From Candidatus Nitronereus thalassa (lineage in GTDB: Bacteria > Nitrospirota > Nitrospiria > Nitrospirales > UBA8639), in NCBI RefSeq assembly GCF_032191465.1, contig NZ_JAQOUE010000001.1, positions 2,821,501 through 2,885,500 of the forward strand: a stretch of 64,000 nt of DNA. The letters run 5' to 3'. Both the position numbers and the translations under genes were made by a program. How positions within the stretch are numbered: position 1 is the first letter of the stretch; every line of letters begins with the position of its first letter. Below, piece by piece: positions 1 through 64,000 of the stretch. The notes under the pieces are model-generated. The model saw only the letters and a program-made list of their open reading frames with translations, did not search any database and was not told the origin of the DNA.

Positions 1-935
1 CGGTTTTGATCACTGGTGAAACAGGGACCGGAAAGGAATTACTGGCACGGTTAATCCATGAACTGAGTCCGCGTCGGAACAAAGCATTTATTCGCGTCAA
101 TTGTGCAGGATTGCCCGTTGGCTTGGTTGAGAGTGAATTGTTTGGTCACGAACGCGGGGCGTTTACCGGTGCAGAGCAACGTAGAATCGGTCGGTTTGAG
201 TTAGCGGACGGTGGGACGTTGTTCCTCGATGAAATTGGGGAAATGTCTCTAGAATCCCAGGCCAAGTTGTTACGAGTTCTCCAAGATGGGTTGGTAGATC
301 GAATTGGGGGAATGCATTCAGTGCCAGTGGATGTACGAATCATTACGGCCACCAATAGTGACCTGAGTGTTGCCGTGGCAAATGGGCGGTTTCGCTCGGA
401 TTTATTTTTTCGTCTTCATGTATTTCCCATCAACGTCCCACCCCTCCGGGATCGACCTGAGGATATTCCCCTATTAGCCCGGCATTTCATGGATCAATTC
501 AAGAGTAAGTTTAAGCGACCGTGTCGTATCATCGAGGAAGACTGCTTGGGGCGTTTACTGAGCTATTCCTGGCCAGGTAATGTTCGGGAACTGCAAAACG
601 TCATTGAACGGGCGATGATCCTTTCAACTGGTCCTGAACTTAGGATTAGTAAGGCCCTCTTTCAGGCACCCTCAATTCCGGAGAAATCCGCAGGCTCCCA
701 GACTTTAAAAGATTCGGAGAAGTCCCAAATTATTGATGCACTCGAATTGGCTGGATGGAGAATCAGCGGGCCCTTTGGGGCTGCCGAACGTTTAGGAATT
801 AACGCCAGTACCTTACGCAGTCGGATGAAAAAACTGTCTATCAGTAGGCCACGTCACGCAGTAGAATCTCTCAAGAATTACCTCACGCTTGCCTTCCTAC
901 CTCCCTATTGGTGGGACCTGATAATTTTTATCTAG
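1..935 (+). CDS. sigma-54 activator 1, 5'-truncated by window edge
   Basis: Enhancer-binding activator of sigma-54 RNA polymerase. The frame is open from the first bases, so the sensory N-terminus lies outside the window. Visible are the Walker A motif GETGTGKE, the sigma-54-contacting GAFTGA loop (in [10 protein letters not shown]), the Walker B motif TLFLDEIGE, the arginine-finger region, the SWPGNVREL motif and a C-terminal Fis-type helix-turn-helix ([19 protein letters not shown]). Two full-length paralogues in the window (9517-11112 minus and 18869-20449 plus) carry an N-terminal GAF domain, so this one probably does too. It ends 417 bp before nxrA1 and points the same way. A -24/-12 promoter lies in that gap, so nxrA1 is its likely target (inference). 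The tail after the HTH (last about 20 residues, hydrophobic) is longer than in the paralogues. Confidence 0.93.
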
Positions 936-989
936 TTCTAAATACGCCCCCCTGTTCCATCGTTTCTACCTTCTCTTCATGAATTTGTG

Positions 990-1039
990 TTTCGCGACAA
1001 CTCGCAACGGTGGTCGCGTTTTTCGCGAAAATTCGCGGG
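990..1039. promoter_or_regulatory. candidate enhancer (UAS): phased TTTCGCGA repeats
   Basis: TTTCGCGA occurs at 990-997 and again at 1021-1028, exactly 31 bp apart (about three helical turns). A third related half, ATTCGCGGG, is at 1031-1039. The second copy sits in a perfect 12-bp palindrome, TTTTCGCGAAAA (1020-1031). The cluster lies about 100-150 bp upstream of the -24/-12 promoter of nxrA1, the usual place for sigma-54 activator sites. Binding by any of the local activators is inference. Confidence 0.45.
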
Positions 1040-1136
1040 TGGAGAGAGTATACCCTTTCCTTTCCGTTTCTTTCTATTCCAGTAAATTCCTTTATTTTTT
1101 AATGCGTTAAATTTTTTTTCTAGCAATGAATCATAG

Positions 1137-1153
1137 TTGGAATATGAATTGCT
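1137..1153 (+). promoter_or_regulatory. sigma-54 (-24/-12) promoter of nxrA1
   Basis: TTGGAATATGAATTGCT matches the consensus TTGGCACG-N4-TTGCW at TTGG and TTGCT, with the obligatory GG and GC exactly 10 bases apart. The predicted start near 1164 gives a leader of about 190 nt. The bare GG-N10-GC core is common by chance. The extended match, the adjacent activator gene and the equivalent site before nxrA2 raise confidence. Confidence 0.65.
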
Positions 1154-1351
1154 TGTATACGGAATTTGTTGGTCTATGAAAATTCAAAGCAGGAGATTAA
1201 TCATAGGGTCTGGGAAGTTACGAAGGGAGGTGGTGAACCGTTTTTTTTACACAATGATGTGGCGTGCTGTAAGTCATCATGAATTCTACTAATCAAGACT
1301 GTGCCACATTTATTTTTGGTCGTTATTCATTATCCTAAGGAGGTTTGACCT

Positions 1352-4300
1352 ATGTTTCTTTCTAGAAGACAGTTTTTAAAGGTCACCACGGGGACGGTGG
1401 CTGCCGTGGCGTTGGCCGATAAGGCGTTGGCGTTGACGGCGTTACAGCCGGTCATCGAAGTGGGCAATCCACTGGGTGAGTATCCGGACCGTGCCTGGGA
1501 GCGGGTGTACCACGATCAGTACCGCTATGATTCATCCTTTACCTGGTGTTGTTCCCCGAACGATACCCATGCCTGCCGGATTCGGGCCTTCGTCCGGAAC
1601 GGCGTGGTGATGCGGGTGGAGCAAAACTACGATCACCAAACCTATGAAGATCTCTACGGCAATCGCGGCACGTTCGCGCACAATCCTCGGATGTGCTTGA
1701 AGGGCTACACGATGCACCGACGGGTGTATGGCCCGTATCGGTTGAAGGGCCCGTTGATGCGGCGTGGCTGGAAAGCCTGGATGGATGCGGGGAGCCCCGA
1801 ATTCACGCCAGACGTGATGAGCAAATATAAATTCAATGCCCGATATCTCGATGACATGTTGCGGGTGAGTTGGGATACGGCGTTTACCTATATCGCCAAG
1901 GCGATGTTGATCATTGCCGAGCGGTACAGTGGCGAAGCCGGGGCCCGTCGGTTGCGGGAGCAAGGCTATCCCCCGGAAATGATTGAAATGTCCAAAGGCT
2001 CTGGTGTCCGGTGTATGAAGTTCCGGGCTGGGATGCCGATTTTGGGCGTGATCGGGAAGATGGGGATCACCCGGATGAACGGAGGGTGCGGGGCATTGCT
2101 CGACACCTACATTCGGAAAGTCCAACCCAACCAAGCTCAGGGTGGCCGGTATTGGTCGAACTATACCTGGCATGGGGACCAAAACCCAGCCCATCCGTTC
2201 TGGTGCGGTATCCAGGCCTCTGACGTCGACATGAACGACATGCGGTTTTCGAAGTTGAATACCAGCTGGGGGAAGAACTTCGTAGAAAACAAGATGCCGG
2301 AAGCCCACTGGAAGCTGGAGAGCATTGAGCGGGGTGCCCGGTGTGTGGTCATTACTCCGGAATACAATCCCACGGCGTATCGGGCGGATTACTGGATTCC
2401 GGTGCGACCGGCCACGGATGGAGCGTTATTCTTAGGGGCGTGTAAAATCATCTTTGATGAAAACATGCATGACCATGATTTCTGTTCGGCGTATACCGAT
2501 ATGCCCATCTTGGTGCGGTCGGATACGTTGCAATATTTAGATCCTCGGGATGTGATCCAAGGGTATCAGTTGCCAGATTTCTCGAAGACCTATTCAGGGA
2601 AAGTGCAAACCTTGGACCCCGCCAAAATTGCCCGCCTCGGTGGGTTTATGGTCTGGGATATTAATAAAGGTGCGGCGGTGCCGATTCATCGGGAATTGGT
2701 GGGCTGGCATTTCCGGAATAGCGGTATTGAACCGGCGATGACCGGGTCCTATCGGGTGAAGTTATTGAATGGGCGTGAAGTGGACGTGTTGCCAGTGTTC
2801 CAAATGTATCAAGCGCATTTGCAGGATTACGATTTGGACACGGTGCATCAGATCAACCGGGCCCCGAAGGACTTGATCGTCCGCTGGGCACGGGATAGTG
2901 GGACGGTCAAGCCGGCCGCCATTCATAACGGGGAAGGCACGAACCACTATTTCCATCAAACGATTATTGCTCGCGGAGCCGCGATGGTGTTGATCATCAC
3001 GGGGAACGTCGGGAAATTCGGCACCGGGCAGCATACCTGGGCCGGAAACTACAAAGCGGGGATTTGGAATGCCACGCCATGGGGCGGTGGTGGTCTTGGG
3101 ACCCATACCGCAGAAAATCCCTTCAAAATCACCTTGGACCCCAATGCGCATGGAAAAGAAATCTATGTGCGTGGGTATTACTATGGTGAGGAAGTCGCGT
3201 ACTGGAACCATGGGGATACGGCGTTGATTGTGAACACGCCGAAGTATGGACGCCGGGTATTTACCGGAAAGACCCATATGCCCACTCCGAGTAAGCTACG
3301 GTGGGTGGCCAACGTGAACGTGTTGAACAACGCCAAACATCACTATGACATGGTGAAAAACGTGGATCCGCACATCGAGATGTTAGTCAATCAGGATGTG
3401 GAAATGACGTCAGACGTCAACCACAACGATGTGTCCATGGCGGTCAATACCTGGATGGAATTTACCTATCCCGAACACACCGCGACCGTGTCGAATCCGT
3501 GGTTCCAAGTGTGGAAGGGTGGCATTCGGCCTCTCTATGATACTCGGAATGACATCGACACCGTGGCGGGTGTCGCCGCGAAGTTGACGGAAATGACGGG
3601 CGATCGTCGATTCCGGGATTACTTCAAGTTCGTGTATGACAATCGGGTCGATGTGTATTTGCAGCGGTTGTTGGATGCGAGCTCGACGGCCTATGGCTAC
3701 AGCGTGGATACCATGCTGAAGTCGGAAAAAGGCTGGATGGTGATGAGCCGGACCTATCCCCGGCAGCCATTCTGGGAAGAAACCAACGAATCCAAGCCCC
3801 AATGGACGCGGACCGGTCGGTATGAAAACTACCGCATCGAGCCGGAAGCCATTGAGTATGGGGAAAACTTCATTTCGCATCGGGAAGGGACGGAAGCCAC
3901 GCCCTATCTGCCCAATGCGATCATGACGACCAACCCGTATGTGCGGCCGGATGACTACGGGATTCCCATCACGGCTCAGCATCATGATGATAAAACGGTG
4001 CGGAACATTGCGTTGCCGTGGGCGGAAATCAAACGGTACTCCAACCCACTCTGGGAAAAAGGGTATCAGTTCTATTGTGTGACGCCGAAGACGCGGCATC
4101 GGGTGCACAGTCAATGGTCCGTCAATGACTGGGTGCAGATGTATGAATCCAACTTCGGGGATGCGTATCGGATGGATAAACGGACGCCGGGTGTGGGTGA
4201 ACATCAATTGCATGTGAATCCGCAAGCGGCTAAAGACCGGGGTATCAACGACGGGGACTATGTCTACGTCGATGGGAACCCAGTGGATCGTCCATATCGT

Positions 4301-4789
4301 GGGTGGAAGCCCTCAGATCCGTACTACAAAGTGGCACGGTTGATGATTCGGGCGAAGTACAATCCTGCATACCCGTACCATGTCACGATGGCGAAACATG
4401 CGCCGTTTGTGTCCACTGCGAAATCGGTGAAGGGGCATGAAACGCGGCCAGACGGACGCGCGATTGCGATGGATACGGGATATCAATCCAACTTCCGGTA
4501 TGGGGCCCAACAGTCCTTTACCCGGGATTGGTTGATGCCCATGCATCAGTTAGACTCGTTGCCCGGCAAACATGCCGTGGCATGGAAGTTTAAATTCGGG
4601 TACCAAGTGGATAACCATGCGGTCAATACCGTGCCGAAAGAATGTCTGATGCGTATGACCAAAGCGGAAGACGGCGGGATCGGCGGTCGCGGACCCTGGG
4701 AGCCAGTCCGAACCGGGTTTACGCCTGGCCAGGAAAATGAGTTCATGATCAAGTGGCTCAAAGGCGACCACATTAAGATCAAGGTATAA
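1352..4789 (+). CDS. nxrA: nitrite oxidoreductase alpha subunit, copy 1
   Basis: Catalytic molybdenum bis-MGD subunit of nitrite oxidoreductase, oxidising nitrite to nitrate. 1145 residues, the usual length for Nitrospira NxrA. A twin-arginine signal (SRRQFLK, residues 4-10, then an Ala/Val-rich stretch ending near residue 27) indicates periplasmic export with folded cofactor. The N-terminal Fe-S region has Cys66, Cys67 and Cys75 (WCCSPNDTHAC). The start is fixed by AAGGAGG at 1337-1343. Downstream come a hairpin, a receiver-domain gene and nxrB. Residues from about 827 to 1003 are encoded by a tract of 530 identical bases shared with copy 2. The gamma subunit (NxrC) is not in the window. Confidence 0.97.
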   Translation: MFLSRRQFLKVTTGTVAAVALADKALALTALQPVIEVGNPLGEYPDRAWERVYHDQYRYDSSFTWCCSPNDTHACRIRAFVRNGVVMRVEQNYDHQTYEDLYGNRGTFAHNPRMCLKGYTMHRRVYGPYRLKGPLMRRGWKAWMDAGSPEFTPDVMSKYKFNARYLDDMLRVSWDTAFTYIAKAMLIIAERYSGEAGARRLREQGYPPEMIEMSKGSGVRCMKFRAGMPILGVIGKMGITRMNGGCGALLDTYIRKVQPNQAQGGRYWSNYTWHGDQNPAHPFWCGIQASDVDMNDMRFSKLNTSWGKNFVENKMPEAHWKLESIERGARCVVITPEYNPTAYRADYWIPVRPATDGALFLGACKIIFDENMHDHDFCSAYTDMPILVRSDTLQYLDPRDVIQGYQLPDFSKTYSGKVQTLDPAKIARLGGFMVWDINKGAAVPIHRELVGWHFRNSGIEPAMTGSYRVKLLNGREVDVLPVFQMYQAHLQDYDLDTVHQINRAPKDLIVRWARDSGTVKPAAIHNGEGTNHYFHQTIIARGAAMVLIITGNVGKFGTGQHTWAGNYKAGIWNATPWGGGGLGTHTAENPFKITLDPNAHGKEIYVRGYYYGEEVAYWNHGDTALIVNTPKYGRRVFTGKTHMPTPSKLRWVANVNVLNNAKHHYDMVKNVDPHIEMLVNQDVEMTSDVNHNDVSMAVNTWMEFTYPEHTATVSNPWFQVWKGGIRPLYDTRNDIDTVAGVAAKLTEMTGDRRFRDYFKFVYDNRVDVYLQRLLDASSTAYGYSVDTMLKSEKGWMVMSRTYPRQPFWEETNESKPQWTRTGRYENYRIEPEAIEYGENFISHREGTEATPYLPNAIMTTNPYVRPDDYGIPITAQHHDDKTVRNIALPWAEIKRYSNPLWEKGYQFYCVTPKTRHRVHSQWSVNDWVQMYESNFGDAYRMDKRTPGVGEHQLHVNPQAAKDRGINDGDYVYVDGNPVDRPYRGWKPSDPYYKVARLMIRAKYNPAYPYHVTMAKHAPFVSTAKSVKGHETRPDGRAIAMDTGYQSNFRYGAQQSFTRDWLMPMHQLDSLPGKHAVAWKFKFGYQVDNHAVNTVPKECLMRMTKAEDGGIGGRGPWEPVRTGFTPGQENEFMIKWLKGDHIKIKV
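3830..4359 (+). repeat. identical tract shared with nxrA2 (gene conversion)
   Basis: 530 bases identical to 23499-24028 inside two nxrA genes that otherwise differ at many synonymous and some non-synonymous positions. The boundaries are sharp: 3829 is c against t, and 4360 is c against t. Confidence 0.9.
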
Positions 4790-4793
4790 GGAT

Positions 4794-4859
4794 TTGAGGG
4801 AGGAGGGTTGCCCAAAATCTGGGACGAGATATTGCAGATACCTCCGCCTCCTCCCTCAA
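4794..4859 (+). terminator. hairpin between nxrA1 and receiver gene
   Basis: A perfect 13-bp stem, TTGAGGGAGGAGG (4794-4806) with CCTCCTCCCTCAA (4847-4859), followed by a T-rich run (TATTTTTTTC). It starts 5 bases after the nxrA1 stop. It can act as a partial terminator or as a 3'-end stabiliser. Copy 2 has an equivalent stem with compensatory base changes (24467-24523). Confidence 0.8.
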
Positions 4860-4892
4860 TTATTTTTTTCTTGTACCGTTTTTTTTTAGTAG

Positions 4893-5288
4893 ATGAGCGA
4901 CGATGGGTATCGCCCTTTAATTTTTGTTGTTGATGATAACGAAGTTGTACGGAAAAGTATCGTTAAACGGCTTTTCCGAGAGAACTTTGTGGTTAAGGGT
5001 TTTGAGTCAGGAGAAAAGGTTTTAGAAGCTCTTGATTTTGAAATGCCTGATCTCGTGTTTTTAGACATTAAAATGCCAAAACTTAATGGTCTAGAGACGG
5101 TCAAGGCAATGAACAAGAAGGGGATGATGACACCTGTCGTCTTTTTAACGGCTCATAGAGAACTCGTGGATATGTCAAAGATCAAATATAAAGGGATCAT
5201 TTCATTAGTAACCAAATCCTTGGAATTAGAAGACGTTGTATCGGTGGCCAAAGAAGCGATCACTAATCGACGATCTTTAACCTTTTGA
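4893..5288 (+). CDS. CheY-like receiver protein between nxrA1 and nxrB1
   Basis: A stand-alone response-regulator receiver domain of 131 residues without an output domain. All phosphorylation residues are present: acidic pair Asp14/Asp15 (VVDDN), phospho-acceptor Asp58 (VFLDIKMP), Thr86 (FLTAH) and Lys108 (VTKSLE; the usual Pro after Lys is Ser). It could signal by protein-protein contact, for example with the neighbouring sigma-54 activator or a kinase elsewhere (inference). It lies between the post-nxrA1 hairpin and nxrB1, 13 bp upstream of nxrB1. No good ribosome-binding site precedes the ATG. From base 5220 on it is identical to copy 2. Confidence 0.9.
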   Translation: MSDDGYRPLIFVVDDNEVVRKSIVKRLFRENFVVKGFESGEKVLEALDFEMPDLVFLDIKMPKLNGLETVKAMNKKGMMTPVVFLTAHRELVDMSKIKYKGIISLVTKSLELEDVVSVAKEAITNRRSLTF

Positions 5289-6437
5289 AACGGAGGAAAT
5301 CATGCCAGAAGTATATAATTGGCAATTAGGACGGAAGATGCTGTATCCGTATGAGGAACGGCATCCGAAGTGGCAGTTTGCCTTTGTGTTCAATATCAAT
5401 CGGTGTTTGGCCTGTCAGACCTGTTCCATGGCCGACAAGTCGACTTGGTTGTTCTCCAAAGGCCAGGAATACATGTGGTGGAACAATGTGGAAACCAAGC
5501 CGTACGGGGGCTATCCACAGTTCTACGATGTGAAAATCACGCAGTTGATCGAGCAAGTCAATCCCGGCGGACAAGTCTGGAACGTCCGTGTGGGTCGCAA
5601 ACACCATGCGCCCTATGGCGTGTTCGAAGGAATGACCATTTTCGATGCGGGTGCCAAAGTTGGGCAAGCGGCCATCGGCTACATTCCTACAGACCAAGAA
5701 TGGCGGTTTGTGAATATTTATGAAGACACGGCGACGTCGATGCGGGCCATTGTCGAAGGCATTGATAAAACCGGGTTTACCAAAGAAGAACCCTGGAAAA
5801 TGCAAGGCAGCAGCTTGCCGGAGCATGAAACCTACTTCTTCTATCTCCAACGGATTTGTAACCACTGTACGTATCCGGGCTGTTTAGCCGCCTGTCCAAG
5901 AAAGGCCATCTACAAGCGGCCTGAAGACGGGATCGTGTTGATCGACCAAAACCGGTGTCGTGGGTACAAGAAGTGCGTGGAGCAATGCCCATTCAAGAAG
6001 CCCATGTATCGTGGAACGACTCGGGTGACCGAGAAGTGCATTGCGTGTTACCCCCGGGTGGAGGGTAAAGATCCTCTCACGGGTGGGGAGCCGATGGAAA
6101 CGCGATGTATGGCCGCGTGCGTGGGGAAGATTCGCTTACAGAACCTCGTCAAGATTGGCGAAGATGGGCTGTGGGCGGAAGATCGCTGGAACCCACTGTA
6201 TTACACCATTCGGGTGGAACAAGTGGCGTTACCGTTGTATCCCCAATGGGGAACAGAGCCGAATGGGTTTTATATCCCACCCCGGCAAGCACCTCGGGGG
6301 TACATCCGGCAGATGTTTGGGCCGGGCGTGGATGCGGCGATTGAGAAGTATTTGGTGCCGAGCCGGGAATTGTTAGCGGTGCTCCAATTGTGGAGAGCCA
6401 GCCAACAAATCATCTTCCGGTATGACGTGATTCCTGG
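5220..6437 (+). repeat. identical tract shared with second nxrB locus
   Basis: 1218 bases identical to 24890-26107. The tract covers the last 69 bases of the receiver gene and most of nxrB. Outside it the receiver genes diverge strongly, and the last about 150 bp of nxrB carry synonymous differences only. Recent gene conversion is the simplest reading. Confidence 0.92.
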
Positions 6438-6591
6438 CCCGCTCGTCTTTGAGACCCAGATTCACGGACGTCGGTTCCAAATGTATAACGACACCGTGTT
6501 AGGCTTTAACAAGTCTGGCAAGGAAGCCGTACGGCAGCAGGTGGAAGAGCCAATTTACATTCGGCCGGCCGAACGCGTCACCTGGTTGTAG
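5302..6591 (+). CDS. nxrB: nitrite oxidoreductase beta subunit, copy 1
   Basis: Electron-transfer subunit with four Fe-S clusters, 429 residues, homologous to NarH. Cysteine groups: Cys35/38/41 (CLACQTC), Cys186/189/194/198 (CNHCTYPGCLAAC), Cys219/225/229 (CRGYKKCVEQC) and Cys246/249/269/273. In the third group Tyr222 stands where NarH has the Trp that marks its [3Fe-4S] cluster, so three [4Fe-4S] plus one [3Fe-4S] is likely. There is no signal peptide; export together with the Tat-targeted NxrA is expected. Ribosome-binding site GGAGG lies at 5291-5295. The protein is identical to copy 2 at all 429 positions. A strong terminator follows. Confidence 0.97.
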   Translation: MPEVYNWQLGRKMLYPYEERHPKWQFAFVFNINRCLACQTCSMADKSTWLFSKGQEYMWWNNVETKPYGGYPQFYDVKITQLIEQVNPGGQVWNVRVGRKHHAPYGVFEGMTIFDAGAKVGQAAIGYIPTDQEWRFVNIYEDTATSMRAIVEGIDKTGFTKEEPWKMQGSSLPEHETYFFYLQRICNHCTYPGCLAACPRKAIYKRPEDGIVLIDQNRCRGYKKCVEQCPFKKPMYRGTTRVTEKCIACYPRVEGKDPLTGGEPMETRCMAACVGKIRLQNLVKIGEDGLWAEDRWNPLYYTIRVEQVALPLYPQWGTEPNGFYIPPRQAPRGYIRQMFGPGVDAAIEKYLVPSRELLAVLQLWRASQQIIFRYDVIPGPLVFETQIHGRRFQMYNDTVLGFNKSGKEAVRQQVEEPIYIRPAERVTWL

Positions 6592-6613
6592 GTCCAGGTG
6601 TAAAATGTGGGGG

Positions 6614-6656
6614 GAAGCGGCCGGCACAGGAGTTCCTGGCCGGCCGTTTCTTTTTG
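6614..6656 (+). terminator. rho-independent terminator after nxrB1
   Basis: GC-rich stem built on GCGGCCGG...CCGGCC (6617-6646), loop around AGGAGTTCCT, then TTTCTTTTT. The same structure follows nxrB2. Confidence 0.85.
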
Positions 6657-6704
6657 GGGATCTCATTTGTCTTATTGCTTGGTGTAACCCCGGGAAAGCT
6701 TAAG

Positions 6705-6926
6705 ATGGATTGTGGACGCTGTGCGGGACTGATGAAATCAATCTATTGGTTTGATTTCCATAACGAAACCGACCAGCCGATTATCGAGGCTTGGCAGTGC
6801 CTCAACTGTGGTGAAATTGTCGACCGTATTATTTTGAACAATCGAGAGGGTAAGCCCACTCGATACCTTCAAAAGGCCAGGACCAAAAACTCCATTAGAT
6901 TGTTTATGAGGAAGTCACTTTTGTAA
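6705..6926 (+). CDS. small zinc-ribbon protein, copy A
   Basis: 73 residues starting with MDCGRC. Two CxxC pairs, Cys3/Cys6 and the pair in WQCLNCGE, form a likely zinc ribbon. The tail is basic. The function is unknown. A paralogue with the same layout (xCxRCxGLM ... WQCLNCGEIVD ... ILxNR) is on the minus strand at 7931-8146, so the two bracket the aldolase gene. The ATG at 6705 is chosen because the paralogue starts at the equivalent residue; the frame is open further upstream. Regulatory or protein-binding roles are both possible. Confidence 0.75.
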   Translation: MDCGRCAGLMKSIYWFDFHNETDQPIIEAWQCLNCGEIVDRIILNNREGKPTRYLQKARTKNSIRLFMRKSLL

Positions 6927-7147
6927 GTACCTAATCTAGTACATATTGAATCGTATTCTTTCTAACCTTCTGCATCGGGGGCCTCAATTGGAAAATGAGG
7001 TAGGAGAATTGCCCAATTCCTGGTTTCTCTGAATCCTCTATTGGTTGGGGCAAAGAATGCCATTTGGTTAGTGAGCGGTAAAATGTGAGGGAATAGATTC
7101 AGTGCAGAATATTTGGTCAGCCCATTTTTTTTACTCAAGAGTACATA

Positions 7148-7810
7148 TCATCTCAAAAGGGCTGGAGTCGTAGTTTTCGCTTCCCAATCAGCTTGAAACT
7201 TTCCAAGTCCAATATCGGTCAGCGGGTGCCTAATGATTTGCTGAAAAACCGTAAAGGGTATCGTGCAAATATGTCCACCGAGCAACGCTGATTCCAACAC
7301 ATGTTGAGGATGTCGCACGCTGGCTACCAACACTTGCGTTGGATACTCATATTTTTCAAAGATTACGAGGATCTGACGGATAAGTTCCATCCCATGGCTG
7401 CTAATATCGTCAAGGCGACCGATGAACGGGGAGACACACCAGGCGCCAGCCTTTGCGGCTAAAATAGCCTGGGTTGGTGAAAAACAGAGGGTGACATTTA
7501 CCAAAATTCCTTCGCTCGATAATCTTCTGGTTGCCTTGAGACCCTCTGGTGTAAGGGGACATTTTACGACAATGTTTTTATGAATTTTGGCTAATTCTTT
7601 TCCTTCCTTCACCATAGCCTCAGCTTCAAGACTGACAACTTCTGCGCTGATTGGACCATTGACAAGTTTGCAAATTTCATACAGCAGTTCTCGAAAATCT
7701 CTACCCTCCTTCGCTATGAGAGAGGGGTTAGTGGTCACGCCATCCAAGACTCCAAGACTTGCGGCTTCTATTATCTCACTAATGTTTCCCGTATCAAGAT
7801 ACAGTTTCAT
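7148..7810 (-). CDS. transaldolase / fructose-6-phosphate aldolase family
   Basis: Class I aldolase of the small transaldolase subfamily (about 220 residues; classical transaldolases exceed 300). Motifs: LYLDTGNI with Asp6, [10 protein letters not shown] near residues 23-32, and VVKCPLT with Schiff-base Lys83. The C-terminal region, [12 protein letters not shown], is typical of the family. The reaction is either dihydroxyacetone transfer (transaldolase, pentose phosphate pathway) or fructose-6-phosphate cleavage; sequence alone does not decide. It is flanked by the two small zinc-ribbon genes and shares the minus strand with the nirK block. Confidence 0.88.
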
Positions 7811-7930
7811 TGTTTTCCTTTAATACTAAATGAATAAGTGGCTATCGAAATCTTCCATAAAAATTTGCCTGGGCGACTTCTTGAAAAAATTGAAACAAAT
7901 CTATCTTTAAGTATGAAAATCACTTTGGAC

Positions 7931-8146
7931 TTAGAAAATTTTTTGGCCAACCCGAGTCTTGATCTTTAAACGAACCCTTCCATAAGCTGGTTGTGGCATT
8001 AATTGGCGATTTTTAAGAATGACCTGGTCGACAATTTCGCCACAGTTGAGGCATTGCCAAACCTTCACGAAGGTATTCCCAGTTTCGGTATCAGGGTCAT
8101 AGATATAGTATCTTTGCATGAGTCCAGTACACCGGTAACAGTTCAT
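7931..8146 (-). CDS. small zinc-ribbon protein, copy B
   Basis: 71 residues, MNCYRC at the start and WQCLNCGE in the middle, giving two CxxC pairs like copy A at 6705-6926. The N-terminal 45 residues are clearly homologous to that protein; the basic C-terminus has diverged. It lies 40 bp downstream of nirK on the same strand and may be co-transcribed with it. CAGGAG lies 3-4 bases before the ATG. Function unknown. Confidence 0.8.
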   Translation of the reverse strand: MNCYRCTGLMQRYYIYDPDTETGNTFVKVWQCLNCGEIVDQVILKNRQLMPQPAYGRVRLKIKTRVGQKIF

Positions 8147-8186
8147 GAGCTCCTGTTCCTATTCACGTTTGGAAAGATGGAATGTT

Positions 8187-9194
8187 TCAGTGTTTCTTTG
8201 TTGCCGTCATTGGAGAGCTCGCCCTTCCGATTTTATACGGTGTTAAGTTTTGAACAAAGGGCATTAATGCCAGACGCTTAGCGTCATCTTTAACTTCAAG
8301 AAGCGCAATCGCCCCGCGTAATGCATCAGTCAAGGAATGGGTCACAATGGGGTAGATGCCCGCTTGATCAACGACCACATCCAGTATGGCTCCTCCCGCG
8401 GGGCCGATCACAAATGTTTGAACACCTTGGAGGCGATTCGCCGGATTCCCGCTTTCCCATACGTCGTCCCATATTTCGGCAATGGGGTGAAGCGCAGAAA
8501 AATTATTAGGCCCGCCATTCACGAAAAAAAACCTGACCCGTTCCCCAGGTTTAGCTTCGAGAAAACTTCCTCCTGCAGAAGCATGTACAGGATCATATTT
8601 AAAGATTCCCCCATTAAACACGACGTGATCGTACCGACGATCGAAAAATGCTTGCACATCGTCAGGGTCCTTGAGATACAGTTCTGTTTGTACCAGCACA
8701 TATTCTCGATCAGGCTTTGGTAGCGCATGTGAATCTTTAGGATCAACGATCACGGCACCAACCATACCCCGCGCCAGGTGCTGAATCATGGGAAATGCCC
8801 CGCAATGATACGCAAAGACTCCAGGTCGTTTTGCCTTCCAGACATATTCTAATGCTTCCCCGGGATTAATCTCCCGGTAATTGTCGAGAAAATTGGTTTC
8901 AGCCGCATGAAAGTCCATTGAATGAGGGCGACTATTTTCCTTGGCGTTGGTGAGGATGAAATGAACCTCATCCCCTTCGGTCACACGCACAACGGGACCT
9001 GGAAATTGCCCATTAAAAGTCCATGCTTTGTACTTCGTTCCTTTGCCGTCGATTTCAACTTCAGTTTCAATGGCGGTTAATTCCACTTTGACGGTCTTTG
9101 CTAGTGCAGGAGAGATGAAGGGGCTCATTTGTAATAGTCCCAAAATGATCAATCCCAAGATTGGTACGGGCCGTAAAGTTTGCATTCGCATCAT
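8187..9194 (-). CDS. nirK: copper-containing nitrite reductase
   Basis: Periplasmic reductase of nitrite to nitric oxide, 335 residues, two cupredoxin domains. A signal peptide ends near Ala30-Leu-Ala. Copper ligands follow NirK order. Type 1: His91, Cys131, His139, Met144 (HSMDFH ... YHCGAFPMIQHLARGM). Type 2: His96, His130, His286. The catalytic pair Asp94 and His236 is also present (ALHPIAEIWDD). AAAGGA precedes the ATG, and a -24/-12 promoter lies about 120 bp upstream. Known Nitrospira genomes often carry NirK; its role there is unsettled (NO production, redox balancing, or running in reverse). A general two-domain multicopper oxidase is less likely given the complete active-site set. 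Confidence 0.88.
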   Translation of the reverse strand: MMRMQTLRPVPILGLIILGLLQMSPFISPALAKTVKVELTAIETEVEIDGKGTKYKAWTFNGQFPGPVVRVTEGDEVHFILTNAKENSRPHSMDFHAAETNFLDNYREINPGEALEYVWKAKRPGVFAYHCGAFPMIQHLARGMVGAVIVDPKDSHALPKPDREYVLVQTELYLKDPDDVQAFFDRRYDHVVFNGGIFKYDPVHASAGGSFLEAKPGERVRFFFVNGGPNNFSALHPIAEIWDDVWESGNPANRLQGVQTFVIGPAGGAILDVVVDQAGIYPIVTHSLTDALRGAIALLEVKDDAKRLALMPFVQNLTPYKIGRASSPMTATKKH

Positions 9195-9316
9195 GAAAAT
9201 TTCCTTTCATAGGGAATAATGGTCGCGATTTTATTACATTTCACTGTTTGTGATCCCTAACGGAGATCAAGTTAAATTTTTTCCTGATCCTATACTCATA
9301 TTCTCAACGAGATATA

Positions 9317-9333
9317 TGCATGTGGTGTGCCAG
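9317..9333 (-). promoter_or_regulatory. sigma-54 (-24/-12) promoter of nirK
   Basis: On the minus strand CTGGCACACCACATGCA: TGGCAC and TGCA match the consensus and GG and GC are 10 bases apart. Predicted start near 9305, leader about 110 nt to the nirK ATG at 9194. This is the closest match in the window to the TGGCAC half. Confidence 0.68.
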
Positions 9334-9414
9334 AAATATTCAAGGCGGGTGAAATTAGAACCTGTTGAAATAATGTAAATAATTCAATTTGATGATTAAG
9401 GTGAGGTGACGAGG

Positions 9415-9433
9415 CCGTGCGGGCCCGCGACGG
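9415..9433. promoter_or_regulatory. dyad at enhancer distance upstream of nirK promoter
   Basis: CCGTGCGGGCCCGCGACGG: palindrome GCGGGCCCGC (9419-9428) extended by CCGT/ACGG with one bulged base. It is 82-100 bp upstream of the nirK -24 element. It could instead be the 3' hairpin of the activator gene ending at 9517. Confidence 0.35.
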
Positions 9434-9516
9434 AGCGTGGTGAGGAAACACACATTCTGTGGTTTTTCGTGGAACTAATGATAAAGGCAATCAAAAAATG
9501 AGTTGGAGAAACTTTA

Positions 9517-11112
9517 TCAGGATTCTAATGTATGGTGGCCTGGCCGTTGCAGTTGTAATTTTTTAATCCGGCTTCGGAGAGTGCTAGGGGCTAATCCAAG
9601 CTGTTTTGCGGCACCGTCCCCACCTTCGATCTGCCAATTGGTTGCAGCCAATGTCTGCAGAATATGTTGACGTTCGACATCCAATAAGTCTGCTGGTGCC
9701 TTTGGAACTGGCGTGGTATTGGAAGGGGTGAGCAGCCGATCTTCAATTCGTAATACCGAGTCATGCGAGAGAATCACTGCCCGCTCAATGACGTTTTCTA
9801 ATTCTCGTATATTTCCTGGCCAGGAATATCGGATAAGTCTACGAAGAGAGTCTTGTTCAATAGTTTCACAAGGTCGCTTGAATTTAATTCGGTAATGCTC
9901 GAGAAAATGCTGCGCCAATTCTGGAATGTCTTCGGGCCTAGATCGAAGCGGAGGAATAGTAATCGGGAAGACATGAATACGATAAAAGAGATCAGCACGA
10001 AAACGCCCCTGTACAATCGCGGTTGATAGATCTGCGTTTGTCGCAGCAATAAGGCGGACATCCACCGGAATAGAATGCTTCCCTCCCACTCGGTCTACTA
10101 AACCATCTTGAATGACCCTTAATAATTTTGCCTGGGTCTCTAACGGCATTTCACCGATCTCATCTAAAAACAACGTTCCGCCGTTGGCTAATTCAAACCG
10201 TCCTTCTCGTTTAGCCTCTGCACCGGTGAAGGCGCCCCGTTCATGTCCGAAGAGTTCACTTTCCACCAAGCCAATAGGGAGTGCCGCACAATTGATTCGC
10301 ACCAATGGTTTATCTTTTCGTGGGCTTTCATCGTGAATGGCCTGTGCCAGGAGTTCCTTCCCTGTGCCAGTCTCTCCCGTGATTAGGACAGTGGCGGAAG
10401 TTGGTGCGACTTCCCGAGCGAGTGCAAGTGCCTCCTGAAAAAGGCGGCTTTTACCCACCATGGGTCCGAACATTTTTGTCTGTTTGAGTTCTTGAACCAG
10501 ATAAGTATTCTCTCGTGCCAATTGCTGGTGTAACCGGCTAATTTCTTCATAGGCTTGGACATGGTCGATGGCGTACGCGATTTGCATGGCGACCTGCGAT
10601 AAAAACTCGAGGTCCTCTGAGCTTGGGTGACCAGCATCGACACTTCCAATATTGAGAATTCCCAAACATTTCTCTTTGACGAGAAGTGGGAAATTGATCA
10701 TTCGGCCTAAACCTTCTTTCACGTACCAGGCATCTTCGAGAAACACTTGCTCGTGCTTGAGATCTGGACGGACATGGAATGTCTTGTGCTCATAGACCCA
10801 TCCCATCCCACTTCCCATTCGTGGGATCACGGAATTTTGTTTCACCACCACTTTAGGGAGATTGGTTGCCACGACATAAAACCGAAATCCATCGGCTTCG
10901 GCGTCATACAGGGTGACACTTGCTCGGGCCCATGGCATGACTTGGTGAATTTGGGCGGTGATGGCTTGCCACAGACTTTTGGTATTACGTTGAGAATTCA
11001 GCTCAATGGCAACTTTGAGCAATGCACGATAGTTGGTTTCGATACGGTTCACAAGAGATTCCTTGATTGGTTCCATAAGGTATATAAGCATATGGATTGT
11101 GGTGATGTCCAT
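9517..11112 (-). CDS. sigma-54-dependent GAF-AAA-Fis activator 2
   Basis: 531 residues. The N-terminal GAF domain (about 30-190) is a likely small-molecule or redox sensor. The AAA+ domain (about 220-455) has [14 protein letters not shown] and [10 protein letters not shown] Fis-type HTH lies at the C-terminus (AAKQLGLAPSTLRSRIKKL). The ATG at 11112 is chosen because AAGG lies just before it. That site sits in the 3' arm of a perfect hairpin (11118-11143), hinting at translational control. It lies between the flavin reductase and nirK, both on the same strand, so nirK and the multicopper oxidase cluster are plausible targets (inference). Closely related to the other two activators. Confidence 0.93.
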   Translation of the reverse strand: MDITTIHMLIYLMEPIKESLVNRIETNYRALLKVAIELNSQRNTKSLWQAITAQIHQVMPWARASVTLYDAEADGFRFYVVATNLPKVVVKQNSVIPRMGSGMGWVYEHKTFHVRPDLKHEQVFLEDAWYVKEGLGRMINFPLLVKEKCLGILNIGSVDAGHPSSEDLEFLSQVAMQIAYAIDHVQAYEEISRLHQQLARENTYLVQELKQTKMFGPMVGKSRLFQEALALAREVAPTSATVLITGETGTGKELLAQAIHDESPRKDKPLVRINCAALPIGLVESELFGHERGAFTGAEAKREGRFELANGGTLFLDEIGEMPLETQAKLLRVIQDGLVDRVGGKHSIPVDVRLIAATNADLSTAIVQGRFRADLFYRIHVFPITIPPLRSRPEDIPELAQHFLEHYRIKFKRPCETIEQDSLRRLIRYSWPGNIRELENVIERAVILSHDSVLRIEDRLLTPSNTTPVPKAPADLLDVERQHILQTLAATNWQIEGGDGAAKQLGLAPSTLRSRIKKLQLQRPGHHTLES

Positions 11113-11117
11113 GGAAC

Positions 11118-11143
11118 CTTACCGCTTGGCTATGAGCGGTAAG
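11118..11143 (-). promoter_or_regulatory. hairpin covering the activator 2 ribosome-binding site
   Basis: On the minus strand CTTACCGCT pairs perfectly with AGCGGTAAG over an 8-base loop. The 3' arm and the next base form GGTAAGG, the only Shine-Dalgarno-like sequence before the ATG at 11112. Confidence 0.5.
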
Positions 11144-11232
11144 ACATAAAGAATCATGAAGTTTTCTGAAGAGTATGTGGTTCGAAATGGATTGTAAAAC
11201 GAGGAAATATTGTAATGCGAAGTCGTAGCGGT

Positions 11233-11979
11233 TTAGTAGCCGGAAAATTTCTCCGAACGAAATTGTGTCTTCACGATTCCCGCTTCGCTCAGCATGGATT
11301 TCATGCCTTCAACCATCTTTGGAGGGCCGACCACATAATAATGTGGCTGCTGAATATCATCCAGGTACTTCTTCAGCATTGTGCCGTCGCAATATCCTGT
11401 TTCCCCGGTCCATTTGTGAAGAGAAAGTTGCGACTGTGTCATGATCGGAATGAGGGTGAAGAGTGGGTGGGTTTCTTGACGGGTGTGTAGTTCCTCAAGA
11501 AAGGCGGCGTCTTCGGGGCGCCGATTCGTGTAGAAGAGGTATATCCTATTTGGTAATTGATCATGGACGGCTTGGACGAGCATGCTTCGAAATGGTGTGA
11601 TCCCAATGCCTCCTGCCAGAAAGACCAACGGCTTTGTCATTGTCTCCGATAAAATTAACGTGCCGAATGGACCCTCAATGTTCACAGGGGAGTCAAGGGG
11701 TAACCGTGTTAGGACTTGCTTAAATGAAGTATCTCGTAAACGGGTCACGACCATTAGATGATCTTCAGAGGGAGCGCTGGCAATCGTGAAAGCCCGTGTA
11801 TTTCCTTTTGAATCAGTTTCAGGGGGATGGAGTAATTCAAGGTCCAGGAATTGCCCCGCCTTGAACGAGAAACCTGTTGGCCGTTCAAAATAAAAGGCCA
11901 CGGTGTTTTCAGCCACTTCTTGACGGGCCTTCAGTTTTACCAGATATGTTCCTGGAATAGAATTTTCATTCATAGACAC
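11233..11979 (-). CDS. ferredoxin-NAD(P)+ reductase-like flavoprotein
   Basis: About 248 residues, soluble, with an FAD-binding barrel (RAFTIASAPS, near residues 60-70) and an NAD(P)-binding half (FLAGGIGITPFRSM, near 117-130). It is a ferredoxin-reductase superfamily protein without a fused [2Fe-2S] domain. It probably moves electrons between NAD(P)H and a one-electron carrier; the partner is unknown. Start is GTG at 11979 or ATG at 11973. The gene follows the type 1 copper protein gene by 71 bp on the same strand, suggesting a redox operon with it and the multicopper oxidase. Confidence 0.85.
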   Translation of the reverse strand: MSMNENSIPGTYLVKLKARQEVAENTVAFYFERPTGFSFKAGQFLDLELLHPPETDSKGNTRAFTIASAPSEDHLMVVTRLRDTSFKQVLTRLPLDSPVNIEGPFGTLILSETMTKPLVFLAGGIGITPFRSMLVQAVHDQLPNRIYLFYTNRRPEDAAFLEELHTRQETHPLFTLIPIMTQSQLSLHKWTGETGYCDGTMLKKYLDDIQQPHYYVVGPPKMVEGMKSMLSEAGIVKTQFRSEKFSGY

Positions 11980-12050
11980 TTTCTTTATCCCTGTTCGTCT
12001 ATGTCGCCTTAAGATGTGTTAACAGAAAAAATCCCTAAGTTCACACAATT

Positions 12051-12992
12051 CTATAATGGTTTCTGGAGGCGGAGAGAGGGAACGATCTCTACTCCTTCAC
12101 CCAGCACTTCCAATCCGAAATGGGGATTGTCGTGCATTTCATGCACGCTACGTCTTCCCTGTGGAGCCTGATATGCCAGATCGACAGAAACGGTTTGGCC
12201 TGGCAGGATAGTTATTTCTTGACCAATATATTGTTTCATGCCGGCATGCCACGCGGAGAGTGTATAGGTCCCTGGTGGAATATCGTTGATCTCAAACTTC
12301 CCGTCCAGATTAGTAATGGCATAATACGGGTTTTTGACCACGACGCCCCAGGAGAACATATAGGGATGGAACCCACATTGCATAACAAATAAGTCTCGCT
12401 CTTTTTGTAAATGAATGGATTCGACCATAGGTGTTCCAGGTAAGTGCTGGTGACCATTCATGAGCCCCAACACTTGATGAAATGGATTCATGGGCAGCGG
12501 TCGATTGAACAATACCCGTGCTCCACGAACCCGTGCGGTTTCATAACCCTGAATGTCGTGCTCGACTGGATCCATATTAATGACTTCAATTTCATCTCGA
12601 TCGCGTAGGACGTTGATGAAGGGATAAAAATCACAGTCCTTGGCTTCGATCGACACTTTTGGGAGTATAAAAGGTTTCCCCTGTTTAACTCCCTTGAGCA
12701 CCACAACCACATCTTTGAGTCCATTGTTTGGAGCCACGAGGAAATCTTCGACAATTCGCCATCCGGTTCCTGTAGAAATCCTACCGCAATACACCGCATC
12801 GGGAATGGTGGCCAAATTAAAGGCCATCGGTCTCGGAGATCCGCCGGCTAAGGTAATGGTGCCCGTGATAGTCCCACCATTGGATACAGGAATTTCTTCA
12901 TACGCCCAGCCCGGTACCCCTAGGAAGAAGGTGAGGGCGACGCTGCTTATTATAGGAAGGATTTTTCTTACAATTTCGGTCAGGTGTTTCAT
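12051..12992 (-). CDS. periplasmic type 1 copper protein with carboxypeptidase-regulatory-like domain
   Basis: 313 residues with a signal peptide (hydrophobic 11-30, ending GWA). A cupredoxin-like core carries a full type 1 copper set: His145 (DPVEHD), Cys206, His209 and Met212 (CGFHPYM). A C-terminal beta-sandwich (GKFEINDIPPGTYTLSAWHAG, residues about 230-250) resembles carboxypeptidase-regulatory-like domains. It probably shuttles electrons, or is bound to a surface partner, alongside the multicopper oxidase gene just upstream. AAGGAG lies 9 bases before the ATG. The exact partner is unknown. Confidence 0.8.
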   Translation of the reverse strand: MKHLTEIVRKILPIISSVALTFFLGVPGWAYEEIPVSNGGTITGTITLAGGSPRPMAFNLATIPDAVYCGRISTGTGWRIVEDFLVAPNNGLKDVVVVLKGVKQGKPFILPKVSIEAKDCDFYPFINVLRDRDEIEVINMDPVEHDIQGYETARVRGARVLFNRPLPMNPFHQVLGLMNGHQHLPGTPMVESIHLQKERDLFVMQCGFHPYMFSWGVVVKNPYYAITNLDGKFEINDIPPGTYTLSAWHAGMKQYIGQEITILPGQTVSVDLAYQAPQGRRSVHEMHDNPHFGLEVLGEGVEIVPSLRLQKPL

Positions 12993-13049
12993 CTTTCGTA
13001 ACTCCTTTTCTCCTGTTCCTGGTCAGGTTGATGTCCCCTCGCCTGAAGC

Positions 13050-13082
13050 AATCAAGAGAACCCGAGACGGCTTCTCTTGATT
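13050..13082 (-). terminator. hairpin after multicopper oxidase gene
   Basis: Perfect 11-bp stem AATCAAGAGAA / TTCTCTTGATT with an 11-base loop, about 20 bases after the oxidase stop and before the type 1 copper gene. No T-run, so it may only attenuate or protect the transcript end. Confidence 0.55.
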
Positions 13083-13101
13083 GACAGGCTGCAAAGCGAA
13101 A

Positions 13102-16100
13102 TTATTTAAATCTGACAGACTGAGTTTGGGGTTGGCTCGTCTGGGGTGCTTGTGCTTCTTTCACCTTCGGCATGGCACCGGTTAAAGACAGTAACCGTGT
13201 ATCCCCTTGTGGAAGGACACGGAAGTATCCCCATTGCCCGGATTGAGAATAGGGTAGACGTTGGTTATTCCAGATATAATCTCCCGGGAGACGGTAAGAG
13301 CCTCCTGCCGATGGAATCAGAGCATCAATTACCTCTGATCCCCCGAATTCCACCACGCTGATCAGATCTGCTCCCGGCATGAACGGTTCGATTGGCCATT
13401 CATGTTGTTCCACGCTGAACATGCCGTTCTGTTCACTGCTGGCTCCAAGCACATGGATTCGGACTGGATCACCCGCATGGGCTTCAATGAGTGGGGTGAC
13501 CGGGTCTTGTGGGTCATCCACTTCACACGGTTGGAACATGCGTCCGAGTGTGCAGCCAAGTTCCTCTCGATACAAATAAGGTTCTGAACGGTAGTTGACC
13601 CCGGTGAGTCCGGCGACGTTCTGGACATATGGCATAAAGCTTGTTCCAATGATGTTATCTTCATCTTGGAAAAATAACGCCACGTCCCGATAATTTTGTC
13701 GGTGTTCATTTCCTGAAATGCTTCGATCAATCAGCACGTCGGCCATCCAACTATTTTTCAGCGAAATATCCGCCCCTGTTTTAGGATCACGATAGACTGA
13801 GCCCTTGGGGCCAACAATGATTGCTCCAAACAATCCATTGCGCGGGTTCATCATCATATCGCCCCCATCCCAGACGAGAGAAGTAATTTCTCCGATTGAT
13901 GGATCGGCATAATAGGTGTAGGTCCGGCTCTCTCCGGGGCCAGCCGTTTGGTCACCTGGATTGAACCCGAGATTCACACCCAGGGAGTCCTTCGGGTCAA
14001 AAGACAGGGAAAAAGCAGAGAATGATGCGCGACTCGATTTCATTTTATTCGTAAGATGAATTTTCACGCAGTCACCCACATTGACTCTGAGCGTCAACGG
14101 CATGGGTTGGAACCCTTCGTTGACCTGAGCCATGTCTTCATCCAATACATAGATTTTCCCATGTGGATTTCGAAGCTCGATCTTTCGCTCGAAATCCACT
14201 TCAATGGCTTCGGGCGCCTTCGGATTGAAAGTCATCTCCGGATGATCAAGCGCTGAGACATTGAATGATTTGACCGGAGCATCGTTCGAGCATACAGGCA
14301 AGGGCGGTTTCGGCCCTTCTTGTTGCCCGAAGCCTCGTGGTAATGGTTTCAGATTTTCTTTCATCGTGTCATGTACGCGGATAATACCCCATGACCCTTC
14401 GGACAGTTTTGATGAGCGACCGTTAAAGTATAAATAGTCACCGGGTTGTCTGCGAGGTCCGCCGGCTTCGGGAACTACGAGATCATACCGCTCCGCAATG
14501 CCGACATGGATGGAGTTTTTTCGGTTAGCATCGCCGGCATAGCGTTCGGTCAGGAACGTGTGTCCTGCAACCGTAAAGACATGGGTTTCATTCATGAGCG
14601 ATTCCACTAACCTGAAGACGACCGTGTCTCCGGTGTAGGCTTCCAGTAATGGCGTACTGGGGTCGCCGTGCACGTCACTGCTGAATATTTTGGATGGATC
14701 AGGATTGACTGCCAAACGCTGCGCAATTGGTTCTGCACGAAAATCAATCCCGCTTCCGGTTGTGTGAGTGCCGCCATTCAAGAAGGGCATTGGCGTCATT
14801 TTTAACTTGTCCGGCATTTGAAACGACACGGTTCTCCCGGCTTCTAATGCCACTTCAATCGGTTGGCCAGGAGGATTCCCTGCGGTCACAATGTTCACGG
14901 TGTGAGGCACGGTGTCATGCATTTGGACCGTGAGTTCCCGGAAACTATTGTTGACCCCATAGCCGACAGGTTCGGTCGTATGAATATCGGCGATGGGGCC
15001 AGTGCGAATCGGTTTACCAGTTTGTGGATCATGGTAGGTGGCACCGACTGGTTCGACTAACAAGGAGCAGAATCCACCATGCGGCCAGGTCGTAGCGCCA
15101 AATGCATGGTCGTGGCAAAACACCGTGCCTACGTCCGCGTCTAGCCAAAATCGCTGCCTGACGAATTCCACGGTGACGATGTCATCTTTTGGATGATCGT
15201 GCTCCAAGGGCGAGTGGAACGAGATAGTGTCGCCCTGGATATTTTTGATTCGACGAATCTCATTGCCTTTCACGTTATCCGCGCCTACCAGTAACAAGGT
15301 GTCCTTGTGGTATTGGGCGGCATTCGATACCCGAATGGATTGGGCGCCCTTTTTCACCGGCTCAAGGATGAGCGCGTTCATGGGTACGGGTAGGCCCTTC
15401 TTCACCTCCTTCTCCAACATCGTAAACGGGCGGACGGACTGTTCATAGGACATGCCGGTGATCACGCCGTCGGAGGACTGGGTATCGAATTGTACAAAGT
15501 GGAAATGGGTGTTGATCTTCGAGGATTGGAAATTCGTAAAGTCGTCGTCTTCCCATTCACTTGTGAGCACGTAATCCAAACAATCATATATATTGGCGCG
15601 AAAGACCAATGGATGTTTTAAATCGTTGTTGGCGCGAATGGCTTCCTCTTCTTCGTGCACCACGAAAATTAATGCCTTGGGATCGATTACGGCTTCTTCG
15701 ACGCCCTCTTTCGCTGACATTTCAATGGGTGTTTCAATGAAATGAACGTTGTAGTAGGCCTGCTTTGCATTATCCGGACACAGACTCCATCGTCCATTTT
15801 CTCCTGGTTTTGCCGGTTGCGTTGATGGATTACCGTTGGCATCTCGGCGAATGGGTTCAAGCCATGGCGCCGGGTTATGGTCAGGTGCAAAGGGTACTCG
15901 CTTGCCGAAATGCGGAGACATGTGTGGCCAGGCTAGTTTTCCCGTAAGCGGGTCAAATAACAGGGGGCGCCGCTTCCCTGGAGTCTTCGATGTATACTTA
16001 GGATTTTCAATGGTGCTTTCTTTTTCTGCTAAGGCCGTGATTCCATCCCAGGTCCAATCCCAGACTGAGGCATCATATGCCAAGATTTGTCCTCGTTCGT

Positions 16101-17982
16101 CATCCGTGTGCCCGGGTTGTCCTGGTGTGGGCAATTGCATTGAAACCCAATCTTTTATTGTTACGACCGTGGGATTGGCAGTCCACTGACTTTCGCCTTT
16201 TTCAATAATTTGAAAACGCGAACCGAACCAGTCCAGGGTTTTACCGACGAGTTGATCGGATGTTACGGCGCGTTGCATACGTCCACGCCGATCCGGCAGT
16301 TCTGCCAAGTCGGGCATCACATCGGTATGAAGGGAGTCTTCTTGTAACGTGTTATAGACCCGCCAATACCCCCACATGCCCGCCACATAGTGGTGAGCCA
16401 CGTGACAGTGATAGAGGAAATCCCCTGCCCCCTGTTGACACAAGCCGGACCCGCATTCGGTTTCTAAATCTACCGCTTCGGCCGGCCCGATGACCTCGGT
16501 ATCCACACGATCTGATTTGGTGCGAATCACCGGATACTTTACAGGACCGTTTTTGGCTTTATGCCACAGCGGCATTTCGTCCGTGGCTCGTGGACTCCTT
16601 GCCCACCGAATAGATCCACCGTGAGGATGATGCGAGTGAAAAATTTCAGAGCCACCATGGATGAGCCGCCATTTGGCTGGATCGCCTAAATAACTGCGCG
16701 GGATGGGTGTCGGGGCATCGCCAAATGTATAGGAACTATAGCCTAGAGATTCATCTTCGAATCCGAAATATTCATGCTGGAGATGCATGTAGTTAATTCC
16801 GAACGGCTCACTTCGATAGTTTAAGGCGCGTGCACCAGGACGATAAACGTCGGTAAGAGGATCGCGTTGCGGGAGAAAATCTCCATGTTTGTTTACAGGG
16901 CGAAAGGCTTCATCACCGACTTCATGATAAATCACGACAAATTCTCTATAGTCTGGTCCATGAGCGTTATCGATGATAGCTTGCCATCCGCTTTCCAGAG
17001 TTTCACCCTCATGGTTTTTGACGGCAGGAAGATAAGACGATCCCTTTGGTTCCACGATTAAGGCTCCAAAAAGACCCATGACCGTTAGCTCACGGTCGTT
17101 ACTGTAGCTATGAAACTGACGTCCTCCCTCCTGCGTGTCTGGATGGATGTACCATTCCAAGTCGATGGTTTTTCCTTCTCCAACGACTGCATCGGGATTT
17201 GTTGTGGTCGCTGGTTGTCCTGTAGAGCTCACGATCATGCTTGATCCATGAATCTGAAAACTGACTTCTTCCCCAAATTCCAATTTGTTGCGGAGTGTAA
17301 TTTTTAGGCAATCGCCTTGATTGGCTCGAATGACCAGAGGCTGGATCCAATCAGTCTGCAATCCGTTTGTGACCGAACCTTGATCAAATCCTTCTTTTTC
17401 TCTAGCCGCTGCATTGCGCTGTTCTTCACGCCGAATGTGCTCAATATTGTTTGTGAGGACGTACATGTAGCCTGGATAGTAATCCAGCCATTGATTCAAG
17501 GTTATTTCTACGTTAATCGCGGACACATCAAAATGTCTTATTGGGGCATAGGTCGGGCATCGGCCTGCTGAAGTCGCAACTGGTTGGGTCTCATAATTGG
17601 ATCCCAGCAGGTAATCAGCCCCTCCTGCCCCATATTGATGAAGCATCGACATGGTGTTGTACGACCCGTCGTTTGAATCGGAGGCCAGATCCATCTGCAT
17701 TTGATGGTTCATGCGTTCCATCAAGCGTTGATGTTGTCCATCAACCTTTGCGGCGCGATCGGGGCGGCCTTCAATAGCGTCTTCTAAAACGGTTTGTCCT
17801 TTGAGCTGTTCAACCCACCCTTGAGAAGGTTGAGCAGCAGTGACCATAGGCGGATGAGTTGAATGTGCCCCTTTGCCTTGAATGGCGTCAGATGAAAAAC
17901 TTGAATGTGGGAACAACAGTCCAATGTTCGTGGCTAGACAACATCCTAAAACCACATAGGCTAATTTTTTGAACGTACACAT
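13102..17982 (-). CDS. giant periplasmic multicopper oxidase (MnxG/hephaestin-like)
   Basis: 1626 residues with a signal peptide, made of repeated cupredoxin domains. The four multicopper-oxidase motifs occur in rotated order: FHSHHPHGG (449-456, third motif) and the canonical HCHVAHHYVAGM (525-536, type 1 plus trinuclear ligands) come first; HFH (826-828) and HDH (957-959) come about 300-430 residues later. An insertion at about 863-935 precedes the last motif, and roughly 650 further residues of cupredoxin-like sequence follow. Large oxidases of this kind oxidise Mn(II), Fe(II) or Cu(I); the substrate here is unknown. GAGGAGG lies 8 bases before the ATG. A -24/-12 promoter lies about 65 bp upstream. 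The type 1 copper protein and flavin reductase follow. Confidence 0.88.
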   Translation of the reverse strand: MCTFKKLAYVVLGCCLATNIGLLFPHSSFSSDAIQGKGAHSTHPPMVTAAQPSQGWVEQLKGQTVLEDAIEGRPDRAAKVDGQHQRLMERMNHQMQMDLASDSNDGSYNTMSMLHQYGAGGADYLLGSNYETQPVATSAGRCPTYAPIRHFDVSAINVEITLNQWLDYYPGYMYVLTNNIEHIRREEQRNAAAREKEGFDQGSVTNGLQTDWIQPLVIRANQGDCLKITLRNKLEFGEEVSFQIHGSSMIVSSTGQPATTTNPDAVVGEGKTIDLEWYIHPDTQEGGRQFHSYSNDRELTVMGLFGALIVEPKGSSYLPAVKNHEGETLESGWQAIIDNAHGPDYREFVVIYHEVGDEAFRPVNKHGDFLPQRDPLTDVYRPGARALNYRSEPFGINYMHLQHEYFGFEDESLGYSSYTFGDAPTPIPRSYLGDPAKWRLIHGGSEIFHSHHPHGGSIRWARSPRATDEMPLWHKAKNGPVKYPVIRTKSDRVDTEVIGPAEAVDLETECGSGLCQQGAGDFLYHCHVAHHYVAGMWGYWRVYNTLQEDSLHTDVMPDLAELPDRRGRMQRAVTSDQLVGKTLDWFGSRFQIIEKGESQWTANPTVVTIKDWVSMQLPTPGQPGHTDDERGQILAYDASVWDWTWDGITALAEKESTIENPKYTSKTPGKRRPLLFDPLTGKLAWPHMSPHFGKRVPFAPDHNPAPWLEPIRRDANGNPSTQPAKPGENGRWSLCPDNAKQAYYNVHFIETPIEMSAKEGVEEAVIDPKALIFVVHEEEEAIRANNDLKHPLVFRANIYDCLDYVLTSEWEDDDFTNFQSSKINTHFHFVQFDTQSSDGVITGMSYEQSVRPFTMLEKEVKKGLPVPMNALILEPVKKGAQSIRVSNAAQYHKDTLLLVGADNVKGNEIRRIKNIQGDTISFHSPLEHDHPKDDIVTVEFVRQRFWLDADVGTVFCHDHAFGATTWPHGGFCSLLVEPVGATYHDPQTGKPIRTGPIADIHTTEPVGYGVNNSFRELTVQMHDTVPHTVNIVTAGNPPGQPIEVALEAGRTVSFQMPDKLKMTPMPFLNGGTHTTGSGIDFRAEPIAQRLAVNPDPSKIFSSDVHGDPSTPLLEAYTGDTVVFRLVESLMNETHVFTVAGHTFLTERYAGDANRKNSIHVGIAERYDLVVPEAGGPRRQPGDYLYFNGRSSKLSEGSWGIIRVHDTMKENLKPLPRGFGQQEGPKPPLPVCSNDAPVKSFNVSALDHPEMTFNPKAPEAIEVDFERKIELRNPHGKIYVLDEDMAQVNEGFQPMPLTLRVNVGDCVKIHLTNKMKSSRASFSAFSLSFDPKDSLGVNLGFNPGDQTAGPGESRTYTYYADPSIGEITSLVWDGGDMMMNPRNGLFGAIIVGPKGSVYRDPKTGADISLKNSWMADVLIDRSISGNEHRQNYRDVALFFQDEDNIIGTSFMPYVQNVAGLTGVNYRSEPYLYREELGCTLGRMFQPCEVDDPQDPVTPLIEAHAGDPVRIHVLGASSEQNGMFSVEQHEWPIEPFMPGADLISVVEFGGSEVIDALIPSAGGSYRLPGDYIWNNQRLPYSQSGQWGYFRVLPQGDTRLLSLTGAMPKVKEAQAPQTSQPQTQSVRFK

Positions 17983-18044
17983 GAAAATTCCTCCTCGAAT
18001 ATAGTGATGACGATCGTTAGCTAGTCCGTATGGCCTTCCTTGTC

Positions 18045-18061
18045 TGCATACACCAGGCCAG
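18045..18061 (-). promoter_or_regulatory. sigma-54 (-24/-12) promoter of multicopper oxidase
   Basis: Minus strand CTGGCCTGGTGTATGCA: TGGC and TGCA match, GG and GC are 10 bases apart. Predicted start about 50 bases before the ATG at 17982. Confidence 0.55.
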
Positions 18062-18148
18062 AACAGTAGGAAATTTGTTTTAATAAGGAAGCTGCTGAAA
18101 AAACGTGGAAATTAGAAGCAAGCGAAAAAAGTTGTAGAGAAAGAGAGA

Positions 18149-18178
18149 GAATTGGTCACGAAATGACGTGGCCAATTC
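18149..18178. promoter_or_regulatory. 30-bp dyad at enhancer distance upstream of oxidase promoter
   Basis: GAATTGGTCACG (18149-18160) faces CGTGGCCAATTC (18167-18178): 11 of 12 positions pair, the other is T opposite G, with a 6-base spacer. It lies about 90-115 bp upstream of the oxidase -24 element and fits an activator dimer site. Confidence 0.45.
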
Positions 18179-18591
18179 ATGCCGTTTCCCTCCATTTTTC
18201 GAGGGATTTGATTCAATTCCCGCACGGCTTGGAATGAGCAATGGCAATCAGAAAGATTAAGTTCAAAGGTGCCCCCTGATTTAAAAAGCGTAGACTTCCT
18301 GTAAATATTTTTGAGAGTTAGAAGAAGCTGTTAACAGGAACTGATCCCATTCTGGGAATATTAGTGAATGGTTTCGGATTGGTTCAGTGAAGTGAGAGAG
18401 AAGGTATTTAGTATCTAAAAATTATAAAAGTCATCGTCTTTTATGTTTTGTGCGTTTATGCACAGAATTGAATATTGAAATCGCGCAGGACGGTATTGTA
18501 ATAATTTATGGCATTGAAATTTCGAGGTTTATGGTGACTAATCCGCGATATTCTGATGGACTTTTCGGGGTGAAGTTTCAAATAATTGGTG

Positions 18592-18608
18592 AAAGGACGT
18601 AGTCCTTT
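18592..18608. promoter_or_regulatory. dyad upstream of activator 3 promoter
   Basis: AAAGGAC-GTA-GTCCTTT, a perfect 7-bp inverted repeat with a 3-base centre, about 135-150 bp upstream of the -24 element at 18742. Confidence 0.35.
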
Positions 18609-18741
18609 TGGGTCTGAGTATTTATTTTTAACAGTAACATACTGAAATTAAACATTATTTTTGTCATTACATTGGGATGCACTATTAAAGTCCCTAAAAC
18701 CTTGCATTAAGTAAAAATCAGTATTCATACTAAACTATAGA

Positions 18742-18758
18742 TTGGTCCAGTTTTTGCT
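18742..18758 (+). promoter_or_regulatory. sigma-54 (-24/-12) promoter of activator 3
   Basis: TTGGTCCAGTTTTTGCT: TTGG and TTGCT both match and GG and GC are 10 bases apart. It is about 110 bp before the likely ATG of the activator gene, implying auto-activation or a cascade. The 886-bp gap 17983-18868 thus holds two divergent sigma-54-type promoters and two dyads. Confidence 0.6.
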
Positions 18759-18868
18759 TTACTTAAGAAGTACTCATACATTTTTCGCAAAGACTTTGAA
18801 TAACAGTTTTGAGGTGGCGAAAGAAAATTCAATCAAAGTTTTCCTACGTAGAAATATCGGGGGTGGTC

Positions 18869-20449
18869 ATGCCTTATAAGAGTGGTTCGAATGTCGCGAA
18901 AATTGTAGATTCTCATTTATCTGATATTGGGGTGGTCGAACGGTTTTACCAAACCTTGCTTGAGGTCACGAACATTCTTAATTCTCAGAGAAATACGGAA
19001 AGTTTATGGAAAGCCATTACGGGACACATAAAAAAGGTCATTCCGTGGGAGCGGGCGGGCATTACCCTGTATCACGAAGATATTGATGGCTTTCGCTTTT
19101 ATGCCGTAGAAACAAGTATGCCAACTGTGAAGTTGACATGCGATACGGTGATCCCTCGAGAAGGTAGCGGTTTTGGATGGGTCTATGACCATAAGTCAAT
19201 TCACATTCGAAAATCCCTCCAGCATGAACAGGTGTTTCTTGAGGATCACTATTATTTACAGGAAGGGCTTGGTCGAATGATTAATCTGCCCCTCATTGTT
19301 CGCGATACCTGTTTGGGCACGCTCAATATTGGGAGTGTGGAATCGGGTGACCCTGACCCACAAAGTTTGACATTTTTACGTCAAGTAGCGACCCAAATTG
19401 CCTTTGCAATCGATCAGGTGAAGTCCTACGAAGAAATTAGTCAATTACGAGAACAGTTGGCCAGGGAAAATGCGTATCTGCTCGAGGAAATAAAATTCAA
19501 TCACGATTTTGGAGCCATGATTGGGGCCAGCCAAAAATTTAAAAAGGTTTTAGATTTGGCTCAAGCCGTGGCTAAGACCAACAGTTCTGTTTTGATCACC
19601 GGAGAAACCGGAACCGGCAAGGAGCTCCTGGCTCGCTTTATCCATGAGTTGAGTTCTCGGAAAAATAATCCCTTTGTCAGAATCAATTGTGCCTCACTAC
19701 CGGCAGGCCTTGTGGAAAGTGAATTGTTTGGTCATGAGCGTGGCGCCTTTACCGGCGCAGAGCAATATCGTCCAGGGAAGTTTGAATTGGCCGATAACGG
19801 CACGCTGTTTTTGGACGAAATTGGAGAGATGCCCTTAGAGGCGCAAGCCAAGTTACTGCGAGTCCTTCAGGATGGAATTATCGACCGCGTGGGAAGCAGT
19901 AAACCCCTTTCTGTTGATGTCAGAATTATTGCGGCGACGAATAGTGATCTGAGCAAGTTGATTGCCGAAGGGCGATTTCGCTCAGACCTGTTTTATCGGC
20001 TCCATGTCTTTCCCATTGTTATCCCACCGCTTCGGGAACGTCCTCAGGATATTGCCCTGCTGGCAAGGCATTTTATGGACAAAAATCGTGTGGAGTTTAA
20101 ACGACCCTGTCAGGATATTGATGAGGCCTCACTTGAACGTCTGCTTCAATATTCTTGGCCAGGGAATATTCGTGAACTTAAAAACATTATTGAACGAGTC
20201 ATGATCCTTTCTCGATCTGCTATCCTGCATATTGATAAATCATTGCTGAGCACCAAACAAGTAGGAGGAGACCAGGAGTTTTCCGGGGAACTCAAAGACA
20301 TAGAACGGTCGAGGATTCAACAGGCTTTGGTGCGAAGCGAAGGAAAAATTGAAGGTGCCTTGGGTGCGGCTAAACAATTAGGGCTTCATCCAAGTACTTT
20401 GCGAAGTCGATTAAAAAAGTTAGGGCTAAACCGCCAAGCTATAGCATAA
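18869..20449 (+). CDS. sigma-54-dependent GAF-AAA-Fis activator 3
   Basis: 526 residues from ATG 18869, preceded by GGGGTGG; the frame is also open back to a TTG at 18809. The GAF domain occupies about the first 180 residues. The AAA+ domain has [14 protein letters not shown] and TLFLDEIGE, and a Fis-type HTH ends the protein ([19 protein letters not shown]). It is followed after a long gap by nxrA2 in the same orientation, mirroring activator 1 and nxrA1. It probably drives nxrA2 through the promoter at 20766 (inference). Its own promoter looks sigma-54 dependent too. Confidence 0.94.
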
Positions 20450-20624
20450 GCTTGGTTTCTGTCTCATTGTGTTTCCTGCCTTGAAGGTGTTTTTTACCTT
20501 TCGTTCCCTTCTTTCCATTCTTTATTCATAACCAGGAATTCTCTGCGTTTATCCGACAAAGGGGTAAACCAATAAGATTTCTTCTTCACATATTACTGGA
20601 TTAGTTTTTCAATTTTTTACCATT

Positions 20625-20663
20625 GAAAACTTGAGGAAGGCCTGCGGTATCCCTCGAATTTTC
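20625..20663. promoter_or_regulatory. imperfect dyad upstream of nxrA2 promoter
   Basis: GAAAACTTGAGG (20625-20636) against CCTCGAATTTTC (20652-20663), 10 of 12 positions paired. It is about 105-140 bp upstream of the -24 element. It lacks the TTTCGCGA motif found before nxrA1. Confidence 0.3.
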
Positions 20664-20765
20664 CATGGTTGTGATGTTGTAATACAAGCCACATTCCCCA
20701 CCTTACTTTCAGTTAATTCTAATTTTTCATGAGGTTAACACTCGTCGTTTTTAAATGGGTGTGCT

Positions 20766-20782
20766 TGGGCAACAAATTTGCA
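20766..20782 (+). promoter_or_regulatory. sigma-54 (-24/-12) promoter of nxrA2
   Basis: TGGGCAACAAATTTGCA: GGCA and TTTGCA match the consensus and GG (20768-20769) and GC (20780-20781) are 10 bases apart. Predicted leader about 230 nt to ATG 21021, similar to the about 190-nt leader of copy 1. Confidence 0.63.
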
Positions 20783-21020
20783 CTTCTTGGGAAAGTCCCT
20801 TCTGTGAAGGACGAATGATGACCTCGCACTCATCAGCATTTTGTGCCAATCGATCAGTCGTAGTGGTTAGGGAGTATGTCAAAAGCGAAGTTTAAAAATG
20901 ATTCATGGTGAAGAAGAAAGGAGGCTTAAGAGTCGAGAAACGACGAAAGAAAATTTGGTGTCACCCAATAGGTGTCGATGGGTTGTTCATTAACCCTTTT
21001 TAGGGATGGAGGAAAAAGAA

Positions 21021-24000
21021 ATGTTTCTATCAAGACGCCAGTTCATGAAAGTTTCAACGGGAGCCGTAGCTGTAGTGGCTTTGGCTGATAACGCGTTGGC
21101 TCTTACAGCCTTGCAGCCGGTTATTGAGGTAGGGAATCCGCTCGGCGAGTATCCTGATCGCGCTTGGGAGCGGGTGTATCACGATCAGTATCGCTATGAT
21201 TCATCCTTTACCTGGTGTTGTTCCCCCAACGACACCCATGCCTGCCGGATTCGTGCTTTTGTGCGGAACGGGATCGTGATGCGGGTAGAGCAAAACTACG
21301 ATCATCAAACCTATGAAGATCTCTACGGTAATCGCGGGACCTTCGCGCACAATCCCAGGATGTGCTTGAAGGGCTACACCATGCACCGACGAGTGTATGG
21401 TCCGTACCGTTTAAAAGGCCCCCTCATTCGGCGGGGGTGGAAAGCTTGGATGGATGCCGGCAGCCCCGAATTTACCCAAGATATTGTAACAAAGTATAAA
21501 TTCAACGCTCGGTATCTGGATGACATGTTACGGGTCGGTTGGGATACCGCTTATACTTATCTCGCCAAAGCTATGATCATTATTGCAGAGCGCTATAGTG
21601 GAGAGGCAGGAGCTCGACGTCTGCGTGAGCAAGGCTATCCACCGGAAATGATTGAAATGACCAAAGGGTCAGGAGTCCGGTGCATGAAATTCCGTTCAGG
21701 AATGCCCGTCCTTGGAATTATTGGAAAGATGGGAGTCACACGAATGAACGGGGGTTGTGGGGCATTGCTCGATACATACATCAGGCAAGTGAAACCGAAT
21801 CAAGCTCAAGGGGGACGGTATTGGAATAATTATACGTGGCATGGAGATCAAGATCCTTCCCAACCTTGGTGGAATGGTACGCAAAATTGCGATGAAGATC
21901 TGAACGATATGCGGTTTTGTAAATTTAATACGAGCTGGGGAAAGAACTTTGTTGAGAACAAGATGCCGGAAGCCCACTGGAAGTTGGAGTGCATTGAGCG
22001 AGGAGGACGGATTGCAGTCATCACGCCCGAATACAATCCAACCGCCTATAGAGCAGATTACTGGATTCCCGTTCGTCCCGCCACGGATGGGGCGTTTTTC
22101 CTTGGCGCCGCGAAAGCCATTTTTGATGAAAATATGCAGGACATGGACTTTATTCAGTCATCTACGGATCTTCCCATTCTGGTGCGGAGCGATACACTCC
22201 AATATTTAGATCCACGGGATGTCATCAAGGATTATCAATTCCCTGACTTATCGAGAAGTTATTCAGGAAAAGTGCAAACGTTAAAGCCATATGAGATTGA
22301 GCGGTTGGGTGGTTTTATGGTGTGGGATATCAATCAAAATCAGGCTGTGCCCATTCATCGGGAGTTAGTCGGGTGGCATTTCAAGAATAGCGGTATTGAG
22401 CCTGCGTTAATGGGGACGTTTCGAGTTAAACTGTTGAATGGTCGTGAGGTAGATGTCCTGCCAATTTATCAGCTCTATCAAGTTCATTTACAGGATTATG
22501 ACCTCGACACGGTCCACCAAATCAATCGGGCTCCTAAGGATTTAATTATCCGATGGGCTAGGGATATGGGGACCGTCAAGCCGGCGGCCATTCATAATGG
22601 AGAAGGTGTGTGCCACTATTTCCATATGACCTCCATGGGTAGAGCCGCTGCCATGACTCTCATTATTACCGGAAATATAGGCAAATTTGGTTCGGGGTGT
22701 CATACCTGGTCCGGGAATTATAAGGCAGGAATTTGGGCATCGACTCCTTGGGCTGGGGCAGGTTTGTCCGTTCACACGGGAGAAAACCCCTTTAAAATTA
22801 CTACGGATCCCAATGCGCATGGAAAAGAAATATTCACTCGTGGTTACTATTATGGAGAAGAAGTTGGCTATTGGAATCATGGGGATACGGCGTTGATTGT
22901 GAATACGCCGAAGTATGGGCGACGAGTGTTTACTGGGAAAACGCACATGCCAACCCCAAGTAAGTTCCGATGGGTGGCGAATGTCAATATCTTGAATAAT
23001 TCCAAGCACCATTACGATATGGTGAAAAACGTTGATCCGCATATTGAAACTATTGTTCATCAGGACATCGAGATGACCTCCGACGTCAATCATGCAGATG
23101 TTTCGTTTGCGGTAAATAGTTGGATGGAATTTACCTATCCGGAAATGACCGCCACAGTTTCGAATCCCTGGATGCAAATTTGGAAGGGTGGTATTCGACC
23201 GCTCTATGACACACGAAATGACTTGGATACCGTGGCAGGAGTCGCGGCGAAACTCAAGGAGCTGACAGGTGATAGGCGCTTCCGTGATTACTTTAAATTT
23301 GTCTATGATAACCGGGTGGACGTCTATGTCCAGCGACTACTTGATGCTGGTTCCACGTCTTATGGGTATAGTGCAGACACCATGTTGAAGTCGGAAAAAG
23401 GCTGGATGGTCATGTGCCGAACCTACCCTCGAGTCCCACTGTGGGAGGAAGCCAATGAAAGTAAACCTCAATGGACCAGAAGTGGACGACTAGAAACTTA
23501 CCGCATCGAGCCGGAAGCCATTGAGTATGGGGAAAACTTCATTTCGCATCGGGAAGGGACGGAAGCCACGCCCTATCTGCCCAATGCGATCATGACGACC
23601 AACCCGTATGTGCGGCCGGATGACTACGGGATTCCCATCACGGCTCAGCATCATGATGATAAAACGGTGCGGAACATTGCGTTGCCGTGGGCGGAAATCA
23701 AACGGTACTCCAACCCACTCTGGGAAAAAGGGTATCAGTTCTATTGTGTGACGCCGAAGACGCGGCATCGGGTGCACAGTCAATGGTCCGTCAATGACTG
23801 GGTGCAGATGTATGAATCCAACTTCGGGGATGCGTATCGGATGGATAAACGGACGCCGGGTGTGGGTGAACATCAATTGCATGTGAATCCGCAAGCGGCT
23901 AAAGACCGGGGTATCAACGACGGGGACTATGTCTACGTCGATGGGAACCCAGTGGATCGTCCATATCGTGGGTGGAAGCCCTCAGATCCGTACTACAAAG

Positions 24001-24458
24001 TGGCACGGTTGATGATTCGGGCGAAGTATAATCCAGCCTTCCCGTACCATGTCACGATGGCCAAGCATGCGCCGTTTGTGTCGACTGCGAAATCGGTGAA
24101 AGGGCATGAAACGCGGCCAGACGGACGCGCGATTGCGACGGATACGGGGTATCAATCGAATTTTCGATACGGGGCTCAACAATCTTTTACGCGGAGTTGG
24201 TTAATGCCTATGCATCAAACGGATTCATTACCAGGAAAGAGTGCGAACAAATGGAAATTCAAGTGGGGTTTTGAAATTGATCATCATGCAGTCAATACAA
24301 CACCAAAGGAATGTTTGATTCGGATTACGAAAGCCGAGGATGGTGGCATTGGTGGCCGCGGTCCCTGGGAGCCAGTCCGATCCGGGTTTACGCCTGGCCA
24401 GGAGAATGAGTTCATGATCAAGTGGCTCAAAGGCGACCACATTAAGATCAAGGTGTAA
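21021..24458 (+). CDS. nxrA: nitrite oxidoreductase alpha subunit, copy 2
   Basis: Second catalytic Mo-bisMGD subunit, 1145 residues like copy 1. The start at 21021 rather than the in-frame ATG at 21006 is supported by GGAGG at 21008-21012 and by alignment with copy 1 (MFLSRRQF). It has a Tat signal SRRQFMK and the same Fe-S cysteines (WCCSPNDTHAC). It differs from copy 1 at scattered positions, for example around DEDLNDMRFCKFN and in the C-terminal KSANKWKFKWGF region, but shares 530 identical bases (23499-24028) plus a near-identical end. Outside that tract it uses more A/T-ending codons than copy 1. A covarying hairpin, receiver gene and nxrB2 follow. Confidence 0.97.
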   Translation: MFLSRRQFMKVSTGAVAVVALADNALALTALQPVIEVGNPLGEYPDRAWERVYHDQYRYDSSFTWCCSPNDTHACRIRAFVRNGIVMRVEQNYDHQTYEDLYGNRGTFAHNPRMCLKGYTMHRRVYGPYRLKGPLIRRGWKAWMDAGSPEFTQDIVTKYKFNARYLDDMLRVGWDTAYTYLAKAMIIIAERYSGEAGARRLREQGYPPEMIEMTKGSGVRCMKFRSGMPVLGIIGKMGVTRMNGGCGALLDTYIRQVKPNQAQGGRYWNNYTWHGDQDPSQPWWNGTQNCDEDLNDMRFCKFNTSWGKNFVENKMPEAHWKLECIERGGRIAVITPEYNPTAYRADYWIPVRPATDGAFFLGAAKAIFDENMQDMDFIQSSTDLPILVRSDTLQYLDPRDVIKDYQFPDLSRSYSGKVQTLKPYEIERLGGFMVWDINQNQAVPIHRELVGWHFKNSGIEPALMGTFRVKLLNGREVDVLPIYQLYQVHLQDYDLDTVHQINRAPKDLIIRWARDMGTVKPAAIHNGEGVCHYFHMTSMGRAAAMTLIITGNIGKFGSGCHTWSGNYKAGIWASTPWAGAGLSVHTGENPFKITTDPNAHGKEIFTRGYYYGEEVGYWNHGDTALIVNTPKYGRRVFTGKTHMPTPSKFRWVANVNILNNSKHHYDMVKNVDPHIETIVHQDIEMTSDVNHADVSFAVNSWMEFTYPEMTATVSNPWMQIWKGGIRPLYDTRNDLDTVAGVAAKLKELTGDRRFRDYFKFVYDNRVDVYVQRLLDAGSTSYGYSADTMLKSEKGWMVMCRTYPRVPLWEEANESKPQWTRSGRLETYRIEPEAIEYGENFISHREGTEATPYLPNAIMTTNPYVRPDDYGIPITAQHHDDKTVRNIALPWAEIKRYSNPLWEKGYQFYCVTPKTRHRVHSQWSVNDWVQMYESNFGDAYRMDKRTPGVGEHQLHVNPQAAKDRGINDGDYVYVDGNPVDRPYRGWKPSDPYYKVARLMIRAKYNPAFPYHVTMAKHAPFVSTAKSVKGHETRPDGRAIATDTGYQSNFRYGAQQSFTRSWLMPMHQTDSLPGKSANKWKFKWGFEIDHHAVNTTPKECLIRITKAEDGGIGGRGPWEPVRSGFTPGQENEFMIKWLKGDHIKIKV
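23499..24028 (+). repeat. identical tract shared with nxrA1 (gene conversion)
   Basis: Partner of 3830-4359. Within nxrA2 this stretch has the G/C-ending codon style of nxrA1, while its flanks do not, which suggests transfer from copy 1 to copy 2 (inference). Confidence 0.9.
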
Positions 24459-24466
24459 TAATAAAT

Positions 24467-24523
24467 TGAGGGTGGAGGCTTTCTGAATTTGGGGGCGGAA
24501 TTGTGCCATTGCCTCCACCCTCA
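24467..24523 (+). terminator. hairpin between nxrA2 and receiver gene
   Basis: Perfect 13-bp stem TGAGGGTGGAGGC (24467-24479) with GCCTCCACCCTCA (24511-24523), 8 bases after the nxrA2 stop. Compared with copy 1 a base pair has changed on both sides (A/T to T/A) and the loop has diverged. No good T-run follows here, so processing or stabilisation is as likely as termination. Confidence 0.75.
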
Positions 24524-24562
24524 TTATTAGTGCTTATATTTTAATACCAAGTTTTTAAAAAG

Positions 24563-24958
24563 GTGAATGTATATGAGTGGCGCCCTTCTGTTTTTGTGGT
24601 AGATGATAACGCCGTCGTTCGGAAGAGTATTGCCAAACGACTCGTAAGGGAAGCCTTTTTGGTTCAAACTTTTGAGTCAGGTGAAAAAGTTCTTGACGCA
24701 CTTCATCACGAACATCCCGATGCTGTGCTGTTGGATTTTAAAATGCCTGGACTTAATGGAGAAGAAACCTTAGCTGAGATGCGGAAAAGAGGGTTAACGG
24801 TTCCCGTCGTCATTTTAACGGCTTATAGTGATGTCATGGATGTGTCAAAGAGTCAGTATCAAGGGGTCGTGTCACTGGTAACTAAATCTTTGGAATTAGA
24901 AGACGTTGTATCGGTGGCCAAAGAAGCGATCACTAATCGACGATCTTTAACCTTTTGA
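24563..24958 (+). CDS. CheY-like receiver protein between nxrA2 and nxrB2
   Basis: 131-residue receiver domain: Asp14/Asp15, phospho-acceptor Asp58 (VLLDFKMP), Thr86 (ILTAY) and Lys108. It is paralogous to the receiver at 4893-5288 and diverges from it over the first about 110 residues, then is identical from base 24890. The in-frame start is GTG 24563 (AAAAAGGTG context). An ATG at 24573 is better spaced from AAGGTGA but is out of frame, so the start may have been altered by a small indel. Same position and probable role as copy 1. Confidence 0.88.
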   Translation: MNVYEWRPSVFVVDDNAVVRKSIAKRLVREAFLVQTFESGEKVLDALHHEHPDAVLLDFKMPGLNGEETLAEMRKRGLTVPVVILTAYSDVMDVSKSQYQGVVSLVTKSLELEDVVSVAKEAITNRRSLTF

Positions 24959-26107
24959 AACGGAGGAAATCATGCCAGAAGTATATAATTGGCAATTAGG
25001 ACGGAAGATGCTGTATCCGTATGAGGAACGGCATCCGAAGTGGCAGTTTGCCTTTGTGTTCAATATCAATCGGTGTTTGGCCTGTCAGACCTGTTCCATG
25101 GCCGACAAGTCGACTTGGTTGTTCTCCAAAGGCCAGGAATACATGTGGTGGAACAATGTGGAAACCAAGCCGTACGGGGGCTATCCACAGTTCTACGATG
25201 TGAAAATCACGCAGTTGATCGAGCAAGTCAATCCCGGCGGACAAGTCTGGAACGTCCGTGTGGGTCGCAAACACCATGCGCCCTATGGCGTGTTCGAAGG
25301 AATGACCATTTTCGATGCGGGTGCCAAAGTTGGGCAAGCGGCCATCGGCTACATTCCTACAGACCAAGAATGGCGGTTTGTGAATATTTATGAAGACACG
25401 GCGACGTCGATGCGGGCCATTGTCGAAGGCATTGATAAAACCGGGTTTACCAAAGAAGAACCCTGGAAAATGCAAGGCAGCAGCTTGCCGGAGCATGAAA
25501 CCTACTTCTTCTATCTCCAACGGATTTGTAACCACTGTACGTATCCGGGCTGTTTAGCCGCCTGTCCAAGAAAGGCCATCTACAAGCGGCCTGAAGACGG
25601 GATCGTGTTGATCGACCAAAACCGGTGTCGTGGGTACAAGAAGTGCGTGGAGCAATGCCCATTCAAGAAGCCCATGTATCGTGGAACGACTCGGGTGACC
25701 GAGAAGTGCATTGCGTGTTACCCCCGGGTGGAGGGTAAAGATCCTCTCACGGGTGGGGAGCCGATGGAAACGCGATGTATGGCCGCGTGCGTGGGGAAGA
25801 TTCGCTTACAGAACCTCGTCAAGATTGGCGAAGATGGGCTGTGGGCGGAAGATCGCTGGAACCCACTGTATTACACCATTCGGGTGGAACAAGTGGCGTT
25901 ACCGTTGTATCCCCAATGGGGAACAGAGCCGAATGGGTTTTATATCCCACCCCGGCAAGCACCTCGGGGGTACATCCGGCAGATGTTTGGGCCGGGCGTG
26001 GATGCGGCGATTGAGAAGTATTTGGTGCCGAGCCGGGAATTGTTAGCGGTGCTCCAATTGTGGAGAGCCAGCCAACAAATCATCTTCCGGTATGACGTGA
26101 TTCCTGG
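24890..26107 (+). repeat. identical tract shared with first nxrB locus
   Basis: Partner of 5220-6437. The boundaries are 24889 (t against c) and 26108 (a against c). Confidence 0.92.
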
Positions 26108-26261
26108 ACCCCTCGTCTTCGAGACCCAGATTCATGGTCGACGGTTCCAGATGTATAACGACACGGTGTTGGGCTTCAACAAGTCCGGCAAAGAAGCGGT
26201 ACGGCAGCAGGTGGAAGAGCCGATTTACATTCGGCCGGCCGAACGCGTCACCTGGTTGTAG
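24972..26261 (+). CDS. nxrB: nitrite oxidoreductase beta subunit, copy 2
   Basis: Fe-S subunit, 429 residues, identical in protein sequence to copy 1, with the same four cysteine groups (35/38/41; 186/189/194/198; 219/225/229 with Tyr222; 246/249/269/273). DNA is identical to copy 1 up to 26107; the last about 150 bp carry only synonymous changes. GGAGG precedes the ATG. The strong terminator downstream is conserved. Together with nxrA2 it forms the second nitrite oxidoreductase; since NxrB is the same, any functional difference between isoforms must reside in NxrA or regulation. Confidence 0.97.
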   Translation: MPEVYNWQLGRKMLYPYEERHPKWQFAFVFNINRCLACQTCSMADKSTWLFSKGQEYMWWNNVETKPYGGYPQFYDVKITQLIEQVNPGGQVWNVRVGRKHHAPYGVFEGMTIFDAGAKVGQAAIGYIPTDQEWRFVNIYEDTATSMRAIVEGIDKTGFTKEEPWKMQGSSLPEHETYFFYLQRICNHCTYPGCLAACPRKAIYKRPEDGIVLIDQNRCRGYKKCVEQCPFKKPMYRGTTRVTEKCIACYPRVEGKDPLTGGEPMETRCMAACVGKIRLQNLVKIGEDGLWAEDRWNPLYYTIRVEQVALPLYPQWGTEPNGFYIPPRQAPRGYIRQMFGPGVDAAIEKYLVPSRELLAVLQLWRASQQIIFRYDVIPGPLVFETQIHGRRFQMYNDTVLGFNKSGKEAVRQQVEEPIYIRPAERVTWL

Positions 26262-26286
26262 GTCCAGGTGTAAAATGTTGGGGGAG

Positions 26287-26326
26287 AAGCGGCCGGCACA
26301 GGAGTTCCTGGCCGGCCGCTTCTTGT
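26287..26326 (+). terminator. rho-independent terminator after nxrB2
   Basis: AAGCGGCCGG ... CCGGCCGCTT stem (26287-26321), same structure as after nxrB1, followed by CTTGTATTG. Confidence 0.75.
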
Positions 26327-26900
26327 ATTGTTGGTAGCGCTTTTGTGCGAAGACCGTGTATTTAATAATTTGTTAAGAACTTGGCGAATGAGTCCCATCC
26401 CGATACTGGTGAATTCATCAAATCGACTAATGAATTGAGATACTCGCCCACCATCATTCTGTCTTAAGGTGCCTTCCTTCTGCACTGATAGTGTCCTTGA
26501 ATAAGCTACTGATTTCATTAGAGAATTCAGAAGATTCTACTCTTTCTTTTACAACGAGTGGCGGGTTTTTAGTTACCCAATCCAACCCATGGAGGTTCGC
26601 GGCTTCACTCATGCATTTCACCTGCTAAATTGAGCGGATGCGCACAGGTGTAAAGGAGTGAATTCGAACAGAATCGAGGACTACAATCAATGCAACTCTT
26701 TCGAAGGTCCCGAGCCTTTAAGGGGAATTCTCAATACTTACGTGAGTTTCCAAAGAGAACACACTGATAAATTAATTATGGAACGATTCTTGCACAGAAA
26801 AAGACGCGAAATGTTGGGAAATTCATGTTGGTCTGGTTTCAAGAGTTGGCCCCAGAGAAATAAAAAGGTTTAAATGTGCGGGGCTTAATGAGGTGATACT
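26327..26900. other. intergenic, no convincing gene
   Basis: 574 bp between the nxrB2 terminator and a tiny membrane ORF. Short frames exist on both strands but none combines a ribosome-binding site with protein-like composition. The A/T-rich content would allow a promoter for the tiny ORF. Confidence 0.5.
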
Positions 26901-26993
26901 ATGGAGTCAATGTGGGAATTAACTTTCATTGTAATCGTCATGGTTGTGGGCTTGGTGCTGATGGCCCTTTTTGGCTCAGGGATTTTCGCATAG
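26901..26993 (+). CDS. 30-residue single-pass membrane protein
   Basis: MESMWELTFIVIVMVVGLVL is the first 20 residues; the rest is MALFGSGIFA. One hydrophobic helix fills about residues 7-25 with an acidic N-terminal end. GAGGTGA sits 4-10 bases before the ATG, a proper Shine-Dalgarno. Such mini-proteins often act as small subunits of membrane oxidases or other redox complexes. No family is recognised, and a link to the nxr module upstream is conjecture. No counterpart was seen after nxrB1. Confidence 0.55.
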   Translation: MESMWELTFIVIVMVVGLVLMALFGSGIFA

Positions 26994-27287
26994 GGGAAGG
27001 TAGGCAAAACAATTGGTCAGTGATCAACCATTCGTGTGAGAAGTCAAGAAAATCCCGAGCACGAATGGGATCCTGTTCATACAAAAAAGTGAAACCCATG
27101 GTGTTTCGCAAGGAATTGTCGACACCAATCCATTGAAACCGAAAAAATTTCCAATCCAAAGTGAAAAATTAGCTGAAGGAAAAATCGGCGAGCAGTTGTT
27201 AGGTAAAATCTTGGAGAACCATATATGTCTTTCGAAAAGAAAGATCTCTGGTCTCAACCGTTTTGAGAGGCCTTGATTTTGTAGTCT

Positions 27288-27851
27288 TTACCCATACCCA
27301 GGAGCGGTATCTTCATCGCGTCGTTCTTTGGCTTCCATCTTGATATGTTCCTCAATATTTTCGATGGCGTGGGCCTGATCAATTTCAAAAAGGTCTTGGG
27401 CTGTCAAATACCGAATGGCCGTCCCGCCGAGAATCTTCTGCTTTGGGGTCCCTTTTAGCTGTATTTTCGTCACAGCATCTGCACCAATAGCTAGAGCTTG
27501 TTGAAGAAGAATCTTGTGTAACTCTGCCCAATTGACTGAGGTTTTATCCTCGGGTTGGTGGGCTTCCAGTTCGTCCAAGGTTTCATAGGGCACATCGGGA
27601 AAATCATCCAAGACGGGGATGGACTGATTGGTTGTAGGATCTTCGGCCATCTGGACCGGAGTGGGGATGGGTTCTTTCTCCAGACGGGGAGCCCGGGCAG
27701 CATTCACATCAAAAGTTTTGAGACGCAAGGCGGCTAATGCCGCTTCATGCTCATTACTACTTTGCATGAGCCGCTTAAGTTTTTCCATGCGTTCCAGAGC
27801 TTCTTGAAGACTCATGCGAGCCCCTGTTTTTCGAAGGGCATTGACCGGCAT
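27288..27851 (-). CDS. DUF2786-like N-terminus, unknown function
   Basis: 187 residues, soluble. Residues about 14-50 (LQEALERMEKLKRLMQ, then SSNEHEAALAALR) resemble the start of DUF2786 proteins. The middle is Pro/Glu-rich and probably disordered. The C-terminal part (QALAIGADAVTKIQLKG, then GGTAIRYL) looks like a small alpha/beta fold. The gene stands alone on the minus strand. Function unknown; the DUF2786 call rests on pattern recognition only. Confidence 0.6.
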   Translation of the reverse strand: MPVNALRKTGARMSLQEALERMEKLKRLMQSSNEHEAALAALRLKTFDVNAARAPRLEKEPIPTPVQMAEDPTTNQSIPVLDDFPDVPYETLDELEAHQPEDKTSVNWAELHKILLQQALAIGADAVTKIQLKGTPKQKILGGTAIRYLTAQDLFEIDQAHAIENIEEHIKMEAKERRDEDTAPGYG

Positions 27852-28080
27852 ATTGGAACTCCAGGCGTTAAAAGATGTCGATGTGGTATTGCAACATGAA
27901 AAAAGGTTGGGACTTATCAGGTCATACCTTTTCGACCATGGGCATTGATTAATCAGGATACCTCGCTACCCCTTGAAGATTTCTACCTATCCCCAAAACG
28001 AAATGTCAACTTAAGGACTCTGAGCAGAAAACGTGAATGGTTTTTCGAGGAAAAAATGAGCAGAACCGACTATGTGCCTA

Positions 28081-28866
28081 TCACGGCGTCAATCGGCAGG
28101 CCCGGGCGATCCCATCTCTGTAGACCAACCAGAGTCGTAAGGATTTTCGCAAGGCCGTCAAAATGGTTTCTTGGTCCTGTCGAGTGGTGGTGTGATTGAC
28201 GACCATATCATAGGCATCATGCCGATGTCCGTTTTCAACCAATTGATGGGCACGGCTTAAGTCCATATAGGCAGGGGAGAGACCGTGAAAGCGCACCAAG
28301 GGATGGCGTTTAATATGCGATTCGATTTCCCGTTTTGATCTTGCCTTGGAAGGATGGAGCAGTTCTTGCCGATCGTTGATGCTGCCTTCAACGAAAATGG
28401 TCATCACTGCTGTCCCCACTAGCCAAATTCGATTTAGTGTCGCCTGGTCGAGCCAGGTACGATAGCGACGGCTTGCGGGAAGCAGGGTTAAGTTGCCAAA
28501 AGCGCCGTTTTGAAATCCTAATCCCGCCATCATGGTCAAAAAGAGCTCGGGATGAGATTTCCCTAACGACAATTTTCCCGTATCCTCCTCAAAAATATTT
28601 TCCGCCAACTTTCGACGGACATCCATGGGTGGATTCGTTCCGTGAATGCGGGCTAACAAGACAGGGAAGTCTCGGACATAGACCCCATATTCCTGCTGAA
28701 AATGGATTTTGAGTTGGGCTTTTGAAATTGCGCTGCCTGCAAACTGTGGCCAAGCCCAATGATGTTTCTTGTCCATTACGGCCAACAACTGATTGCGGAA
28801 TTGCGTGGGAGTTAACCTTTTTTGAGTCATAACTAGTTTGATGGTTTCCAGGTGATGTTTATTCAA
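28081..28866 (-). CDS. haem-oxygenase-fold (TenA/PqqC-like) protein
   Basis: 261 residues, nearly all helical. Motif HFQQEYGVYVRDFP (Glu59), then NIFEEDTG with Glu93/Glu94, and KSHPELF with His105, fit the dinuclear-metal or cofactor pocket of the haem-oxygenase-like superfamily (TenA, PqqC, CADD-type iron enzymes). Family members act in thiamin salvage, PQQ or folate precursor synthesis, or oxidative cleavage of fatty substrates; no choice can be made here. It is transcribed divergently from the PhoX-type gene. Confidence 0.7.
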   Translation of the reverse strand: MNKHHLETIKLVMTQKRLTPTQFRNQLLAVMDKKHHWAWPQFAGSAISKAQLKIHFQQEYGVYVRDFPVLLARIHGTNPPMDVRRKLAENIFEEDTGKLSLGKSHPELFLTMMAGLGFQNGAFGNLTLLPASRRYRTWLDQATLNRIWLVGTAVMTIFVEGSINDRQELLHPSKARSKREIESHIKRHPLVRFHGLSPAYMDLSRAHQLVENGHRHDAYDMVVNHTTTRQDQETILTALRKSLRLWLVYRDGIARACRLTP

Positions 28867-29215
28867 CTAATTCCAAAGCCGCTTTACTTAATATGTGCTT
28901 GAATACTTCGGTAGCCTTAGGATGAGACCAAAGTTTAAACAATCTTGGAGTCTCCTAAGAGCAAGTGATTGATTGAATAACTATCGTGGTCTAAATAGCA
29001 ACAACCATCAATGTTTATGTGAGACATAGTGTAACAGAAATGAGGGAATAGTGCGTGATCCTGTGCTTTGGTCATGCTTATTCATCGGGAAACGCGGGAG
29101 GGAAAAATATTTTTAGATGGCTACCGCTTGCCGACAAATCTCAGCCCTCCAATAATATGGAGGTGAATTTTTTTAAGGATTATTGGTGCAGAGCCCTATT
29201 CTGGTATAAGTCACC
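28867..29215. other. intergenic between divergent genes
   Basis: 349 bp, A/T-rich, expected to hold promoters for both neighbours. No clear -35/-10 pair, operator or RNA could be assigned. No Shine-Dalgarno is visible before the ATG at 29216. Confidence 0.45.
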
Positions 29216-30940
29216 ATGATGACAAGCCAGGGAAATCCCCACATTTTTATCATTGGCATGTTGGCTCTTCTGTTTTTACCTTTGTCTTTTTATGGAAAGG
29301 CGGAAGGTCAGCAAGCTTCCATGTTGACGGGATTGGAAGACTGGCATTCTGTCCCAATCGTGACGGTAGGAGATCATCTTCCTTCTACAGATCCGAATGC
29401 GTTGGGCGGGCGATACCAGCCCGTGGGGAAAATGGATGGTCTAGGTGCCATGTTGTTGGATGAGCGAACCGTGCGGGTATTTGTCAATCATGAATTACGA
29501 CGGGATGCCGGATATCCTTATCGATTGCGTAATGAAACACTCCTAACTGGGGCCCGAGTGAGCTTTGTCGACCTTGATCGAAAAACTCGGGTGGTCGTCA
29601 ATAGCGGATTGGCGTTTGATTCAGTCATTGATCGCCAGGGAAAAAAGGTGACCAGTGCCAGCCAGATTAACCAGGCCAAGAACCAGATATTTGGTTTCTC
29701 CTTATTCTGCTCGGCGCAGCTGGTGGAAGCCGGACAGTTTGGGTTTGTGGACACGATTTTTTTTACGCACGAAGAGGTGCCTGATCCAATTGATCACCCG
29801 CATGGAGGTTCGTTGTGGGCGCTGGATGTGGCATCTCAAAGGCTCTACGCTGTTCCCGCTGCTGGCCGTATGGCCTGGGAGAACACGGCCCCCTTATCCA
29901 TTGGCGGAGAACGCGTCGCTTTCCTTATCGGCGATGATGCACACCCACAATCAACAGAGCCTCATGCGTTTGGTCAAGCGGCAACGAGCCAGACTTCTCC
30001 CAGCCATGTGGTAACGGCTCCTTTGTGGTTATTCATCGGCAAAAAAAATGCCTCGCTCTTTGAAATTCGAGAGAGGCTTTCCTTCAGTGTTAATGCTCCG
30101 CGCACTGACTTTCTCAATCGAAACGGGTTATTGATCGGCGACCTCTATTACTTTACCTCGAATGATGGAAGAACCACCATTGACACATTTCACTCAACGG
30201 GAGAGAAGCTATCCGGAAAATGGATCAAACTGGCGGTTCAGGATTCGGCTCAAGCGGGGCAGCCGGGATATGATGAATGGGGATATAAAAATGGGTTGAC
30301 GCTTCGTCGAGAAGCCAAGGCTGGTGGCGCTTTTCAATTTTCTCGTCCGGAAGATGTGAGCACGCATCCTCGCATTGGAACGCGTGCGGTCTTGGCGTCC
30401 ACCGGTCGAGATACCGTATTCTCTCATGATGCCTGGGGGGCCCTATATCAAGTTGATGTGGATTTCGACTCAATGTCGGGCTTGCTCACGATTCTCTATG
30501 ATGGTGATGACGCTGGTGGAGGGCAAGTTCCTGGTTCCGATTATGGCATTCGAAATCCTGATAACCTAGACTGGGCTGACGATGGGTTTATCTATGTGCA
30601 AGAAGATATGGCGAAAAGTTTACCTCCCTGGTTTGGAGGGCAGTCTCATGAGGAGGCCTCGGTTTGGCAGTTAGATCCGTTGAAGGGCACCATTCAAAGA
30701 GTGGCGAGAATGAATCGATCAATTGGATTCCAGCAAGGTGAGACAGAGAGTTCCCCCGAGGTTGTCGGGGCGTGGGAATCCTCAGGTATTCTAGATGTGA
30801 CTCATCTTTTTGAGCCCAATCCTGGAGAGAAGCTATTTTTGTCGACCATTCAGGCACATTCGGTTCAAGATGGATTAATCGCCAAGGCCAATTTGTTTGA
30901 GGGCGGTCAGCTAGTGTGGTTGATTGAGAATGGCTATTAA
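29216..30940 (+). CDS. PhoX-type secreted phosphatase (DUF839 family)
   Basis: 574 residues with a signal peptide (hydrophobic 10-30). Beta-propeller-type sequence with the family's features: VFVNHELRRDAGYP near residue 91, FFTHEEVPDPIDHPHGGSLW near 182, and NPDNLDWADDGFIYVQED near 447. PhoX enzymes are Ca2+/Fe3+-dependent alkaline phosphatases; many DUF839 members are unproven. Start is ATG 29216 or the adjacent ATG 29219. The gene overlaps the following sulfatase-modifying-factor-like gene, implying a joint transcript. Confidence 0.78.
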   Translation: MMTSQGNPHIFIIGMLALLFLPLSFYGKAEGQQASMLTGLEDWHSVPIVTVGDHLPSTDPNALGGRYQPVGKMDGLGAMLLDERTVRVFVNHELRRDAGYPYRLRNETLLTGARVSFVDLDRKTRVVVNSGLAFDSVIDRQGKKVTSASQINQAKNQIFGFSLFCSAQLVEAGQFGFVDTIFFTHEEVPDPIDHPHGGSLWALDVASQRLYAVPAAGRMAWENTAPLSIGGERVAFLIGDDAHPQSTEPHAFGQAATSQTSPSHVVTAPLWLFIGKKNASLFEIRERLSFSVNAPRTDFLNRNGLLIGDLYYFTSNDGRTTIDTFHSTGEKLSGKWIKLAVQDSAQAGQPGYDEWGYKNGLTLRREAKAGGAFQFSRPEDVSTHPRIGTRAVLASTGRDTVFSHDAWGALYQVDVDFDSMSGLLTILYDGDDAGGGQVPGSDYGIRNPDNLDWADDGFIYVQEDMAKSLPPWFGGQSHEEASVWQLDPLKGTIQRVARMNRSIGFQQGETESSPEVVGAWESSGILDVTHLFEPNPGEKLFLSTIQAHSVQDGLIAKANLFEGGQLVWLIENGY

Positions 30941-31835
30941 ACGCATGAGAAGGTGTTTGTGGATATTTATATTATTGGGATTGGTGATTGACCCCTTTAC
31001 TTCCTCTGCCCTCCAAGACAGTACTACTCCTCCGCCGGAATTAGAAAATCATCTTCAAGCCATTGCCAAACTAGCGCAACCGTCGCCCATGATTCACATT
31101 CCGGAAGGCCGCTTTCTTATGGGAACCGTGCGAAAGGATGATGATCCTTTTGGGTTGGAAACTCAGTATGACGACACAGAATTTCCCCAGCGACAAATCT
31201 GGCTTGATGCCTACTTGATCGATCGCGATGAGGTCAGTATGGCAGAGTATTTGGCGTTTTTGAACCAACAAAGCCTTCCAGTGCCGGATAAACTTCGCCA
31301 CCTCATTTGGCATTTAATCGATGTCCATGCACTTCCAGATTATGTCATGGCGCGATGGCCAGCCATGTACATGGATTGGAAAGAGGCTGATCAATTTTGC
31401 AAAATCCACCATAAACGATTACCCACCGAAGCCGAATGGGAAAAAGCCGCCCGCGGGACGGAGGGAAATTTATTTCCCTGGGGCAGCCAAGTCCCTAATG
31501 CGGATTTGGCTGTCTCGGGCTTGTATCATGTGCATCAAATACCCCTCGTGGCAGCCGTAGATAGTTTTGAGGAGGGCCGCAGTCCCTATGGTCTAAGTCA
31601 TATGGCGGGTAATGTGCGGGAATGGGTGAATGATTGGTTCGGTCCAGATTATTATCCGCATATGCCTGAACGAAATCCTCAAGGTCCGGAGGTTGGGCGA
31701 TATAAAAGTGTACGAGGGGGATCGTGGCGGAGTCGATCTCAGCTCCTTCGAACCGCAACCCGTAATGGTGCCATACCAACAAAACGGTCACCGAATGTCG
31801 GGTTTCGTTGTGCCCAGTCCGTGAATGATAAATAG
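30930..31835 (+). CDS. formylglycine-generating-enzyme/SUMF1-like protein
   Basis: About 300 residues with an N-terminal membrane anchor or signal segment (WIFILLGLVIDPF). Family motifs: PEGRFLMGT, RLPTEAEWEKAARG, FPWG, GNVREWVNDW, VRGGSW and NVGFRCAQ. The fold ranges from true formylglycine-generating enzymes, which activate sulfatases, to proteins with other or structural roles. The two catalytic cysteines of genuine formylglycine enzymes are not evident near the C-terminus (the region reads RTATRNGAIPTKRSPNVGFRC), so this one is probably not a classical FGE. Start is ATG 30930 (or TTG 30924), inside the end of the PhoX gene. Confidence 0.8.
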   Translation: MAIKRMRRCLWIFILLGLVIDPFTSSALQDSTTPPPELENHLQAIAKLAQPSPMIHIPEGRFLMGTVRKDDDPFGLETQYDDTEFPQRQIWLDAYLIDRDEVSMAEYLAFLNQQSLPVPDKLRHLIWHLIDVHALPDYVMARWPAMYMDWKEADQFCKIHHKRLPTEAEWEKAARGTEGNLFPWGSQVPNADLAVSGLYHVHQIPLVAAVDSFEEGRSPYGLSHMAGNVREWVNDWFGPDYYPHMPERNPQGPEVGRYKSVRGGSWRSRSQLLRTATRNGAIPTKRSPNVGFRCAQSVNDK

Positions 31836-32041
31836 CCCCTTTCCCATTCCCATTAGGCATTCTTTCAACCTTCGTACAACGTTCCTTCTTCATCGATTGA
31901 AGTGAAAGCTGCTAAATCACCAGGGAATTGCTATGATACGGAGTCGTTAAGTAGGGATCCCTATATTTTGACCTAGCGTACATATTAAGCTCCAGTTCTC
32001 TTAAACGTGAAAATTCCCAAATAATCCTAAGGAACCATACC

Positions 32042-35000
32042 ATGGCGTTGCACGTCGCACTCAATCATCAAACCCATTACATCTATGATCGTCGGGTTTC
32101 CATGGGCCCTCAGGTCATTCGTTTAAGACCAGCCCCTCATAGTCGCACCCCGATAGTGAGTTACGCCTTAAAAATAGAACCCAAGGGGTACTTTTTGAAT
32201 TGGCAACAAGATCCACATGGCAACTATCTCGCGCGGGTGGTGTTCCCGAACCCAGTAAAAGAATTCCACATTGAAGTCGATTTGGTGGCCGACATGGTCG
32301 TTCATAACCCCTTTGACTTTTTTCTTGAGCCGCATGCGGAAACTGTACCTTTTGAGTACGATGAGGTCTTAGAAAAGGACTTGCGCGCCTACCTAGAAAC
32401 CAGTGCGTCTGGTCCCAAAGTAGACGCATGGGTGCGCCAATGGAAATCTATCTCGGAAGAGCGGACCGTCGATTTCCTCGTTCGCCTCAATCAAGCGCTT
32501 CAATCGCAAATTCAATATATCGTTCGGATGGAACCCGGCGTCCAAACGCCGGACGAAACCTTGATGCTGGGAAATGGCTCTTGTCGTGATTCTGGCTGGC
32601 TGTTGGTGCAAATTCTGAGACAGCTGGGGTTTGCTGCCCGTTTCGTTTCCGGATACTTAATTCAACTTACTCCCGACGAAAAATCATTGGATGGTCCTGC
32701 TGGTCCCGAACAAGATTTTACGGATCTCCATGCCTGGGCTGAAGCGTATTTGCCAGGTGCCGGGTGGATTGGAATGGATCCGACGTCAGGTCTGTTGGCT
32801 GGCGAAGGACACATTCCCTTGGCGGCCACTCCGCACCCTGGGAGCGCAGCCCCACTGAGTGGAGATGTGGAGCCATGCACGACAGACTTCTCCTACGCCA
32901 TGAGCGTGCAGCGAATTTTAGAAACGCCTCGTGTGACCAAGCCGTATTCAGCAGAGCAATGGCATGCGATCAATCAATGTGGCCAACAGCTGGAACAAGA
33001 ATTAGTAGCGAATGATGTACGGATCACGATTGGCGGGGAGCCAACATTTGTGGCCATGGATTTCCCGGATGCCGCGGAATGGAATACCGAGGCTATGGGG
33101 CCTACGAAACGGAAGTTGGCCACGGATCTTATTTTCAAATTGCGGGATCGGTTCGCGCCAGGGGGCTTGGTTCATTTTGGTCAAGGGAAATGGTACCCCG
33201 GAGAACAACTGCCGCGTTGGGCGTTTGCTTTGTATTGGCGAGAAGACGGCATCCCTCTGTGGAAGGATGAAACTCTGATTGCTGGCATGCGGGCTCCTGG
33301 ACGTGGGACGCTAAAGGAAGCGGAAATGTTGATTGAGGGTATTGCTCGCCGAGTGGAAGTGACGTCCGAAGCAATTACTCCGGCGTATGAAGATCCCTGG
33401 CATTTCCTTAAAGAAGAACGAAAACTTCCAGAGAATCTTGATCCTGCTACCAATAAACTGGATGACCCCATGGCGCGTACCCGCCTGGCCCAAGTCTTTG
33501 AACGAGGATTAGGTAAGCCCAAAGGATTTGTGTTGCCTATTCAGCGATGGAATGCGCGGGATGGCAGCCGTCGGTGGCATTCCCAGCCATGGAGCACTCG
33601 GTCGAAGCATCTATTTTTGGTTCCCGGAGATTCGCCAATTGGGTTTCGATTGCCGTACTCTTCCTTGCCGCATTTAGATCCCAGGGAGTATCCCTATATT
33701 GTCCCCACTGATCCCTTTGAGGAACGAGGCCAATTGCCTGAGGTTGAACCCAAACGTCAACCGTTCTTGCGCGGTAGCCAGGGACAAGGAGAATTTCCTC
33801 AACAGGTGATGGGTCAAACAGGCAAGGATGGTTCTGGTCAACCAGTGCGTGCCGCATTAACGGTGGAGTCCCGCGACGACCAGTTGTGGGTATTTCTCCC
33901 ACCTGTGGAAATGGTGGAAGATTATTTGGACTTAGTGGCTGCGATTGAAGATACAGCCGCGGAAATGCATCACCCTGTGCACCTCGAAGGATATACCCCT
34001 CCTCATGATCCACGAATTAAAGTCCTTAAAGTGACTCCGGACCCTGGCGTGTTAGAAGTGAATGTGCAGCCCGCCGGGAGCTGGTCGGAAATGGTGGACA
34101 TCACCATGGGGCTGTACGAAGATGCCAAGGCGAGCCGTTTGGAAACCGAAAAATTCATGCTAGACGGCCGTCATATCGGAACGTGTGGTGGCAATCATAT
34201 GGTGTTAGGGGGGGCGACTCCGAAAGACAGTCCGTTTTTGCGTCGACCAGATTTGCTACGAAGTTTGGTTGCATTTTGGCAGCGGCATCCTGCCTTATCC
34301 TATGTGTTCTCCGGATTGTTTATCGGACCCACCAGTCAAGCTCCTCGAATTGATGAAGCGCGTCATGATTCTCTGCATGAATTAGAGTTGGCCTTTCAGC
34401 AAGTGCCTTTGCCGGGGAATGGGGCAAGGCCTCCCGCGCCGTGGCTTGTGGATCGCCTGTTTCGGAATCTTTTGACGGATGTCACTGGCAATACACATCG
34501 AACAGAAATCTGCATCGATAAGCTATATTCACCCGATGGTCCTACCGGACGTTTAGGGTTGGTGGAATTTCGCGCGTTTGAAATGCCGCCCCATGCGCAC
34601 ATGAGTCTCGTTCAACAATTATTACTGTTGGCGATTGCCGCTAGGTTTTGGAAACAACCGGATGAAGGGAAGTTGGTTCGTTGGGGAACGCAATTACATG
34701 ACCGGTTTATGTTGCCTCATTTTTTAGAGGAAGATCTCTGGGATGTGCTCGATGACTTGAACCAGCAGGGCTATCCTATCGAAAAAGAATGGTTTGCCCC
34801 ACATTTGGAATTCCGATTTCCTTCCTATGGCGAGGTATCTCATGGCAGCCTGAAGTTGGAATTACGACTTGCGTTGGAACCCTGGCATGTTCTAGGGGAA
34901 GAAGGCGCTCCCGGTGGAACCGTGCGTTATGTGGATTCGTCTGTCGAACGAGTCCAGGTGAGAGTCTCGGGAATCACGGATTCTCGGTATGTGGTGGCTT

Positions 35001-35368
35001 GTAATGGACATCGAGTTCCATTGATTTCCACGGGAAGGCAAGGGGAGGCCGTGGGAGCCGTGCGGTATCGAGCCTGGCAGCCTCCGACCTGTCTGCATCC
35101 CACGATTGGAGTTCATTCCCCTTTGGTGTTTGATGTATATGACACATGGTCGCAACGCGCGGTAGCAGGCTGTACGTATCATGTGGCGCATCCAGGCGGG
35201 CGAAATTTTGAGGACTATCCAATCAATGCCTACGCCGCTGAAAGCCGCCGTCTGTCTAGATTTTTTCCATTTGGGCATACCGGTGGGTCCTATGCTGAAC
35301 CTCAGGATGAAACACGGCCAGAATTTCCCTGTACGTTGGATTTACGGTGGACATCGAGTGGTGGGTGA
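32042..35368 (+). CDS. transglutaminase-like/DUF2126 protein
   Basis: 1108 residues, cytoplasmic. The N-terminal transglutaminase-like protease fold has a complete triad: Cys181 (NGSCRDSGW), His230 (DLHAWAEAY) and Asp246 (GMDPTSG). The remaining about 800 residues form the DUF2126 region (for example TIGGEPTFVAMDFPDAAEWN and GTCGGNHMVLGG). It is the first gene of a three-gene set with an ATP-grasp/alpha-E fusion and a smaller transglutaminase. Comparative genomics links such sets to ligation and trimming of an unknown peptide or amide product. AAGGA lies 8 bases before the ATG. Confidence 0.88.
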   Translation: MALHVALNHQTHYIYDRRVSMGPQVIRLRPAPHSRTPIVSYALKIEPKGYFLNWQQDPHGNYLARVVFPNPVKEFHIEVDLVADMVVHNPFDFFLEPHAETVPFEYDEVLEKDLRAYLETSASGPKVDAWVRQWKSISEERTVDFLVRLNQALQSQIQYIVRMEPGVQTPDETLMLGNGSCRDSGWLLVQILRQLGFAARFVSGYLIQLTPDEKSLDGPAGPEQDFTDLHAWAEAYLPGAGWIGMDPTSGLLAGEGHIPLAATPHPGSAAPLSGDVEPCTTDFSYAMSVQRILETPRVTKPYSAEQWHAINQCGQQLEQELVANDVRITIGGEPTFVAMDFPDAAEWNTEAMGPTKRKLATDLIFKLRDRFAPGGLVHFGQGKWYPGEQLPRWAFALYWREDGIPLWKDETLIAGMRAPGRGTLKEAEMLIEGIARRVEVTSEAITPAYEDPWHFLKEERKLPENLDPATNKLDDPMARTRLAQVFERGLGKPKGFVLPIQRWNARDGSRRWHSQPWSTRSKHLFLVPGDSPIGFRLPYSSLPHLDPREYPYIVPTDPFEERGQLPEVEPKRQPFLRGSQGQGEFPQQVMGQTGKDGSGQPVRAALTVESRDDQLWVFLPPVEMVEDYLDLVAAIEDTAAEMHHPVHLEGYTPPHDPRIKVLKVTPDPGVLEVNVQPAGSWSEMVDITMGLYEDAKASRLETEKFMLDGRHIGTCGGNHMVLGGATPKDSPFLRRPDLLRSLVAFWQRHPALSYVFSGLFIGPTSQAPRIDEARHDSLHELELAFQQVPLPGNGARPPAPWLVDRLFRNLLTDVTGNTHRTEICIDKLYSPDGPTGRLGLVEFRAFEMPPHAHMSLVQQLLLLAIAARFWKQPDEGKLVRWGTQLHDRFMLPHFLEEDLWDVLDDLNQQGYPIEKEWFAPHLEFRFPSYGEVSHGSLKLELRLALEPWHVLGEEGAPGGTVRYVDSSVERVQVRVSGITDSRYVVACNGHRVPLISTGRQGEAVGAVRYRAWQPPTCLHPTIGVHSPLVFDVYDTWSQRAVAGCTYHVAHPGGRNFEDYPINAYAAESRRLSRFFPFGHTGGSYAEPQDETRPEFPCTLDLRWTSSGG

Positions 35369-35435
35369 CATGGTTTATTACTTAGGCTGTTATGGGAGTT
35401 TCGCACGGTCATGAAATTTTACAAGGTTGCCACCC

Positions 35436-38027
35436 ATGAGTAGTATGAATTCTTCCCCTTTGCAAGATGAAGTTAGTTCAAAACCTTTGTCTATGAATAC
35501 CTATCTTCCAAATCCGGACGTTTTTGATGAGCTTGTAAGTTCTGATGGACAGATTCGCCCTCATTGGCAAGATCTCTTGAACCACTTTAGTTCGTTGACT
35601 GAACTAGAAGTTCGTCATGCCCGGGAAACGGCGGCCCGCATTCTTCATGAAAACGGGGTGACGTATCTGGCGCAGGATGGAACGCAGAAAACGGGACGAC
35701 CGTGGCAGTTGGATTTATTTCCGTTATTAATCAACCCGACCGAATGGAAATTCTTAGAAGAAGGACTCATTCAGCGCGCGCATGTGTTGAATAATATTCT
35801 CGTCGATTTGTACGGGCTTCAGCGGCTCATTAAGGAAAAAAAGATCCCTGCTGCGTTGGTCTACGGAAACCCACAGTTTCTACCGGCCTGCCATGGGAAT
35901 CCAGTTCAAAACGGAACTTACCTACATTTTCTGGCGTTTGATTTGGCGAGATCTCCCAGTGGACAGTGGTGGGTATTGCGGGACAAGGCCGAAGCGCCTT
36001 CGGGGGTTGGCTATGCCCTGGAAAATCGGTTAGTTGTTTCCCGGTCCATGCCGACGTTGTTATCTCAACAAGCGATCCAACCGTTGAGTTCCTTTTTCCA
36101 GTCCTTCAGCGAGGACTTTTTACAAATGTCGAATCGAGAGGATCCAAGAGCCGTGGTGTTGGCTCCTGGGCCTCAGCACGCGGTGTATTTTGAACATGCC
36201 TACCTCGCGCGGTTTTTGGGGTATCCCTTAGTCGAGGGCTCGGATCTTACGGTTCGTGACGATCGGTTGTTTCTCAAAACCGTGGAAGGGTTAAAGTCAA
36301 TCGATTTGGTGTTGCGCCGGATTCATTCGGATTTCTGCGACCCACTGGAGCTAAAGACGAATTCGGCGTTGGGTGTTCCTGGGTTGCTTCAAGCGGTCCA
36401 TGCTGGTCATGTCACTATAGCGAATGCCTTGGGTAGTGGGTTGGTGGAAAGTGAAGCCTTGTTGAGTTTTCTTCCTGGCCTTTCTCAGTCCCTAATAGGT
36501 GAAGAACTGAAAATCCCGAGTGTGGCGACCTGGTGGTGTGGACAGGAAAAGGAGCGACAATATGTCTTGGACAATCTAGACCGTTTACTGATTCGCAAGG
36601 TGTTGGCGCAGAGCGAAGGGGGTGTGCATCAGCACACGTCTTATATTGGCCCTGATTTGTCCTCGGATAAATTGAGTGAATTGCGACAGGCAATTCATCG
36701 CAAGGGATTTCAATTTGTCGGACGCGAAATCGTGTCTCCCTCGACGACCCCTTTCTGGTCGGACCAGCATACCTTCACCCCAGTCCCCATGACATTGCGG
36801 GTGTATTTGACGGCCACGGCCAATGGGTATCGGATCATGCCAGGTGGACTTGCCCGCGTGTCGGTGAAGTCTGATCCCCGAGGGCATTGGCATGAACCCG
36901 GAGACTTTAGTAAAGATGTGTGGGTTCTCCGGAACGATCCGTTGGAAAAATCTTCGGTGGTGGTACAACCCCATTTGGCTGTTCAATTAAAAAGGGGCGG
37001 CCGTGATTTGCCGAGCCGCACCGCCGATAATGTGTTTTGGTTTGGGCGATATGTCGAACGAGCTGAGGGGGCGGTCCGGTTGTTGAGAAGTCTCGTCTCT
37101 CGAATCAGCGGGGAAGCAGGATTAAGCCCGGATTCAGAAATTGTGCGACGATTGATTTCGTTGCTGTTGTTTAAAGAGCAAGTGTCCCAACGAAAAGCTA
37201 AGCGGGCACTGGAGGGTGGACCGCTAGTCGTGAGGCGGGAATTATGGGCCTTGCTGTTTGACCTGGATTCCCCCGATGGCCTCTCGCAAGTGTTGGGCAA
37301 TGTCCATCGTACGGCTGAGCCATTGCGACACCGATTGTCGTTGGATACGTGGCAGATTCTCATGGAGTTGGCCACCATCCCGCGAACCTGGAGTCAACGC
37401 CATGGCCAAAGTTTAGATGAAGCGCTTCGCCTCCTGAGCCGTATGGTCCATCATTTGGCTGCACTCAATGGCATGATCCTGGAAAATATGACGCGCAGTT
37501 ATGCTTGGCGGTTTCTGGATATGGGGCGGCGATTGGAACGGATGCGCGATACCACCAAACTGATTCGGCATCTTTCCACACGAGGAAATTCCGAAACGAC
37601 GGAGGCCTTGAGTCTCTTGTTGGAATTAGCCGATGGATCGTTGACCTATCGGACGCGGTACCGGTCTGAGCCGAATCTCGCCTCGGTGATGGATTTGTTG
37701 TTGATCGATGATACCAACCCTCGGTCAGTGCTTTTTCAATTGTTGAATGTCGAGGAACATCTGCATGCGTTGCCCCGCGATAGTTCACAAGCCACATTGC
37801 CGCCGGCGGAACGTTTGGTGACTCGGATGATTGCGGACCTTCGTTTGGCGGATGTGATGGTCTTGGTGCAAGGTCATAAGAGTGGAGTCAGGGGAGGATT
37901 GGATCGTACCGTTAGAAATTTGGAGAGCGGGGTGCATGAGTTATCGGATATCGTCGCTTTGACCTACTTTAGTCATGCCTTGCCCCAACAAATTTCCGGT
38001 CCTCATTGGTTGAAGGCCATGTCATGA
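35436..38027 (+). CDS. circularly permuted ATP-grasp / alpha-E fusion
   Basis: About 863 residues from ATG 35436 (TTG 35427 also possible). The N-terminal about 520 residues are a circularly permuted ATP-grasp domain (DUF404/DUF407) with GRPWQLDLFPLLI and LVLRRIHSDFCDPLEL. The C-terminal about 320 residues are an alpha-E domain (DUF403), recognised by DNVFWFGRYVERAE. In many bacteria these are separate genes; here they are fused. The ATP-grasp fold predicts an ATP-dependent carboxylate-amine ligase, substrate unknown. The stop overlaps the ATG of the next gene as ATGA (38024-38027), indicating translational coupling. Confidence 0.88.
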   Translation: MSSMNSSPLQDEVSSKPLSMNTYLPNPDVFDELVSSDGQIRPHWQDLLNHFSSLTELEVRHARETAARILHENGVTYLAQDGTQKTGRPWQLDLFPLLINPTEWKFLEEGLIQRAHVLNNILVDLYGLQRLIKEKKIPAALVYGNPQFLPACHGNPVQNGTYLHFLAFDLARSPSGQWWVLRDKAEAPSGVGYALENRLVVSRSMPTLLSQQAIQPLSSFFQSFSEDFLQMSNREDPRAVVLAPGPQHAVYFEHAYLARFLGYPLVEGSDLTVRDDRLFLKTVEGLKSIDLVLRRIHSDFCDPLELKTNSALGVPGLLQAVHAGHVTIANALGSGLVESEALLSFLPGLSQSLIGEELKIPSVATWWCGQEKERQYVLDNLDRLLIRKVLAQSEGGVHQHTSYIGPDLSSDKLSELRQAIHRKGFQFVGREIVSPSTTPFWSDQHTFTPVPMTLRVYLTATANGYRIMPGGLARVSVKSDPRGHWHEPGDFSKDVWVLRNDPLEKSSVVVQPHLAVQLKRGGRDLPSRTADNVFWFGRYVERAEGAVRLLRSLVSRISGEAGLSPDSEIVRRLISLLLFKEQVSQRKAKRALEGGPLVVRRELWALLFDLDSPDGLSQVLGNVHRTAEPLRHRLSLDTWQILMELATIPRTWSQRHGQSLDEALRLLSRMVHHLAALNGMILENMTRSYAWRFLDMGRRLERMRDTTKLIRHLSTRGNSETTEALSLLLELADGSLTYRTRYRSEPNLASVMDLLLIDDTNPRSVLFQLLNVEEHLHALPRDSSQATLPPAERLVTRMIADLRLADVMVLVQGHKSGVRGGLDRTVRNLESGVHELSDIVALTYFSHALPQQISGPHWLKAMS

Positions 38028-38905
38028 AATTTTCCATCAACCATCGAACTACCTTCAGCTATTCCCAACCTGTGTCCATTTCCCATCATGTATTACATCT
38101 GACGCCGCGGGCCCTTCCCTATCAGTTTTGTGAGCGGTCAGGAGTGATCATCGATCCGGCTCCGTCCGTGCGATCAGAAAGCCTGGATTATTTCGGTAAT
38201 CCCGTCACGCATCTGACGGTTCAAGTTCCGCATCCCAAACTGGAGGTCCATGCCAACGCCCAAGTCGACGTGACCACTCCCGTCCTGCCCGAGCTGGATC
38301 AAAGTCCGGCATGGGAAGAGGTGCGGCGGCAGGTTGAGGAAGCTGAGGACTTTGAACGTCGGGATGCCTATCAATTTACATTTGACTCCCCGTATATCCT
38401 CGGGAACGAAGAAACCTTTGAGTTGGGGAAAGAATGTTTTCCGCCTGGGCGGCCATTCCTCTCAGGGGTGATGGAATTAACCACTCGAATTTTCCAAGAT
38501 TTCACGTATGAAGGGGGCGTGACGGATGTCTCCACGCCGATCAAGGAAATCCTGAAAACACGGAAAGGAGTATGTCAGGATTTTGCACATTTGCAAATCG
38601 CTTGCTTAAGAAGTTTGGGGCTTCCGGCCCGATATGTCAGTGGCTACTTGCTGACTCATCCACCGGAAGGCAAAGAAAAATTGGTAGGGTCGGATGCCTC
38701 GCATGCCTGGCTGTCTACCTGGTGTCCCGGCATCGGTTGGGTGGATTTTGATCCGACCAACAATCTCATTCCTAGAGGTGAACACATTACCTTGGCTTGG
38801 GGGCGGGATTATGGAGATGTCAGCCCCATCAATGGATTCATGATCGGCGGTGGGGAGCATACCTTAGCCGTGGCCGTCGATGTGGCGCCCCTTGATGGGA
38901 ACTAA
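38024..38905 (+). CDS. transglutaminase-like cysteine protease
   Basis: 293 residues. N-terminal beta domain typical of bacterial transglutaminase-like proteins, then the catalytic core with Cys184 (KGVCQDFAH), His227 (SHAWL) and Asp243 (DFDPTNN). The start at 38024 is chosen because of the 4-bp ATGA overlap with the ATP-grasp gene; the frame is open 18 bases further upstream. Third member of the ligase/protease set; it may cleave or transfer the amide bonds made by the ATP-grasp enzyme (inference). Confidence 0.9.
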   Translation: MKFSINHRTTFSYSQPVSISHHVLHLTPRALPYQFCERSGVIIDPAPSVRSESLDYFGNPVTHLTVQVPHPKLEVHANAQVDVTTPVLPELDQSPAWEEVRRQVEEAEDFERRDAYQFTFDSPYILGNEETFELGKECFPPGRPFLSGVMELTTRIFQDFTYEGGVTDVSTPIKEILKTRKGVCQDFAHLQIACLRSLGLPARYVSGYLLTHPPEGKEKLVGSDASHAWLSTWCPGIGWVDFDPTNNLIPRGEHITLAWGRDYGDVSPINGFMIGGGEHTLAVAVDVAPLDGN

Positions 38906-38926
38906 CACCTCTCTTCTTTTGGTTCT

Positions 38927-39337
38927 CTATAAATGATTCTTCCACAGCCGTTCCATCTGCAAATACATGAAGGAAGCGGTCCAGGTAATCATCACGAGTC
39001 CGGTTAAGGCTTCCATTCCGGTGACAAATCGCAGCGGTCCACTTGGGGTAATGTCACCGAAACCCAAGGTCGTGTAGGTTACATAAGAATAATACCCACA
39101 TTCCTGGATATCATGAGCAAATTCTCCGCCAAGGGTTCCGGCCTGTCCTGATTGAATCAGCACATAGTAGCCCATTGCAAACAGCCAAATCTCTACTACA
39201 TGAGCCATCAGCGCACCGATAACACCAAAGGCAACCAATCGCCGAGGCCGCATTTTCACCTGGCCCATAAGCTTAGCGATGGTATAGAGCGCTTCATAGT
39301 GGATTACGACGGAAAGACCCACTAAAAGAATGGTCAT
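38927..39337 (-). CDS. two-helix potassium channel protein
   Basis: 136 residues with hydrophobic helices at about 1-22, 35-60 and 105-125. A pore loop with the K+ selectivity sequence TTLGFGDITPSG lies near residues 88-99. It resembles minimal ion-channel (two-pore-domain type) proteins without a cytoplasmic regulatory domain. It converges on the transglutaminase operon. Confidence 0.85.
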   Translation of the reverse strand: MTILLVGLSVVIHYEALYTIAKLMGQVKMRPRRLVAFGVIGALMAHVVEIWLFAMGYYVLIQSGQAGTLGGEFAHDIQECGYYSYVTYTTLGFGDITPSGPLRFVTGMEALTGLVMITWTASFMYLQMERLWKNHL

Positions 39338-39410
39338 GAGCAGGGCGAGGAATATGGCAATACCTGTATGTTTTCTAAAATGGATAGTTGGTGACGATCA
39401 TAAGTCTTGG

Positions 39411-40262
39411 CTAATGTCTGACGCGAACCAACAGGTTATCAATCAACCGAACTTTCCCTAATCGTATCGCTCCGAGGAGTACCACTTTCCCTTCCACCTG
39501 TTTCAGGGGTTCAAGCGTCATTGCGTCGCAGCAGACAAGGTAGTCAACCGAAATACCGTGATGAGTATTTACAACGCGGTGCATGGTTTGGCAGATGTCT
39601 TTGTTCGTGTATTTTCCCTTGGCAATGGCCTGTTTGCCTGCGGATAAGGCTTGATACAACAGTTTCGCTTGTTGGCGTTGTAAAGGCGTTAAGTATTGAT
39701 TCCGTGAACTCAGCGCAAGCCCGTCAGTATCCCGAATCGTGGGGCAAAGGATGATCTTAGTGGTTAATTCAAGGTCTTTGACTAATTGCTGAATCACCAC
39801 ACATTGTTGATAGTCTTTTTGGCCAAAAAACGTGTGCGTCGGACGTGCCAAGTTTAAGAGTTTAGTAACAATGGTGGTGACGCCTTGAAAATGAGACGGC
39901 CGAGATTCCCCTTCCCACCGTTTCGAGAGGACACCTACCGTGACGGTAGTTTGAAACCGTAGAGGAAAGAGTGCGGCTAATTGTGGAGCGAATACTACAT
40001 CGACGCGTTCCTCTTCACAGATTTTGAGGTCTCGAATGAGATCGCGAGGATAATGCCGGTAATCTTCCTTTGGGCCGAATTGGAGGGGATTGACAAAAAT
40101 GCTCACCACAACGGTCTCGCAGGTTTCACGAGCCCTTTGAATTAACGATCGATGGCCGGCATGCAAAGCCCCCATGGTCGGAACAAATCCTAGAGAAGTC
40201 TTGCGGGAATCTTGTTGCCGCCGCCATGTTCGAAAGGCTTGAATTGTTCGGATCGTACGCAT
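39411..40262 (-). CDS. panC: pantothenate synthetase
   Basis: 283 residues. It joins pantoate and beta-alanine using ATP, the last step of vitamin B5 synthesis. Motifs: PTMGALHAGHRSLI (HIGH-like, residues about 28-41), SIFVNPLQFGP and FFGQKDYQQ, with LSSRNQYL later. The ATG directly abuts the folK stop, so the two vitamin genes are co-transcribed. Confidence 0.95.
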   Translation of the reverse strand: MRTIRTIQAFRTWRRQQDSRKTSLGFVPTMGALHAGHRSLIQRARETCETVVVSIFVNPLQFGPKEDYRHYPRDLIRDLKICEEERVDVVFAPQLAALFPLRFQTTVTVGVLSKRWEGESRPSHFQGVTTIVTKLLNLARPTHTFFGQKDYQQCVVIQQLVKDLELTTKIILCPTIRDTDGLALSSRNQYLTPLQRQQAKLLYQALSAGKQAIAKGKYTNKDICQTMHRVVNTHHGISVDYLVCCDAMTLEPLKQVEGKVVLLGAIRLGKVRLIDNLLVRVRH

Positions 40263-40820
40263 TTAGTTTGTCGGTGGAGGGGAGCACGATGGGCCGATGC
40301 GGTAATGTGCCCCGGGAGTGAGGTCGAGTTTTCGAACCTGATGGGAATCCTTTAGTTGATCAAGCAAAACCTGAATGGTTTGTTGTTGTTGAGGATGCAC
40401 GAAGTCGGGATCGAGCTCGGCCAGTGGGATTAAGACAAACCGGCGTTGGTGAAGGCGTGGATGGGGAATGGTCAAGGGTGGTGTATTGATGATACGTTGA
40501 CCAAAAAACAACAGGTCTAAATCAATGGTGCGGGGTTCATTCTGATCGTGGGAGTCACGTCCGAGGCTGCGTTCGGTTTCTTGGCAAATTTCCAATAACC
40601 GTTCCGGAGACAGTTGGGTCTCAATCCGTACAACACCATTATAAAACCAAGTGTCGTTTGGATGTTGTGGCATATCGACGGGTTCCGTCTCGTAATAGGA
40701 AGAGGTGCCGGTGACCTGGGAATGAGGAAGCAAACCCATTAACGCGATGGCACGGTCGCAAAAGTCTTGTCGATTTCCACGATTAGAGCCAAATGCAATA
40801 AAGGCAGTTTCGGTAGCCAT
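40263..40820 (-). CDS. folK: hydroxymethyl-dihydropterin pyrophosphokinase
   Basis: 185 residues. It transfers pyrophosphate to 6-hydroxymethyl-7,8-dihydropterin in folate synthesis. Family motifs: AFGSNRGNR near the start, TSSYYETEPV, FYNGVVRIET, and RTIDLDLLFFG with IPHPRLHQRRFVL. It is followed with no gap by panC; pabB and pabC for the other folate branch lie at 51.5-54 kb. Confidence 0.94.
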   Translation of the reverse strand: MATETAFIAFGSNRGNRQDFCDRAIALMGLLPHSQVTGTSSYYETEPVDMPQHPNDTWFYNGVVRIETQLSPERLLEICQETERSLGRDSHDQNEPRTIDLDLLFFGQRIINTPPLTIPHPRLHQRRFVLIPLAELDPDFVHPQQQQTIQVLLDQLKDSHQVRKLDLTPGAHYRIGPSCSPPPTN

Positions 40821-40890
40821 GATTGTAGTGATGCGTTCTCGGGGTCTCCGTTTTAAGAAGGGGGTGAGGGAAATTTTCCTACTCCATTCA

Positions 40891-42066
40891 TTACCACCCG
40901 ATTTTCTTCATTCGGTCCACGGCTTCGGCCAATCGATCCTTGGTGGTGGTAATGGTCATGCGAATGTACCCTTCGCCTGGAGCGCCGAACCCGTTTCCGG
41001 GCGTGGTGACGATGCCTGCCTTTTCCAAAAGATGCGCGGTGAATGAGGCGGATGTATAGCCTTTGGGGACCTCAATCCATACGTAAAACGCAGCCGCTGG
41101 AGTTTCAAACTGCAGCCCAAGATTTTTGAGTCCGGCCACTAACACATCACGACGTTCTTGATAAATGGCTCGCAGGCCGTCGGTGAGTTGGTCGTCGGAT
41201 TCCAGGGCGGTGATTCCGGCTTCCTGGATGGCCTGGAATTGCCCCGAATCCATATTGCTTTTGATTTGGGCCAAACCTGCAATCACTTCCGCTCGTCCCA
41301 CGGCAAAGCCAATTCGCCAGCCAGTCATGTTGAAGGTTTTGGACAAGGAATGAAATTCAACTCCCACATCCATGGCACCTTCTGCTTCCAAAAAGCTCGA
41401 TGGCCGTTTGCCGTCATAATAAATTTCAGAGTAGGCCGCATCGTGACAGATAATAATGTGGTGCTCTTTGGCAAAATCCACCACACGGTTGAAAAATGGC
41501 TTGTCCGCAATCACCGACGTGGGATTGTTCGGCGAATTTAAAAACATCAATTTGGCTTTTTTGAGGATGTCCTTGGGAATGGCACCAAGATCTGGAAGAA
41601 ACTTGTTCTGTTTTGTCAGCGCCATTTCATGCATTGTTCCTCCGGCAAAACTCGTGGCGACCGGATACACCGGATATCCAGGACTTGGCACGAGCACGAC
41701 ATCGCCAGGATCGATAAACGCCAGGGGCACATGCCCAATCCCTTCCTTTGACCCGATAAGTGTCACGACCTCAGTCTTCGGATCTGCCGTGACATTGAAA
41801 CGCCGCTTGTACCAGTCCGCGACGGCAGTGCGGAAGGACAACATGCCACTCGAGGAAGGGTACTGGTGATGCTGAGGTTTAGTCACCGCTTCCTGCATAG
41901 CCTTGATGATAGGTTCAGGCGTGGGTAGGTCAGGATCGCCGATGCCTAAATTGATAATATCCACGCCACGAGCCACGGCGGCTTGTTTCATGTCATCGAT
42001 GGCCTTAAACAAATATGGGGGCAAGGTTTTAATTCGTTGGGCATAGGAAATAGGAAAACCGCTCAT
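40891..42066 (-). CDS. dapL: LL-diaminopimelate aminotransferase
   Basis: 391 residues, fold type I PLP aminotransferase. It makes LL-diaminopimelate directly from tetrahydrodipicolinate for lysine and peptidoglycan. Features: INLGIGDPDLPTP near residue 40, SPNNPTS, and the PLP lysine in SLSKTFNMTGWRIGFA. Other class I aminotransferases share these motifs; the overall match to the DapL/AlaC group favours dapL but the substrate is not proven by sequence. Confidence 0.85.
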   Translation of the reverse strand: MSGFPISYAQRIKTLPPYLFKAIDDMKQAAVARGVDIINLGIGDPDLPTPEPIIKAMQEAVTKPQHHQYPSSSGMLSFRTAVADWYKRRFNVTADPKTEVVTLIGSKEGIGHVPLAFIDPGDVVLVPSPGYPVYPVATSFAGGTMHEMALTKQNKFLPDLGAIPKDILKKAKLMFLNSPNNPTSVIADKPFFNRVVDFAKEHHIIICHDAAYSEIYYDGKRPSSFLEAEGAMDVGVEFHSLSKTFNMTGWRIGFAVGRAEVIAGLAQIKSNMDSGQFQAIQEAGITALESDDQLTDGLRAIYQERRDVLVAGLKNLGLQFETPAAAFYVWIEVPKGYTSASFTAHLLEKAGIVTTPGNGFGAPGEGYIRMTITTTKDRLAEAVDRMKKIGW

Positions 42067-42275
42067 TCCAATCGACTCCTTGTTAAGTATTAGTCTAAAG
42101 AAAGTACCGCGAATCGTTGATGAATCGAAGAACGGTAACGTTACTGTACTAGTGGGGTGGGGATCAAGGATGAGGCGAAGGAATTGGTTTTATGTGGGCG
42201 CGAAAGCCTACATAGAATAAATTTAAAACTGGGTTTCCAATTAAAAATGTCGGGAACGACTGAAGGGATAAGATG

Positions 42276-42956
42276 TTAGACAGTAGTAATGTGGGCAATC
42301 AAACGATCAGCTAATTCATGCGATTGTGGCAGGACTCGCGAAGCGGCTTCCAACAACGCCTTCGTCGTCGTTCCTACCTTTTGAACATCACTCGCGCATT
42401 CGCGACACAAGGCTTCCACTCCCTCTCTCTCTAATTCCAAATGAAACAATAACCCATATGCGTGTTCCCCATACCGAAACGCCTGAACTGGGAAGTGCTC
42501 TGACGATGCCAGCAAGATGGCACCCGATGGCAAGGTCAGCCCTTCGCCATGCCATTGAAAAACCTCTAATGTATGGGGGAATGCTCCAAAGACCGGATCA
42601 ATATCTTCCTCCACGGTCAGTACGATGGGTGTGGGACCGATTTCCAGACGAGCCCCCGGCTTAACGGATCCCCCCAGGGCTGTGGCCATCAATTGGGAGC
42701 CAAGGCAAACCCCTAAGACCGGAATGCCGGAATCGATTGCCCGTCGAATAAATTCCAATTCTTTCTTGATCCACGGATCGGGATCATTGACCGACATGGG
42801 ACCGCCCATGATGAGGAGCAAATCAGGAAAATTTTGAGGAATTCCCTCAGAGGGTACAAGAATTTTTTTAATACTGAATCCGTATCTTTCTAAACATGAT
42901 TGAAATTTTCCTGGCCCTTCAAAGGGAACATGTTGCAAGCAGATTGCTGTTTTCAT
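42276..42956 (-). CDS. class I glutamine amidotransferase-like protein
   Basis: 226 residues. Nucleophile Cys84 lies in GVCLGSQLMA, oxyanion glycines in IMGGPMSV, and the His-Glu pair probably in LLFHLELE. It resembles stand-alone GMP-synthase-like amidotransferases (YfeJ/GuaA-type) with no synthetase domain. The acceptor is unknown. Next to a SAM methyltransferase on the same strand. Confidence 0.85.
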   Translation of the reverse strand: MKTAICLQHVPFEGPGKFQSCLERYGFSIKKILVPSEGIPQNFPDLLLIMGGPMSVNDPDPWIKKELEFIRRAIDSGIPVLGVCLGSQLMATALGGSVKPGARLEIGPTPIVLTVEEDIDPVFGAFPHTLEVFQWHGEGLTLPSGAILLASSEHFPVQAFRYGEHAYGLLFHLELEREGVEALCRECASDVQKVGTTTKALLEAASRVLPQSHELADRLIAHITTV

Positions 42957-43004
42957 TGGGGCTGGGAGACGATGGGGTTCAGAAAGAGAAAGGGGATGGG
43001 GCGA

Positions 43005-43661
43005 CTACGAGAGGGCATGGCCATTTTTGGCATTCACGCATTCGACGAGATACCAATATCGTAACGGATTCATCTTTTCTTTTTTGGTCACTTGGAGAGT
43101 GGTGCCTTCAAGCACGTGATGCAAGGAAAGGTCGGTGCGAAATCCAATTCTTTGACACATGGGAGAGATGAGTTTTTCGACGGCGGCGATGAATTTATTG
43201 CCATTGCTGAAGTGGTTCAGCATTACAATGCGTCCACCTGGCCGGCAGACGCGAATCATTTCAGAGACGACTTGGCGGTAATCCGGAACGGCCGTCACCA
43301 CGTAAGCCGCCATGACGATATCAAACGAATTATCCTCAAAATCCATTTGGCCGGCATTCATTCGCTGAAGTGTGACATGGGACAGTCGATGCTCCTTGAT
43401 CCGATCCTGGGCCACTTTCAACATGCCTTCGGAAAGGTCAATTCCGGTGATTTTGCAATGGGAGGGATACAGGGGGAGGGCCATCCCTGTGCCGACACCG
43501 ACTTCCAGCACTTCGTCGTCCGGTGCGATCCGTAACCCTCGGACTGCGGCTTCTCGTGACTGGTCAAAGGCTTTCCCGAATGTTTTGTCATACACCGAAG
43601 AATAGTTGGTGTAGACCCGTTCAAGGCTCTCCAGGTTCATGGTGACTTCTTGTTGAGACAT
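43005..43661 (-). CDS. SAM-dependent methyltransferase (phospholipid methyltransferase-like)
   Basis: 218 residues from ATG 43661, with GGGAG 5 bases upstream; a GTG 12 bases earlier is the alternative. SAM-binding motif LEVGVGTGMALPLYP, acidic GIDLSEGML, then AGQMDFEDNSFDIVMAAYV. The pattern is that of UbiE/PmtA-like methyltransferases; phosphatidylethanolamine N-methylation is a reasonable guess, not shown. Confidence 0.82.
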   Translation of the reverse strand: MSQQEVTMNLESLERVYTNYSSVYDKTFGKAFDQSREAAVRGLRIAPDDEVLEVGVGTGMALPLYPSHCKITGIDLSEGMLKVAQDRIKEHRLSHVTLQRMNAGQMDFEDNSFDIVMAAYVVTAVPDYRQVVSEMIRVCRPGGRIVMLNHFSNGNKFIAAVEKLISPMCQRIGFRTDLSLHHVLEGTTLQVTKKEKMNPLRYWYLVECVNAKNGHALS

Positions 43662-44005
43662 GCAGACTCCCACACACGGCCCTTGCTCATTTGAGTCTTG
43701 GTCCGGTCACGGTTAAAATAATGTGGAGAAGAAAGGCGGAACCTATTGATCTGCTGAGCTTTTTGAGGGACCACCTAAGCAAAATGCGGAGCTACTCTAA
43801 CCGACTTCATTTTGGGAGTCAAATTAAAGAGTGAGCGGTATCGCACGGACAGAGAAAGTGTTCTTTATGGAAATTGAATCCTTGGGAGTTTGAAAAGGAA
43901 GAGGGGACTTTCTTACAATCTTTTTCCTCGGAAGAAATGCTATTATTCGTTCATCGTGGATCGTTACATTGGCCTCATAACTTTCAGGATCAAAGGAGGA
44001 GACTC
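43662..44005. other. intergenic between divergent genes
   Basis: 344 bp. It should contain promoters for the methyltransferase (minus) and the secreted protein (plus). An open frame back to 43874 exists but AAAGGAGGAG at 43992-44001 fixes the downstream gene start. No dyad or RNA was recognised. Confidence 0.45.
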
Positions 44006-44671
44006 ATGGGCCCTCTGAAATACATCGTTCGTAGGATACTTTGGAAAGAGCTTGGTGCGATTGTATTGATTTGTGGGTTTTGGGTGTCTCCGGTGTTGGC
44101 CATTGATGTCGATCTGACTCTAGAACAGGCGCATCAGATTCTTGCGGCGGCTCGTGGTCCCATGGAAAAGGCGTCCTCCAATGAGGAGATGTTTAAAATC
44201 ATTCAGTTGGCGGACAAAGCGACGCGCGTCGGGGATGACCCTGCCATTCAGCCTTGTGGTACCAGTGCCGTATTACGGACGAAAACCTACTGGTTCGAAT
44301 ATTTTGGACGAGAAGAGGGACGACGATCCAAAGTGGCGCAGACGGAAGTTCGGATGCCTGAATCCAAAGTCCAGGAAATTCTGACCATGCCTAATTTGGA
44401 AATTGAATTGGGTTTGTGCGGACAGGAAGAATTTTTTGCTGAGGGCGCGGAGGTTGCACTTCAACAGGGATCAAAAAATATTATGCCGATAGATAAAGGC
44501 AATCCGAGCCGTGGAAGAAAAATTCCTGGGTCAGACATGGATTTTGTCTCCCGGTTTTCCGCACGATTTTCCTACCAAGACCTTGATCCCAAAGCTCCAA
44601 CCAAAATCGTCGTGTTTTTTCCGGACGGAAAGCTCATTAGTCTTGATGTGGATTTTGCCAAGATTAAATAG
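44006..44671 (+). CDS. secreted protein of unknown function
   Basis: 221 residues. A signal peptide is visible (residues 1-32, hydrophobic ELGAIVLICGFWVSPVLA). The mature part is mixed alpha/beta with Cys residues near AIQPCGT and GLCGQEEFF. No family is recognised. The start is set by the excellent ribosome-binding site AAAGGAGGAG; a longer frame upstream lacks one. It stands alone between divergent and convergent neighbours. Confidence 0.7.
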   Translation: MGPLKYIVRRILWKELGAIVLICGFWVSPVLAIDVDLTLEQAHQILAAARGPMEKASSNEEMFKIIQLADKATRVGDDPAIQPCGTSAVLRTKTYWFEYFGREEGRRSKVAQTEVRMPESKVQEILTMPNLEIELGLCGQEEFFAEGAEVALQQGSKNIMPIDKGNPSRGRKIPGSDMDFVSRFSARFSYQDLDPKAPTKIVVFFPDGKLISLDVDFAKIK

Positions 44672-44715
44672 TGTCGTAGGGCAGATGGTACTATCTTTTT
44701 TGGAAGAGCCGAGAT

Positions 44716-46473
44716 TTATCTCTCTTCCACTTGGCTTTCGGTAGATTCTTCTAGTTCTGCCATTCGTAAGGTATACAAGTGACGATAGAGTCCTTCCCGT
44801 TGCAATAAACTTGCATGTGTTCCCGCCTCAACAATCACCCCCTTGTTCAGCACAAAGATCCGGTTAGCCTCTTGAATCGTGGTAAGGCGGTGCGCGATTA
44901 CGAGCGTCGTTCGTCCGGCAAACAAACGATTTAACGCTTGTTGGACCAGCTGCTCTGATTCCGAATCCAGCGCGGATGTTGCTTCATCGAGTATTAACAG
45001 ACGTGGATTTTTGATAATGGCTCTGGCGATGGCGATACGTTGGCGTTGCCCTCCAGAGAGATTAATGCCCTTCTCCCCGATCATGGTTTGATACCCGTCG
45101 GGTAATCCCATAATAAAGTCATGGGCATTGGCGGCCTGGCTAGCCTGAATAACATCCTCTTCCAATGCGGTGTCTCGTCCATAGCGGATATTTTCGAAAA
45201 TGGTTTCCCCAAACAAAATGGTTTCTTGCGGGACGAGAGCAATTTGGCGATACAAACTGTGGAGGGATACTTCCCGCAAGTCATGGCCATCGATGGTGAT
45301 GCTCCCGGAGGTGGGATCGTAAAATCGATGAACCAGGTTGGCGATCGTGCTTTTGCCGGAACCCGTGGGCCCAACAAAGGCGATAAACTCTCCGGGTTTG
45401 ATTTCAAACGATAAGTCCGACAGAACGAGTTGTCGAGGATCATAGGCAAAGCTCACATTGGAGAATTGAATATGACCTTGAACGGTCGGAAGGGTGATGG
45501 CCTGCGGCTGCTCCATGACTTCTGGCTGGGTATCGAGCAATTCAAAAACTCGCTGCATGGCCCCTTGAGCTTCTTTGATTTGAGAAAACAGCCGTGCAGC
45601 CGACCCAAAAGGCCCGATTAAAATGCCGGCAAACAACACAAAGGCTAACAGGTCGCCGGGGGTCATCGAGGCGTCGATGACTTGTTTGCCTCCATACCAC
45701 AACACCATGCCGGCCATCATGAACGTGAGCAGCGTAATGGTCGGAATAAATACCGAAAGAATCGCAGCCCGTCGTAAGGTCATGCCCACTAAGGCCTGCA
45801 AGGCCTTTCCAAACCGGCTATGTTCCCGAGAGGTCTGAACAAACGATTTCACTACGCGGATTCCTGAGATGACTTCTTCAATGAGTGTGGTCAGAGCAGC
45901 GGTTTGATCTTGGATGTTGGTGGAGAGCGCTTTCAGGCGTTTTCCAAATAATCGGGCAACAAACACTAACGCAGGCAACAGCAGGAGAATGAGCAGGCAG
46001 AGTTGCCAATTCATGTACAACAAAAAGCCAATCCCACCGATAAACGTGACCAGGTGTTTTGCCGAGTCAATAGGGGTTTCCGTGACGAGTGTTTGAATGA
46101 CTCCCACGTCATTCATGAGTCTAGATAAAATTTCCCCAGTTCGCCGTTTCGCAAAAAACTTTAATGAGAGTTGTTGTAAATGATCGAACAGGTTCGTTCG
46201 AAAATCGGCCATGATATGTTGAGAGATCTGTGTGGTCACATAGCTTTGTCCCATGGCCAATCCACTTTGTGCGACCGCGATGCCCAAAAAAATGATGATG
46301 GTGTTCGTCATAAGATCCACATCCCGTTGGACAGTGACGATATCCCATAACGTTCCGGCCATGCGTAGCAAAATCAAATTAAGGGCAGCCACTCCCATGA
46401 CCATGACTCCGGCGCCGACCATTTGGGAAAGATAGGGACGAAGGAAGGGGAAAAATCTCGAAAAAAGCGACAT
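44716..46473 (-). CDS. ABC exporter, fused permease and ATPase (MsbA-like)
   Basis: 585 residues. Six-helix exporter membrane domain in residues about 15-310, followed by the ATPase: Walker A GPTGSGKST near 368, signature LSGGQRQ, Walker B LLILDEATSALD and the switch His in IAHRLTTI. Half-transporters of this type flip lipid A, lipids or peptides. The substrate is not evident, and the neighbours give no clue. Confidence 0.9.
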   Translation of the reverse strand: MSLFSRFFPFLRPYLSQMVGAGVMVMGVAALNLILLRMAGTLWDIVTVQRDVDLMTNTIIIFLGIAVAQSGLAMGQSYVTTQISQHIMADFRTNLFDHLQQLSLKFFAKRRTGEILSRLMNDVGVIQTLVTETPIDSAKHLVTFIGGIGFLLYMNWQLCLLILLLLPALVFVARLFGKRLKALSTNIQDQTAALTTLIEEVISGIRVVKSFVQTSREHSRFGKALQALVGMTLRRAAILSVFIPTITLLTFMMAGMVLWYGGKQVIDASMTPGDLLAFVLFAGILIGPFGSAARLFSQIKEAQGAMQRVFELLDTQPEVMEQPQAITLPTVQGHIQFSNVSFAYDPRQLVLSDLSFEIKPGEFIAFVGPTGSGKSTIANLVHRFYDPTSGSITIDGHDLREVSLHSLYRQIALVPQETILFGETIFENIRYGRDTALEEDVIQASQAANAHDFIMGLPDGYQTMIGEKGINLSGGQRQRIAIARAIIKNPRLLILDEATSALDSESEQLVQQALNRLFAGRTTLVIAHRLTTIQEANRIFVLNKGVIVEAGTHASLLQREGLYRHLYTLRMAELEESTESQVEER

Positions 46474-46589
46474 AGGAAAATTAGGAGTTTATGCGAAAGG
46501 CCTTTAACCGATGCTCAAAATGAATTCAAGAACTCAGGTATATCAGAAGGGGAAAGTCGGAGAGTGGCACAGCCAGAGGAAGGATTGAA

Positions 46590-46811
46590 TTATTCCAACT
46601 GCGTGACGGATTCAATCATGTTTTTATTGAGCGCCACGAAGTCCGCTTGTTCTTTCCCATCAATCGTCACGTCCGTCAGCGTGATAAAGAACACGGCTTC
46701 GTCATTAAACAGATCGGAGACTCGATTGCGCATGGAAGGGATAAACAAATTCCCCGTGTACGTGCTCAGCGCCGTTCTCACTCGGATTTTAGTTCGTTTT
46801 CCCAGATGCAT
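46590..46811 (-). CDS. small conserved-type protein, unknown function
   Basis: 73 residues: KRTKIRVRTALSTYTGNLFI and a tail with FITLTDVTIDGKEQADFVAL, suggesting a compact beta-rich fold. A G-rich ribosome-binding site (GGGGGAGG) sits unusually close to the ATG at 46811; a CTG six bases further in would be better spaced. Codon use looks protein-like. Possibly one of the small DUF proteins common in Nitrospirota; no function assigned. Confidence 0.6.
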   Translation of the reverse strand: MHLGKRTKIRVRTALSTYTGNLFIPSMRNRVSDLFNDEAVFFITLTDVTIDGKEQADFVALNKNMIESVTQLE

Positions 46812-46840
46812 CCTCCCCCACCTGGCTATAGAATGATCAG

Positions 46841-46936
46841 TTAATTCCGTCTTTTCGCGAATTTCATGCGTCGGCGAAGCTTCTTGTGTTTATGCTTCCG
46901 CATCTTTTTTCGCCTTTTCTTTACGACACTCGACAT
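46841..46936 (-). CDS. AURKAIP1/COX24-type 31-residue basic protein
   Basis: Tiny protein starting MSSVVKKRRKKMRKHKHKKL and ending RRRMKFAKRRN. About two thirds of its residues are Lys, Arg or His. This is the pattern of the AURKAIP1/COX24 (mS38-like) domain, found as a free mini-protein in many bacteria and thought to be ribosome-associated. AAAGGAG lies about 6 bases before the ATG. It is transcribed just upstream of the 73-residue gene on the same strand. Confidence 0.85.
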   Translation of the reverse strand: MSSVVKKRRKKMRKHKHKKLRRRMKFAKRRN

Positions 46937-47213
46937 TCAAGCTCCTTTACTTCCTTAATCAGGAAGGTGGTGGTCGCGGTCCTGTTGATGCAAACGAAGG
47001 GCAAAGTACAGATGCCCAAAGACTTATGGCAAGACTTGAGAGGTATCATAGGGTCTTCAGTTGTGTCAAGAAAATTCAGTAACTGTGATGCGAGAGGCGT
47101 GACACGAAAAACAAAAAATTCGTGTTTTCTGGTTTATGGATTACCCTTTCTATAGGATGCCTCACGGTAATGAATCTTGACCGACCCTGGACGTCCACCG
47201 CTATAATGCCGCT

Positions 47214-47696
47214 ATGCGCGTTACGAAAACTTGTTCGTCAATGGTCGTCTGGGTGATTCTCTGTGTACTTGTTTTGTTTTTTTCGGGCTGTAAATCCAAG
47301 CCTCCCCAATATCCAGAAGACCATGCCAGGTTTGAGCGAATTGTGGCTGCCATTGACCACTTACGCGACGCCTATCGGGAAAAAGACGCTGATGCCCTCC
47401 GAGAGTTGATGTTGCCCCTGGAGGGGTTGGAGCGCCTTCAACGGACCATCAAGAGTGACTTCGAGACCTATGCCAAAATCCACTTGGATTTCACGATTGA
47501 ACGCATGATGATCAATAGCGGGCGCGCTACCGTCAATGTTCGATGGGAAGGGGAATGGCAGCGCCAAGGCCAAATCGTTGGAAAGACTGAACAAGGACAT
47601 GGAGTGTTGATTTGGAGTGGAAAGCAGGTCATATTATTAGCAGATATAGATGGCGATTTGCCCTTTGGTATGGCCGCGCGTGAATCCCTTTCGTAA
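47214..47696 (+). CDS. lipoprotein of unknown function
   Basis: 160 residues. Signal peptide with lipobox FFSGC (Cys26), so membrane-anchored. The mature domain (ERIVAAIDHLRDAYREKDAD ... VRWEGEWQ) resembles small NTF2/SnoaL-like cone folds seen in other bacterial lipoproteins. It lies 60 bp upstream of nadB on the same strand. No specific function can be assigned. Confidence 0.7.
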   Translation: MRVTKTCSSMVVWVILCVLVLFFSGCKSKPPQYPEDHARFERIVAAIDHLRDAYREKDADALRELMLPLEGLERLQRTIKSDFETYAKIHLDFTIERMMINSGRATVNVRWEGEWQRQGQIVGKTEQGHGVLIWSGKQVILLADIDGDLPFGMAARESLS

Positions 47697-47757
47697 ATCC
47701 ACAGTTATCTCACTATCCTCGTTTCCTGTTTAATTGACCACCCAAAAACGTAAACCC

Positions 47758-49380
47758 ATGACACCATTGAATCAGACCTTTCATTTAGGGCCCGAGGCAG
47801 ATTATCTCGTTATTGGGAGTGGTGTCGCCGGACTGCGAGCGGCCATCGAACTCAGTCAACATGGTCGCGTGCTGATCATTACAAAAGGAAGCCGACGACA
47901 AAGTAATTCCGTTTATGCTCAAGGCGGGGTGGCTGTGGCGCTGAGCGAAGAAGACGATGTGAATCTTCATTTCACCGATACCATCAAAGCCGGTCATCAA
48001 CTTGGTCGCGAAGACGCGGCGCGGGCGCTCGTAGAAGAAGGTCCGATGCGTATACAAGAACTCATCGCCTGGGGCACCCAATTCGATAAAGTGGATGGTA
48101 AGTTTGTGTTTGCTAAAGAGGGTGCTCATAGCCGGGATCGAGTACTACGTGCGCAAGGCGATGCTACCGGCAATGAAATGATTCGCGTATTGCTTGAACA
48201 AGCTAAAAAACAAGGTCACATTCAATGGTTCGACCACCATTTTATCATGGACCTGTTGGTGCTTGATGGCCAATGCTGCGGAGTGAGGGTGGTCAATGAG
48301 GCCACTGGGCATCTTCAGGTGTTGCCTGCCAAGGCTGTCATCTTGACTACTGGCGGAGCCGGACAGGTATATGCCAGAACCACGAATCCGCCGAATGCCA
48401 CGGGAGATGGTTTTGCCATGGCGTACCGAGCGGGAGCCATTCTTGAGGATATGGAGTTTGTTCAATTTCATCCGACCTCCCTCTTTCATCAATCGAGTCC
48501 GCCATTCTTGCTTTCAGAAACGATGAGGGGGGAAGGGGGTCTTCTCCGAAACCGTAAAGGCGAGTTGTTCATGCCGAAGTACCATCCGTCCGCGGAGCTT
48601 GCGCCAAGAGATATTGTGGCTCGGGCTATTTGGTCGGAAATGGCCGCATCACGTTCACGTCATGTGTATTTGGATGTAACCCATTTGGGCAGTGCCTATA
48701 TCAAGAAGCGGTTTCCCACCATTTATCAAACCTGCTTGCGGGTGGACATTGATATTACCGAGGAATGGATTCCTGTCTCACCGAGTGCTCATTATTTCAT
48801 GGGGGGAATCAAGGCGAATATTGATGGGGAAACTTCCCTGCCTGGCTTGTTAGCCGCAGGTGAAGCCGCCTGTAATGGAGTGCATGGGGCCAACCGATTG
48901 GCGAGCAATTCTTTATTAGAAGGATTGGTCTTTGGTGTCCGTGCCGCGCATTCTGCGGCGCAGTGGACTCCAACTATCAAGGGTAAAGACCGCAAGCATG
49001 GGTTGGCGAATCTCGAGTTTGGCCCCAAGCGAACTTTAGAGGATGCCGAAAAACTTCGGAATTCCTTGCGGCGTCTAATGTGGGATCAAGTGGGATTAGT
49101 CCGTACCGGCGACTCTCTCACCAAGGCCTTGGCCAAAATTTCTGCTTGGGAACCCCAGGTTCAGGGATTTCTTCATACCCGGCCTGACTTAGAAGTAAAA
49201 AATATGATGCAGGTGGCGAGGTGTATCACGGAAGCCGCCTTGTGGCGAGAACATAGTCTTGGCGCGCATTACCGAGCAGATTTCCCAGGTTGCAAAGGAT
49301 CGGCGTGGAAGATTCATAGTCAGATTCAATGTCCAGAATCCGAACGCCCGACACCGACTCCACAATTAAAAATTGTGTAA
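47758..49380 (+). CDS. nadB: L-aspartate oxidase
   Basis: 540 residues from ATG 47758 (TTG 47734 is also in frame). FAD enzyme oxidising aspartate to iminoaspartate in NAD synthesis. Dinucleotide motif VIGSGVAGLRAAIEL, then SVYAQGGVA, MEFVQFHPTSL and HYFMGGIKANIDGETSLPGLLAAGEAACNG-type sequence (partly cited), ending with the helical C-terminal domain. Succinate dehydrogenase/fumarate reductase flavoproteins are relatives, but the SVYAQGG region and length favour NadB. Confidence 0.93.
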   Translation: MTPLNQTFHLGPEADYLVIGSGVAGLRAAIELSQHGRVLIITKGSRRQSNSVYAQGGVAVALSEEDDVNLHFTDTIKAGHQLGREDAARALVEEGPMRIQELIAWGTQFDKVDGKFVFAKEGAHSRDRVLRAQGDATGNEMIRVLLEQAKKQGHIQWFDHHFIMDLLVLDGQCCGVRVVNEATGHLQVLPAKAVILTTGGAGQVYARTTNPPNATGDGFAMAYRAGAILEDMEFVQFHPTSLFHQSSPPFLLSETMRGEGGLLRNRKGELFMPKYHPSAELAPRDIVARAIWSEMAASRSRHVYLDVTHLGSAYIKKRFPTIYQTCLRVDIDITEEWIPVSPSAHYFMGGIKANIDGETSLPGLLAAGEAACNGVHGANRLASNSLLEGLVFGVRAAHSAAQWTPTIKGKDRKHGLANLEFGPKRTLEDAEKLRNSLRRLMWDQVGLVRTGDSLTKALAKISAWEPQVQGFLHTRPDLEVKNMMQVARCITEAALWREHSLGAHYRADFPGCKGSAWKIHSQIQCPESERPTPTPQLKIV

Positions 49381-49457
49381 GTGATGATGGTCAGTAATCC
49401 TAATCCTCCTTCCTAGTCTCATCTTTCACTTGTCATCCTGAGCCAGCGGCGAAGGAT

Positions 49458-49735
49458 CTGCATTTATCTTGCGGGCTTTCGCGCCCGCGCGACGAGTCAC
49501 TTTTGTTTCGGCAAAAGTGACCAAAACCATTCATGCCCGTTCGCGGCCCTCCAGAGAATGGTCAAAAAGCTTACCATTCTCTTCCGGGTCCCTCCGCCTT
49601 CGTTCCGAATAAGATGGCTCGGGAACTCGCTCCGAAGTGCAAAGCCACCTCTCCGCTCAAACAGCCCTCGCCGAAAAGTCGATTCGGGACTCCAGCTCCG
49701 CCGCGCCCAACGCAGCTAAAGATAAGCCGCCCGTG
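49458..49735 (+). repeat. two-hairpin repeat, left copy
   Basis: Structured element with hairpin GCGGGC/GCCCGC (about 49471-49488) and hairpin GTCACTTTTG-tttcgg-CAAAAGTGAC (49496-49521), followed by about 200 bp related to 51312-51552 on the opposite strand. The second stem shows compensatory changes between copies. The gap 49381-49997 holds otherwise only unassigned sequence and the cassette boundary. Confidence 0.7.
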
Positions 49736-49982
49736 TAGTTCTCTTTACTGTGCTCTCGAAAAAAAGAATTGGACACAAATTCTAATTGGTGAAATCTTCC
49801 TTATCCTAAATCTTTACAGGGATTGGTGTTATGCAATCCGCATAAGATGCCAGATAAATGAGCACATAGGCCTAACTGATTGAAACGCCAAAGACTCAGG
49901 CTTATACTTCGGAAAGATCAATGGCATGTTATCCGGACAGAAACCCTAAGATCAGGGTCTTGCAAGGATCCATCTAAACCTT

Positions 49983-49992
49983 GTTAGAGGTC
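49983..49992 (+). other. integron cassette 1 left boundary (core site G/TTAGAGG)
   Basis: CTTGTTAGAGGTC (49980-49992) is the exact reverse complement of GACCTCTAACAAG at 50556-50568. In integron cassettes the cassette start and the R'' core of its own attC are complementary, so insertion lies after G49983. Confidence 0.65.
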
Positions 49993-49997
49993 ATTAA

Positions 49998-50549
49998 GTG
50001 AGGCCACTGTTTACGATTCACGCAGGGGAATTTGTGGTCGGTGACCACATCGAGCGCAAGTTCCGGCGAGTCAATCTTTGGGTCCCATCCCGAGATGTAG
50101 GCACCGATCTCTTGGTGACAGACTCAGGGAATGAAAAAGCGATTTCCCTACAGGTTAAGTTCTCGCGAGATTTCCTTGCTACACACATGCCCTCCATATT
50201 TCAAAAGCCATTGAGGGCTTGCGGCTGGTGGTCCCTGAATCTCGACAAAATCGCGAAATCTAAAGCCGATTATTGGGTTTTTGTGTTGGTTGGCTTCGAG
50301 CGCCGTAGTACGAATTTTGTAATTATCAAACCGTCTGAACTGCTCATCCGGCTCAAGGCAATTCACAAGAAAAGGAAATCCATACAGAGCTATCTTTGGG
50401 TAACGGAGAAAAATCGTTGTTGGGAATCTCGCGGCTTAAAGCGCCAAGAACAACTGGCAATCGCTCAAGGACAGTACTCGAACGGCGAGCGAGACTTCTC
50501 CGCATATCTCAATAACTGGGGACCAATTCAAGCGCTCAACGGAAAGTAG
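49998..50549 (+). CDS. integron-cassette protein, possible PD-(D/E)XK nuclease fold
   Basis: 183 residues from GTG 49998; GAGGT of the cassette core serves as ribosome-binding site 6 bases upstream, as is common for cassette genes. The spacing GTDLLVTD ... ISLQVKFSRD fits a D ... QVK nuclease-like core, seen in DUF4365-type and restriction-like proteins. The rest is not recognised. The gene is bounded by cassette core sequences on both sides, so it was acquired as a mobile cassette. Confidence 0.6.
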   Translation: MRPLFTIHAGEFVVGDHIERKFRRVNLWVPSRDVGTDLLVTDSGNEKAISLQVKFSRDFLATHMPSIFQKPLRACGWWSLNLDKIAKSKADYWVFVLVGFERRSTNFVIIKPSELLIRLKAIHKKRKSIQSYLWVTEKNRCWESRGLKRQEQLAIAQGQYSNGERDFSAYLNNWGPIQALNGK

Positions 50550-50555
50550 AAAGAT

Positions 50556-50640
50556 GACCTCTAACAAGCGCATGGAGTCGGACTCGCTACTTCGGTGCTT
50601 CGCAACGCCTTCTCTCGCCGTTCACGCGTAGCATTAAGGC
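50556..50640 (+). other. attC-like recombination site 1
   Basis: About 85 bp from GACCTCTAACAAGCG (R''-like) to GTAGCATTAAGGC (R'-like, the usual GTT altered to ATT), with internal self-complementary sequence around GGAGTCGGACTCGC. It ends 6 bases before the next start codon, the typical cassette arrangement. Confidence 0.6.
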
Positions 50641-50646
50641 GCAGAA

Positions 50647-51139
50647 ATGACTCTTCGGACTCCAAATATCTCTTTGTTAGTGTCCCGAGAGGAAATATCG
50701 GAGTTCTACCTCGCTTTCTCCCGATACGAGTTCGCTCTTAAAGCTTCCGGCTTTGCCAAGCAAACTGACCGTGGAGCACAAGTTGATTGGGACAAACTTG
50801 CTGAAACGCTAGGTGAACTCGACGAACTTTTGTCACGTCAACGATCTGCAGTTGAAGAGCTACTGGATCGTCCGCCCAAGAAGCTCAATCTCCTCGAAAA
50901 CGATCAACTCAAGTGGCAGGATGATCCCCCACGGCCTAGTTGTTCGCCGACCCGCGTTTTTTTTGTATCGGATACAGATGTTACGCAATAACCTCATGCA
51001 TGGTTCAAAGTTCATTGACCAAGGGACACTAGATCCGCAGCGGGAGACTAGACTCCTCGCCGCTGCAATGGCCGCGGTAGAGATCATTGTTGCCCACTTG
51101 CCTGACACTCAACGGGCGTTCAACAGTCCTGCGCACTAA
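50647..51139 (+). pseudogene. frameshifted HEPN-like cassette gene
   Basis: The first frame (50647-50991) encodes an all-helical protein (FSRYEFALKASGFA, VDWDKLAETL, DELLSRQRSAVEELL) that loses sense after DDPP. The next frame continues it with GLVVRRPAFFLYRIQMLRNNLMHGSKF ... to 51139 (motif partly cited). Removing one C from the CCCCC run at 50926-50930 joins both parts. RNNLMH matches the R-x4-6-H motif of HEPN RNases, common in toxin-antitoxin and defence loci. Either a real loss of function or a sequencing error in a homopolymer. Confidence 0.65.
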
Positions 51140-51195
51140 GAATTTATTCAAGCCGGTCCGCGCTTCGCGGGTCGGCTTAATTCAAGCGTTACACC
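51133..51195 (+). other. attC-like recombination site 2 (59-base-element type)
   Basis: CACTAAGAATTTATTCAAGC at the left and GGCTTAATTCAAGCGTTACAC at the right (21 bases; core GCGTTAC) flank hairpin 51150-51178, AAGCCGGTCCGCG / CGCGGGTCGGCTT with two mismatches. The layout closely follows the well-known aadA-type attC sites (TAACAATT ... TTCAAGCCG ... CGGCTTAA ... CAAGCGTTA). The outer core bases are degenerate. Confidence 0.72.
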
Positions 51196-51311
51196 AAAAA
51201 TGTAACTTAGTACCTCATTCTGTTACATGGAATCTGAGTTTTGCAGAGGAAACCCTTTAAAATTTGATTGCTAATTTTGCATGGAGGAGGGAATCTAGTT
51301 TGAACTTTTTT

Positions 51312-51552
51312 CTTTAATGCCTTCCCGCCTTCGGGCGCGGCGGAGCCGCGGTGCCGAATTCGACTATTCTGGCGAGGGCTGTCTGAGTGGAGAGGCGGCT
51401 GTTTACCTCGGAACGAGTTCCCGAGCCATATAATTCGGGACTGGGGCGGAGAGTCACCGGAGGGCGCGCACGGGCGGAAATGGTTTTGGGTCCTTTTGCC
51501 GAAACAAAAGGACCTCGTCGGCGGGGGCGAAACCCTGCATATAAATAATTAC
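51312..51552 (-). repeat. two-hairpin repeat, right (inverted) copy
   Basis: Inverted homologue of 49458-49735. Hairpin GGTCCTTTTG-ccgaaa-CAAAAGGACC (51489-51514) and the GC-rich stem toward 51530 correspond to those of the left copy. A protein-like frame across it has no family resemblance and is treated as spurious. Between attC 2 and this repeat (51196-51311) lies A/T-rich sequence with a short GTTACA/TGTAAC dyad. Confidence 0.68.
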
Positions 51553-52410
51553 TCAAATCGATTCAGCGATATGCTTCTCATACAAATGCTGAATCGTTTT
51601 CGTTATTGACCTTTCCCGGCTCGACGTCAACGGTCGAGTCTCGATTGTATTAACCGGCAAAACCCCAAACCCCGTATTCGTCAAAAACGCTTCATCGGCG
51701 TCCCATAGGTCTTCGGGTTGGTACATGCCTTCTTGAACGTCTATGCCTTCCTCTTTAGCCAATTCCAGCACAATTTCTCTCGTGATTCCCGGAAGAATTC
51801 CGCATTGGAGTGAGGGCGTGTGAAGTCGCTGCTCCTTGGCAAAGAAGAAATTACTTGTGGTGCATTCAGCGAGAAATCCTTCGGTGTTTAATAGAATGCC
51901 ATCGAAGGTGTGGGCATTGATTGCTTCTTGTTTGGCCAGAATATTATTCAGATAGTTGAGGGACTTCACTTGTGATGGCAAGGCCAAGGAAGGTTGTCGT
52001 CGTGTGTTAAGGATGGTGAGACTCACGCCATGTTTTTTTTGATCTTTCGAAAGTTGAGGCACTGGCCTTGGGAACATGACAATCGTCGAGTTTGAGCATC
52101 CTGACGGATCAGGACCGACTCCACCAACTCCGCGCGAAATGGTGATGCGAATCATGGAATGGTGCAAGTCATTCCGTTCGACGACTTCTTGAAGAAGAGT
52201 CTCCCACTCTGGGTGAGGTGTAGGAAGAGAAAGGCCAAGCAACTCACACGACTGGTGTAATCTCTGAAGATGGCGATTGAGAAAGAGGAGTCGTGTGTCA
52301 TACACACGTAGCGTCTCAAACACTCCATCGCCAAACAAGAAGCCACGATCAAATACGGAAATTCGGGCTTGGTCATCTTCAACAAATTGTTGGTTGAGAT
52401 ACACCCACAT
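51553..52410 (-). CDS. pabC: aminodeoxychorismate lyase / branched-chain aminotransferase-like
   Basis: 285 residues from ATG 52410. PLP fold type IV: the start VYLNQQFV ... ISVFDRGFLFGDGVFET, the lysine in QVKSLNYLNN, and EGFLAECTTSNFFF. The gene lies 13 bp after pabB on the same strand, which favours 4-amino-4-deoxychorismate lyase (folate synthesis) over D-amino-acid or branched-chain aminotransferase. A longer frame upstream would overlap pabB and is not adopted. Confidence 0.82.
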   Translation of the reverse strand: MWVYLNQQFVEDDQARISVFDRGFLFGDGVFETLRVYDTRLLFLNRHLQRLHQSCELLGLSLPTPHPEWETLLQEVVERNDLHHSMIRITISRGVGGVGPDPSGCSNSTIVMFPRPVPQLSKDQKKHGVSLTILNTRRQPSLALPSQVKSLNYLNNILAKQEAINAHTFDGILLNTEGFLAECTTSNFFFAKEQRLHTPSLQCGILPGITREIVLELAKEEGIDVQEGMYQPEDLWDADEAFLTNTGFGVLPVNTIETRPLTSSRERSITKTIQHLYEKHIAESI

Positions 52411-52423
52411 ATTCAGGAATGTG

Positions 52424-53923
52424 CTAGAGAGGGGATTCCCGCAAAGCCTGAAAAAGCGCTTGGGCTTTTTGCATGGTCTCTTCGTATTCGCGTTGAGGTT
52501 GAGAATCGGCCACAATGCCGGCTCCGACCTGAAGATAGGCGCGGTCCTGCGAAAGGAGCAAGGTGCGAATGATAATATTGAAATCCATGTCCCCGGTCCA
52601 ACTCAGATAGCCGATCGATCCGGTATACGGCCCGCGCCGGACCGGCTCGAGTTCTTCGATAATTTCCATGCATCGGATTTTGGGAACACCCGTGATTGTG
52701 CCACCGGGAAAGATGGATTTGATTAAATCCTGTGCGTTGCACGTGGGACGAAGGGTTCCACCCACGTCTGAGACCAAATGGGCGACGTGTGAATATTGTT
52801 CCACGGTCATAAATTCATCGACCTGGACCGATCCGTATTCGCACACCCGCCCCAAGTCGTTTCTCGCCAGATCGACGAGCATGAGATGTTCCGCTCGTTC
52901 CTTTTTGTTTGCCAGAAGGTCTGCGGAGAATTGTTGATCTTCGAACGAGGATCTCCCTCGAGGGCGGGTGCCCGCAATGGGCCGTGTGGTGGCCTGATTA
53001 CCTCGAAGTTCGATAAGCCGCTCAGGCGAAGAAGACACCAATGTCAGTCGGTCGGTGGTCAATAACGCCGAGAATGGCGAAGGGTTGACCTTTCGCAGCT
53101 TGGCGTACAGTGCGTGTCCTGCTTCTTGAGTGGATTGTCCAGTACTTTGGTCCAAGTCAATGGAAAATCGATGGGAAATATTCGCTTGATAAATATCTCC
53201 TGCCCCGATGTATTCTTGGCATTGCAGAACTCGTTGAACATAGTCTGCCCGGCTTTGATTCGCGTGAATAGCTCGAGGTGTCACCAAAAGCGGTAGACTG
53301 AGATTGGTGTTTGGGGGAGAACTTAATTTCGCTTCAAATTCTGCGATCCGAATTTTTCCTTCACGAAGAAGCGCATCATGCGATTCAGATCGCAGCCGCT
53401 CGGGGGATGGAGTGAAAATGAGGTGAAGCATGTCTGTGGCGTGGTCAATCGCGGCAAAGAGATCCACGAAAAGAAATTCCATGTCGGGAAGGCGTAAATC
53501 ATTTGTGGCGATGGTTGGTAAACATTCAAATTGGCGAACGCAATCATAACTGAAAAACCCGACGGCTCCTCCGATAAAAGGGGGCAAACTCGTCGATCGG
53601 GGAATGCTTGAATGGTGAAGATGTTCGAATAGGGCCTGGAGGGGATCGCCAATTCCGTGGGTGACCGTACCTTGCGTGCGAATTTCATGTGTCATGCCGG
53701 TTCCGGAAAACGCGAGGTAGGGGTCGCTTCCCAAAAAGGAGTAACGCGCGAGGTTCCTGGGCCCTTTTCCACTTTCAAGCAGAAACGATTGCTTCGTAGG
53801 TGAGGCAATACGTTGATAGAGCTCAAAAGGTTGTTGACCGAGCAAAGGTTTGGAATGGATCAATGGAAACAAGTGCGTTTCGTCGAGCGACGATGTCTGT
53901 GGAAGAAGAAAAGGTTGCCCCAT
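52424..53923 (-). CDS. pabB: aminodeoxychorismate synthase component I
   Basis: 499 residues, chorismate-utilising enzyme. Motifs: GAVGFFSYDCVRQFE, IYQANISHRF, RPIAGTRPRG, LVDLARNDLGRV, PGGTITGVPKIRCMEII and YTGSIGYLSWTGDMDFNI. Anthranilate synthase component I (TrpE) is the alternative; the pabC-like neighbour supports the folate pathway. The glutaminase subunit is not adjacent. Confidence 0.88.
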   Translation of the reverse strand: MGQPFLLPQTSSLDETHLFPLIHSKPLLGQQPFELYQRIASPTKQSFLLESGKGPRNLARYSFLGSDPYLAFSGTGMTHEIRTQGTVTHGIGDPLQALFEHLHHSSIPRSTSLPPFIGGAVGFFSYDCVRQFECLPTIATNDLRLPDMEFLFVDLFAAIDHATDMLHLIFTPSPERLRSESHDALLREGKIRIAEFEAKLSSPPNTNLSLPLLVTPRAIHANQSRADYVQRVLQCQEYIGAGDIYQANISHRFSIDLDQSTGQSTQEAGHALYAKLRKVNPSPFSALLTTDRLTLVSSSPERLIELRGNQATTRPIAGTRPRGRSSFEDQQFSADLLANKKERAEHLMLVDLARNDLGRVCEYGSVQVDEFMTVEQYSHVAHLVSDVGGTLRPTCNAQDLIKSIFPGGTITGVPKIRCMEIIEELEPVRRGPYTGSIGYLSWTGDMDFNIIIRTLLLSQDRAYLQVGAGIVADSQPQREYEETMQKAQALFQALRESPL

Positions 53924-53934
53924 GGTGTTTTGGG

Positions 53935-54531
53935 TTAGGGGGAGTCTGTTGTGGGTGTTCCGAGAATTTCCGTTGCCTCATCCGGTGAAAGGATGCCTTT
54001 TTGAATGAGGACTTCGCGAAGATCTTCCACTCGCTTAGTTTCGGTTCGTCGGATTCCAAAGATGCCAAAGGTTGGGGGCGCGAGGCGGAGTAAGTCGGGG
54101 TTTCGAATCTGGACTTGAATTGGTTCACTTACCCCATAGGGAGCGAGGTCTTTGGAGGTTCCCGTTGGCACGTAATAAAATGGTTTTCCTTGATCAGTTT
54201 GTCCGTCGGCGCCTAGGATTTCAAGCCGGTCGGCCACGTCTCGGGTTTTAGCGATTTCCATGACCTGTTCCACCACTAAGATGAGAGATGAGCCGATGAC
54301 CGGATCCCCGGTTTGGTTTTTAACTTGAACGGTATATTGGATATCACTCAGGGAGGTGAGGTTCCCTTTGGAGAATAGCTCTCCACCTGCCACGAATGAA
54401 TTGGCCTGACCTGAGGAGACTAACGGGACCACTTGGCCCGAAAGGTCTTGAAGATCTTTGTCCGTACCGCACCAGGCGATGGAAATTGGCAGAATCCATA
54501 GGGAAACACAAATTAGGCCGATTCGACGCAT
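53935..54531 (-). CDS. secreted protein of unknown function
   Basis: 198 residues with a signal peptide (LICVSLWILPISIAWCG). The middle portion looks like a beta-sandwich (DIQYTVQVKNQTGDPVIGSS). The C-terminus (VEDLREVLIQKGILSPDEATEIL) is a short helical motif. No family recognised. It begins just upstream of pabB, 11 bp apart, and may share its transcript; it is divergent from the atp genes. Confidence 0.7.
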   Translation of the reverse strand: MRRIGLICVSLWILPISIAWCGTDKDLQDLSGQVVPLVSSGQANSFVAGGELFSKGNLTSLSDIQYTVQVKNQTGDPVIGSSLILVVEQVMEIAKTRDVADRLEILGADGQTDQGKPFYYVPTGTSKDLAPYGVSEPIQVQIRNPDLLRLAPPTFGIFGIRRTETKRVEDLREVLIQKGILSPDEATEILGTPTTDSP

Positions 54532-54699
54532 AGGCGCCCTCCCTCCAAATTATCATAGCGGGAATGCCCTGAATTAGGAAACCCTTTATTTTTTCCGAGG
54601 AGAATCAAAACCAAATGATAACAGATCCTCCTAAATACTTTCTTGACAACCTGGGAGGGATTTGTTTGAATGGCCCGCCCGAATTGGTGGGGTAGTACT

Positions 54700-54921
54700 A
54701 TGTCTTCGTCTCAAGACCCAATGTTTGCCGGATTGGGTCAAGCCATGCGGGTTGGAACAGACCTTCTTGCTGCCCTTATTGTCGGTGGTGGCTTGGGTTG
54801 GGTTGTTGATACTTATCTCCTTTCCTCAACTCCATGGGGATTAGTTGTTGGTCTGATTTTAGGCCTGGTGGCAGGTATTCGAAATGCCTACCGTTCGGCA
54901 CAGAAGTGGCACGATTCATAA
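54700..54921 (+). CDS. atpI: ATP synthase accessory protein, AtpI/AtpZ type
   Basis: 73 residues from ATG 54700 (an upstream in-frame ATG at 54670 adds 10 residues). Two membrane helices, the first glycine-rich (AALIVGGGLGWVVD), the second TPWGLVVGLILGLVAGIRN, as in AtpI/AtpZ proteins that aid c-ring assembly or Mg2+ uptake. It is first in the atp cluster. Confidence 0.82.
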   Translation: MSSSQDPMFAGLGQAMRVGTDLLAALIVGGGLGWVVDTYLLSSTPWGLVVGLILGLVAGIRNAYRSAQKWHDS

Positions 54922-54958
54922 GCATTAGTCCATAAACATTTACGAAGCAGGGGTACCC

Positions 54959-55687
54959 TTGGAAGATCCGCTTCATCCCTTTGAGCTCCATACCTACATT
55001 CCGTTGTCGTTGCTCGGCTTTGATATTTCTATTAATAAGGCCGTGCTGATGATGATAGTCGTGGTTGGGGCCATCATTCTGTTTTTGACAAAGGCTCGGT
55101 CTTCAGGGTCTTTAGTGCCGACGAAACTCCAAAGCGTGGCTGAGTTAATGGTGGAGTTTATTCGGGGGATCATTCACGATACGATGGGTCCTGAGGGTAT
55201 GCGGTTTTTCCCTCTGGTCACCAGTCTGTTTTTGTTTATTTTGTTTTCGAATCTTTTGGGGCTTATCCCTGGGTCTTATACGATCACCAGCCAACTTGTG
55301 GTGACTGGTGTATTCGCGGTTTGCATGTACACTTTGAGCATTGTGTTGGGATTAAAAATCCATGGGCCCAAATTTCTCAAGGCCATGCTGATTCCTTCAG
55401 GTACGCCTCCCTTTATTGTTCCCTTAATGGTCATTATTGAAATGATTAGCCAACTGGCTCGCCCAATTTCATTGGCTGTCCGGTTGTTTGCCAACATGAC
55501 CGCGGGTCATGTGATTATTGGAGTGCTTGTGGGTTTGACCATTAGCGGCGGGCTATTAATTGGTTGGTTGCCCTTTTCCTTTACCATTGCGCTGTACGGA
55601 TTGGAAGTGGGAATTGCATTTATTCAAGCCTATATTTTTACGATCTTGGCTTGTGTCTATATGGGGGATGCCTACCATCTGCACTAG
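54959..55687 (+). CDS. atpB: ATP synthase F0 subunit a
   Basis: 242 residues, polytopic. It has the essential proton-channel arginine in LAVRLFANMTAGH and the C-terminal helix GLEVGIAFIQAYIFTIL. The start is TTG 54959 with purine-rich sequence just upstream; no ATG is available at the expected length. It translocates protons against the c-ring. Confidence 0.93.
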   Translation: MEDPLHPFELHTYIPLSLLGFDISINKAVLMMIVVVGAIILFLTKARSSGSLVPTKLQSVAELMVEFIRGIIHDTMGPEGMRFFPLVTSLFLFILFSNLLGLIPGSYTITSQLVVTGVFAVCMYTLSIVLGLKIHGPKFLKAMLIPSGTPPFIVPLMVIIEMISQLARPISLAVRLFANMTAGHVIIGVLVGLTISGGLLIGWLPFSFTIALYGLEVGIAFIQAYIFTILACVYMGDAYHLH

Positions 55688-55793
55688 ACGGATTGAATGG
55701 AGAAATTTGATTGATATTGGTAAAAGAAACTCTGTAAATCGCACTATACCGATGTTCGTTTATTAACGTTTTTACGAGGGGGATAGAAACACA

Positions 55794-56024
55794 ATGGATT
55801 CAGCAGCTGCAGCATTATTGGGAATGGGCTTGGCCGCCGCTGGGTTTGCGGGTGCCGGTGTCGGAATCGGGTATATCTTTGGCAAAATGATTGAAGCCGT
55901 GGCTCGCCAACCGGAAGCGGAAGGTCGTGTAGGAAAGTACATGTGGATTGGGTTCGCCTTGGTGGAAGCTATTGCGCTGTACGGATTGGTCATTGCCTTT
56001 ATTATTATGGGGCTGAGAAAGTAG
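55794..56024 (+). CDS. atpE: ATP synthase F0 subunit c
   Basis: 76 residues, two helices joined by the polar loop ARQPEAEGR. The ion-binding glutamate lies in FALVEAIALYG. The helix 1 position that carries Gln in Na+-type rings is Ile here (GVGIGYIFG), so proton coupling is expected. A ribosome-binding site (GAGGG) precedes the ATG. Confidence 0.95.
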   Translation: MDSAAAALLGMGLAAAGFAGAGVGIGYIFGKMIEAVARQPEAEGRVGKYMWIGFALVEAIALYGLVIAFIIMGLRK

Positions 56025-56036
56025 GACGAGAACGTT

Positions 56037-56552
56037 ATGCCGCAATTTGATTCTCATTTTTTCTCATCGCTGATTTTTTGGGAGCTGATTTCCTTTGGCA
56101 TTCTCTTGTGGGTCTTGTCCAAGTTTGCCCTTCCTCCCATTCTCGAAGCGCTCGAAACCCGCGAGCGAAAAATTCGTGACAGTATTGATCAAGCCGAACA
56201 GAATCGGACCTCTGCGGAGCAGAGGCTACAGGAGTATGAAGCCAAGTTGCGTGGGGCCGCGCAAGAAGCCGAAGCCATTGTAGTTGAGGCGCGGAGCAAG
56301 GCCCAGCGGATGCTGGAAGAAAATGAGCAACGCCTTCGTACTGAGTCGGAACGGATCAAGGCTGAGACCACGCAAGAGATCGAACGCGCACGGCAGAAAG
56401 CTCTTCAGGATATTCGAGGGGAAGCCGCGGACCTGGCGTTATTAGTCGCGGAGAAAGTGTTAGTGCGGAGTTTGTCCGGGGATGACAGCCGCCGTCTTGC
56501 GCAAGAAGCGTTGCAAGCGGTGTCTGCAGATTCGGCGTCTGGCCGAGCCTGA
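56037..56552 (+). CDS. atpF: ATP synthase F0 subunit b
   Basis: 171 residues: one N-terminal membrane helix (FFSSLIFWELISFGILLWVL) and a long charged coiled coil (about 45-140). Peripheral stalk of the ATP synthase. The cluster stops here: no delta, alpha, gamma, beta or epsilon gene follows, so the F1 genes must be elsewhere. Confidence 0.93.
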   Translation: MPQFDSHFFSSLIFWELISFGILLWVLSKFALPPILEALETRERKIRDSIDQAEQNRTSAEQRLQEYEAKLRGAAQEAEAIVVEARSKAQRMLEENEQRLRTESERIKAETTQEIERARQKALQDIRGEAADLALLVAEKVLVRSLSGDDSRRLAQEALQAVSADSASGRA

Positions 56553-56585
56553 TTCTTTTCGTACTGTCTTGTTATAGTTTAGTGC

Positions 56586-56620
56586 CCTCTCGACTAGGCC
56601 TTAGAGAGGAAAGGTTTTTT
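56586..56620 (+). terminator. possible terminator after atpF
   Basis: CCTCTC (56586-56591) and GAGAGG (56604-56609) form a short stem, followed by AAAGG and TTTTTT (56615-56620). Lies between convergent atpF and larE. Confidence 0.4.
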
Positions 56621-56685
56621 GAGATCTTGAAGCGATGAGTTCAGGGACAGGAGTTTCCTCCTGAGAATTCTTGTTCCTGATCTTC

Positions 56686-57510
56686 CTAATTTCCCCCGCC
56701 GACTTGGTATCCCTCTAAATCTAAGGTCACCCATCGAAACCCCAAGCCTTTCAGGCTTTGGGAAATTCGTTGCCGTCGATCTGTCTCGAAGAAGCGGTCA
56801 ATTTCTTGATGATCGACTTCAATTCTCGCGATTCCCTCATGGTCGCGAACACGGACATGTCGAAAGCCTTCCTGTTTTAGTATGGCTTCGGCCTTTTCTA
56901 CCCGCCGCAGATTGGTTTCCGTGATCATGAGTCCACGAGGAATACGTGATGATAAGCAGGCTGCTGCGGGCTTGTTCCAGTTTGATAACCCAAAGTGCTG
57001 GGCTAGCTGCCGGACGTCGGCTTTCGTAAACCCTGCTTCGACCAATGGACTGCGAACACCATGATCTCGAGCCGCTTGAATGCCAGGCCGGTCATCCCCG
57101 AGATCATCCATATTCGTCCCATCGACAACCGTGTCGATTCCCGTTTCCCGTTTAATGGGTTGGAAAAGTTCGTATAAATCTGTTTTGCAATGATAGCACC
57201 GTGAGGCATCGTTGAGAACGAAATCGGCGATCTCGAGTTGATTGGTCTGTGCGGTAATAAGTCTGGCGCCAATTTCTTGGCTGAGACGTTGTACATCTTC
57301 GAGTTCTTCTAAAGGAAAGGTCGGAGATACGGCCACAACGGCAATTGCCTGGTCTCCTAGCGTCTCCCTCGCCATCTTGAGGACAAGGGTGCTATCAATG
57401 CCTCCGGAAAAAGCCACGAGGACCGTTCCCAGGTCTCGGAAAACGGATTGGAGTTTTTCTGCTTTCTGTTTCAGCTCTGGCATGATCGTGGGGAGCGTGA
57501 CAGTCTTCAT
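56686..57510 (-). CDS. larE: ATP-dependent sacrificial sulfur transferase LarE
   Basis: 274 residues, PP-loop ATP pyrophosphatase fold: AFSGGIDSTLVLKMA near residue 33, then RCYHCKTDLYELF and DGTNMDDLGDDRPG. LarE supplies sulfur for the nickel-pincer cofactor of lactate racemase; no larB or larC is visible in the window. The ATG overlaps the rlmN stop by 4 bp. Confidence 0.88.
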   Translation of the reverse strand: MKTVTLPTIMPELKQKAEKLQSVFRDLGTVLVAFSGGIDSTLVLKMARETLGDQAIAVVAVSPTFPLEELEDVQRLSQEIGARLITAQTNQLEIADFVLNDASRCYHCKTDLYELFQPIKRETGIDTVVDGTNMDDLGDDRPGIQAARDHGVRSPLVEAGFTKADVRQLAQHFGLSNWNKPAAACLSSRIPRGLMITETNLRRVEKAEAILKQEGFRHVRVRDHEGIARIEVDHQEIDRFFETDRRQRISQSLKGLGFRWVTLDLEGYQVGGGN

Positions 57511-58607
57511 ATGACTCCTTGTCGGATTATTGGCGAGGCAACTTCATGAAGAAGATTTCCAAGTTGGCCACAAGCTCCCAGAATATCCCGCCCACGGCTT
57601 TTTCTCAAAAAGACATCATAGTGTGCGTGCCGCAATATATTTTGAAATTCTTGGATCGCAGCGTCGGAGGGACGGCGAAACGCACTGCCTGGGAATTCGT
57701 TAAAAGGAATCAAATTAATTTTACACCGAATGCCGCGAAGGAGTTGGATTAACCGATTAGCGTCTTCGGGGGAATCATTTTCTCCACGTAAGAGTACATA
57801 TTCGAAGGTCAGGCGTCGACCAGGGTCCAAGGGGTAATTTCGACAGGCCTGCAGTAATTCCGGTAGTGGGTGGAGTTTATTCACCATCGGCATTAAATAG
57901 TCTCGTTGTTTATTGGTTGTGGCATTCAAGGAAATGGCTAAGTTGACACCTAGTCCTGCCATCGACTGAAGCCTTGGTGCCAATCCGGCAGTGGAAATGG
58001 TAATGCGCCGAGGTGGAATCCCCAATCCCCATTGTGTGTTTGTGATCCGGGACACAGCTTCCGTGACGGCTTCGATATTGGCTAGGGGTTCCCCCATTCC
58101 CATAAAGACCAGTGAAGTGATGCGTTGGCCGTCGTGCAGCAGGTCTTGGGCCGTCATCACCTGGTCTACAATTTCATGTGCCTTAAGATTACGCTTTAAG
58201 CCCATTTGGCCTGTCAAGCAAAATCCGCAATCCACGGTACACCCAACTTGCGTAGAAATACATAAGGTTAGGCGCGTGGATTCAGGGATGAGGACACTTT
58301 CGATCATTAGTCCATTTTCTAATGAAAACAAAAGCTTGCGTGTTCCATCCCAGGATTCAGTTACAGTCGGTATGGGAGCACGTCCAATGTCCGCGACCGC
58401 TTGCAGCTGATGCCGGTCTTTCTTTGATAAGTTGCTCATTGACTCGATGGCCCTTGTCCGATGTTGGTATACCCACTGGAGTATCTGCTTCGTCTTAAAA
58501 AACGGCCACCCAAATTTTCCCACCAAAGCCTCAATTTCCTGAGCATTCATTGCCAGTAAATTTAGGCGTGAGTTTTCCATCATTGGCAAGTTTTGAGAAG
58601 GTTTCAT
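57507..58607 (-). CDS. rlmN: 23S rRNA (adenine2503-C2)-methyltransferase
   Basis: 366 residues, radical SAM enzyme that methylates A2503 of 23S rRNA (and A37 of some tRNAs). The Fe-S motif CTVDCGFC (CxxxCxxC) lies near residue 128, followed by LTGQMGLKRNL, and GMGEPLAN later. Downstream larE overlaps by 4 bp. Confidence 0.95.
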   Translation of the reverse strand: MKPSQNLPMMENSRLNLLAMNAQEIEALVGKFGWPFFKTKQILQWVYQHRTRAIESMSNLSKKDRHQLQAVADIGRAPIPTVTESWDGTRKLLFSLENGLMIESVLIPESTRLTLCISTQVGCTVDCGFCLTGQMGLKRNLKAHEIVDQVMTAQDLLHDGQRITSLVFMGMGEPLANIEAVTEAVSRITNTQWGLGIPPRRITISTAGLAPRLQSMAGLGVNLAISLNATTNKQRDYLMPMVNKLHPLPELLQACRNYPLDPGRRLTFEYVLLRGENDSPEDANRLIQLLRGIRCKINLIPFNEFPGSAFRRPSDAAIQEFQNILRHAHYDVFLRKSRGRDILGACGQLGNLLHEVASPIIRQGVI

Positions 58608-58986
58608 GGTGGTGAACCTTACTATAACCGAGGATTTTCGAACAAGAATCCCTCATTTTTATCACAATGTTCCAATCTTGCGAGAGATATTCCCGATTTC
58701 TCATAAAAATTTTGATCAAAATTCAATTCAATCCAACTAATAGTAGTTGATCTATTGCCAACACCAGATATTGGCTTATAAGTTTATCTATCAATACGTA
58801 GTAAATGTTAGTCATTCTTGTGGATGAAAACAGTGTGATTATTTCAATTGTTGTTTGAAAAGTAATGGATTTTTTTAAGTTTACTCAAGTAAATAAATAT
58901 AAAAATTCAATTATTCTTTAATACTTTTTGTTGACACAATTATTTTTCGGTGATAAAAGCAAGCAAGAAATATTTAAAGCTTGCTT
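58608..58986. other. A/T-rich promoter region of the HARE-HTH gene
   Basis: 379 bp of very A/T-rich sequence. TTGACA at 58931-58936 followed after 16-17 bases by ATAAAA/TAAAAG is a plausible sigma-70 promoter for the gene at 58987. No other feature seen. Confidence 0.4.
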
Positions 58987-59517
58987 ATGGACAATCATAA
59001 AGACGAAATGAAGGATATTGTAGTTGGCTTGGAGCAGCGGATAACTGCGTATGAAACCAAGGTCAAGGATCTAAAAAAAAAGAGGGAGCGGCTCAATGAA
59101 GAAATTGCGACCATTGAGAAATACTTGGAGTTGGCAAAAACCCTGTATCGAGTGGAAGCCGATAAAGCGAAATTGGCCAGCCTCTCGAGCCAAATCCTTA
59201 CGGATGAAACGGGGAATGCGCCAATGCCGGTCACGGACGTAACTGACCAATCTCGGGAAATTCTCCTTGGCCGAAGCAAATACGTTGGAATGAACGTGTC
59301 GGATGCTGCCTATAAAATTCTTCGTGAGGCCAAGCGACCCATGCATGCCAAAGAATTGTACCAACGCCTTTTGGATGGGGGCATGCAAATTCGTGGGAAA
59401 ACCCCAGTTACCTCGGTTTCAACATCGTTAAAGCGTGATCCACGATTTCGAAAAGTCGCGCCCAATACCTTCGAGGGTCTTGATGAACAAGATCGGTCCC
59501 TCACGCGGGCCGTGTGA
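58987..59517 (+). CDS. coiled-coil plus HARE-HTH domain protein
   Basis: 176 residues from ATG 58987 (TTG 58981 also in frame). Residues about 1-60 form a charged coiled coil. Residues about 95-165 (SDAAYKILREAKRPMHAKEL, then SVSTSLKRDPRF) match the HARE-HTH domain, a winged helix found in RNA polymerase delta, restriction enzymes and chromatin proteins. It probably binds DNA or RNA polymerase. Two back-to-back hairpins follow the stop. Confidence 0.8.
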   Translation: MDNHKDEMKDIVVGLEQRITAYETKVKDLKKKRERLNEEIATIEKYLELAKTLYRVEADKAKLASLSSQILTDETGNAPMPVTDVTDQSREILLGRSKYVGMNVSDAAYKILREAKRPMHAKELYQRLLDGGMQIRGKTPVTSVSTSLKRDPRFRKVAPNTFEGLDEQDRSLTRAV

Positions 59518-59520
59518 GAA

Positions 59521-59563
59521 ATCCTCGTCAGCGAGGATGTTGTCACTCACAGGGAGGTGAGTG
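59521..59563 (+). terminator. double hairpin after the HARE-HTH gene
   Basis: ATCCTCG-tcag-CGAGGAT (59521-59538) and CACTCAC-agggag-GTGAGTG (59544-59563). No T-run; may terminate with help or stabilise the 3' end. The rest of the gap to 59869 shows no convincing gene. Confidence 0.45.
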
Positions 59564-59869
59564 AATTGTCAGTAGCCAAACAAACTTTTTTTCACAAAAT
59601 CCACACAATGAACCAATCTATCGGTACGAAATTTGATCATTTATCACCTTTAAGTATTCTCAGCGAATCTCGAGTTCCTTTGAAAGAAGAGATACCTGCT
59701 CATAATGTTTTTACTAAAAGTGACAGGATTGTAGAAAAGTATAGTGGGAGCGGAACGCGAAAAAGGTTATGAAGGTGAATATAGTCAAGAAGAAAGTTCA
59801 ATTTTTTTCTGAGATGAATTAGACCGTGGGATAGTTTTTCACTTTTATTCGGGAAAGGGGGTGAGCGTT

Positions 59870-59977
59870 TTGGCGACAAAGAAGAAGGCACCGGCCAAGA
59901 AAAAGGCGGCCAAGAAAAAAGCACCTGCCAAGAAAAAAGGCACAGCTAAGAAAAAAGCACCTGCCAAGAAAAAGTAG
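59870..59977 (+). CDS. Lys/Ala/Pro-rich tiny nucleoid-type protein A
   Basis: 35 residues from TTG 59870: MATKKKAPAKKKAAKKKAPA, then more KKK-APA type repeats. GGGGGTGA lies 5 bases before the TTG. The composition resembles histone H1-like C-terminal tails and implies nucleic-acid binding. A homologue lies at 60588-60728. A strong terminator follows. Confidence 0.72.
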   Translation: MATKKKAPAKKKAAKKKAPAKKKGTAKKKAPAKKK

Positions 59978-59999
59978 TGTATTTGATCTTCCACATGTC

Positions 60000-60027
60000 G
60001 CTGGGAGTAGAGTCTTCTACTCCCAGC
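60000..60027 (+). terminator. terminator after tiny protein A
   Basis: Perfect 12-bp stem GCTGGGAGTAGA / TCTACTCCCAGC with a 4-base loop, then TTCTTAATTTTT. Confidence 0.82.
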
Positions 60028-60587
60028 TGACTCTTCTTAATTTTTCCTTTCTTCAAAAGATTTCCTGGGAAGCAATGTTTGACTAACTAGGATTCTATCA
60101 TCAATACGAAACTTCAAATGAATGGGCGATGGGGAGAACTGTTGTCCTTGAATAGTGGTATCGCTGGTTGGCCTCATAAATAGGGCTGATTCATGAATTT
60201 CAGCAAAATATCTATCGCACCTTAAATGGGGAGCCATGATCTACCCTATCTCCAAATACGTTTTTTGATTCATCAATTTTCTTTTCGATGAGCAGCTCAG
60301 AAAATTTTTCAAGCGATGAAAAGAAAATTTCGATCATGAATTTCTATGATGAAATTTTTTCAACGTAGAGGGGTTGCAAGCGAATGAAGCATGCAAACTT
60401 TTTGAAACGTGATCAAAAATTATTTGATCACATGAAAAATGATTTTTAGGAAATGAGTAAAAAAAGATTGAAAAATTATTTTTAAAAGAGTAAGTAACAG
60501 CCAACGATTGTGGTACACACTCATTGTTTTATGAGTGAGCAAAGAAACCACACGGTGTCGGAAGAGATCTGAAAGGAGGTGAGACTG
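60028..60587. other. A/T-rich intergenic region with several dyads
   Basis: 560 bp. It includes the perfect dyad GTGATCAAA-aatta-TTTGATCAC (60409-60431) and several degenerate repeats of the type CGATGAAAA / GATCATGAATTTC / ATGATGAAATTT (60280-60360). A 66-residue minus-strand frame at 60037-60237 is not convincing. Confidence 0.45.
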
Positions 60588-60728
60588 TTGCCGACAAGAA
60601 AAAAGAAAGCTCCGGCCAAGAAGGCCGCAAAGAAAAAAGCACCAGCCAAAAAGAAGGCTGCTAAGAAAAAGGCACCAGCCAAAAAGAAAACGGCTAAGAA
60701 GAAAGCGGCGCCAAAGAGAAAGAAGTAA
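60588..60728 (+). CDS. Lys/Ala/Pro-rich tiny nucleoid-type protein B
   Basis: 46 residues from TTG 60588: MPTRKKKAPAKKAAKKKAPA and further KKK repeats, ending PKRKK. The ribosome-binding site AAAGGAGGTGA (60572-60582) is a near-perfect complement to 16S rRNA and sets the TTG start. It is paralogous to the protein at 59870; both use TTG and both end in strong terminators. Likely a DNA- or RNA-compacting peptide. Confidence 0.78.
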   Translation: MPTRKKKAPAKKAAKKKAPAKKKAAKKKAPAKKKTAKKKAAPKRKK

Positions 60729-60750
60729 GGGCGCTCCTGCCTTGAATACG

Positions 60751-60780
60751 CGGCGGAAGAAGGGCCACCTTCTTCCGCCG
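60751..60780 (+). terminator. terminator after tiny protein B
   Basis: Perfect 13-bp stem CGGCGGAAGAAGG / CCTTCTTCCGCCG with loop GCCA, followed by TTGTGTTAT. The gap to lipB (60781-61046) shows no further gene. Confidence 0.8.
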
Positions 60781-61046
60781 TTGTGTTATCTGACAATTTT
60801 TCTTCTCCTTTCCAACGTTCCCAATTCTTAAGAAAGTGTGTGTTCGTGTGAGTTTTGATAAACAGTTGCCTTTGTAAGTTTCATGGTAAGAACTTTCATG
60901 TCTTGTTTTTCTTTAGGATGATTTGATTCGATTAAAGATCTCCATTGAGGTGTGCGCGGGTGAAATAAGAGGAGCCGAAGAGTTGTGTTCAATAAGAAAA
61001 GCGGCTTAGATTGGTTTAGTACGTACCGTTTGTTATTTAACCCGAT

Positions 61047-61796
61047 ATGTCTAAGATTCCTCATTTTTCTCAGAAAACCACTGGTCAATTATTCTCGATC
61101 CCCAGATTGGATTATGCGGTCACTCGCCAATTCCAATGGCACATTTGCCAAGAGAGGACGGCCAACCGTCGGTCGGACACCATGGTTTTGGTTGAACACG
61201 AACCGATATTCACCCTTGGCCGTACCGCAAAAGATGAACATTTTCGGACTAAGCTGGATAGCGCTCAAACACACGGCATCCAAACCACAAAAAGCGAGCG
61301 CGGCGGGTCGGTGACGTATCATGGGCCAGGGCAAATTGTGGGGTATCCGATATTAAAGCTTCGGGATTATTGCTCTGGTCCTAAGACCTACATGCGGATG
61401 TTAGAAGAGGTGCTCATTCGAGTGTTGGCGGAATGGGGTATCATAGGACAAAGAGTGGAAAAGTTTGTAGGAGTGTGGGTAGCTGACCCAAAGAATTCCA
61501 ATGGGTCTTTAGCCAAAATTGCGGCGATGGGCGTAAAAATTACCCATGGGGTGACCATGCATGGTTTCGCTTTAAATGCCACCGTGAATCTAGAGCCGTT
61601 TCAATATATCGTTCCGTGTGGAATTGAAAACTGCCAGGTAACTTCGATGGCCGAGGTGCTGGGCCGTGATCCAGGAATAGAAAAAGTCCGCGACCAAATC
61701 GCAAACCATTTCGCAGAAGTGTTTGGAATAGAATGGACAGAAAAAATTACAGAAATCCCATTTCTTCTGACTGATTCTTCATCTCGTTCAGGATGA
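61047..61796 (+). CDS. lipB: octanoyl-ACP:protein octanoyltransferase
   Basis: 249 residues. It moves octanoate from acyl carrier protein to lipoyl domains. Motifs: EHEPIFTLGR, GGSVTYHGPGQIVGYPIL, AKIAAMGVKI and the catalytic Cys region PCGIENCQVTSM. No lipA is adjacent. Confidence 0.94.
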   Translation: MSKIPHFSQKTTGQLFSIPRLDYAVTRQFQWHICQERTANRRSDTMVLVEHEPIFTLGRTAKDEHFRTKLDSAQTHGIQTTKSERGGSVTYHGPGQIVGYPILKLRDYCSGPKTYMRMLEEVLIRVLAEWGIIGQRVEKFVGVWVADPKNSNGSLAKIAAMGVKITHGVTMHGFALNATVNLEPFQYIVPCGIENCQVTSMAEVLGRDPGIEKVRDQIANHFAEVFGIEWTEKITEIPFLLTDSSSRSG

Positions 61797-61850
61797 TAAG
61801 GATTCTGCTACTTTCAAAGCCAAAGACCTCTCCGTGTTTGGCGAAAGTAA

Positions 61851-61871
61851 GGTTGGTTATAAGAACCAACC
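61851..61871. terminator. bidirectional terminator between lipB and SDR gene
   Basis: GGTTGGTT-ataag-AACCAACC, perfect 8-bp stem between convergent genes, followed on the plus strand by ACGATTTTA. Confidence 0.5.
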
Positions 61872-61877
61872 ACGATT

Positions 61878-62612
61878 TTACATTCCCCACCCGCCACTGA
61901 CATGAATATTCGTTCCTGTGACATATCGTGCTTCCTCAGATAGCAGGTATTGAACTGCTGAGATGGTATCTTTCACTTTACCAACATAGCCCGCGGGGAT
62001 TTTTTTCTCCATACCGTCGAGTTCGCCGGGGGGAGCGCTCCCTGAATCGATGAATCCTGGAGAGATGGCATTAACCGTAATTCCCTCTGGTGCCAGCATT
62101 TTGGCCAGCGTTCGCGTCAGAATCAGAATGCCCGCCTTGGCGATGTAGTGAGCCGTCACCATAGGCTGGGCCTCCATTTTGTCGGCGTTGGCCATGCTGA
62201 ATGAAATAATGCGACCATATTTTCTAGTCTTCATCCCTGGTGTTACGACTTTTGCCAAATAAAATATCGGATGCAGATTGTTAGTAAACATTTCATTCCA
62301 ACCCTCCGGGGTTTCATCGAATAAATTGATTCGGTGATAGGGGCCCGCGCCGTTGATCAGAGCATCAATCCTTCCCCATTGCGCTTCAACTTGCTGGACC
62401 AGAGCTTGGCAATTGTTGGGATCTGAGACATCGCTACGGATAGGAAGCGCCTGTCCGCCAAGAGCTTGTATTGCCTGACAGGTTTTTTCTGCATCCTGTT
62501 GACTGGTCCGATAGCAGAGGGCAATCGCCCATCCCTGTGCAGCCAGAGTCAGGGCAATGCCCTTGCCAATGCCACGGGCGCCCCCGGTAATCAATGCTAC
62601 CTTTGATTTCAT
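61878..62612 (-). CDS. short-chain dehydrogenase/reductase family protein
   Basis: 244 residues from ATG 62612, set by AGGAGG 7 bases upstream. NAD(P)-binding TGGARGIGKG (9-18), NGAG (87-90), Asn near 112. The usual catalytic YxxxK reads HYIAK, so His155 occupies the Tyr position and Tyr156 is displaced by one; Lys159 is kept. FabG-like in overall form. Either a divergent active site or a non-classical reductase. Substrate unknown. Confidence 0.85.
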   Translation of the reverse strand: MKSKVALITGGARGIGKGIALTLAAQGWAIALCYRTSQQDAEKTCQAIQALGGQALPIRSDVSDPNNCQALVQQVEAQWGRIDALINGAGPYHRINLFDETPEGWNEMFTNNLHPIFYLAKVVTPGMKTRKYGRIISFSMANADKMEAQPMVTAHYIAKAGILILTRTLAKMLAPEGITVNAISPGFIDSGSAPPGELDGMEKKIPAGYVGKVKDTISAVQYLLSEEARYVTGTNIHVSGGWGM

Positions 62613-62670
62613 CAGGTTTCCTCCTGTCACCAATAATGGGACCTATCAATGCAAATTAAATTCGGTAACT

Positions 62671-63423
62671 CTATGATAGTTGCCCATGACGTTGAAGAAG
62701 TGTTTGTAACACGGTCGTCGTCCGGGTCGACATTTTTCTCCTTGGGGTTTCTGTCATGATCCCGTGAAGGTCTGAAAAGGTATCTAGATCGCGTTCGGTG
62801 GGGAGTTGTCCAACGGTCAACCCAAGGGTGGCTGCCTTGGACTGAGTAAGGGCACAAACTGTCTCTGTAGACCATGGCACTTCCTGAAAGAGCTGAGGTG
62901 ACGGCTGTTTCAAACCAATGAGGTAATATCCTCCGTCATGTGTTGGCCCAATAACTACATCGTGTTTGTTCAACAGAAAGAGGGCGTCTTTGTATGTTTT
63001 AGGGGAGAGCGTTGGAATATCGGTGCCTATGACCAACGCATAGCGATAGCCCTTGCTTAAAACTTCTGCCAATGCGTTGTGCATGCGTTGGCCCAAGTCA
63101 TTTCCGACTTGTTCACAAAGTACCACGCCATATCGAGCTGCCAATGTTTGGAAGAACCCATGTTCTGATGAAGGTGTGCAGGCGAGGAAGCGGTCCAGAT
63201 TTCGGATGTCGCGTGTATGCTCGGCAACATCCATGACCATGCTGCCATGCAGGCTGGCGGCTTCGTCTGGAGTGAGGGGGGGACACAAACGAGTTTTGAC
63301 CTGCCCAGGGAGAGGTGCCTTGGCAAAAATTATGAGAGCGTCTTCCGCGGGGCCTGAGGGTGCGTCGGTTCGTTTGTTGTAACCGCGTCGTCGAGATTGG
63401 GAGAGTTTACCGGATCGTGGCAT
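62671..63423 (-). CDS. TIGR04282-type glycosyltransferase (DUF2064)
   Basis: 250 residues from ATG 63423. Motifs: IIFAKAPLPGQVKTRL near residue 30, GTDIPTL and GPTHDGGYYLIGL. Nucleotide-sugar transferase-like fold named in databases for arsenosugar synthesis; the real acceptor is uncertain. It overlaps the upstream TIGR04283-type gene by 17 bp, the usual pairing of these two families. Confidence 0.83.
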   Translation of the reverse strand: MPRSGKLSQSRRRGYNKRTDAPSGPAEDALIIFAKAPLPGQVKTRLCPPLTPDEAASLHGSMVMDVAEHTRDIRNLDRFLACTPSSEHGFFQTLAARYGVVLCEQVGNDLGQRMHNALAEVLSKGYRYALVIGTDIPTLSPKTYKDALFLLNKHDVVIGPTHDGGYYLIGLKQPSPQLFQEVPWSTETVCALTQSKAATLGLTVGQLPTERDLDTFSDLHGIMTETPRRKMSTRTTTVLQTLLQRHGQLS

Positions 63424-64000
63424 AAAATTGTTGCAAGGTGTGTGGATTGAATCCCATCCAGTAAAGCAATCGAAGGGTCCACATATGGATGATGGTGGGG
63501 AGGGCCCCGCGTTGTTCCCATCGTCGAAAGGATGTGGTGACTTTCGCATGGAGCGTAGCCACATGTCCGAACTGTTTCAGTCGTTTGGTGAATTCGATAT
63601 CTTCCATGAGGGGAATGTTGGCGTACCCATCCATGTAATTGAAGATTTCCCGCCGAACAAATATGGCTTGATCTCCGGTGGCAATACCTGACCATCGAGA
63701 ACGAAGATTCATCATCCGACTGATGAGCCAGGCCCAACCGCGATCTTTTTCAAACTGCACGTCGAAGCGGCCCCCCACACATGCTGGATTACTCATAACT
63801 CGTTCTATGTCTGATCGACAGCCATCAGGCAATTGCGTATCCGCATGAAGAAAGAGCAAGATGTCTGATCGTGCGGCAGCAGCGCCTGCGTTCATTTGTT
63901 TCGCTCTCCCGCGATCCGTCTCTATTACTTGTATCTCGACCATGTTGAGTTCGGTCAAATGGTGTGTCAATACGGACATCGTTCGGTCCAGACTTCCTCC
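63407..64000 (-). CDS. TIGR04283-type glycosyltransferase, N-terminus beyond window
   Basis: Partial family 2-like glycosyltransferase; the frame runs off the window end with GGSLDRT, the DGGSxDxT motif of the nucleotide-binding site. Further on: DTQLPDGCRSDIE, GGRFDVQF and an EDIEFTKRLKQFG metal/acceptor region. It is co-transcribed with the TIGR04282-type gene downstream. The pair probably builds a modified sugar or glycolipid. Confidence 0.84.
   Translation of the reverse strand, partial: GGSLDRTMSVLTHHLTELNMVEIQVIETDRGRAKQMNAGAAAARSDILLFLHADTQLPDGCRSDIERVMSNPACVGGRFDVQFEKDRGWAWLISRMMNLRSRWSGIATGDQAIFVRREIFNYMDGYANIPLMEDIEFTKRLKQFGHVATLHAKVTTSFRRWEQRGALPTIIHMWTLRLLYWMGFNPHTLQQFYATIR

Follow-up and report, generated by a model that had tools for sequence, protein, structure and literature searches.

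Candidate sigma-54 promoters and enhancers upstream of nxrA in Candidatus Nitronereus thalassa and related nitrite oxidisers

Copy 1 of nxrA in Candidatus Nitronereus thalassa, and probably copy 2, appears to be transcribed from an enhancer-dependent sigma-54 promoter that is served by a GAF activator and IHF and belongs to a shared regulon. We put the probability of this joint reading at roughly 0.8. It concerns nitrite oxidoreductase, the enzyme from which nitrite oxidisers, a widespread group, gain their energy. Both copies are located in the window, by which we mean the whole 64,000 nt stretch of DNA that was analysed. The genome (4.0 Mb, 2 contigs) has three nxrA copies, and the third is located elsewhere (G000:C1:1981904-1985338).

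Genes of the window

Copy 1 of nxrA (1352-4789, + strand) is followed by nxrB copy 1 (5302-6591, +), which has 4Fe-4S domains, and copy 2 (21021-24458, +) by an nxrB of equal length (24972-26261, +). The start of nxrA copy 2 was set by homology, and an in-frame ATG is also present at 21006. We take both downstream genes to be nxrB from their position. Both pairs enclose a gene for a single-domain response regulator (4893-5288 and 24563-24958, both +). The minus strand carries a nirK-like copper nitrite reductase gene (8187-9194; TIGR02376 with E 3.6e-57, under the cut-off of that model), after which a transaldolase gene (7148-7810) follows, and a large multicopper oxidase gene with weak likeness to MnxG (13102-17982).

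Sigma-54-like sites upstream of nxrA copies 1 and 2

The initial annotation had proposed sigma-54-type promoters about 200 bp before both nxrA copies. The motifs are present, TTGGAATATGAATTGCT at 1137-1153 and TGGGCAACAAATTTGCA at 20766-20782, both with GG-N10-GC, and the -24/-12 elements are TGGAATATGAATTGCT (1138-1153, +) and GGGCAACAAATTTGCA (20767-20782, +). Measured to the homologous ATG codons at 1352 and 21021, the distance is 214 bp for copy 1, which fits the proposal, and 254 bp for copy 2, which agrees with it loosely. Transcription is expected to start near 1164 for copy 1 and near 20793 for copy 2. The extended context TGG-N8-TTGC is found in copy 1, while copy 2 reads GGG and has no T at -26; both sites deviate from the consensus.

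Taken alone, both motifs are weak. That the bare core is common by chance had already been pointed out, and GG-N10-GC occurs 454 times in the window versus 473 expected; TGGCACGN4TTGCA with up to three mismatches gives 59 matches versus 55 expected. These counts reveal no enrichment in the window. With a sigma-54 matrix, for which we set the weights by hand and chose the threshold of 8.0 after the scores of the own family were known, copy 1 ranks 9 and copy 2 ranks 21 among the sites of the window (shuffle P for the 400 bp before the gene 0.010 and 0.037, respectively). Among the sigma-54-like sites in the window, TGGAACGATTCTTGCA (26779-26794, +) scores best; it is located downstream of nxrB copy 2 and 122 bp ahead of a hydrophobic 30-aa ORF (26901-26993, +; MESMWELTFIVIVMVVGLVLMALFGSGIFA).

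The chance frequency of the core and the low ranks would also agree with both motifs being fortuitous and nxrA being transcribed from a sigma-70 type promoter. A simple scan, which covers a single promoter type and leaves this explanation some room, found no sigma-70-like match on the + strand at 936-1351 or 20450-21020. The explanation becomes very unlikely considering that most relatives have the same element at a like distance. It is this conservation that lifts both motifs above the chance level.

Conservation among nxrA copies of the order

We compared 105 nxrA copies of one order, 45 from the own family and 60 from family f3. The f3 copies were hand-picked among the matches listed, with family f2 left out, and 2 of 47 rows of the own family were excluded, one being a fragment that lacks the gene start and the other a paralogue with 37% identity. 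A matrix-free search of the 300 bp upstream of nxrA for spaced words (a 3-mer, then a gap and a 4-mer) returned TGG-N8-TTGC as the top word, with a cluster-weighted count of 47.5 of 61. In 20 dinucleotide shuffles the maximum was 15.3 for any word and 3.0 for TGG-N8-TTGC. Among the loci that were long enough, 71 of 98 have the word between -300 and 0, versus 2 of 98 in the control interval from -1000 to -700.

Absence of the motif in relatives had been named as an observation that would count against the proposal. With the matrix, a site scoring at least 8 between -300 and -100 was detected in 91 of 105 copies (39 of 45 in the own family and 52 of 60 in f3); these 91 include weak matches, and the shuffle P per copy was 0.05 or lower in 34 of 45 and 34 of 60, respectively. 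The core with GG and GC 10 bp apart, seen in both window copies, is kept in relatives within the TGG...TTGC context. Matrix and matrix-free count together strongly support the view that nxrA has sigma-54-type promoters.

No site was assigned to the remaining 14 of 105 copies. Six of them, all of the own family, form one cluster (L036, L038, L039, L040, L042, L043), in which the upstream gene is alike in length and place; in L036, the one locus read, we take its product to be a cytochrome bd-like protein. In genome G028 a sigma-54-like site, GGGCATGGCCCATGCA, is located 63 bp ahead of the frame of the bd-like gene. Read from the sequence, site-less L085 has a LuxR/NarL-type regulator gene upstream and L101 a cytochrome-like gene. 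An activator gene precedes nxrA in L054. L047 and L086 have matches over 8 outside the interval from -300 to -100 and were counted as site-less; L083, L095 and L096 also belong to this group.

RpoN and IHF

RpoN is encoded by one gene (PF04552 above cut-off). Three genes of the genome belong to the HU/IHF family, one of them over an IHF alpha cut-off and another one bit under that of IHF beta, as judged from the matched pieces only. The second word found in the comparison, TCAA-N4-TTA, is located upstream of the sigma-54 site and fits the IHF consensus. Of the 91 copies, 36 have TCAA-N4-TTR between -75 and -14 relative to TGG, where 1.9 would be expected, and 30 have it between -52 and -26 (0.9 expected). 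In the window, IHF-like words with one mismatch are located at 1099-1109 (+, TTAATGCGTTA, -39 from TGG of copy 1) and at 20727-20737 (+, TCATGAGGTTA, -40 from TGG of copy 2). Alone these words are weak, since with one mismatch allowed chance would already give matches in 13.6 of 91 regions (59 of 91 observed). Written as WATCAANNNNTTR, the IHF-like word is found between enhancer and -24 in many relatives, and with one mismatch in both window copies.

GAF activators and the palindrome YCRCG-N6-CGYGR

As the initial annotation had stated, each motif is preceded by a gene for a sigma-54 activator (bEBP). The window contains the 3′ part of bEBP1 (3-935, +), the gene start being beyond the window edge; the whole gene (L002:2786-4435) encodes 549 aa with GAF domain, AAA+ domain with GAFTGA, and Fis-type HTH. 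The genes for bEBP2 (18809-20449, +) and bEBP3 (9517-11112, -), likewise with GAF, AAA+ and HTH domains, are paralogues, the two products being 64% and 59% identical to bEBP1. The GAFTGA loop is found in all three proteins, and all three score under the cut-offs of the curated NifA, NorR and FhlA models. Sigma-54-like sites are present 66 bp ahead of bEBP2 (TGGTCCAGTTTTTGCT, 18743-18758, +) and 85 bp ahead of bEBP1 (L002:2701-2716, outside the window), which hints at autoregulation. The palindrome YCRCG-N6-CGYGR was not found before the bEBP1 and bEBP2 genes themselves.

Only three perfect matches to this palindrome occur in the window, and all of them are located 108-115 bp before sigma-54-like sites. 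Upstream of nxrA copy 1 the perfect candidate enhancer (1023-1038, +) is at -115 from TGG and is accompanied by one with a single mismatch at -146 (992-1007, +). Before nirK the palindrome (9425-9440, -) is at -108 from the TGG of TGGCACACCACATGCA (9317-9332, -), and before the multicopper oxidase gene (18156-18171, -) at -111 from that of TGGCCTGGTGTATGCA (18045-18060, -), a site 78 bp ahead of the oxidase start. All three promoters adjoin paralogous GAF activator genes, the oxidase gene being divergent from bEBP2. When one mismatch is allowed, the palindrome occurs in the window about as often as by chance (21 versus 20 expected). The shared palindrome and site suggest that nxrA copy 1, nirK and the oxidase gene are probably members of one regulon, so that nxrA would be linked to nirK. 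Upstream of copy 2 no such enhancer was found; the best match to YCRCG-N6-CGYGR has two mismatches (P 0.21).

Similar arrangements were found in relatives. In Nitrospira defluvii the order is GAF activator gene, perfect palindrome, site, nxrA; in N. moscoviensis GAF activator gene, perfect palindrome and site are followed by nirK. The perfect palindrome also precedes the bd-like gene of G028, as well as nxrA in L082 and L091, where the upstream gene product shares 53-59% identity with the GAF activators in its C-terminal part. Weaker palindromes with one mismatch precede nirK of N. japonica (P 0.09) and a transaldolase-like gene of G028 (P 0.05); the latter gene (locus L171) lies behind the orthologue of bEBP3 and its sigma-54-like site. 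Several regions have two palindromes 31-34 bp apart. Six of 105 nxrA regions contain a perfect palindrome (W1, L082, L084, L088, L091, L094; 0.2 expected), a count to be read with the fact that this palindrome, like the second one described below, was picked by eye from the very sequences in which it was then counted. In L084, L088 and L094 the 1 kb upstream contains no gene for a related activator, which speaks against a strict pairing of palindrome and activator.

A composite pattern (palindrome, 88-102 bp, YGG-N9-TGCW) has five matches in this genome and none in the control. Four represent the promoters of nxrA copy 1, nirK and the oxidase gene, as the palindrome before nirK is matched in either direction, and the fifth is at C1:531268. 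Since the pattern was fitted to the window sites, it describes more than it tests. Matches occur in 8 of 11 genomes, with none in G002, G028 and G029; in GC-rich genomes the additional matches are near the control level and probably due to chance (8 in G110, control 3). The match G047:C5:649918, which had no part in the fit, is located behind a GAF activator gene. A looser pattern did not discriminate (39 in the own genome, control 22; near the control level in GC-rich genomes).

A second palindrome and the third nxrA copy

The pairing with activators, used as an argument in the initial annotation, holds for both window copies but is uncommon elsewhere. In the own family a frame with GAFTGA is located within 3.5 kb upstream in only 4 of 45 copies, four of the loci being shorter than 3.5 kb. 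Many copies without an adjacent activator have another palindrome in common, TGYTWCC-N4-GGWARCA (class I). In 15 such copies of the own family the block reads TGCTACC-N4-GGAAACA, about 101 bp before TGG. With up to two mismatches the palindrome is present in 49 of 105 copies (0.9 expected) and 25 of 61 clusters, and 48 of the 49 have a sigma-54 site. As a bare pattern it shows no enrichment over whole genomes (6 matches in the own genome, control 11); what sets it apart is where it occurs rather than how often. A pooled palindrome search for one enhancer of all copies found none, while splitting the copies by neighbourhood succeeded.

The third copy (L003) matches this palindrome with one mismatch, compared to five for copy 1 and three for copy 2, and no activator gene is found within 3.5 kb upstream of it. 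Its promoter would be of the sigma-54 kind too, but the enhancer differs, which suggests that the third copy may depend on another, unlinked activator. The class I activator may be either an NtrX-like or an AtoC-like response regulator.

The scarcity of linked activators could also mean that a single unlinked activator drives all nxrA copies from sigma-54 promoters, while nirK and the oxidase gene are the targets of the GAF activators. This would account for G009 (92% complete), which has only two strong activator matches, both of the response-regulator type, and yet has the nxrA site, and for N. moscoviensis and N. japonica, in which GAF activators are located before nirK. However, copy 1, L082, L091 and the N. 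defluvii copy have the very palindrome found before nirK, and none of the 105 regions combines both enhancer types at the thresholds used. We consider a single activator for all copies quite improbable.

The coding sequence of copy 1 is identical to that of the third copy over the first 1809 nt, whereas the upstream regions look unrelated: aligned globally, the 400 nt ahead of the ATG agree to 48%. Apparently gene conversion stops at the start codon, so that the enzyme stays uniform and the promoters differ. That near-identical copies have different candidate activator sites suggests that they respond to different signals. For the order of this genome, one may extend this to enhancer-dependent sigma-54 control of nxrA with a modular code, in which near-identical coding sequences are combined with different enhancers and activators, and a structured leader adds a second level; to us the chances for and against it appear even. 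TGYTWCC-N4-GGWARCA would then be the older module, used by an unlinked activator, and YCRCG-N6-CGYGR would be used by the GAF activators that also drive nirK and the oxidase gene. If so, the cell would pick among sources of the same enzyme by signal.

Leaders of the own-genus copies (L003-L006) and of the g2 copies share AAAGGAGGTGG; in the window the leader of copy 1 would comprise 1164-1351. The leaders sharing this sequence also have two hairpins, one of CCCC/GGGG type after which T often follows, and another that pairs the ribosome site. Attenuation or translational control by these hairpins is possible. A comparison with Rfam at gathering scores was negative for the window, and L003, L021 and L006 remained without a match even up to E 1.

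The candidate promoter of copy 2

The link to a sensed signal through the GAF domain of the neighbouring activator, as initially suggested, gains support for copy 1 from the palindromes and the composite pattern, and for copy 2 weakly. A site with G at -26, 254 bp before the ATG, with P 0.037 and no enhancer, might be a chance match, even if copy 1 has a sigma-54 promoter. On the other side, nxrA of G023 (L034) is preceded by an activator with 69% identity to bEBP2, and when both upstream regions are aligned without an anchor (48% identity) the best sites fall into the same column, although this is not the best-conserved stretch. A chance match is rather unlikely on balance, and the site of copy 2 probably represents a real sigma-54 promoter.

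Proposed mechanism and comparison with known systems

The motifs, their conservation and spacing, and the presence of rpoN and IHF genes are read directly from the DNA; from these we infer binding, the matching of palindrome and activator, the start sites and the signal. RNA polymerase with RpoN would occupy 1138-1153 as a closed complex, and bEBP1 or a paralogue would bind to the palindromes at 992-1007 and 1023-1038. IHF would bend the DNA near 1099-1109, and the AAA+ domain would open the promoter once the GAF domain meets its signal. This code of promoter, enhancer and IHF site offers exact bases to test and makes it possible to predict the activator to which each paralogue responds.

For Nitrospira, passages of PMC6606698 and PMC7522533 describe sigma-54-dependent regulators adjacent to nxrAB; these are papers which both cite Lucker 2010 and Koch 2015, and activators next to nxrA were proposed there to control the paralogues differently. 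Activator genes adjoining nxrA are seen here as well. In contrast, those passages contain no promoter, enhancer or IHF sites, which are located here and compared over 105 copies. According to the transcriptome section of PMC6606698, nxrA_5 is the most expressed copy of N. moscoviensis (13,027 RPKM) and nxrA_1 has no regulator nearby. The N. moscoviensis (G110) copy taken by order for nxrA_5 has TGGCACAGGGCTTGTA about 149 bp before the homologous ATG, behind a response-regulator-like activator gene, and its -12 GC reads GT; the copy taken for nxrA_1 has TGGTTTGGTTATTGCG at -198. A GAF activator of this species, 67% identical to bEBP1, is encoded behind nxrB and before nirK. By order we took it for the NifA-like NITMOv2_4531, which holds rank 14 of the transcriptome and is placed upstream of nxrAB in the part of PMC6606698 concerned; the assignment is uncertain, since on the strand read here the gene is downstream of nxrAB.

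Word searches in the open literature found no published map of promoters, enhancers or IHF sites for the nxrA genes of Nitrospira; such sites may have been mentioned earlier, by Koch 2015 or Lucker 2010. The activators beside nxr with their suggested role, and the enhancer-dependent sigma-54 promoter as a kind, were known before; the use of sigma-54 promoters at nxrA with two enhancer types seems to be new. With NifA-, NorR- and FhlA-type systems, bEBP1-3 share the GAF domain, the AAA+ domain with GAFTGA and the Fis-type HTH. The promoters are also alike, with enhancer, IHF-like word and -24/-12 element in the usual order, whereas the palindromes and target sets known for those systems differ from the ones described here.

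Follow-up and report, generated by a model that had tools for sequence, protein, structure and literature searches.

The window, by which we mean the whole 64,000-nucleotide stretch of DNA analysed, most likely carries an integrase-less integron remnant that is headed by an attI site, holds two gene cassettes and is enclosed in a repeat-bounded unit (probability roughly 0.82). This reading is built on the identity of the attI site and of the cassettes, the absence of an intact intI gene, and a unit layout that recurs in the genome; the presence of a single complete attC, with attC1 degenerate, counts against it. In the proposed course of events, attI would have taken up two gene cassettes through IntI recombination at G^TTA, and the subsequent disappearance of intI would have immobilised the cassettes and frozen the integron. 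The attI-cassette block would have been dispersed around the genome in the form of repeat-bounded units, either via a transposase acting in trans or through recombination between the repeats, and the cassette genes would be transcribed from attI, likely from Pc. The layout of the locus, in a genome of 4.01 Mb (two contigs, completeness 98.7%), is as follows.

47734-49380, forward strand: nadB-like gene (L-aspartate oxidase, named from sequence), left neighbour; open reading frame
49462-49720, forward strand: left arm, a dispersed repeat of ~230-250 bp with 48 matches in the genome
49821-49986, forward strand: attI, the conserved integron platform site, with a 66-bp core at 49921-49986 and the crossover G^TTA at 49983/49984
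49880-49908, forward strand: candidate Pc, a promoter-like TTGAAA-17-TATACT inside attI
49980-49994, forward strand: left half of the inverted repeat (15 nt), start of cassette 1, with R' box GTTAGAG
49998-50549, forward strand: cassette 1 gene, 183 aa, GTG start, intact; open reading frame
50554-50568, forward strand: right half of the inverted repeat, holding the attC1 R'' CTCTAAC (50559-50565)
50559-50645, forward strand: attC1, decayed, as judged by comparison with L025, folding and the lack of an R1 call
50647-51139, forward strand: cassette 2 gene, frameshifted, start ATG at 50647 or GTG at 50680; open reading frames in two frames
51134-51194, forward strand: attC2, 61 bp, an aadA/catB8-like 59-base element
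51303-51560, reverse strand: right arm, an inverted copy of the left arm
51553-52515, reverse strand: pabC/ilvE-like aminotransferase gene (named from sequence), right neighbour; open reading frame with orthologues in G027, G028 and G016

Repeat-bounded units and their cargo

The inverted arms that enclose the window's attI and cassettes belong to a repeat whose genomic matches often form convergent pairs 0.6-2 kb apart, with cargo that includes a TIR protein, HNH and SNase-like nucleases, a nucleotidyltransferase/HEPN-like pair (this pair named from sequence) and unknowns. The genome holds nine attI copies and 16 repeat-bounded units, which make up 0.67% of its length. Eight of the nine copies lie inside these units, each of the eight, including that of the window, with different genes after attI; the ninth copy, a weak one, adjoins an arm-bounded unit. 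Many arms occur without attI. Among the 51 attI copies for which 1 kb of upstream sequence was available, 27 had an arm within that distance, and its orientation was identical in all 27.

The insertion site itself was compared among relatives. In G028 and G016, a nadB homologue is followed by a pabC homologue ~85-115 bp away with no insert, and in congener G027 arms lie beside nadB and beside pabC at the homologous site, where the 400 bp on the inner side of the left arm hold neither attI nor a cassette and the contigs break. Neither cassette had a match in congeners G026 and G027 among the matches listed. Given this, and the lack of attI at the G027 site, the cassettes are not kept in place among the congeners that were searched, whereas arms at the nadB-pabC site occur in both species. 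Since arms are present at the G027 site too, they may predate the cassettes. A precise empty site was not found for the unit, the homologous G027 site being itself armed; no transposase was seen for it, and no target-site duplication was evident by eye at the arm ends.

The lack of a transposase and of an evident duplication is compatible with plain decay, in which separately acquired chromosomal integrons would each have lost intI and the ~250-bp repeats would merely accumulate there, moving nothing. Such a history would also suit the frequent occurrence in the order of 5'-truncated intI remnants beside attI, the arms around unrelated cargo and the arms at the same site in G027. However, chance insertion would leave the orientation of the arm unfixed, and the single orientation in which it precedes attI in every case with a nearby arm, together with three tandem arm-attI-gene blocks in G029, argues against it; we consider plain decay unlikely, albeit a serious contender. 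Spread of an integrase-less, attI-headed remnant within repeat-bounded units is the account that we prefer.

Several other repeat-associated loci were observed. A TIR-domain gene with Thoeris/retron-TIR-like scores, possibly anti-phage in role, lies downstream of a decayed attI inside one of the repeat-bounded units (L089 8860-10092, G000:C1:3147k), and a nucleotidyltransferase/HEPN-like gene pair lies between two directly oriented arms (L073 1741-2656, G000:C1:1178k). In the complete genome of another genus, a ~65-bp piece of the arm repeat forms dense clusters (G028:C1:3434717-3462656 and 3619768-3646520). Immediately outside the left arm, at 49433-49461, the window has a second short dispersed repeat, TCATCCTGAGC...GAAGGATCT, which likewise lies outside the arms in L076 and L079.

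Identification of the attI site

A similarity search with the cassette region returned three further genome copies of the stretch preceding cassette 1, and in G027 that stretch stands directly behind an intI gene with one in-frame TGA. Ten attI copies, when aligned, are mostly alike as far as TTGTTA, beyond which unrelated genes follow; about 58 copies agree to that point and diverge afterwards. Their consensus, read by eye, is close to ATGGCGTGTTATACGGACAGAAA...GCAGATCCGGCTCTTATGCGGATCCGCCTAAACATTG^TTAGGC, the closing CCTAAACATTGTTAGG of which resembles the attI1 core. The end of intI, or of its remnant, lies 182-183 bp from the attI crossover at nine loci of other genomes (L018, L126, L128, L134, L160, L164, L166, L170 and L172); at L119 an intI remnant is 111 bp from attI. 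In the window, the stretch ahead of attI is instead taken up by the ~250-bp repeat. At a minimum of 14 attI loci, a same-strand attC called by the covariance model R1 (described below) follows at a distance of 0.4-3 kb downstream. Because of the constant distance behind intI, the divergence after TTGTTA and the downstream same-strand attCs, we identify 49821-49986, on sequence evidence, as a Nitrospirales attI, belonging to an integron in which intI reads toward attI. The possibility that the element is an attC was rejected from its unfolded bottom strand (z -1.0) and its position behind intI.

The TTGAAA stretch of the promoter-like site is kept among attI copies, and TTGAAA-17-TATACT-type sites are no more numerous in the region than expected by chance; from its sequence, the site inside attI is likely a candidate cassette promoter Pc. 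This conserved stretch, just upstream in the same block, and the start codons close behind would also suit a shared promoter or regulatory repeat before accessory genes, with the 66-bp element being no recombination site. We regard this as very unlikely, given the fixed distance behind intI at nine loci, the integron-type core CTAAACATTGTTAGGC with which the element closes, the end of conservation at G^TTA and the same-strand attCs that come after it. IntI1 is known to make insertions at secondary non-integron sites, and the spacer between nadB and pabC is intergenic sequence of the ordinary kind, so that the cassettes might have entered there via IntI with the upstream similarity coincidental, but the upstream 166 bp align throughout with the intI-linked attI of G027, and R2, a sequence model of the 66-bp attI core, gives 65.7 bits at 49921-49986, leaving such an entry highly improbable.

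The G027 locus (L018 4166-7084, G027:C78) comprises the intI gene with its in-frame TGA, attI and then an HsdM-like restriction-modification gene, and is a near-complete reverse-oriented integron.

Integrase genes and orphan attI sites

Across the window's genome, TIGR02249 produced no match above cut-off, and a search with intact Nitrospirales IntI agreed in detecting no intact intI. The sole trace is an 86-aa N-terminal remnant at C1:2471861-2472118 (L006; L024 9862-10119), ~400 kb from the window block, which best fits integron integrases and is fused to unrelated sequence. The other matches to these IntI searches were XerD and other recombinases: a match at C1:3141k was set aside as XerD, and those at C1:2707k and 2482k as open frames of <70 bits, far under the cut-off. 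Of the parts expected in a complete integron, the locus therefore has attI and lacks a functional intI beside it.

Within the family, R2 matched 108 attI copies in 26 of 49 genomes, with up to ten in one genome, and intI above the cut-off amounted to four genes in two of the 49, although draft genomes may conceal some intI, a limit that little affects the two-contig genome of the window. Orphan attI sites are therefore far commoner than integrases. Of 296 Nitrospirota genomes sampled, 70 had R2 matches, almost all of them genomes of the same order; intI above the cut-off was found in 20 of the order's 236 genomes, besides many 3' fragments. Ten other intact intI loci gave no match to the attI model, so that the order has more than one integron lineage.

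No description of a conserved attI with many copies in Nitrospirales turned up in the open-licence literature. Integron surveys based on intI and attC clusters overlook units in which an orphan attI heads a single cassette, and this attI is conserved enough for modelling, making such units countable. It also becomes a testable question whether integrase-less attI sites are dead relics or landing pads usable by an incoming integrase. As a speculation that we think more probably wrong than right, Nitrospirales might run a dispersed integron: many orphan attI sites, spread as repeat-bounded units, would each carry a small number of expressed accessory genes (nuclease-like, TIR, HNH), sometimes just one, and would be refilled at times when some other integron copy or a relative transiently provides an integrase.

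The two cassettes and their attC sites

The start of cassette 1, CTTGTTAGAGGTCAT (49980-49994), is the perfect reverse complement of ATGACCTCTAACAAG (50554-50568). The first-pass annotation had recognised 13 bases of this match with the R'' core, which in fact spans 15 nt. A 15-nt inverted repeat with its halves at most 1 kb apart occurs once in the actual window and in none of ten simulated 64-kb windows (Markov, with the same nearest-neighbour composition). The biologically meaningful part is GTTAGAGGTCATT / AATGACCTCTAAC, because homologous cassettes elsewhere start and stop there. Homologues that share 86-94% of their amino acids with the cassette 1 protein are encoded in Ca. Brocadia, in a groundwater bin and in two gammaproteobacterial MAGs. 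DNA similarity of 82-88% starts at the GTTAGAGGTCATT boundary in L025, L026 and L027 and stops at attC in L025 and L026. Cassette 1 is thus a block with G^TTRRRY-type ends, both of which are common to L025 and L026, and the left of which is found in L027; in L026 its gene stands immediately behind another attC. Sharing between phyla with fixed ends is as would be predicted of a mobile cassette. Plasmid and phage searches did not find cassette 1, and one 53% relative lies on an IMG/VR contig. The Ca. Brocadia copy (L025 3507-4055) has an in-frame TGA.

Neither window cassette gene had a match in Pfam, NCBIfam or PADLOC, and an Rfam search gave no relevant RNA. For the cassette 1 protein, AlphaFold gave a model with a mean pLDDT of 78.7 (four sequences), and Foldseek returned weak matches to the SPARDA nuclease (E 5e-4), Hjc and I-Ssp6803I, hinting at a predicted PD-(D/E)XK-like nuclease fold and, by extension, a tentative function.

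The R''/L'' half of attC1 (from 50559) resembles the attC of the Ca. Brocadia locus L025, and its other half is not recognisable. The site showed a fold z of -0.4 and was not called by R1; the L025 counterpart is intact, with a fold z of -5.8. From the sequence, the attC1 R' would be decayed, lost or displaced, with ATTAAGG near 50636 and an alternative R' GTTAGTG at 50676; a 124-bp attC1 using the latter was tried and set aside as weak (fold z -1.6).

The annotation's two cassette genes were both recovered, the first intact and the second divided between reading frames where eight T stand in a row (50957-50964), a frameshift that may be a true mutation or a sequencing (homopolymer) error. Homologues 36% identical to the N-terminal part of cassette 2 are present on three plasmids.

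The 59-base element that the annotation placed at 51133-51195 proved real at 51134-51194, where as attC2 it closes cassette 2. R1, an attC covariance model with a hand-set structure, was trained on plasmid class 1 integron attCs and one attC from a gammaproteobacterial MAG, with attC2 of the window excluded. Run over the window and the 4.01-Mb genome, it scored attC2 at 42.6 bits (E 4e-7 in the whole-genome search) and made one further call, C1:1630323-1630382 (E 1.1e-5), more than 1 Mb away; both calls fall in attI units. The bottom strand of attC2 folds well beyond shuffled sequences (z = -5.0). DNA similarity to attC2 extends to 1,424 plasmid records, mostly at 80-90% identity, the best of them matching at 79-87% over 61-71 bases at aadB, catB8 and aac(6')-IIa cassettes. 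attC2 is a genuine 59-base-element attC. A strict home-made attC finder missed it and gave chance matches in coding sequence; a relaxed version recovered plasmid attCs and attC2.

Comparison with known systems

Under the IntegronFinder 2 default, a CALIN has at least two attC sites and no intI (PMC9024848), and the window block, with one scoring attC, is formally not a CALIN. Two CALINs are on record for Ca. Nitrospira inopinata (PMC9024848), which the block resembles in having cassettes without intI, but it differs in being headed by attI, in its one scoring attC and in lying inside a repeat-bounded unit. The first-pass annotation was right that gene cassettes occur here without an integrase, there being no intI adjoining and none intact in the genome, and its term CALIN-like is apt to that extent only; in taking the block for a mere attC/cassette cluster, it overlooked the attI at the head. 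Its remark that such clusters are rarely considered for nitrite oxidisers is fair, apart from those already reported in Ca. Nitrospira inopinata.

Integron mobilisation units, or MITE-flanked defective class 1 integrons, consist of a piece of an integron, lacking the integrase, that is enclosed by miniature repeats in inverted orientation. The window unit shares with them the inverted repeats that flank an integrase-less integron fragment, whereas its arms, of ~230-250 bp, are chromosomal, occur in many copies and enclose cargo of various kinds; there is no known helper transposase, and the attI that is kept comes from another lineage. By analogy, this MITE-type arrangement would be the nearest one described, and its outline fits. 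TIME-COMP elements are related to MITE-flanked integron units (PMC13367494).

Chromosomal integrons of Treponema are reverse-oriented, with intI reading toward attI (PMC3607928). The likeness lies in the direction of intI along the cassettes and in the remnants left after integron loss, but Nitrospirales have many attI copies per genome, and no long cassette arrays were seen. Delta-attI-type cassettes of mobile integrons (PMC12901181) are comparable in that tandem genes are flanked by attI-type sites, as in G029 and G154; the Delta-attI sites, however, are of class 1, lie on resistance plasmids and have had their recombination tested, whereas the sites here are chromosomal ones identified from sequence. 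The tandem arm-attI-gene blocks of G029 (L142, G029:C1:1805500-1816500) all share one orientation and are spaced 3.0 and 1.7 kb apart.
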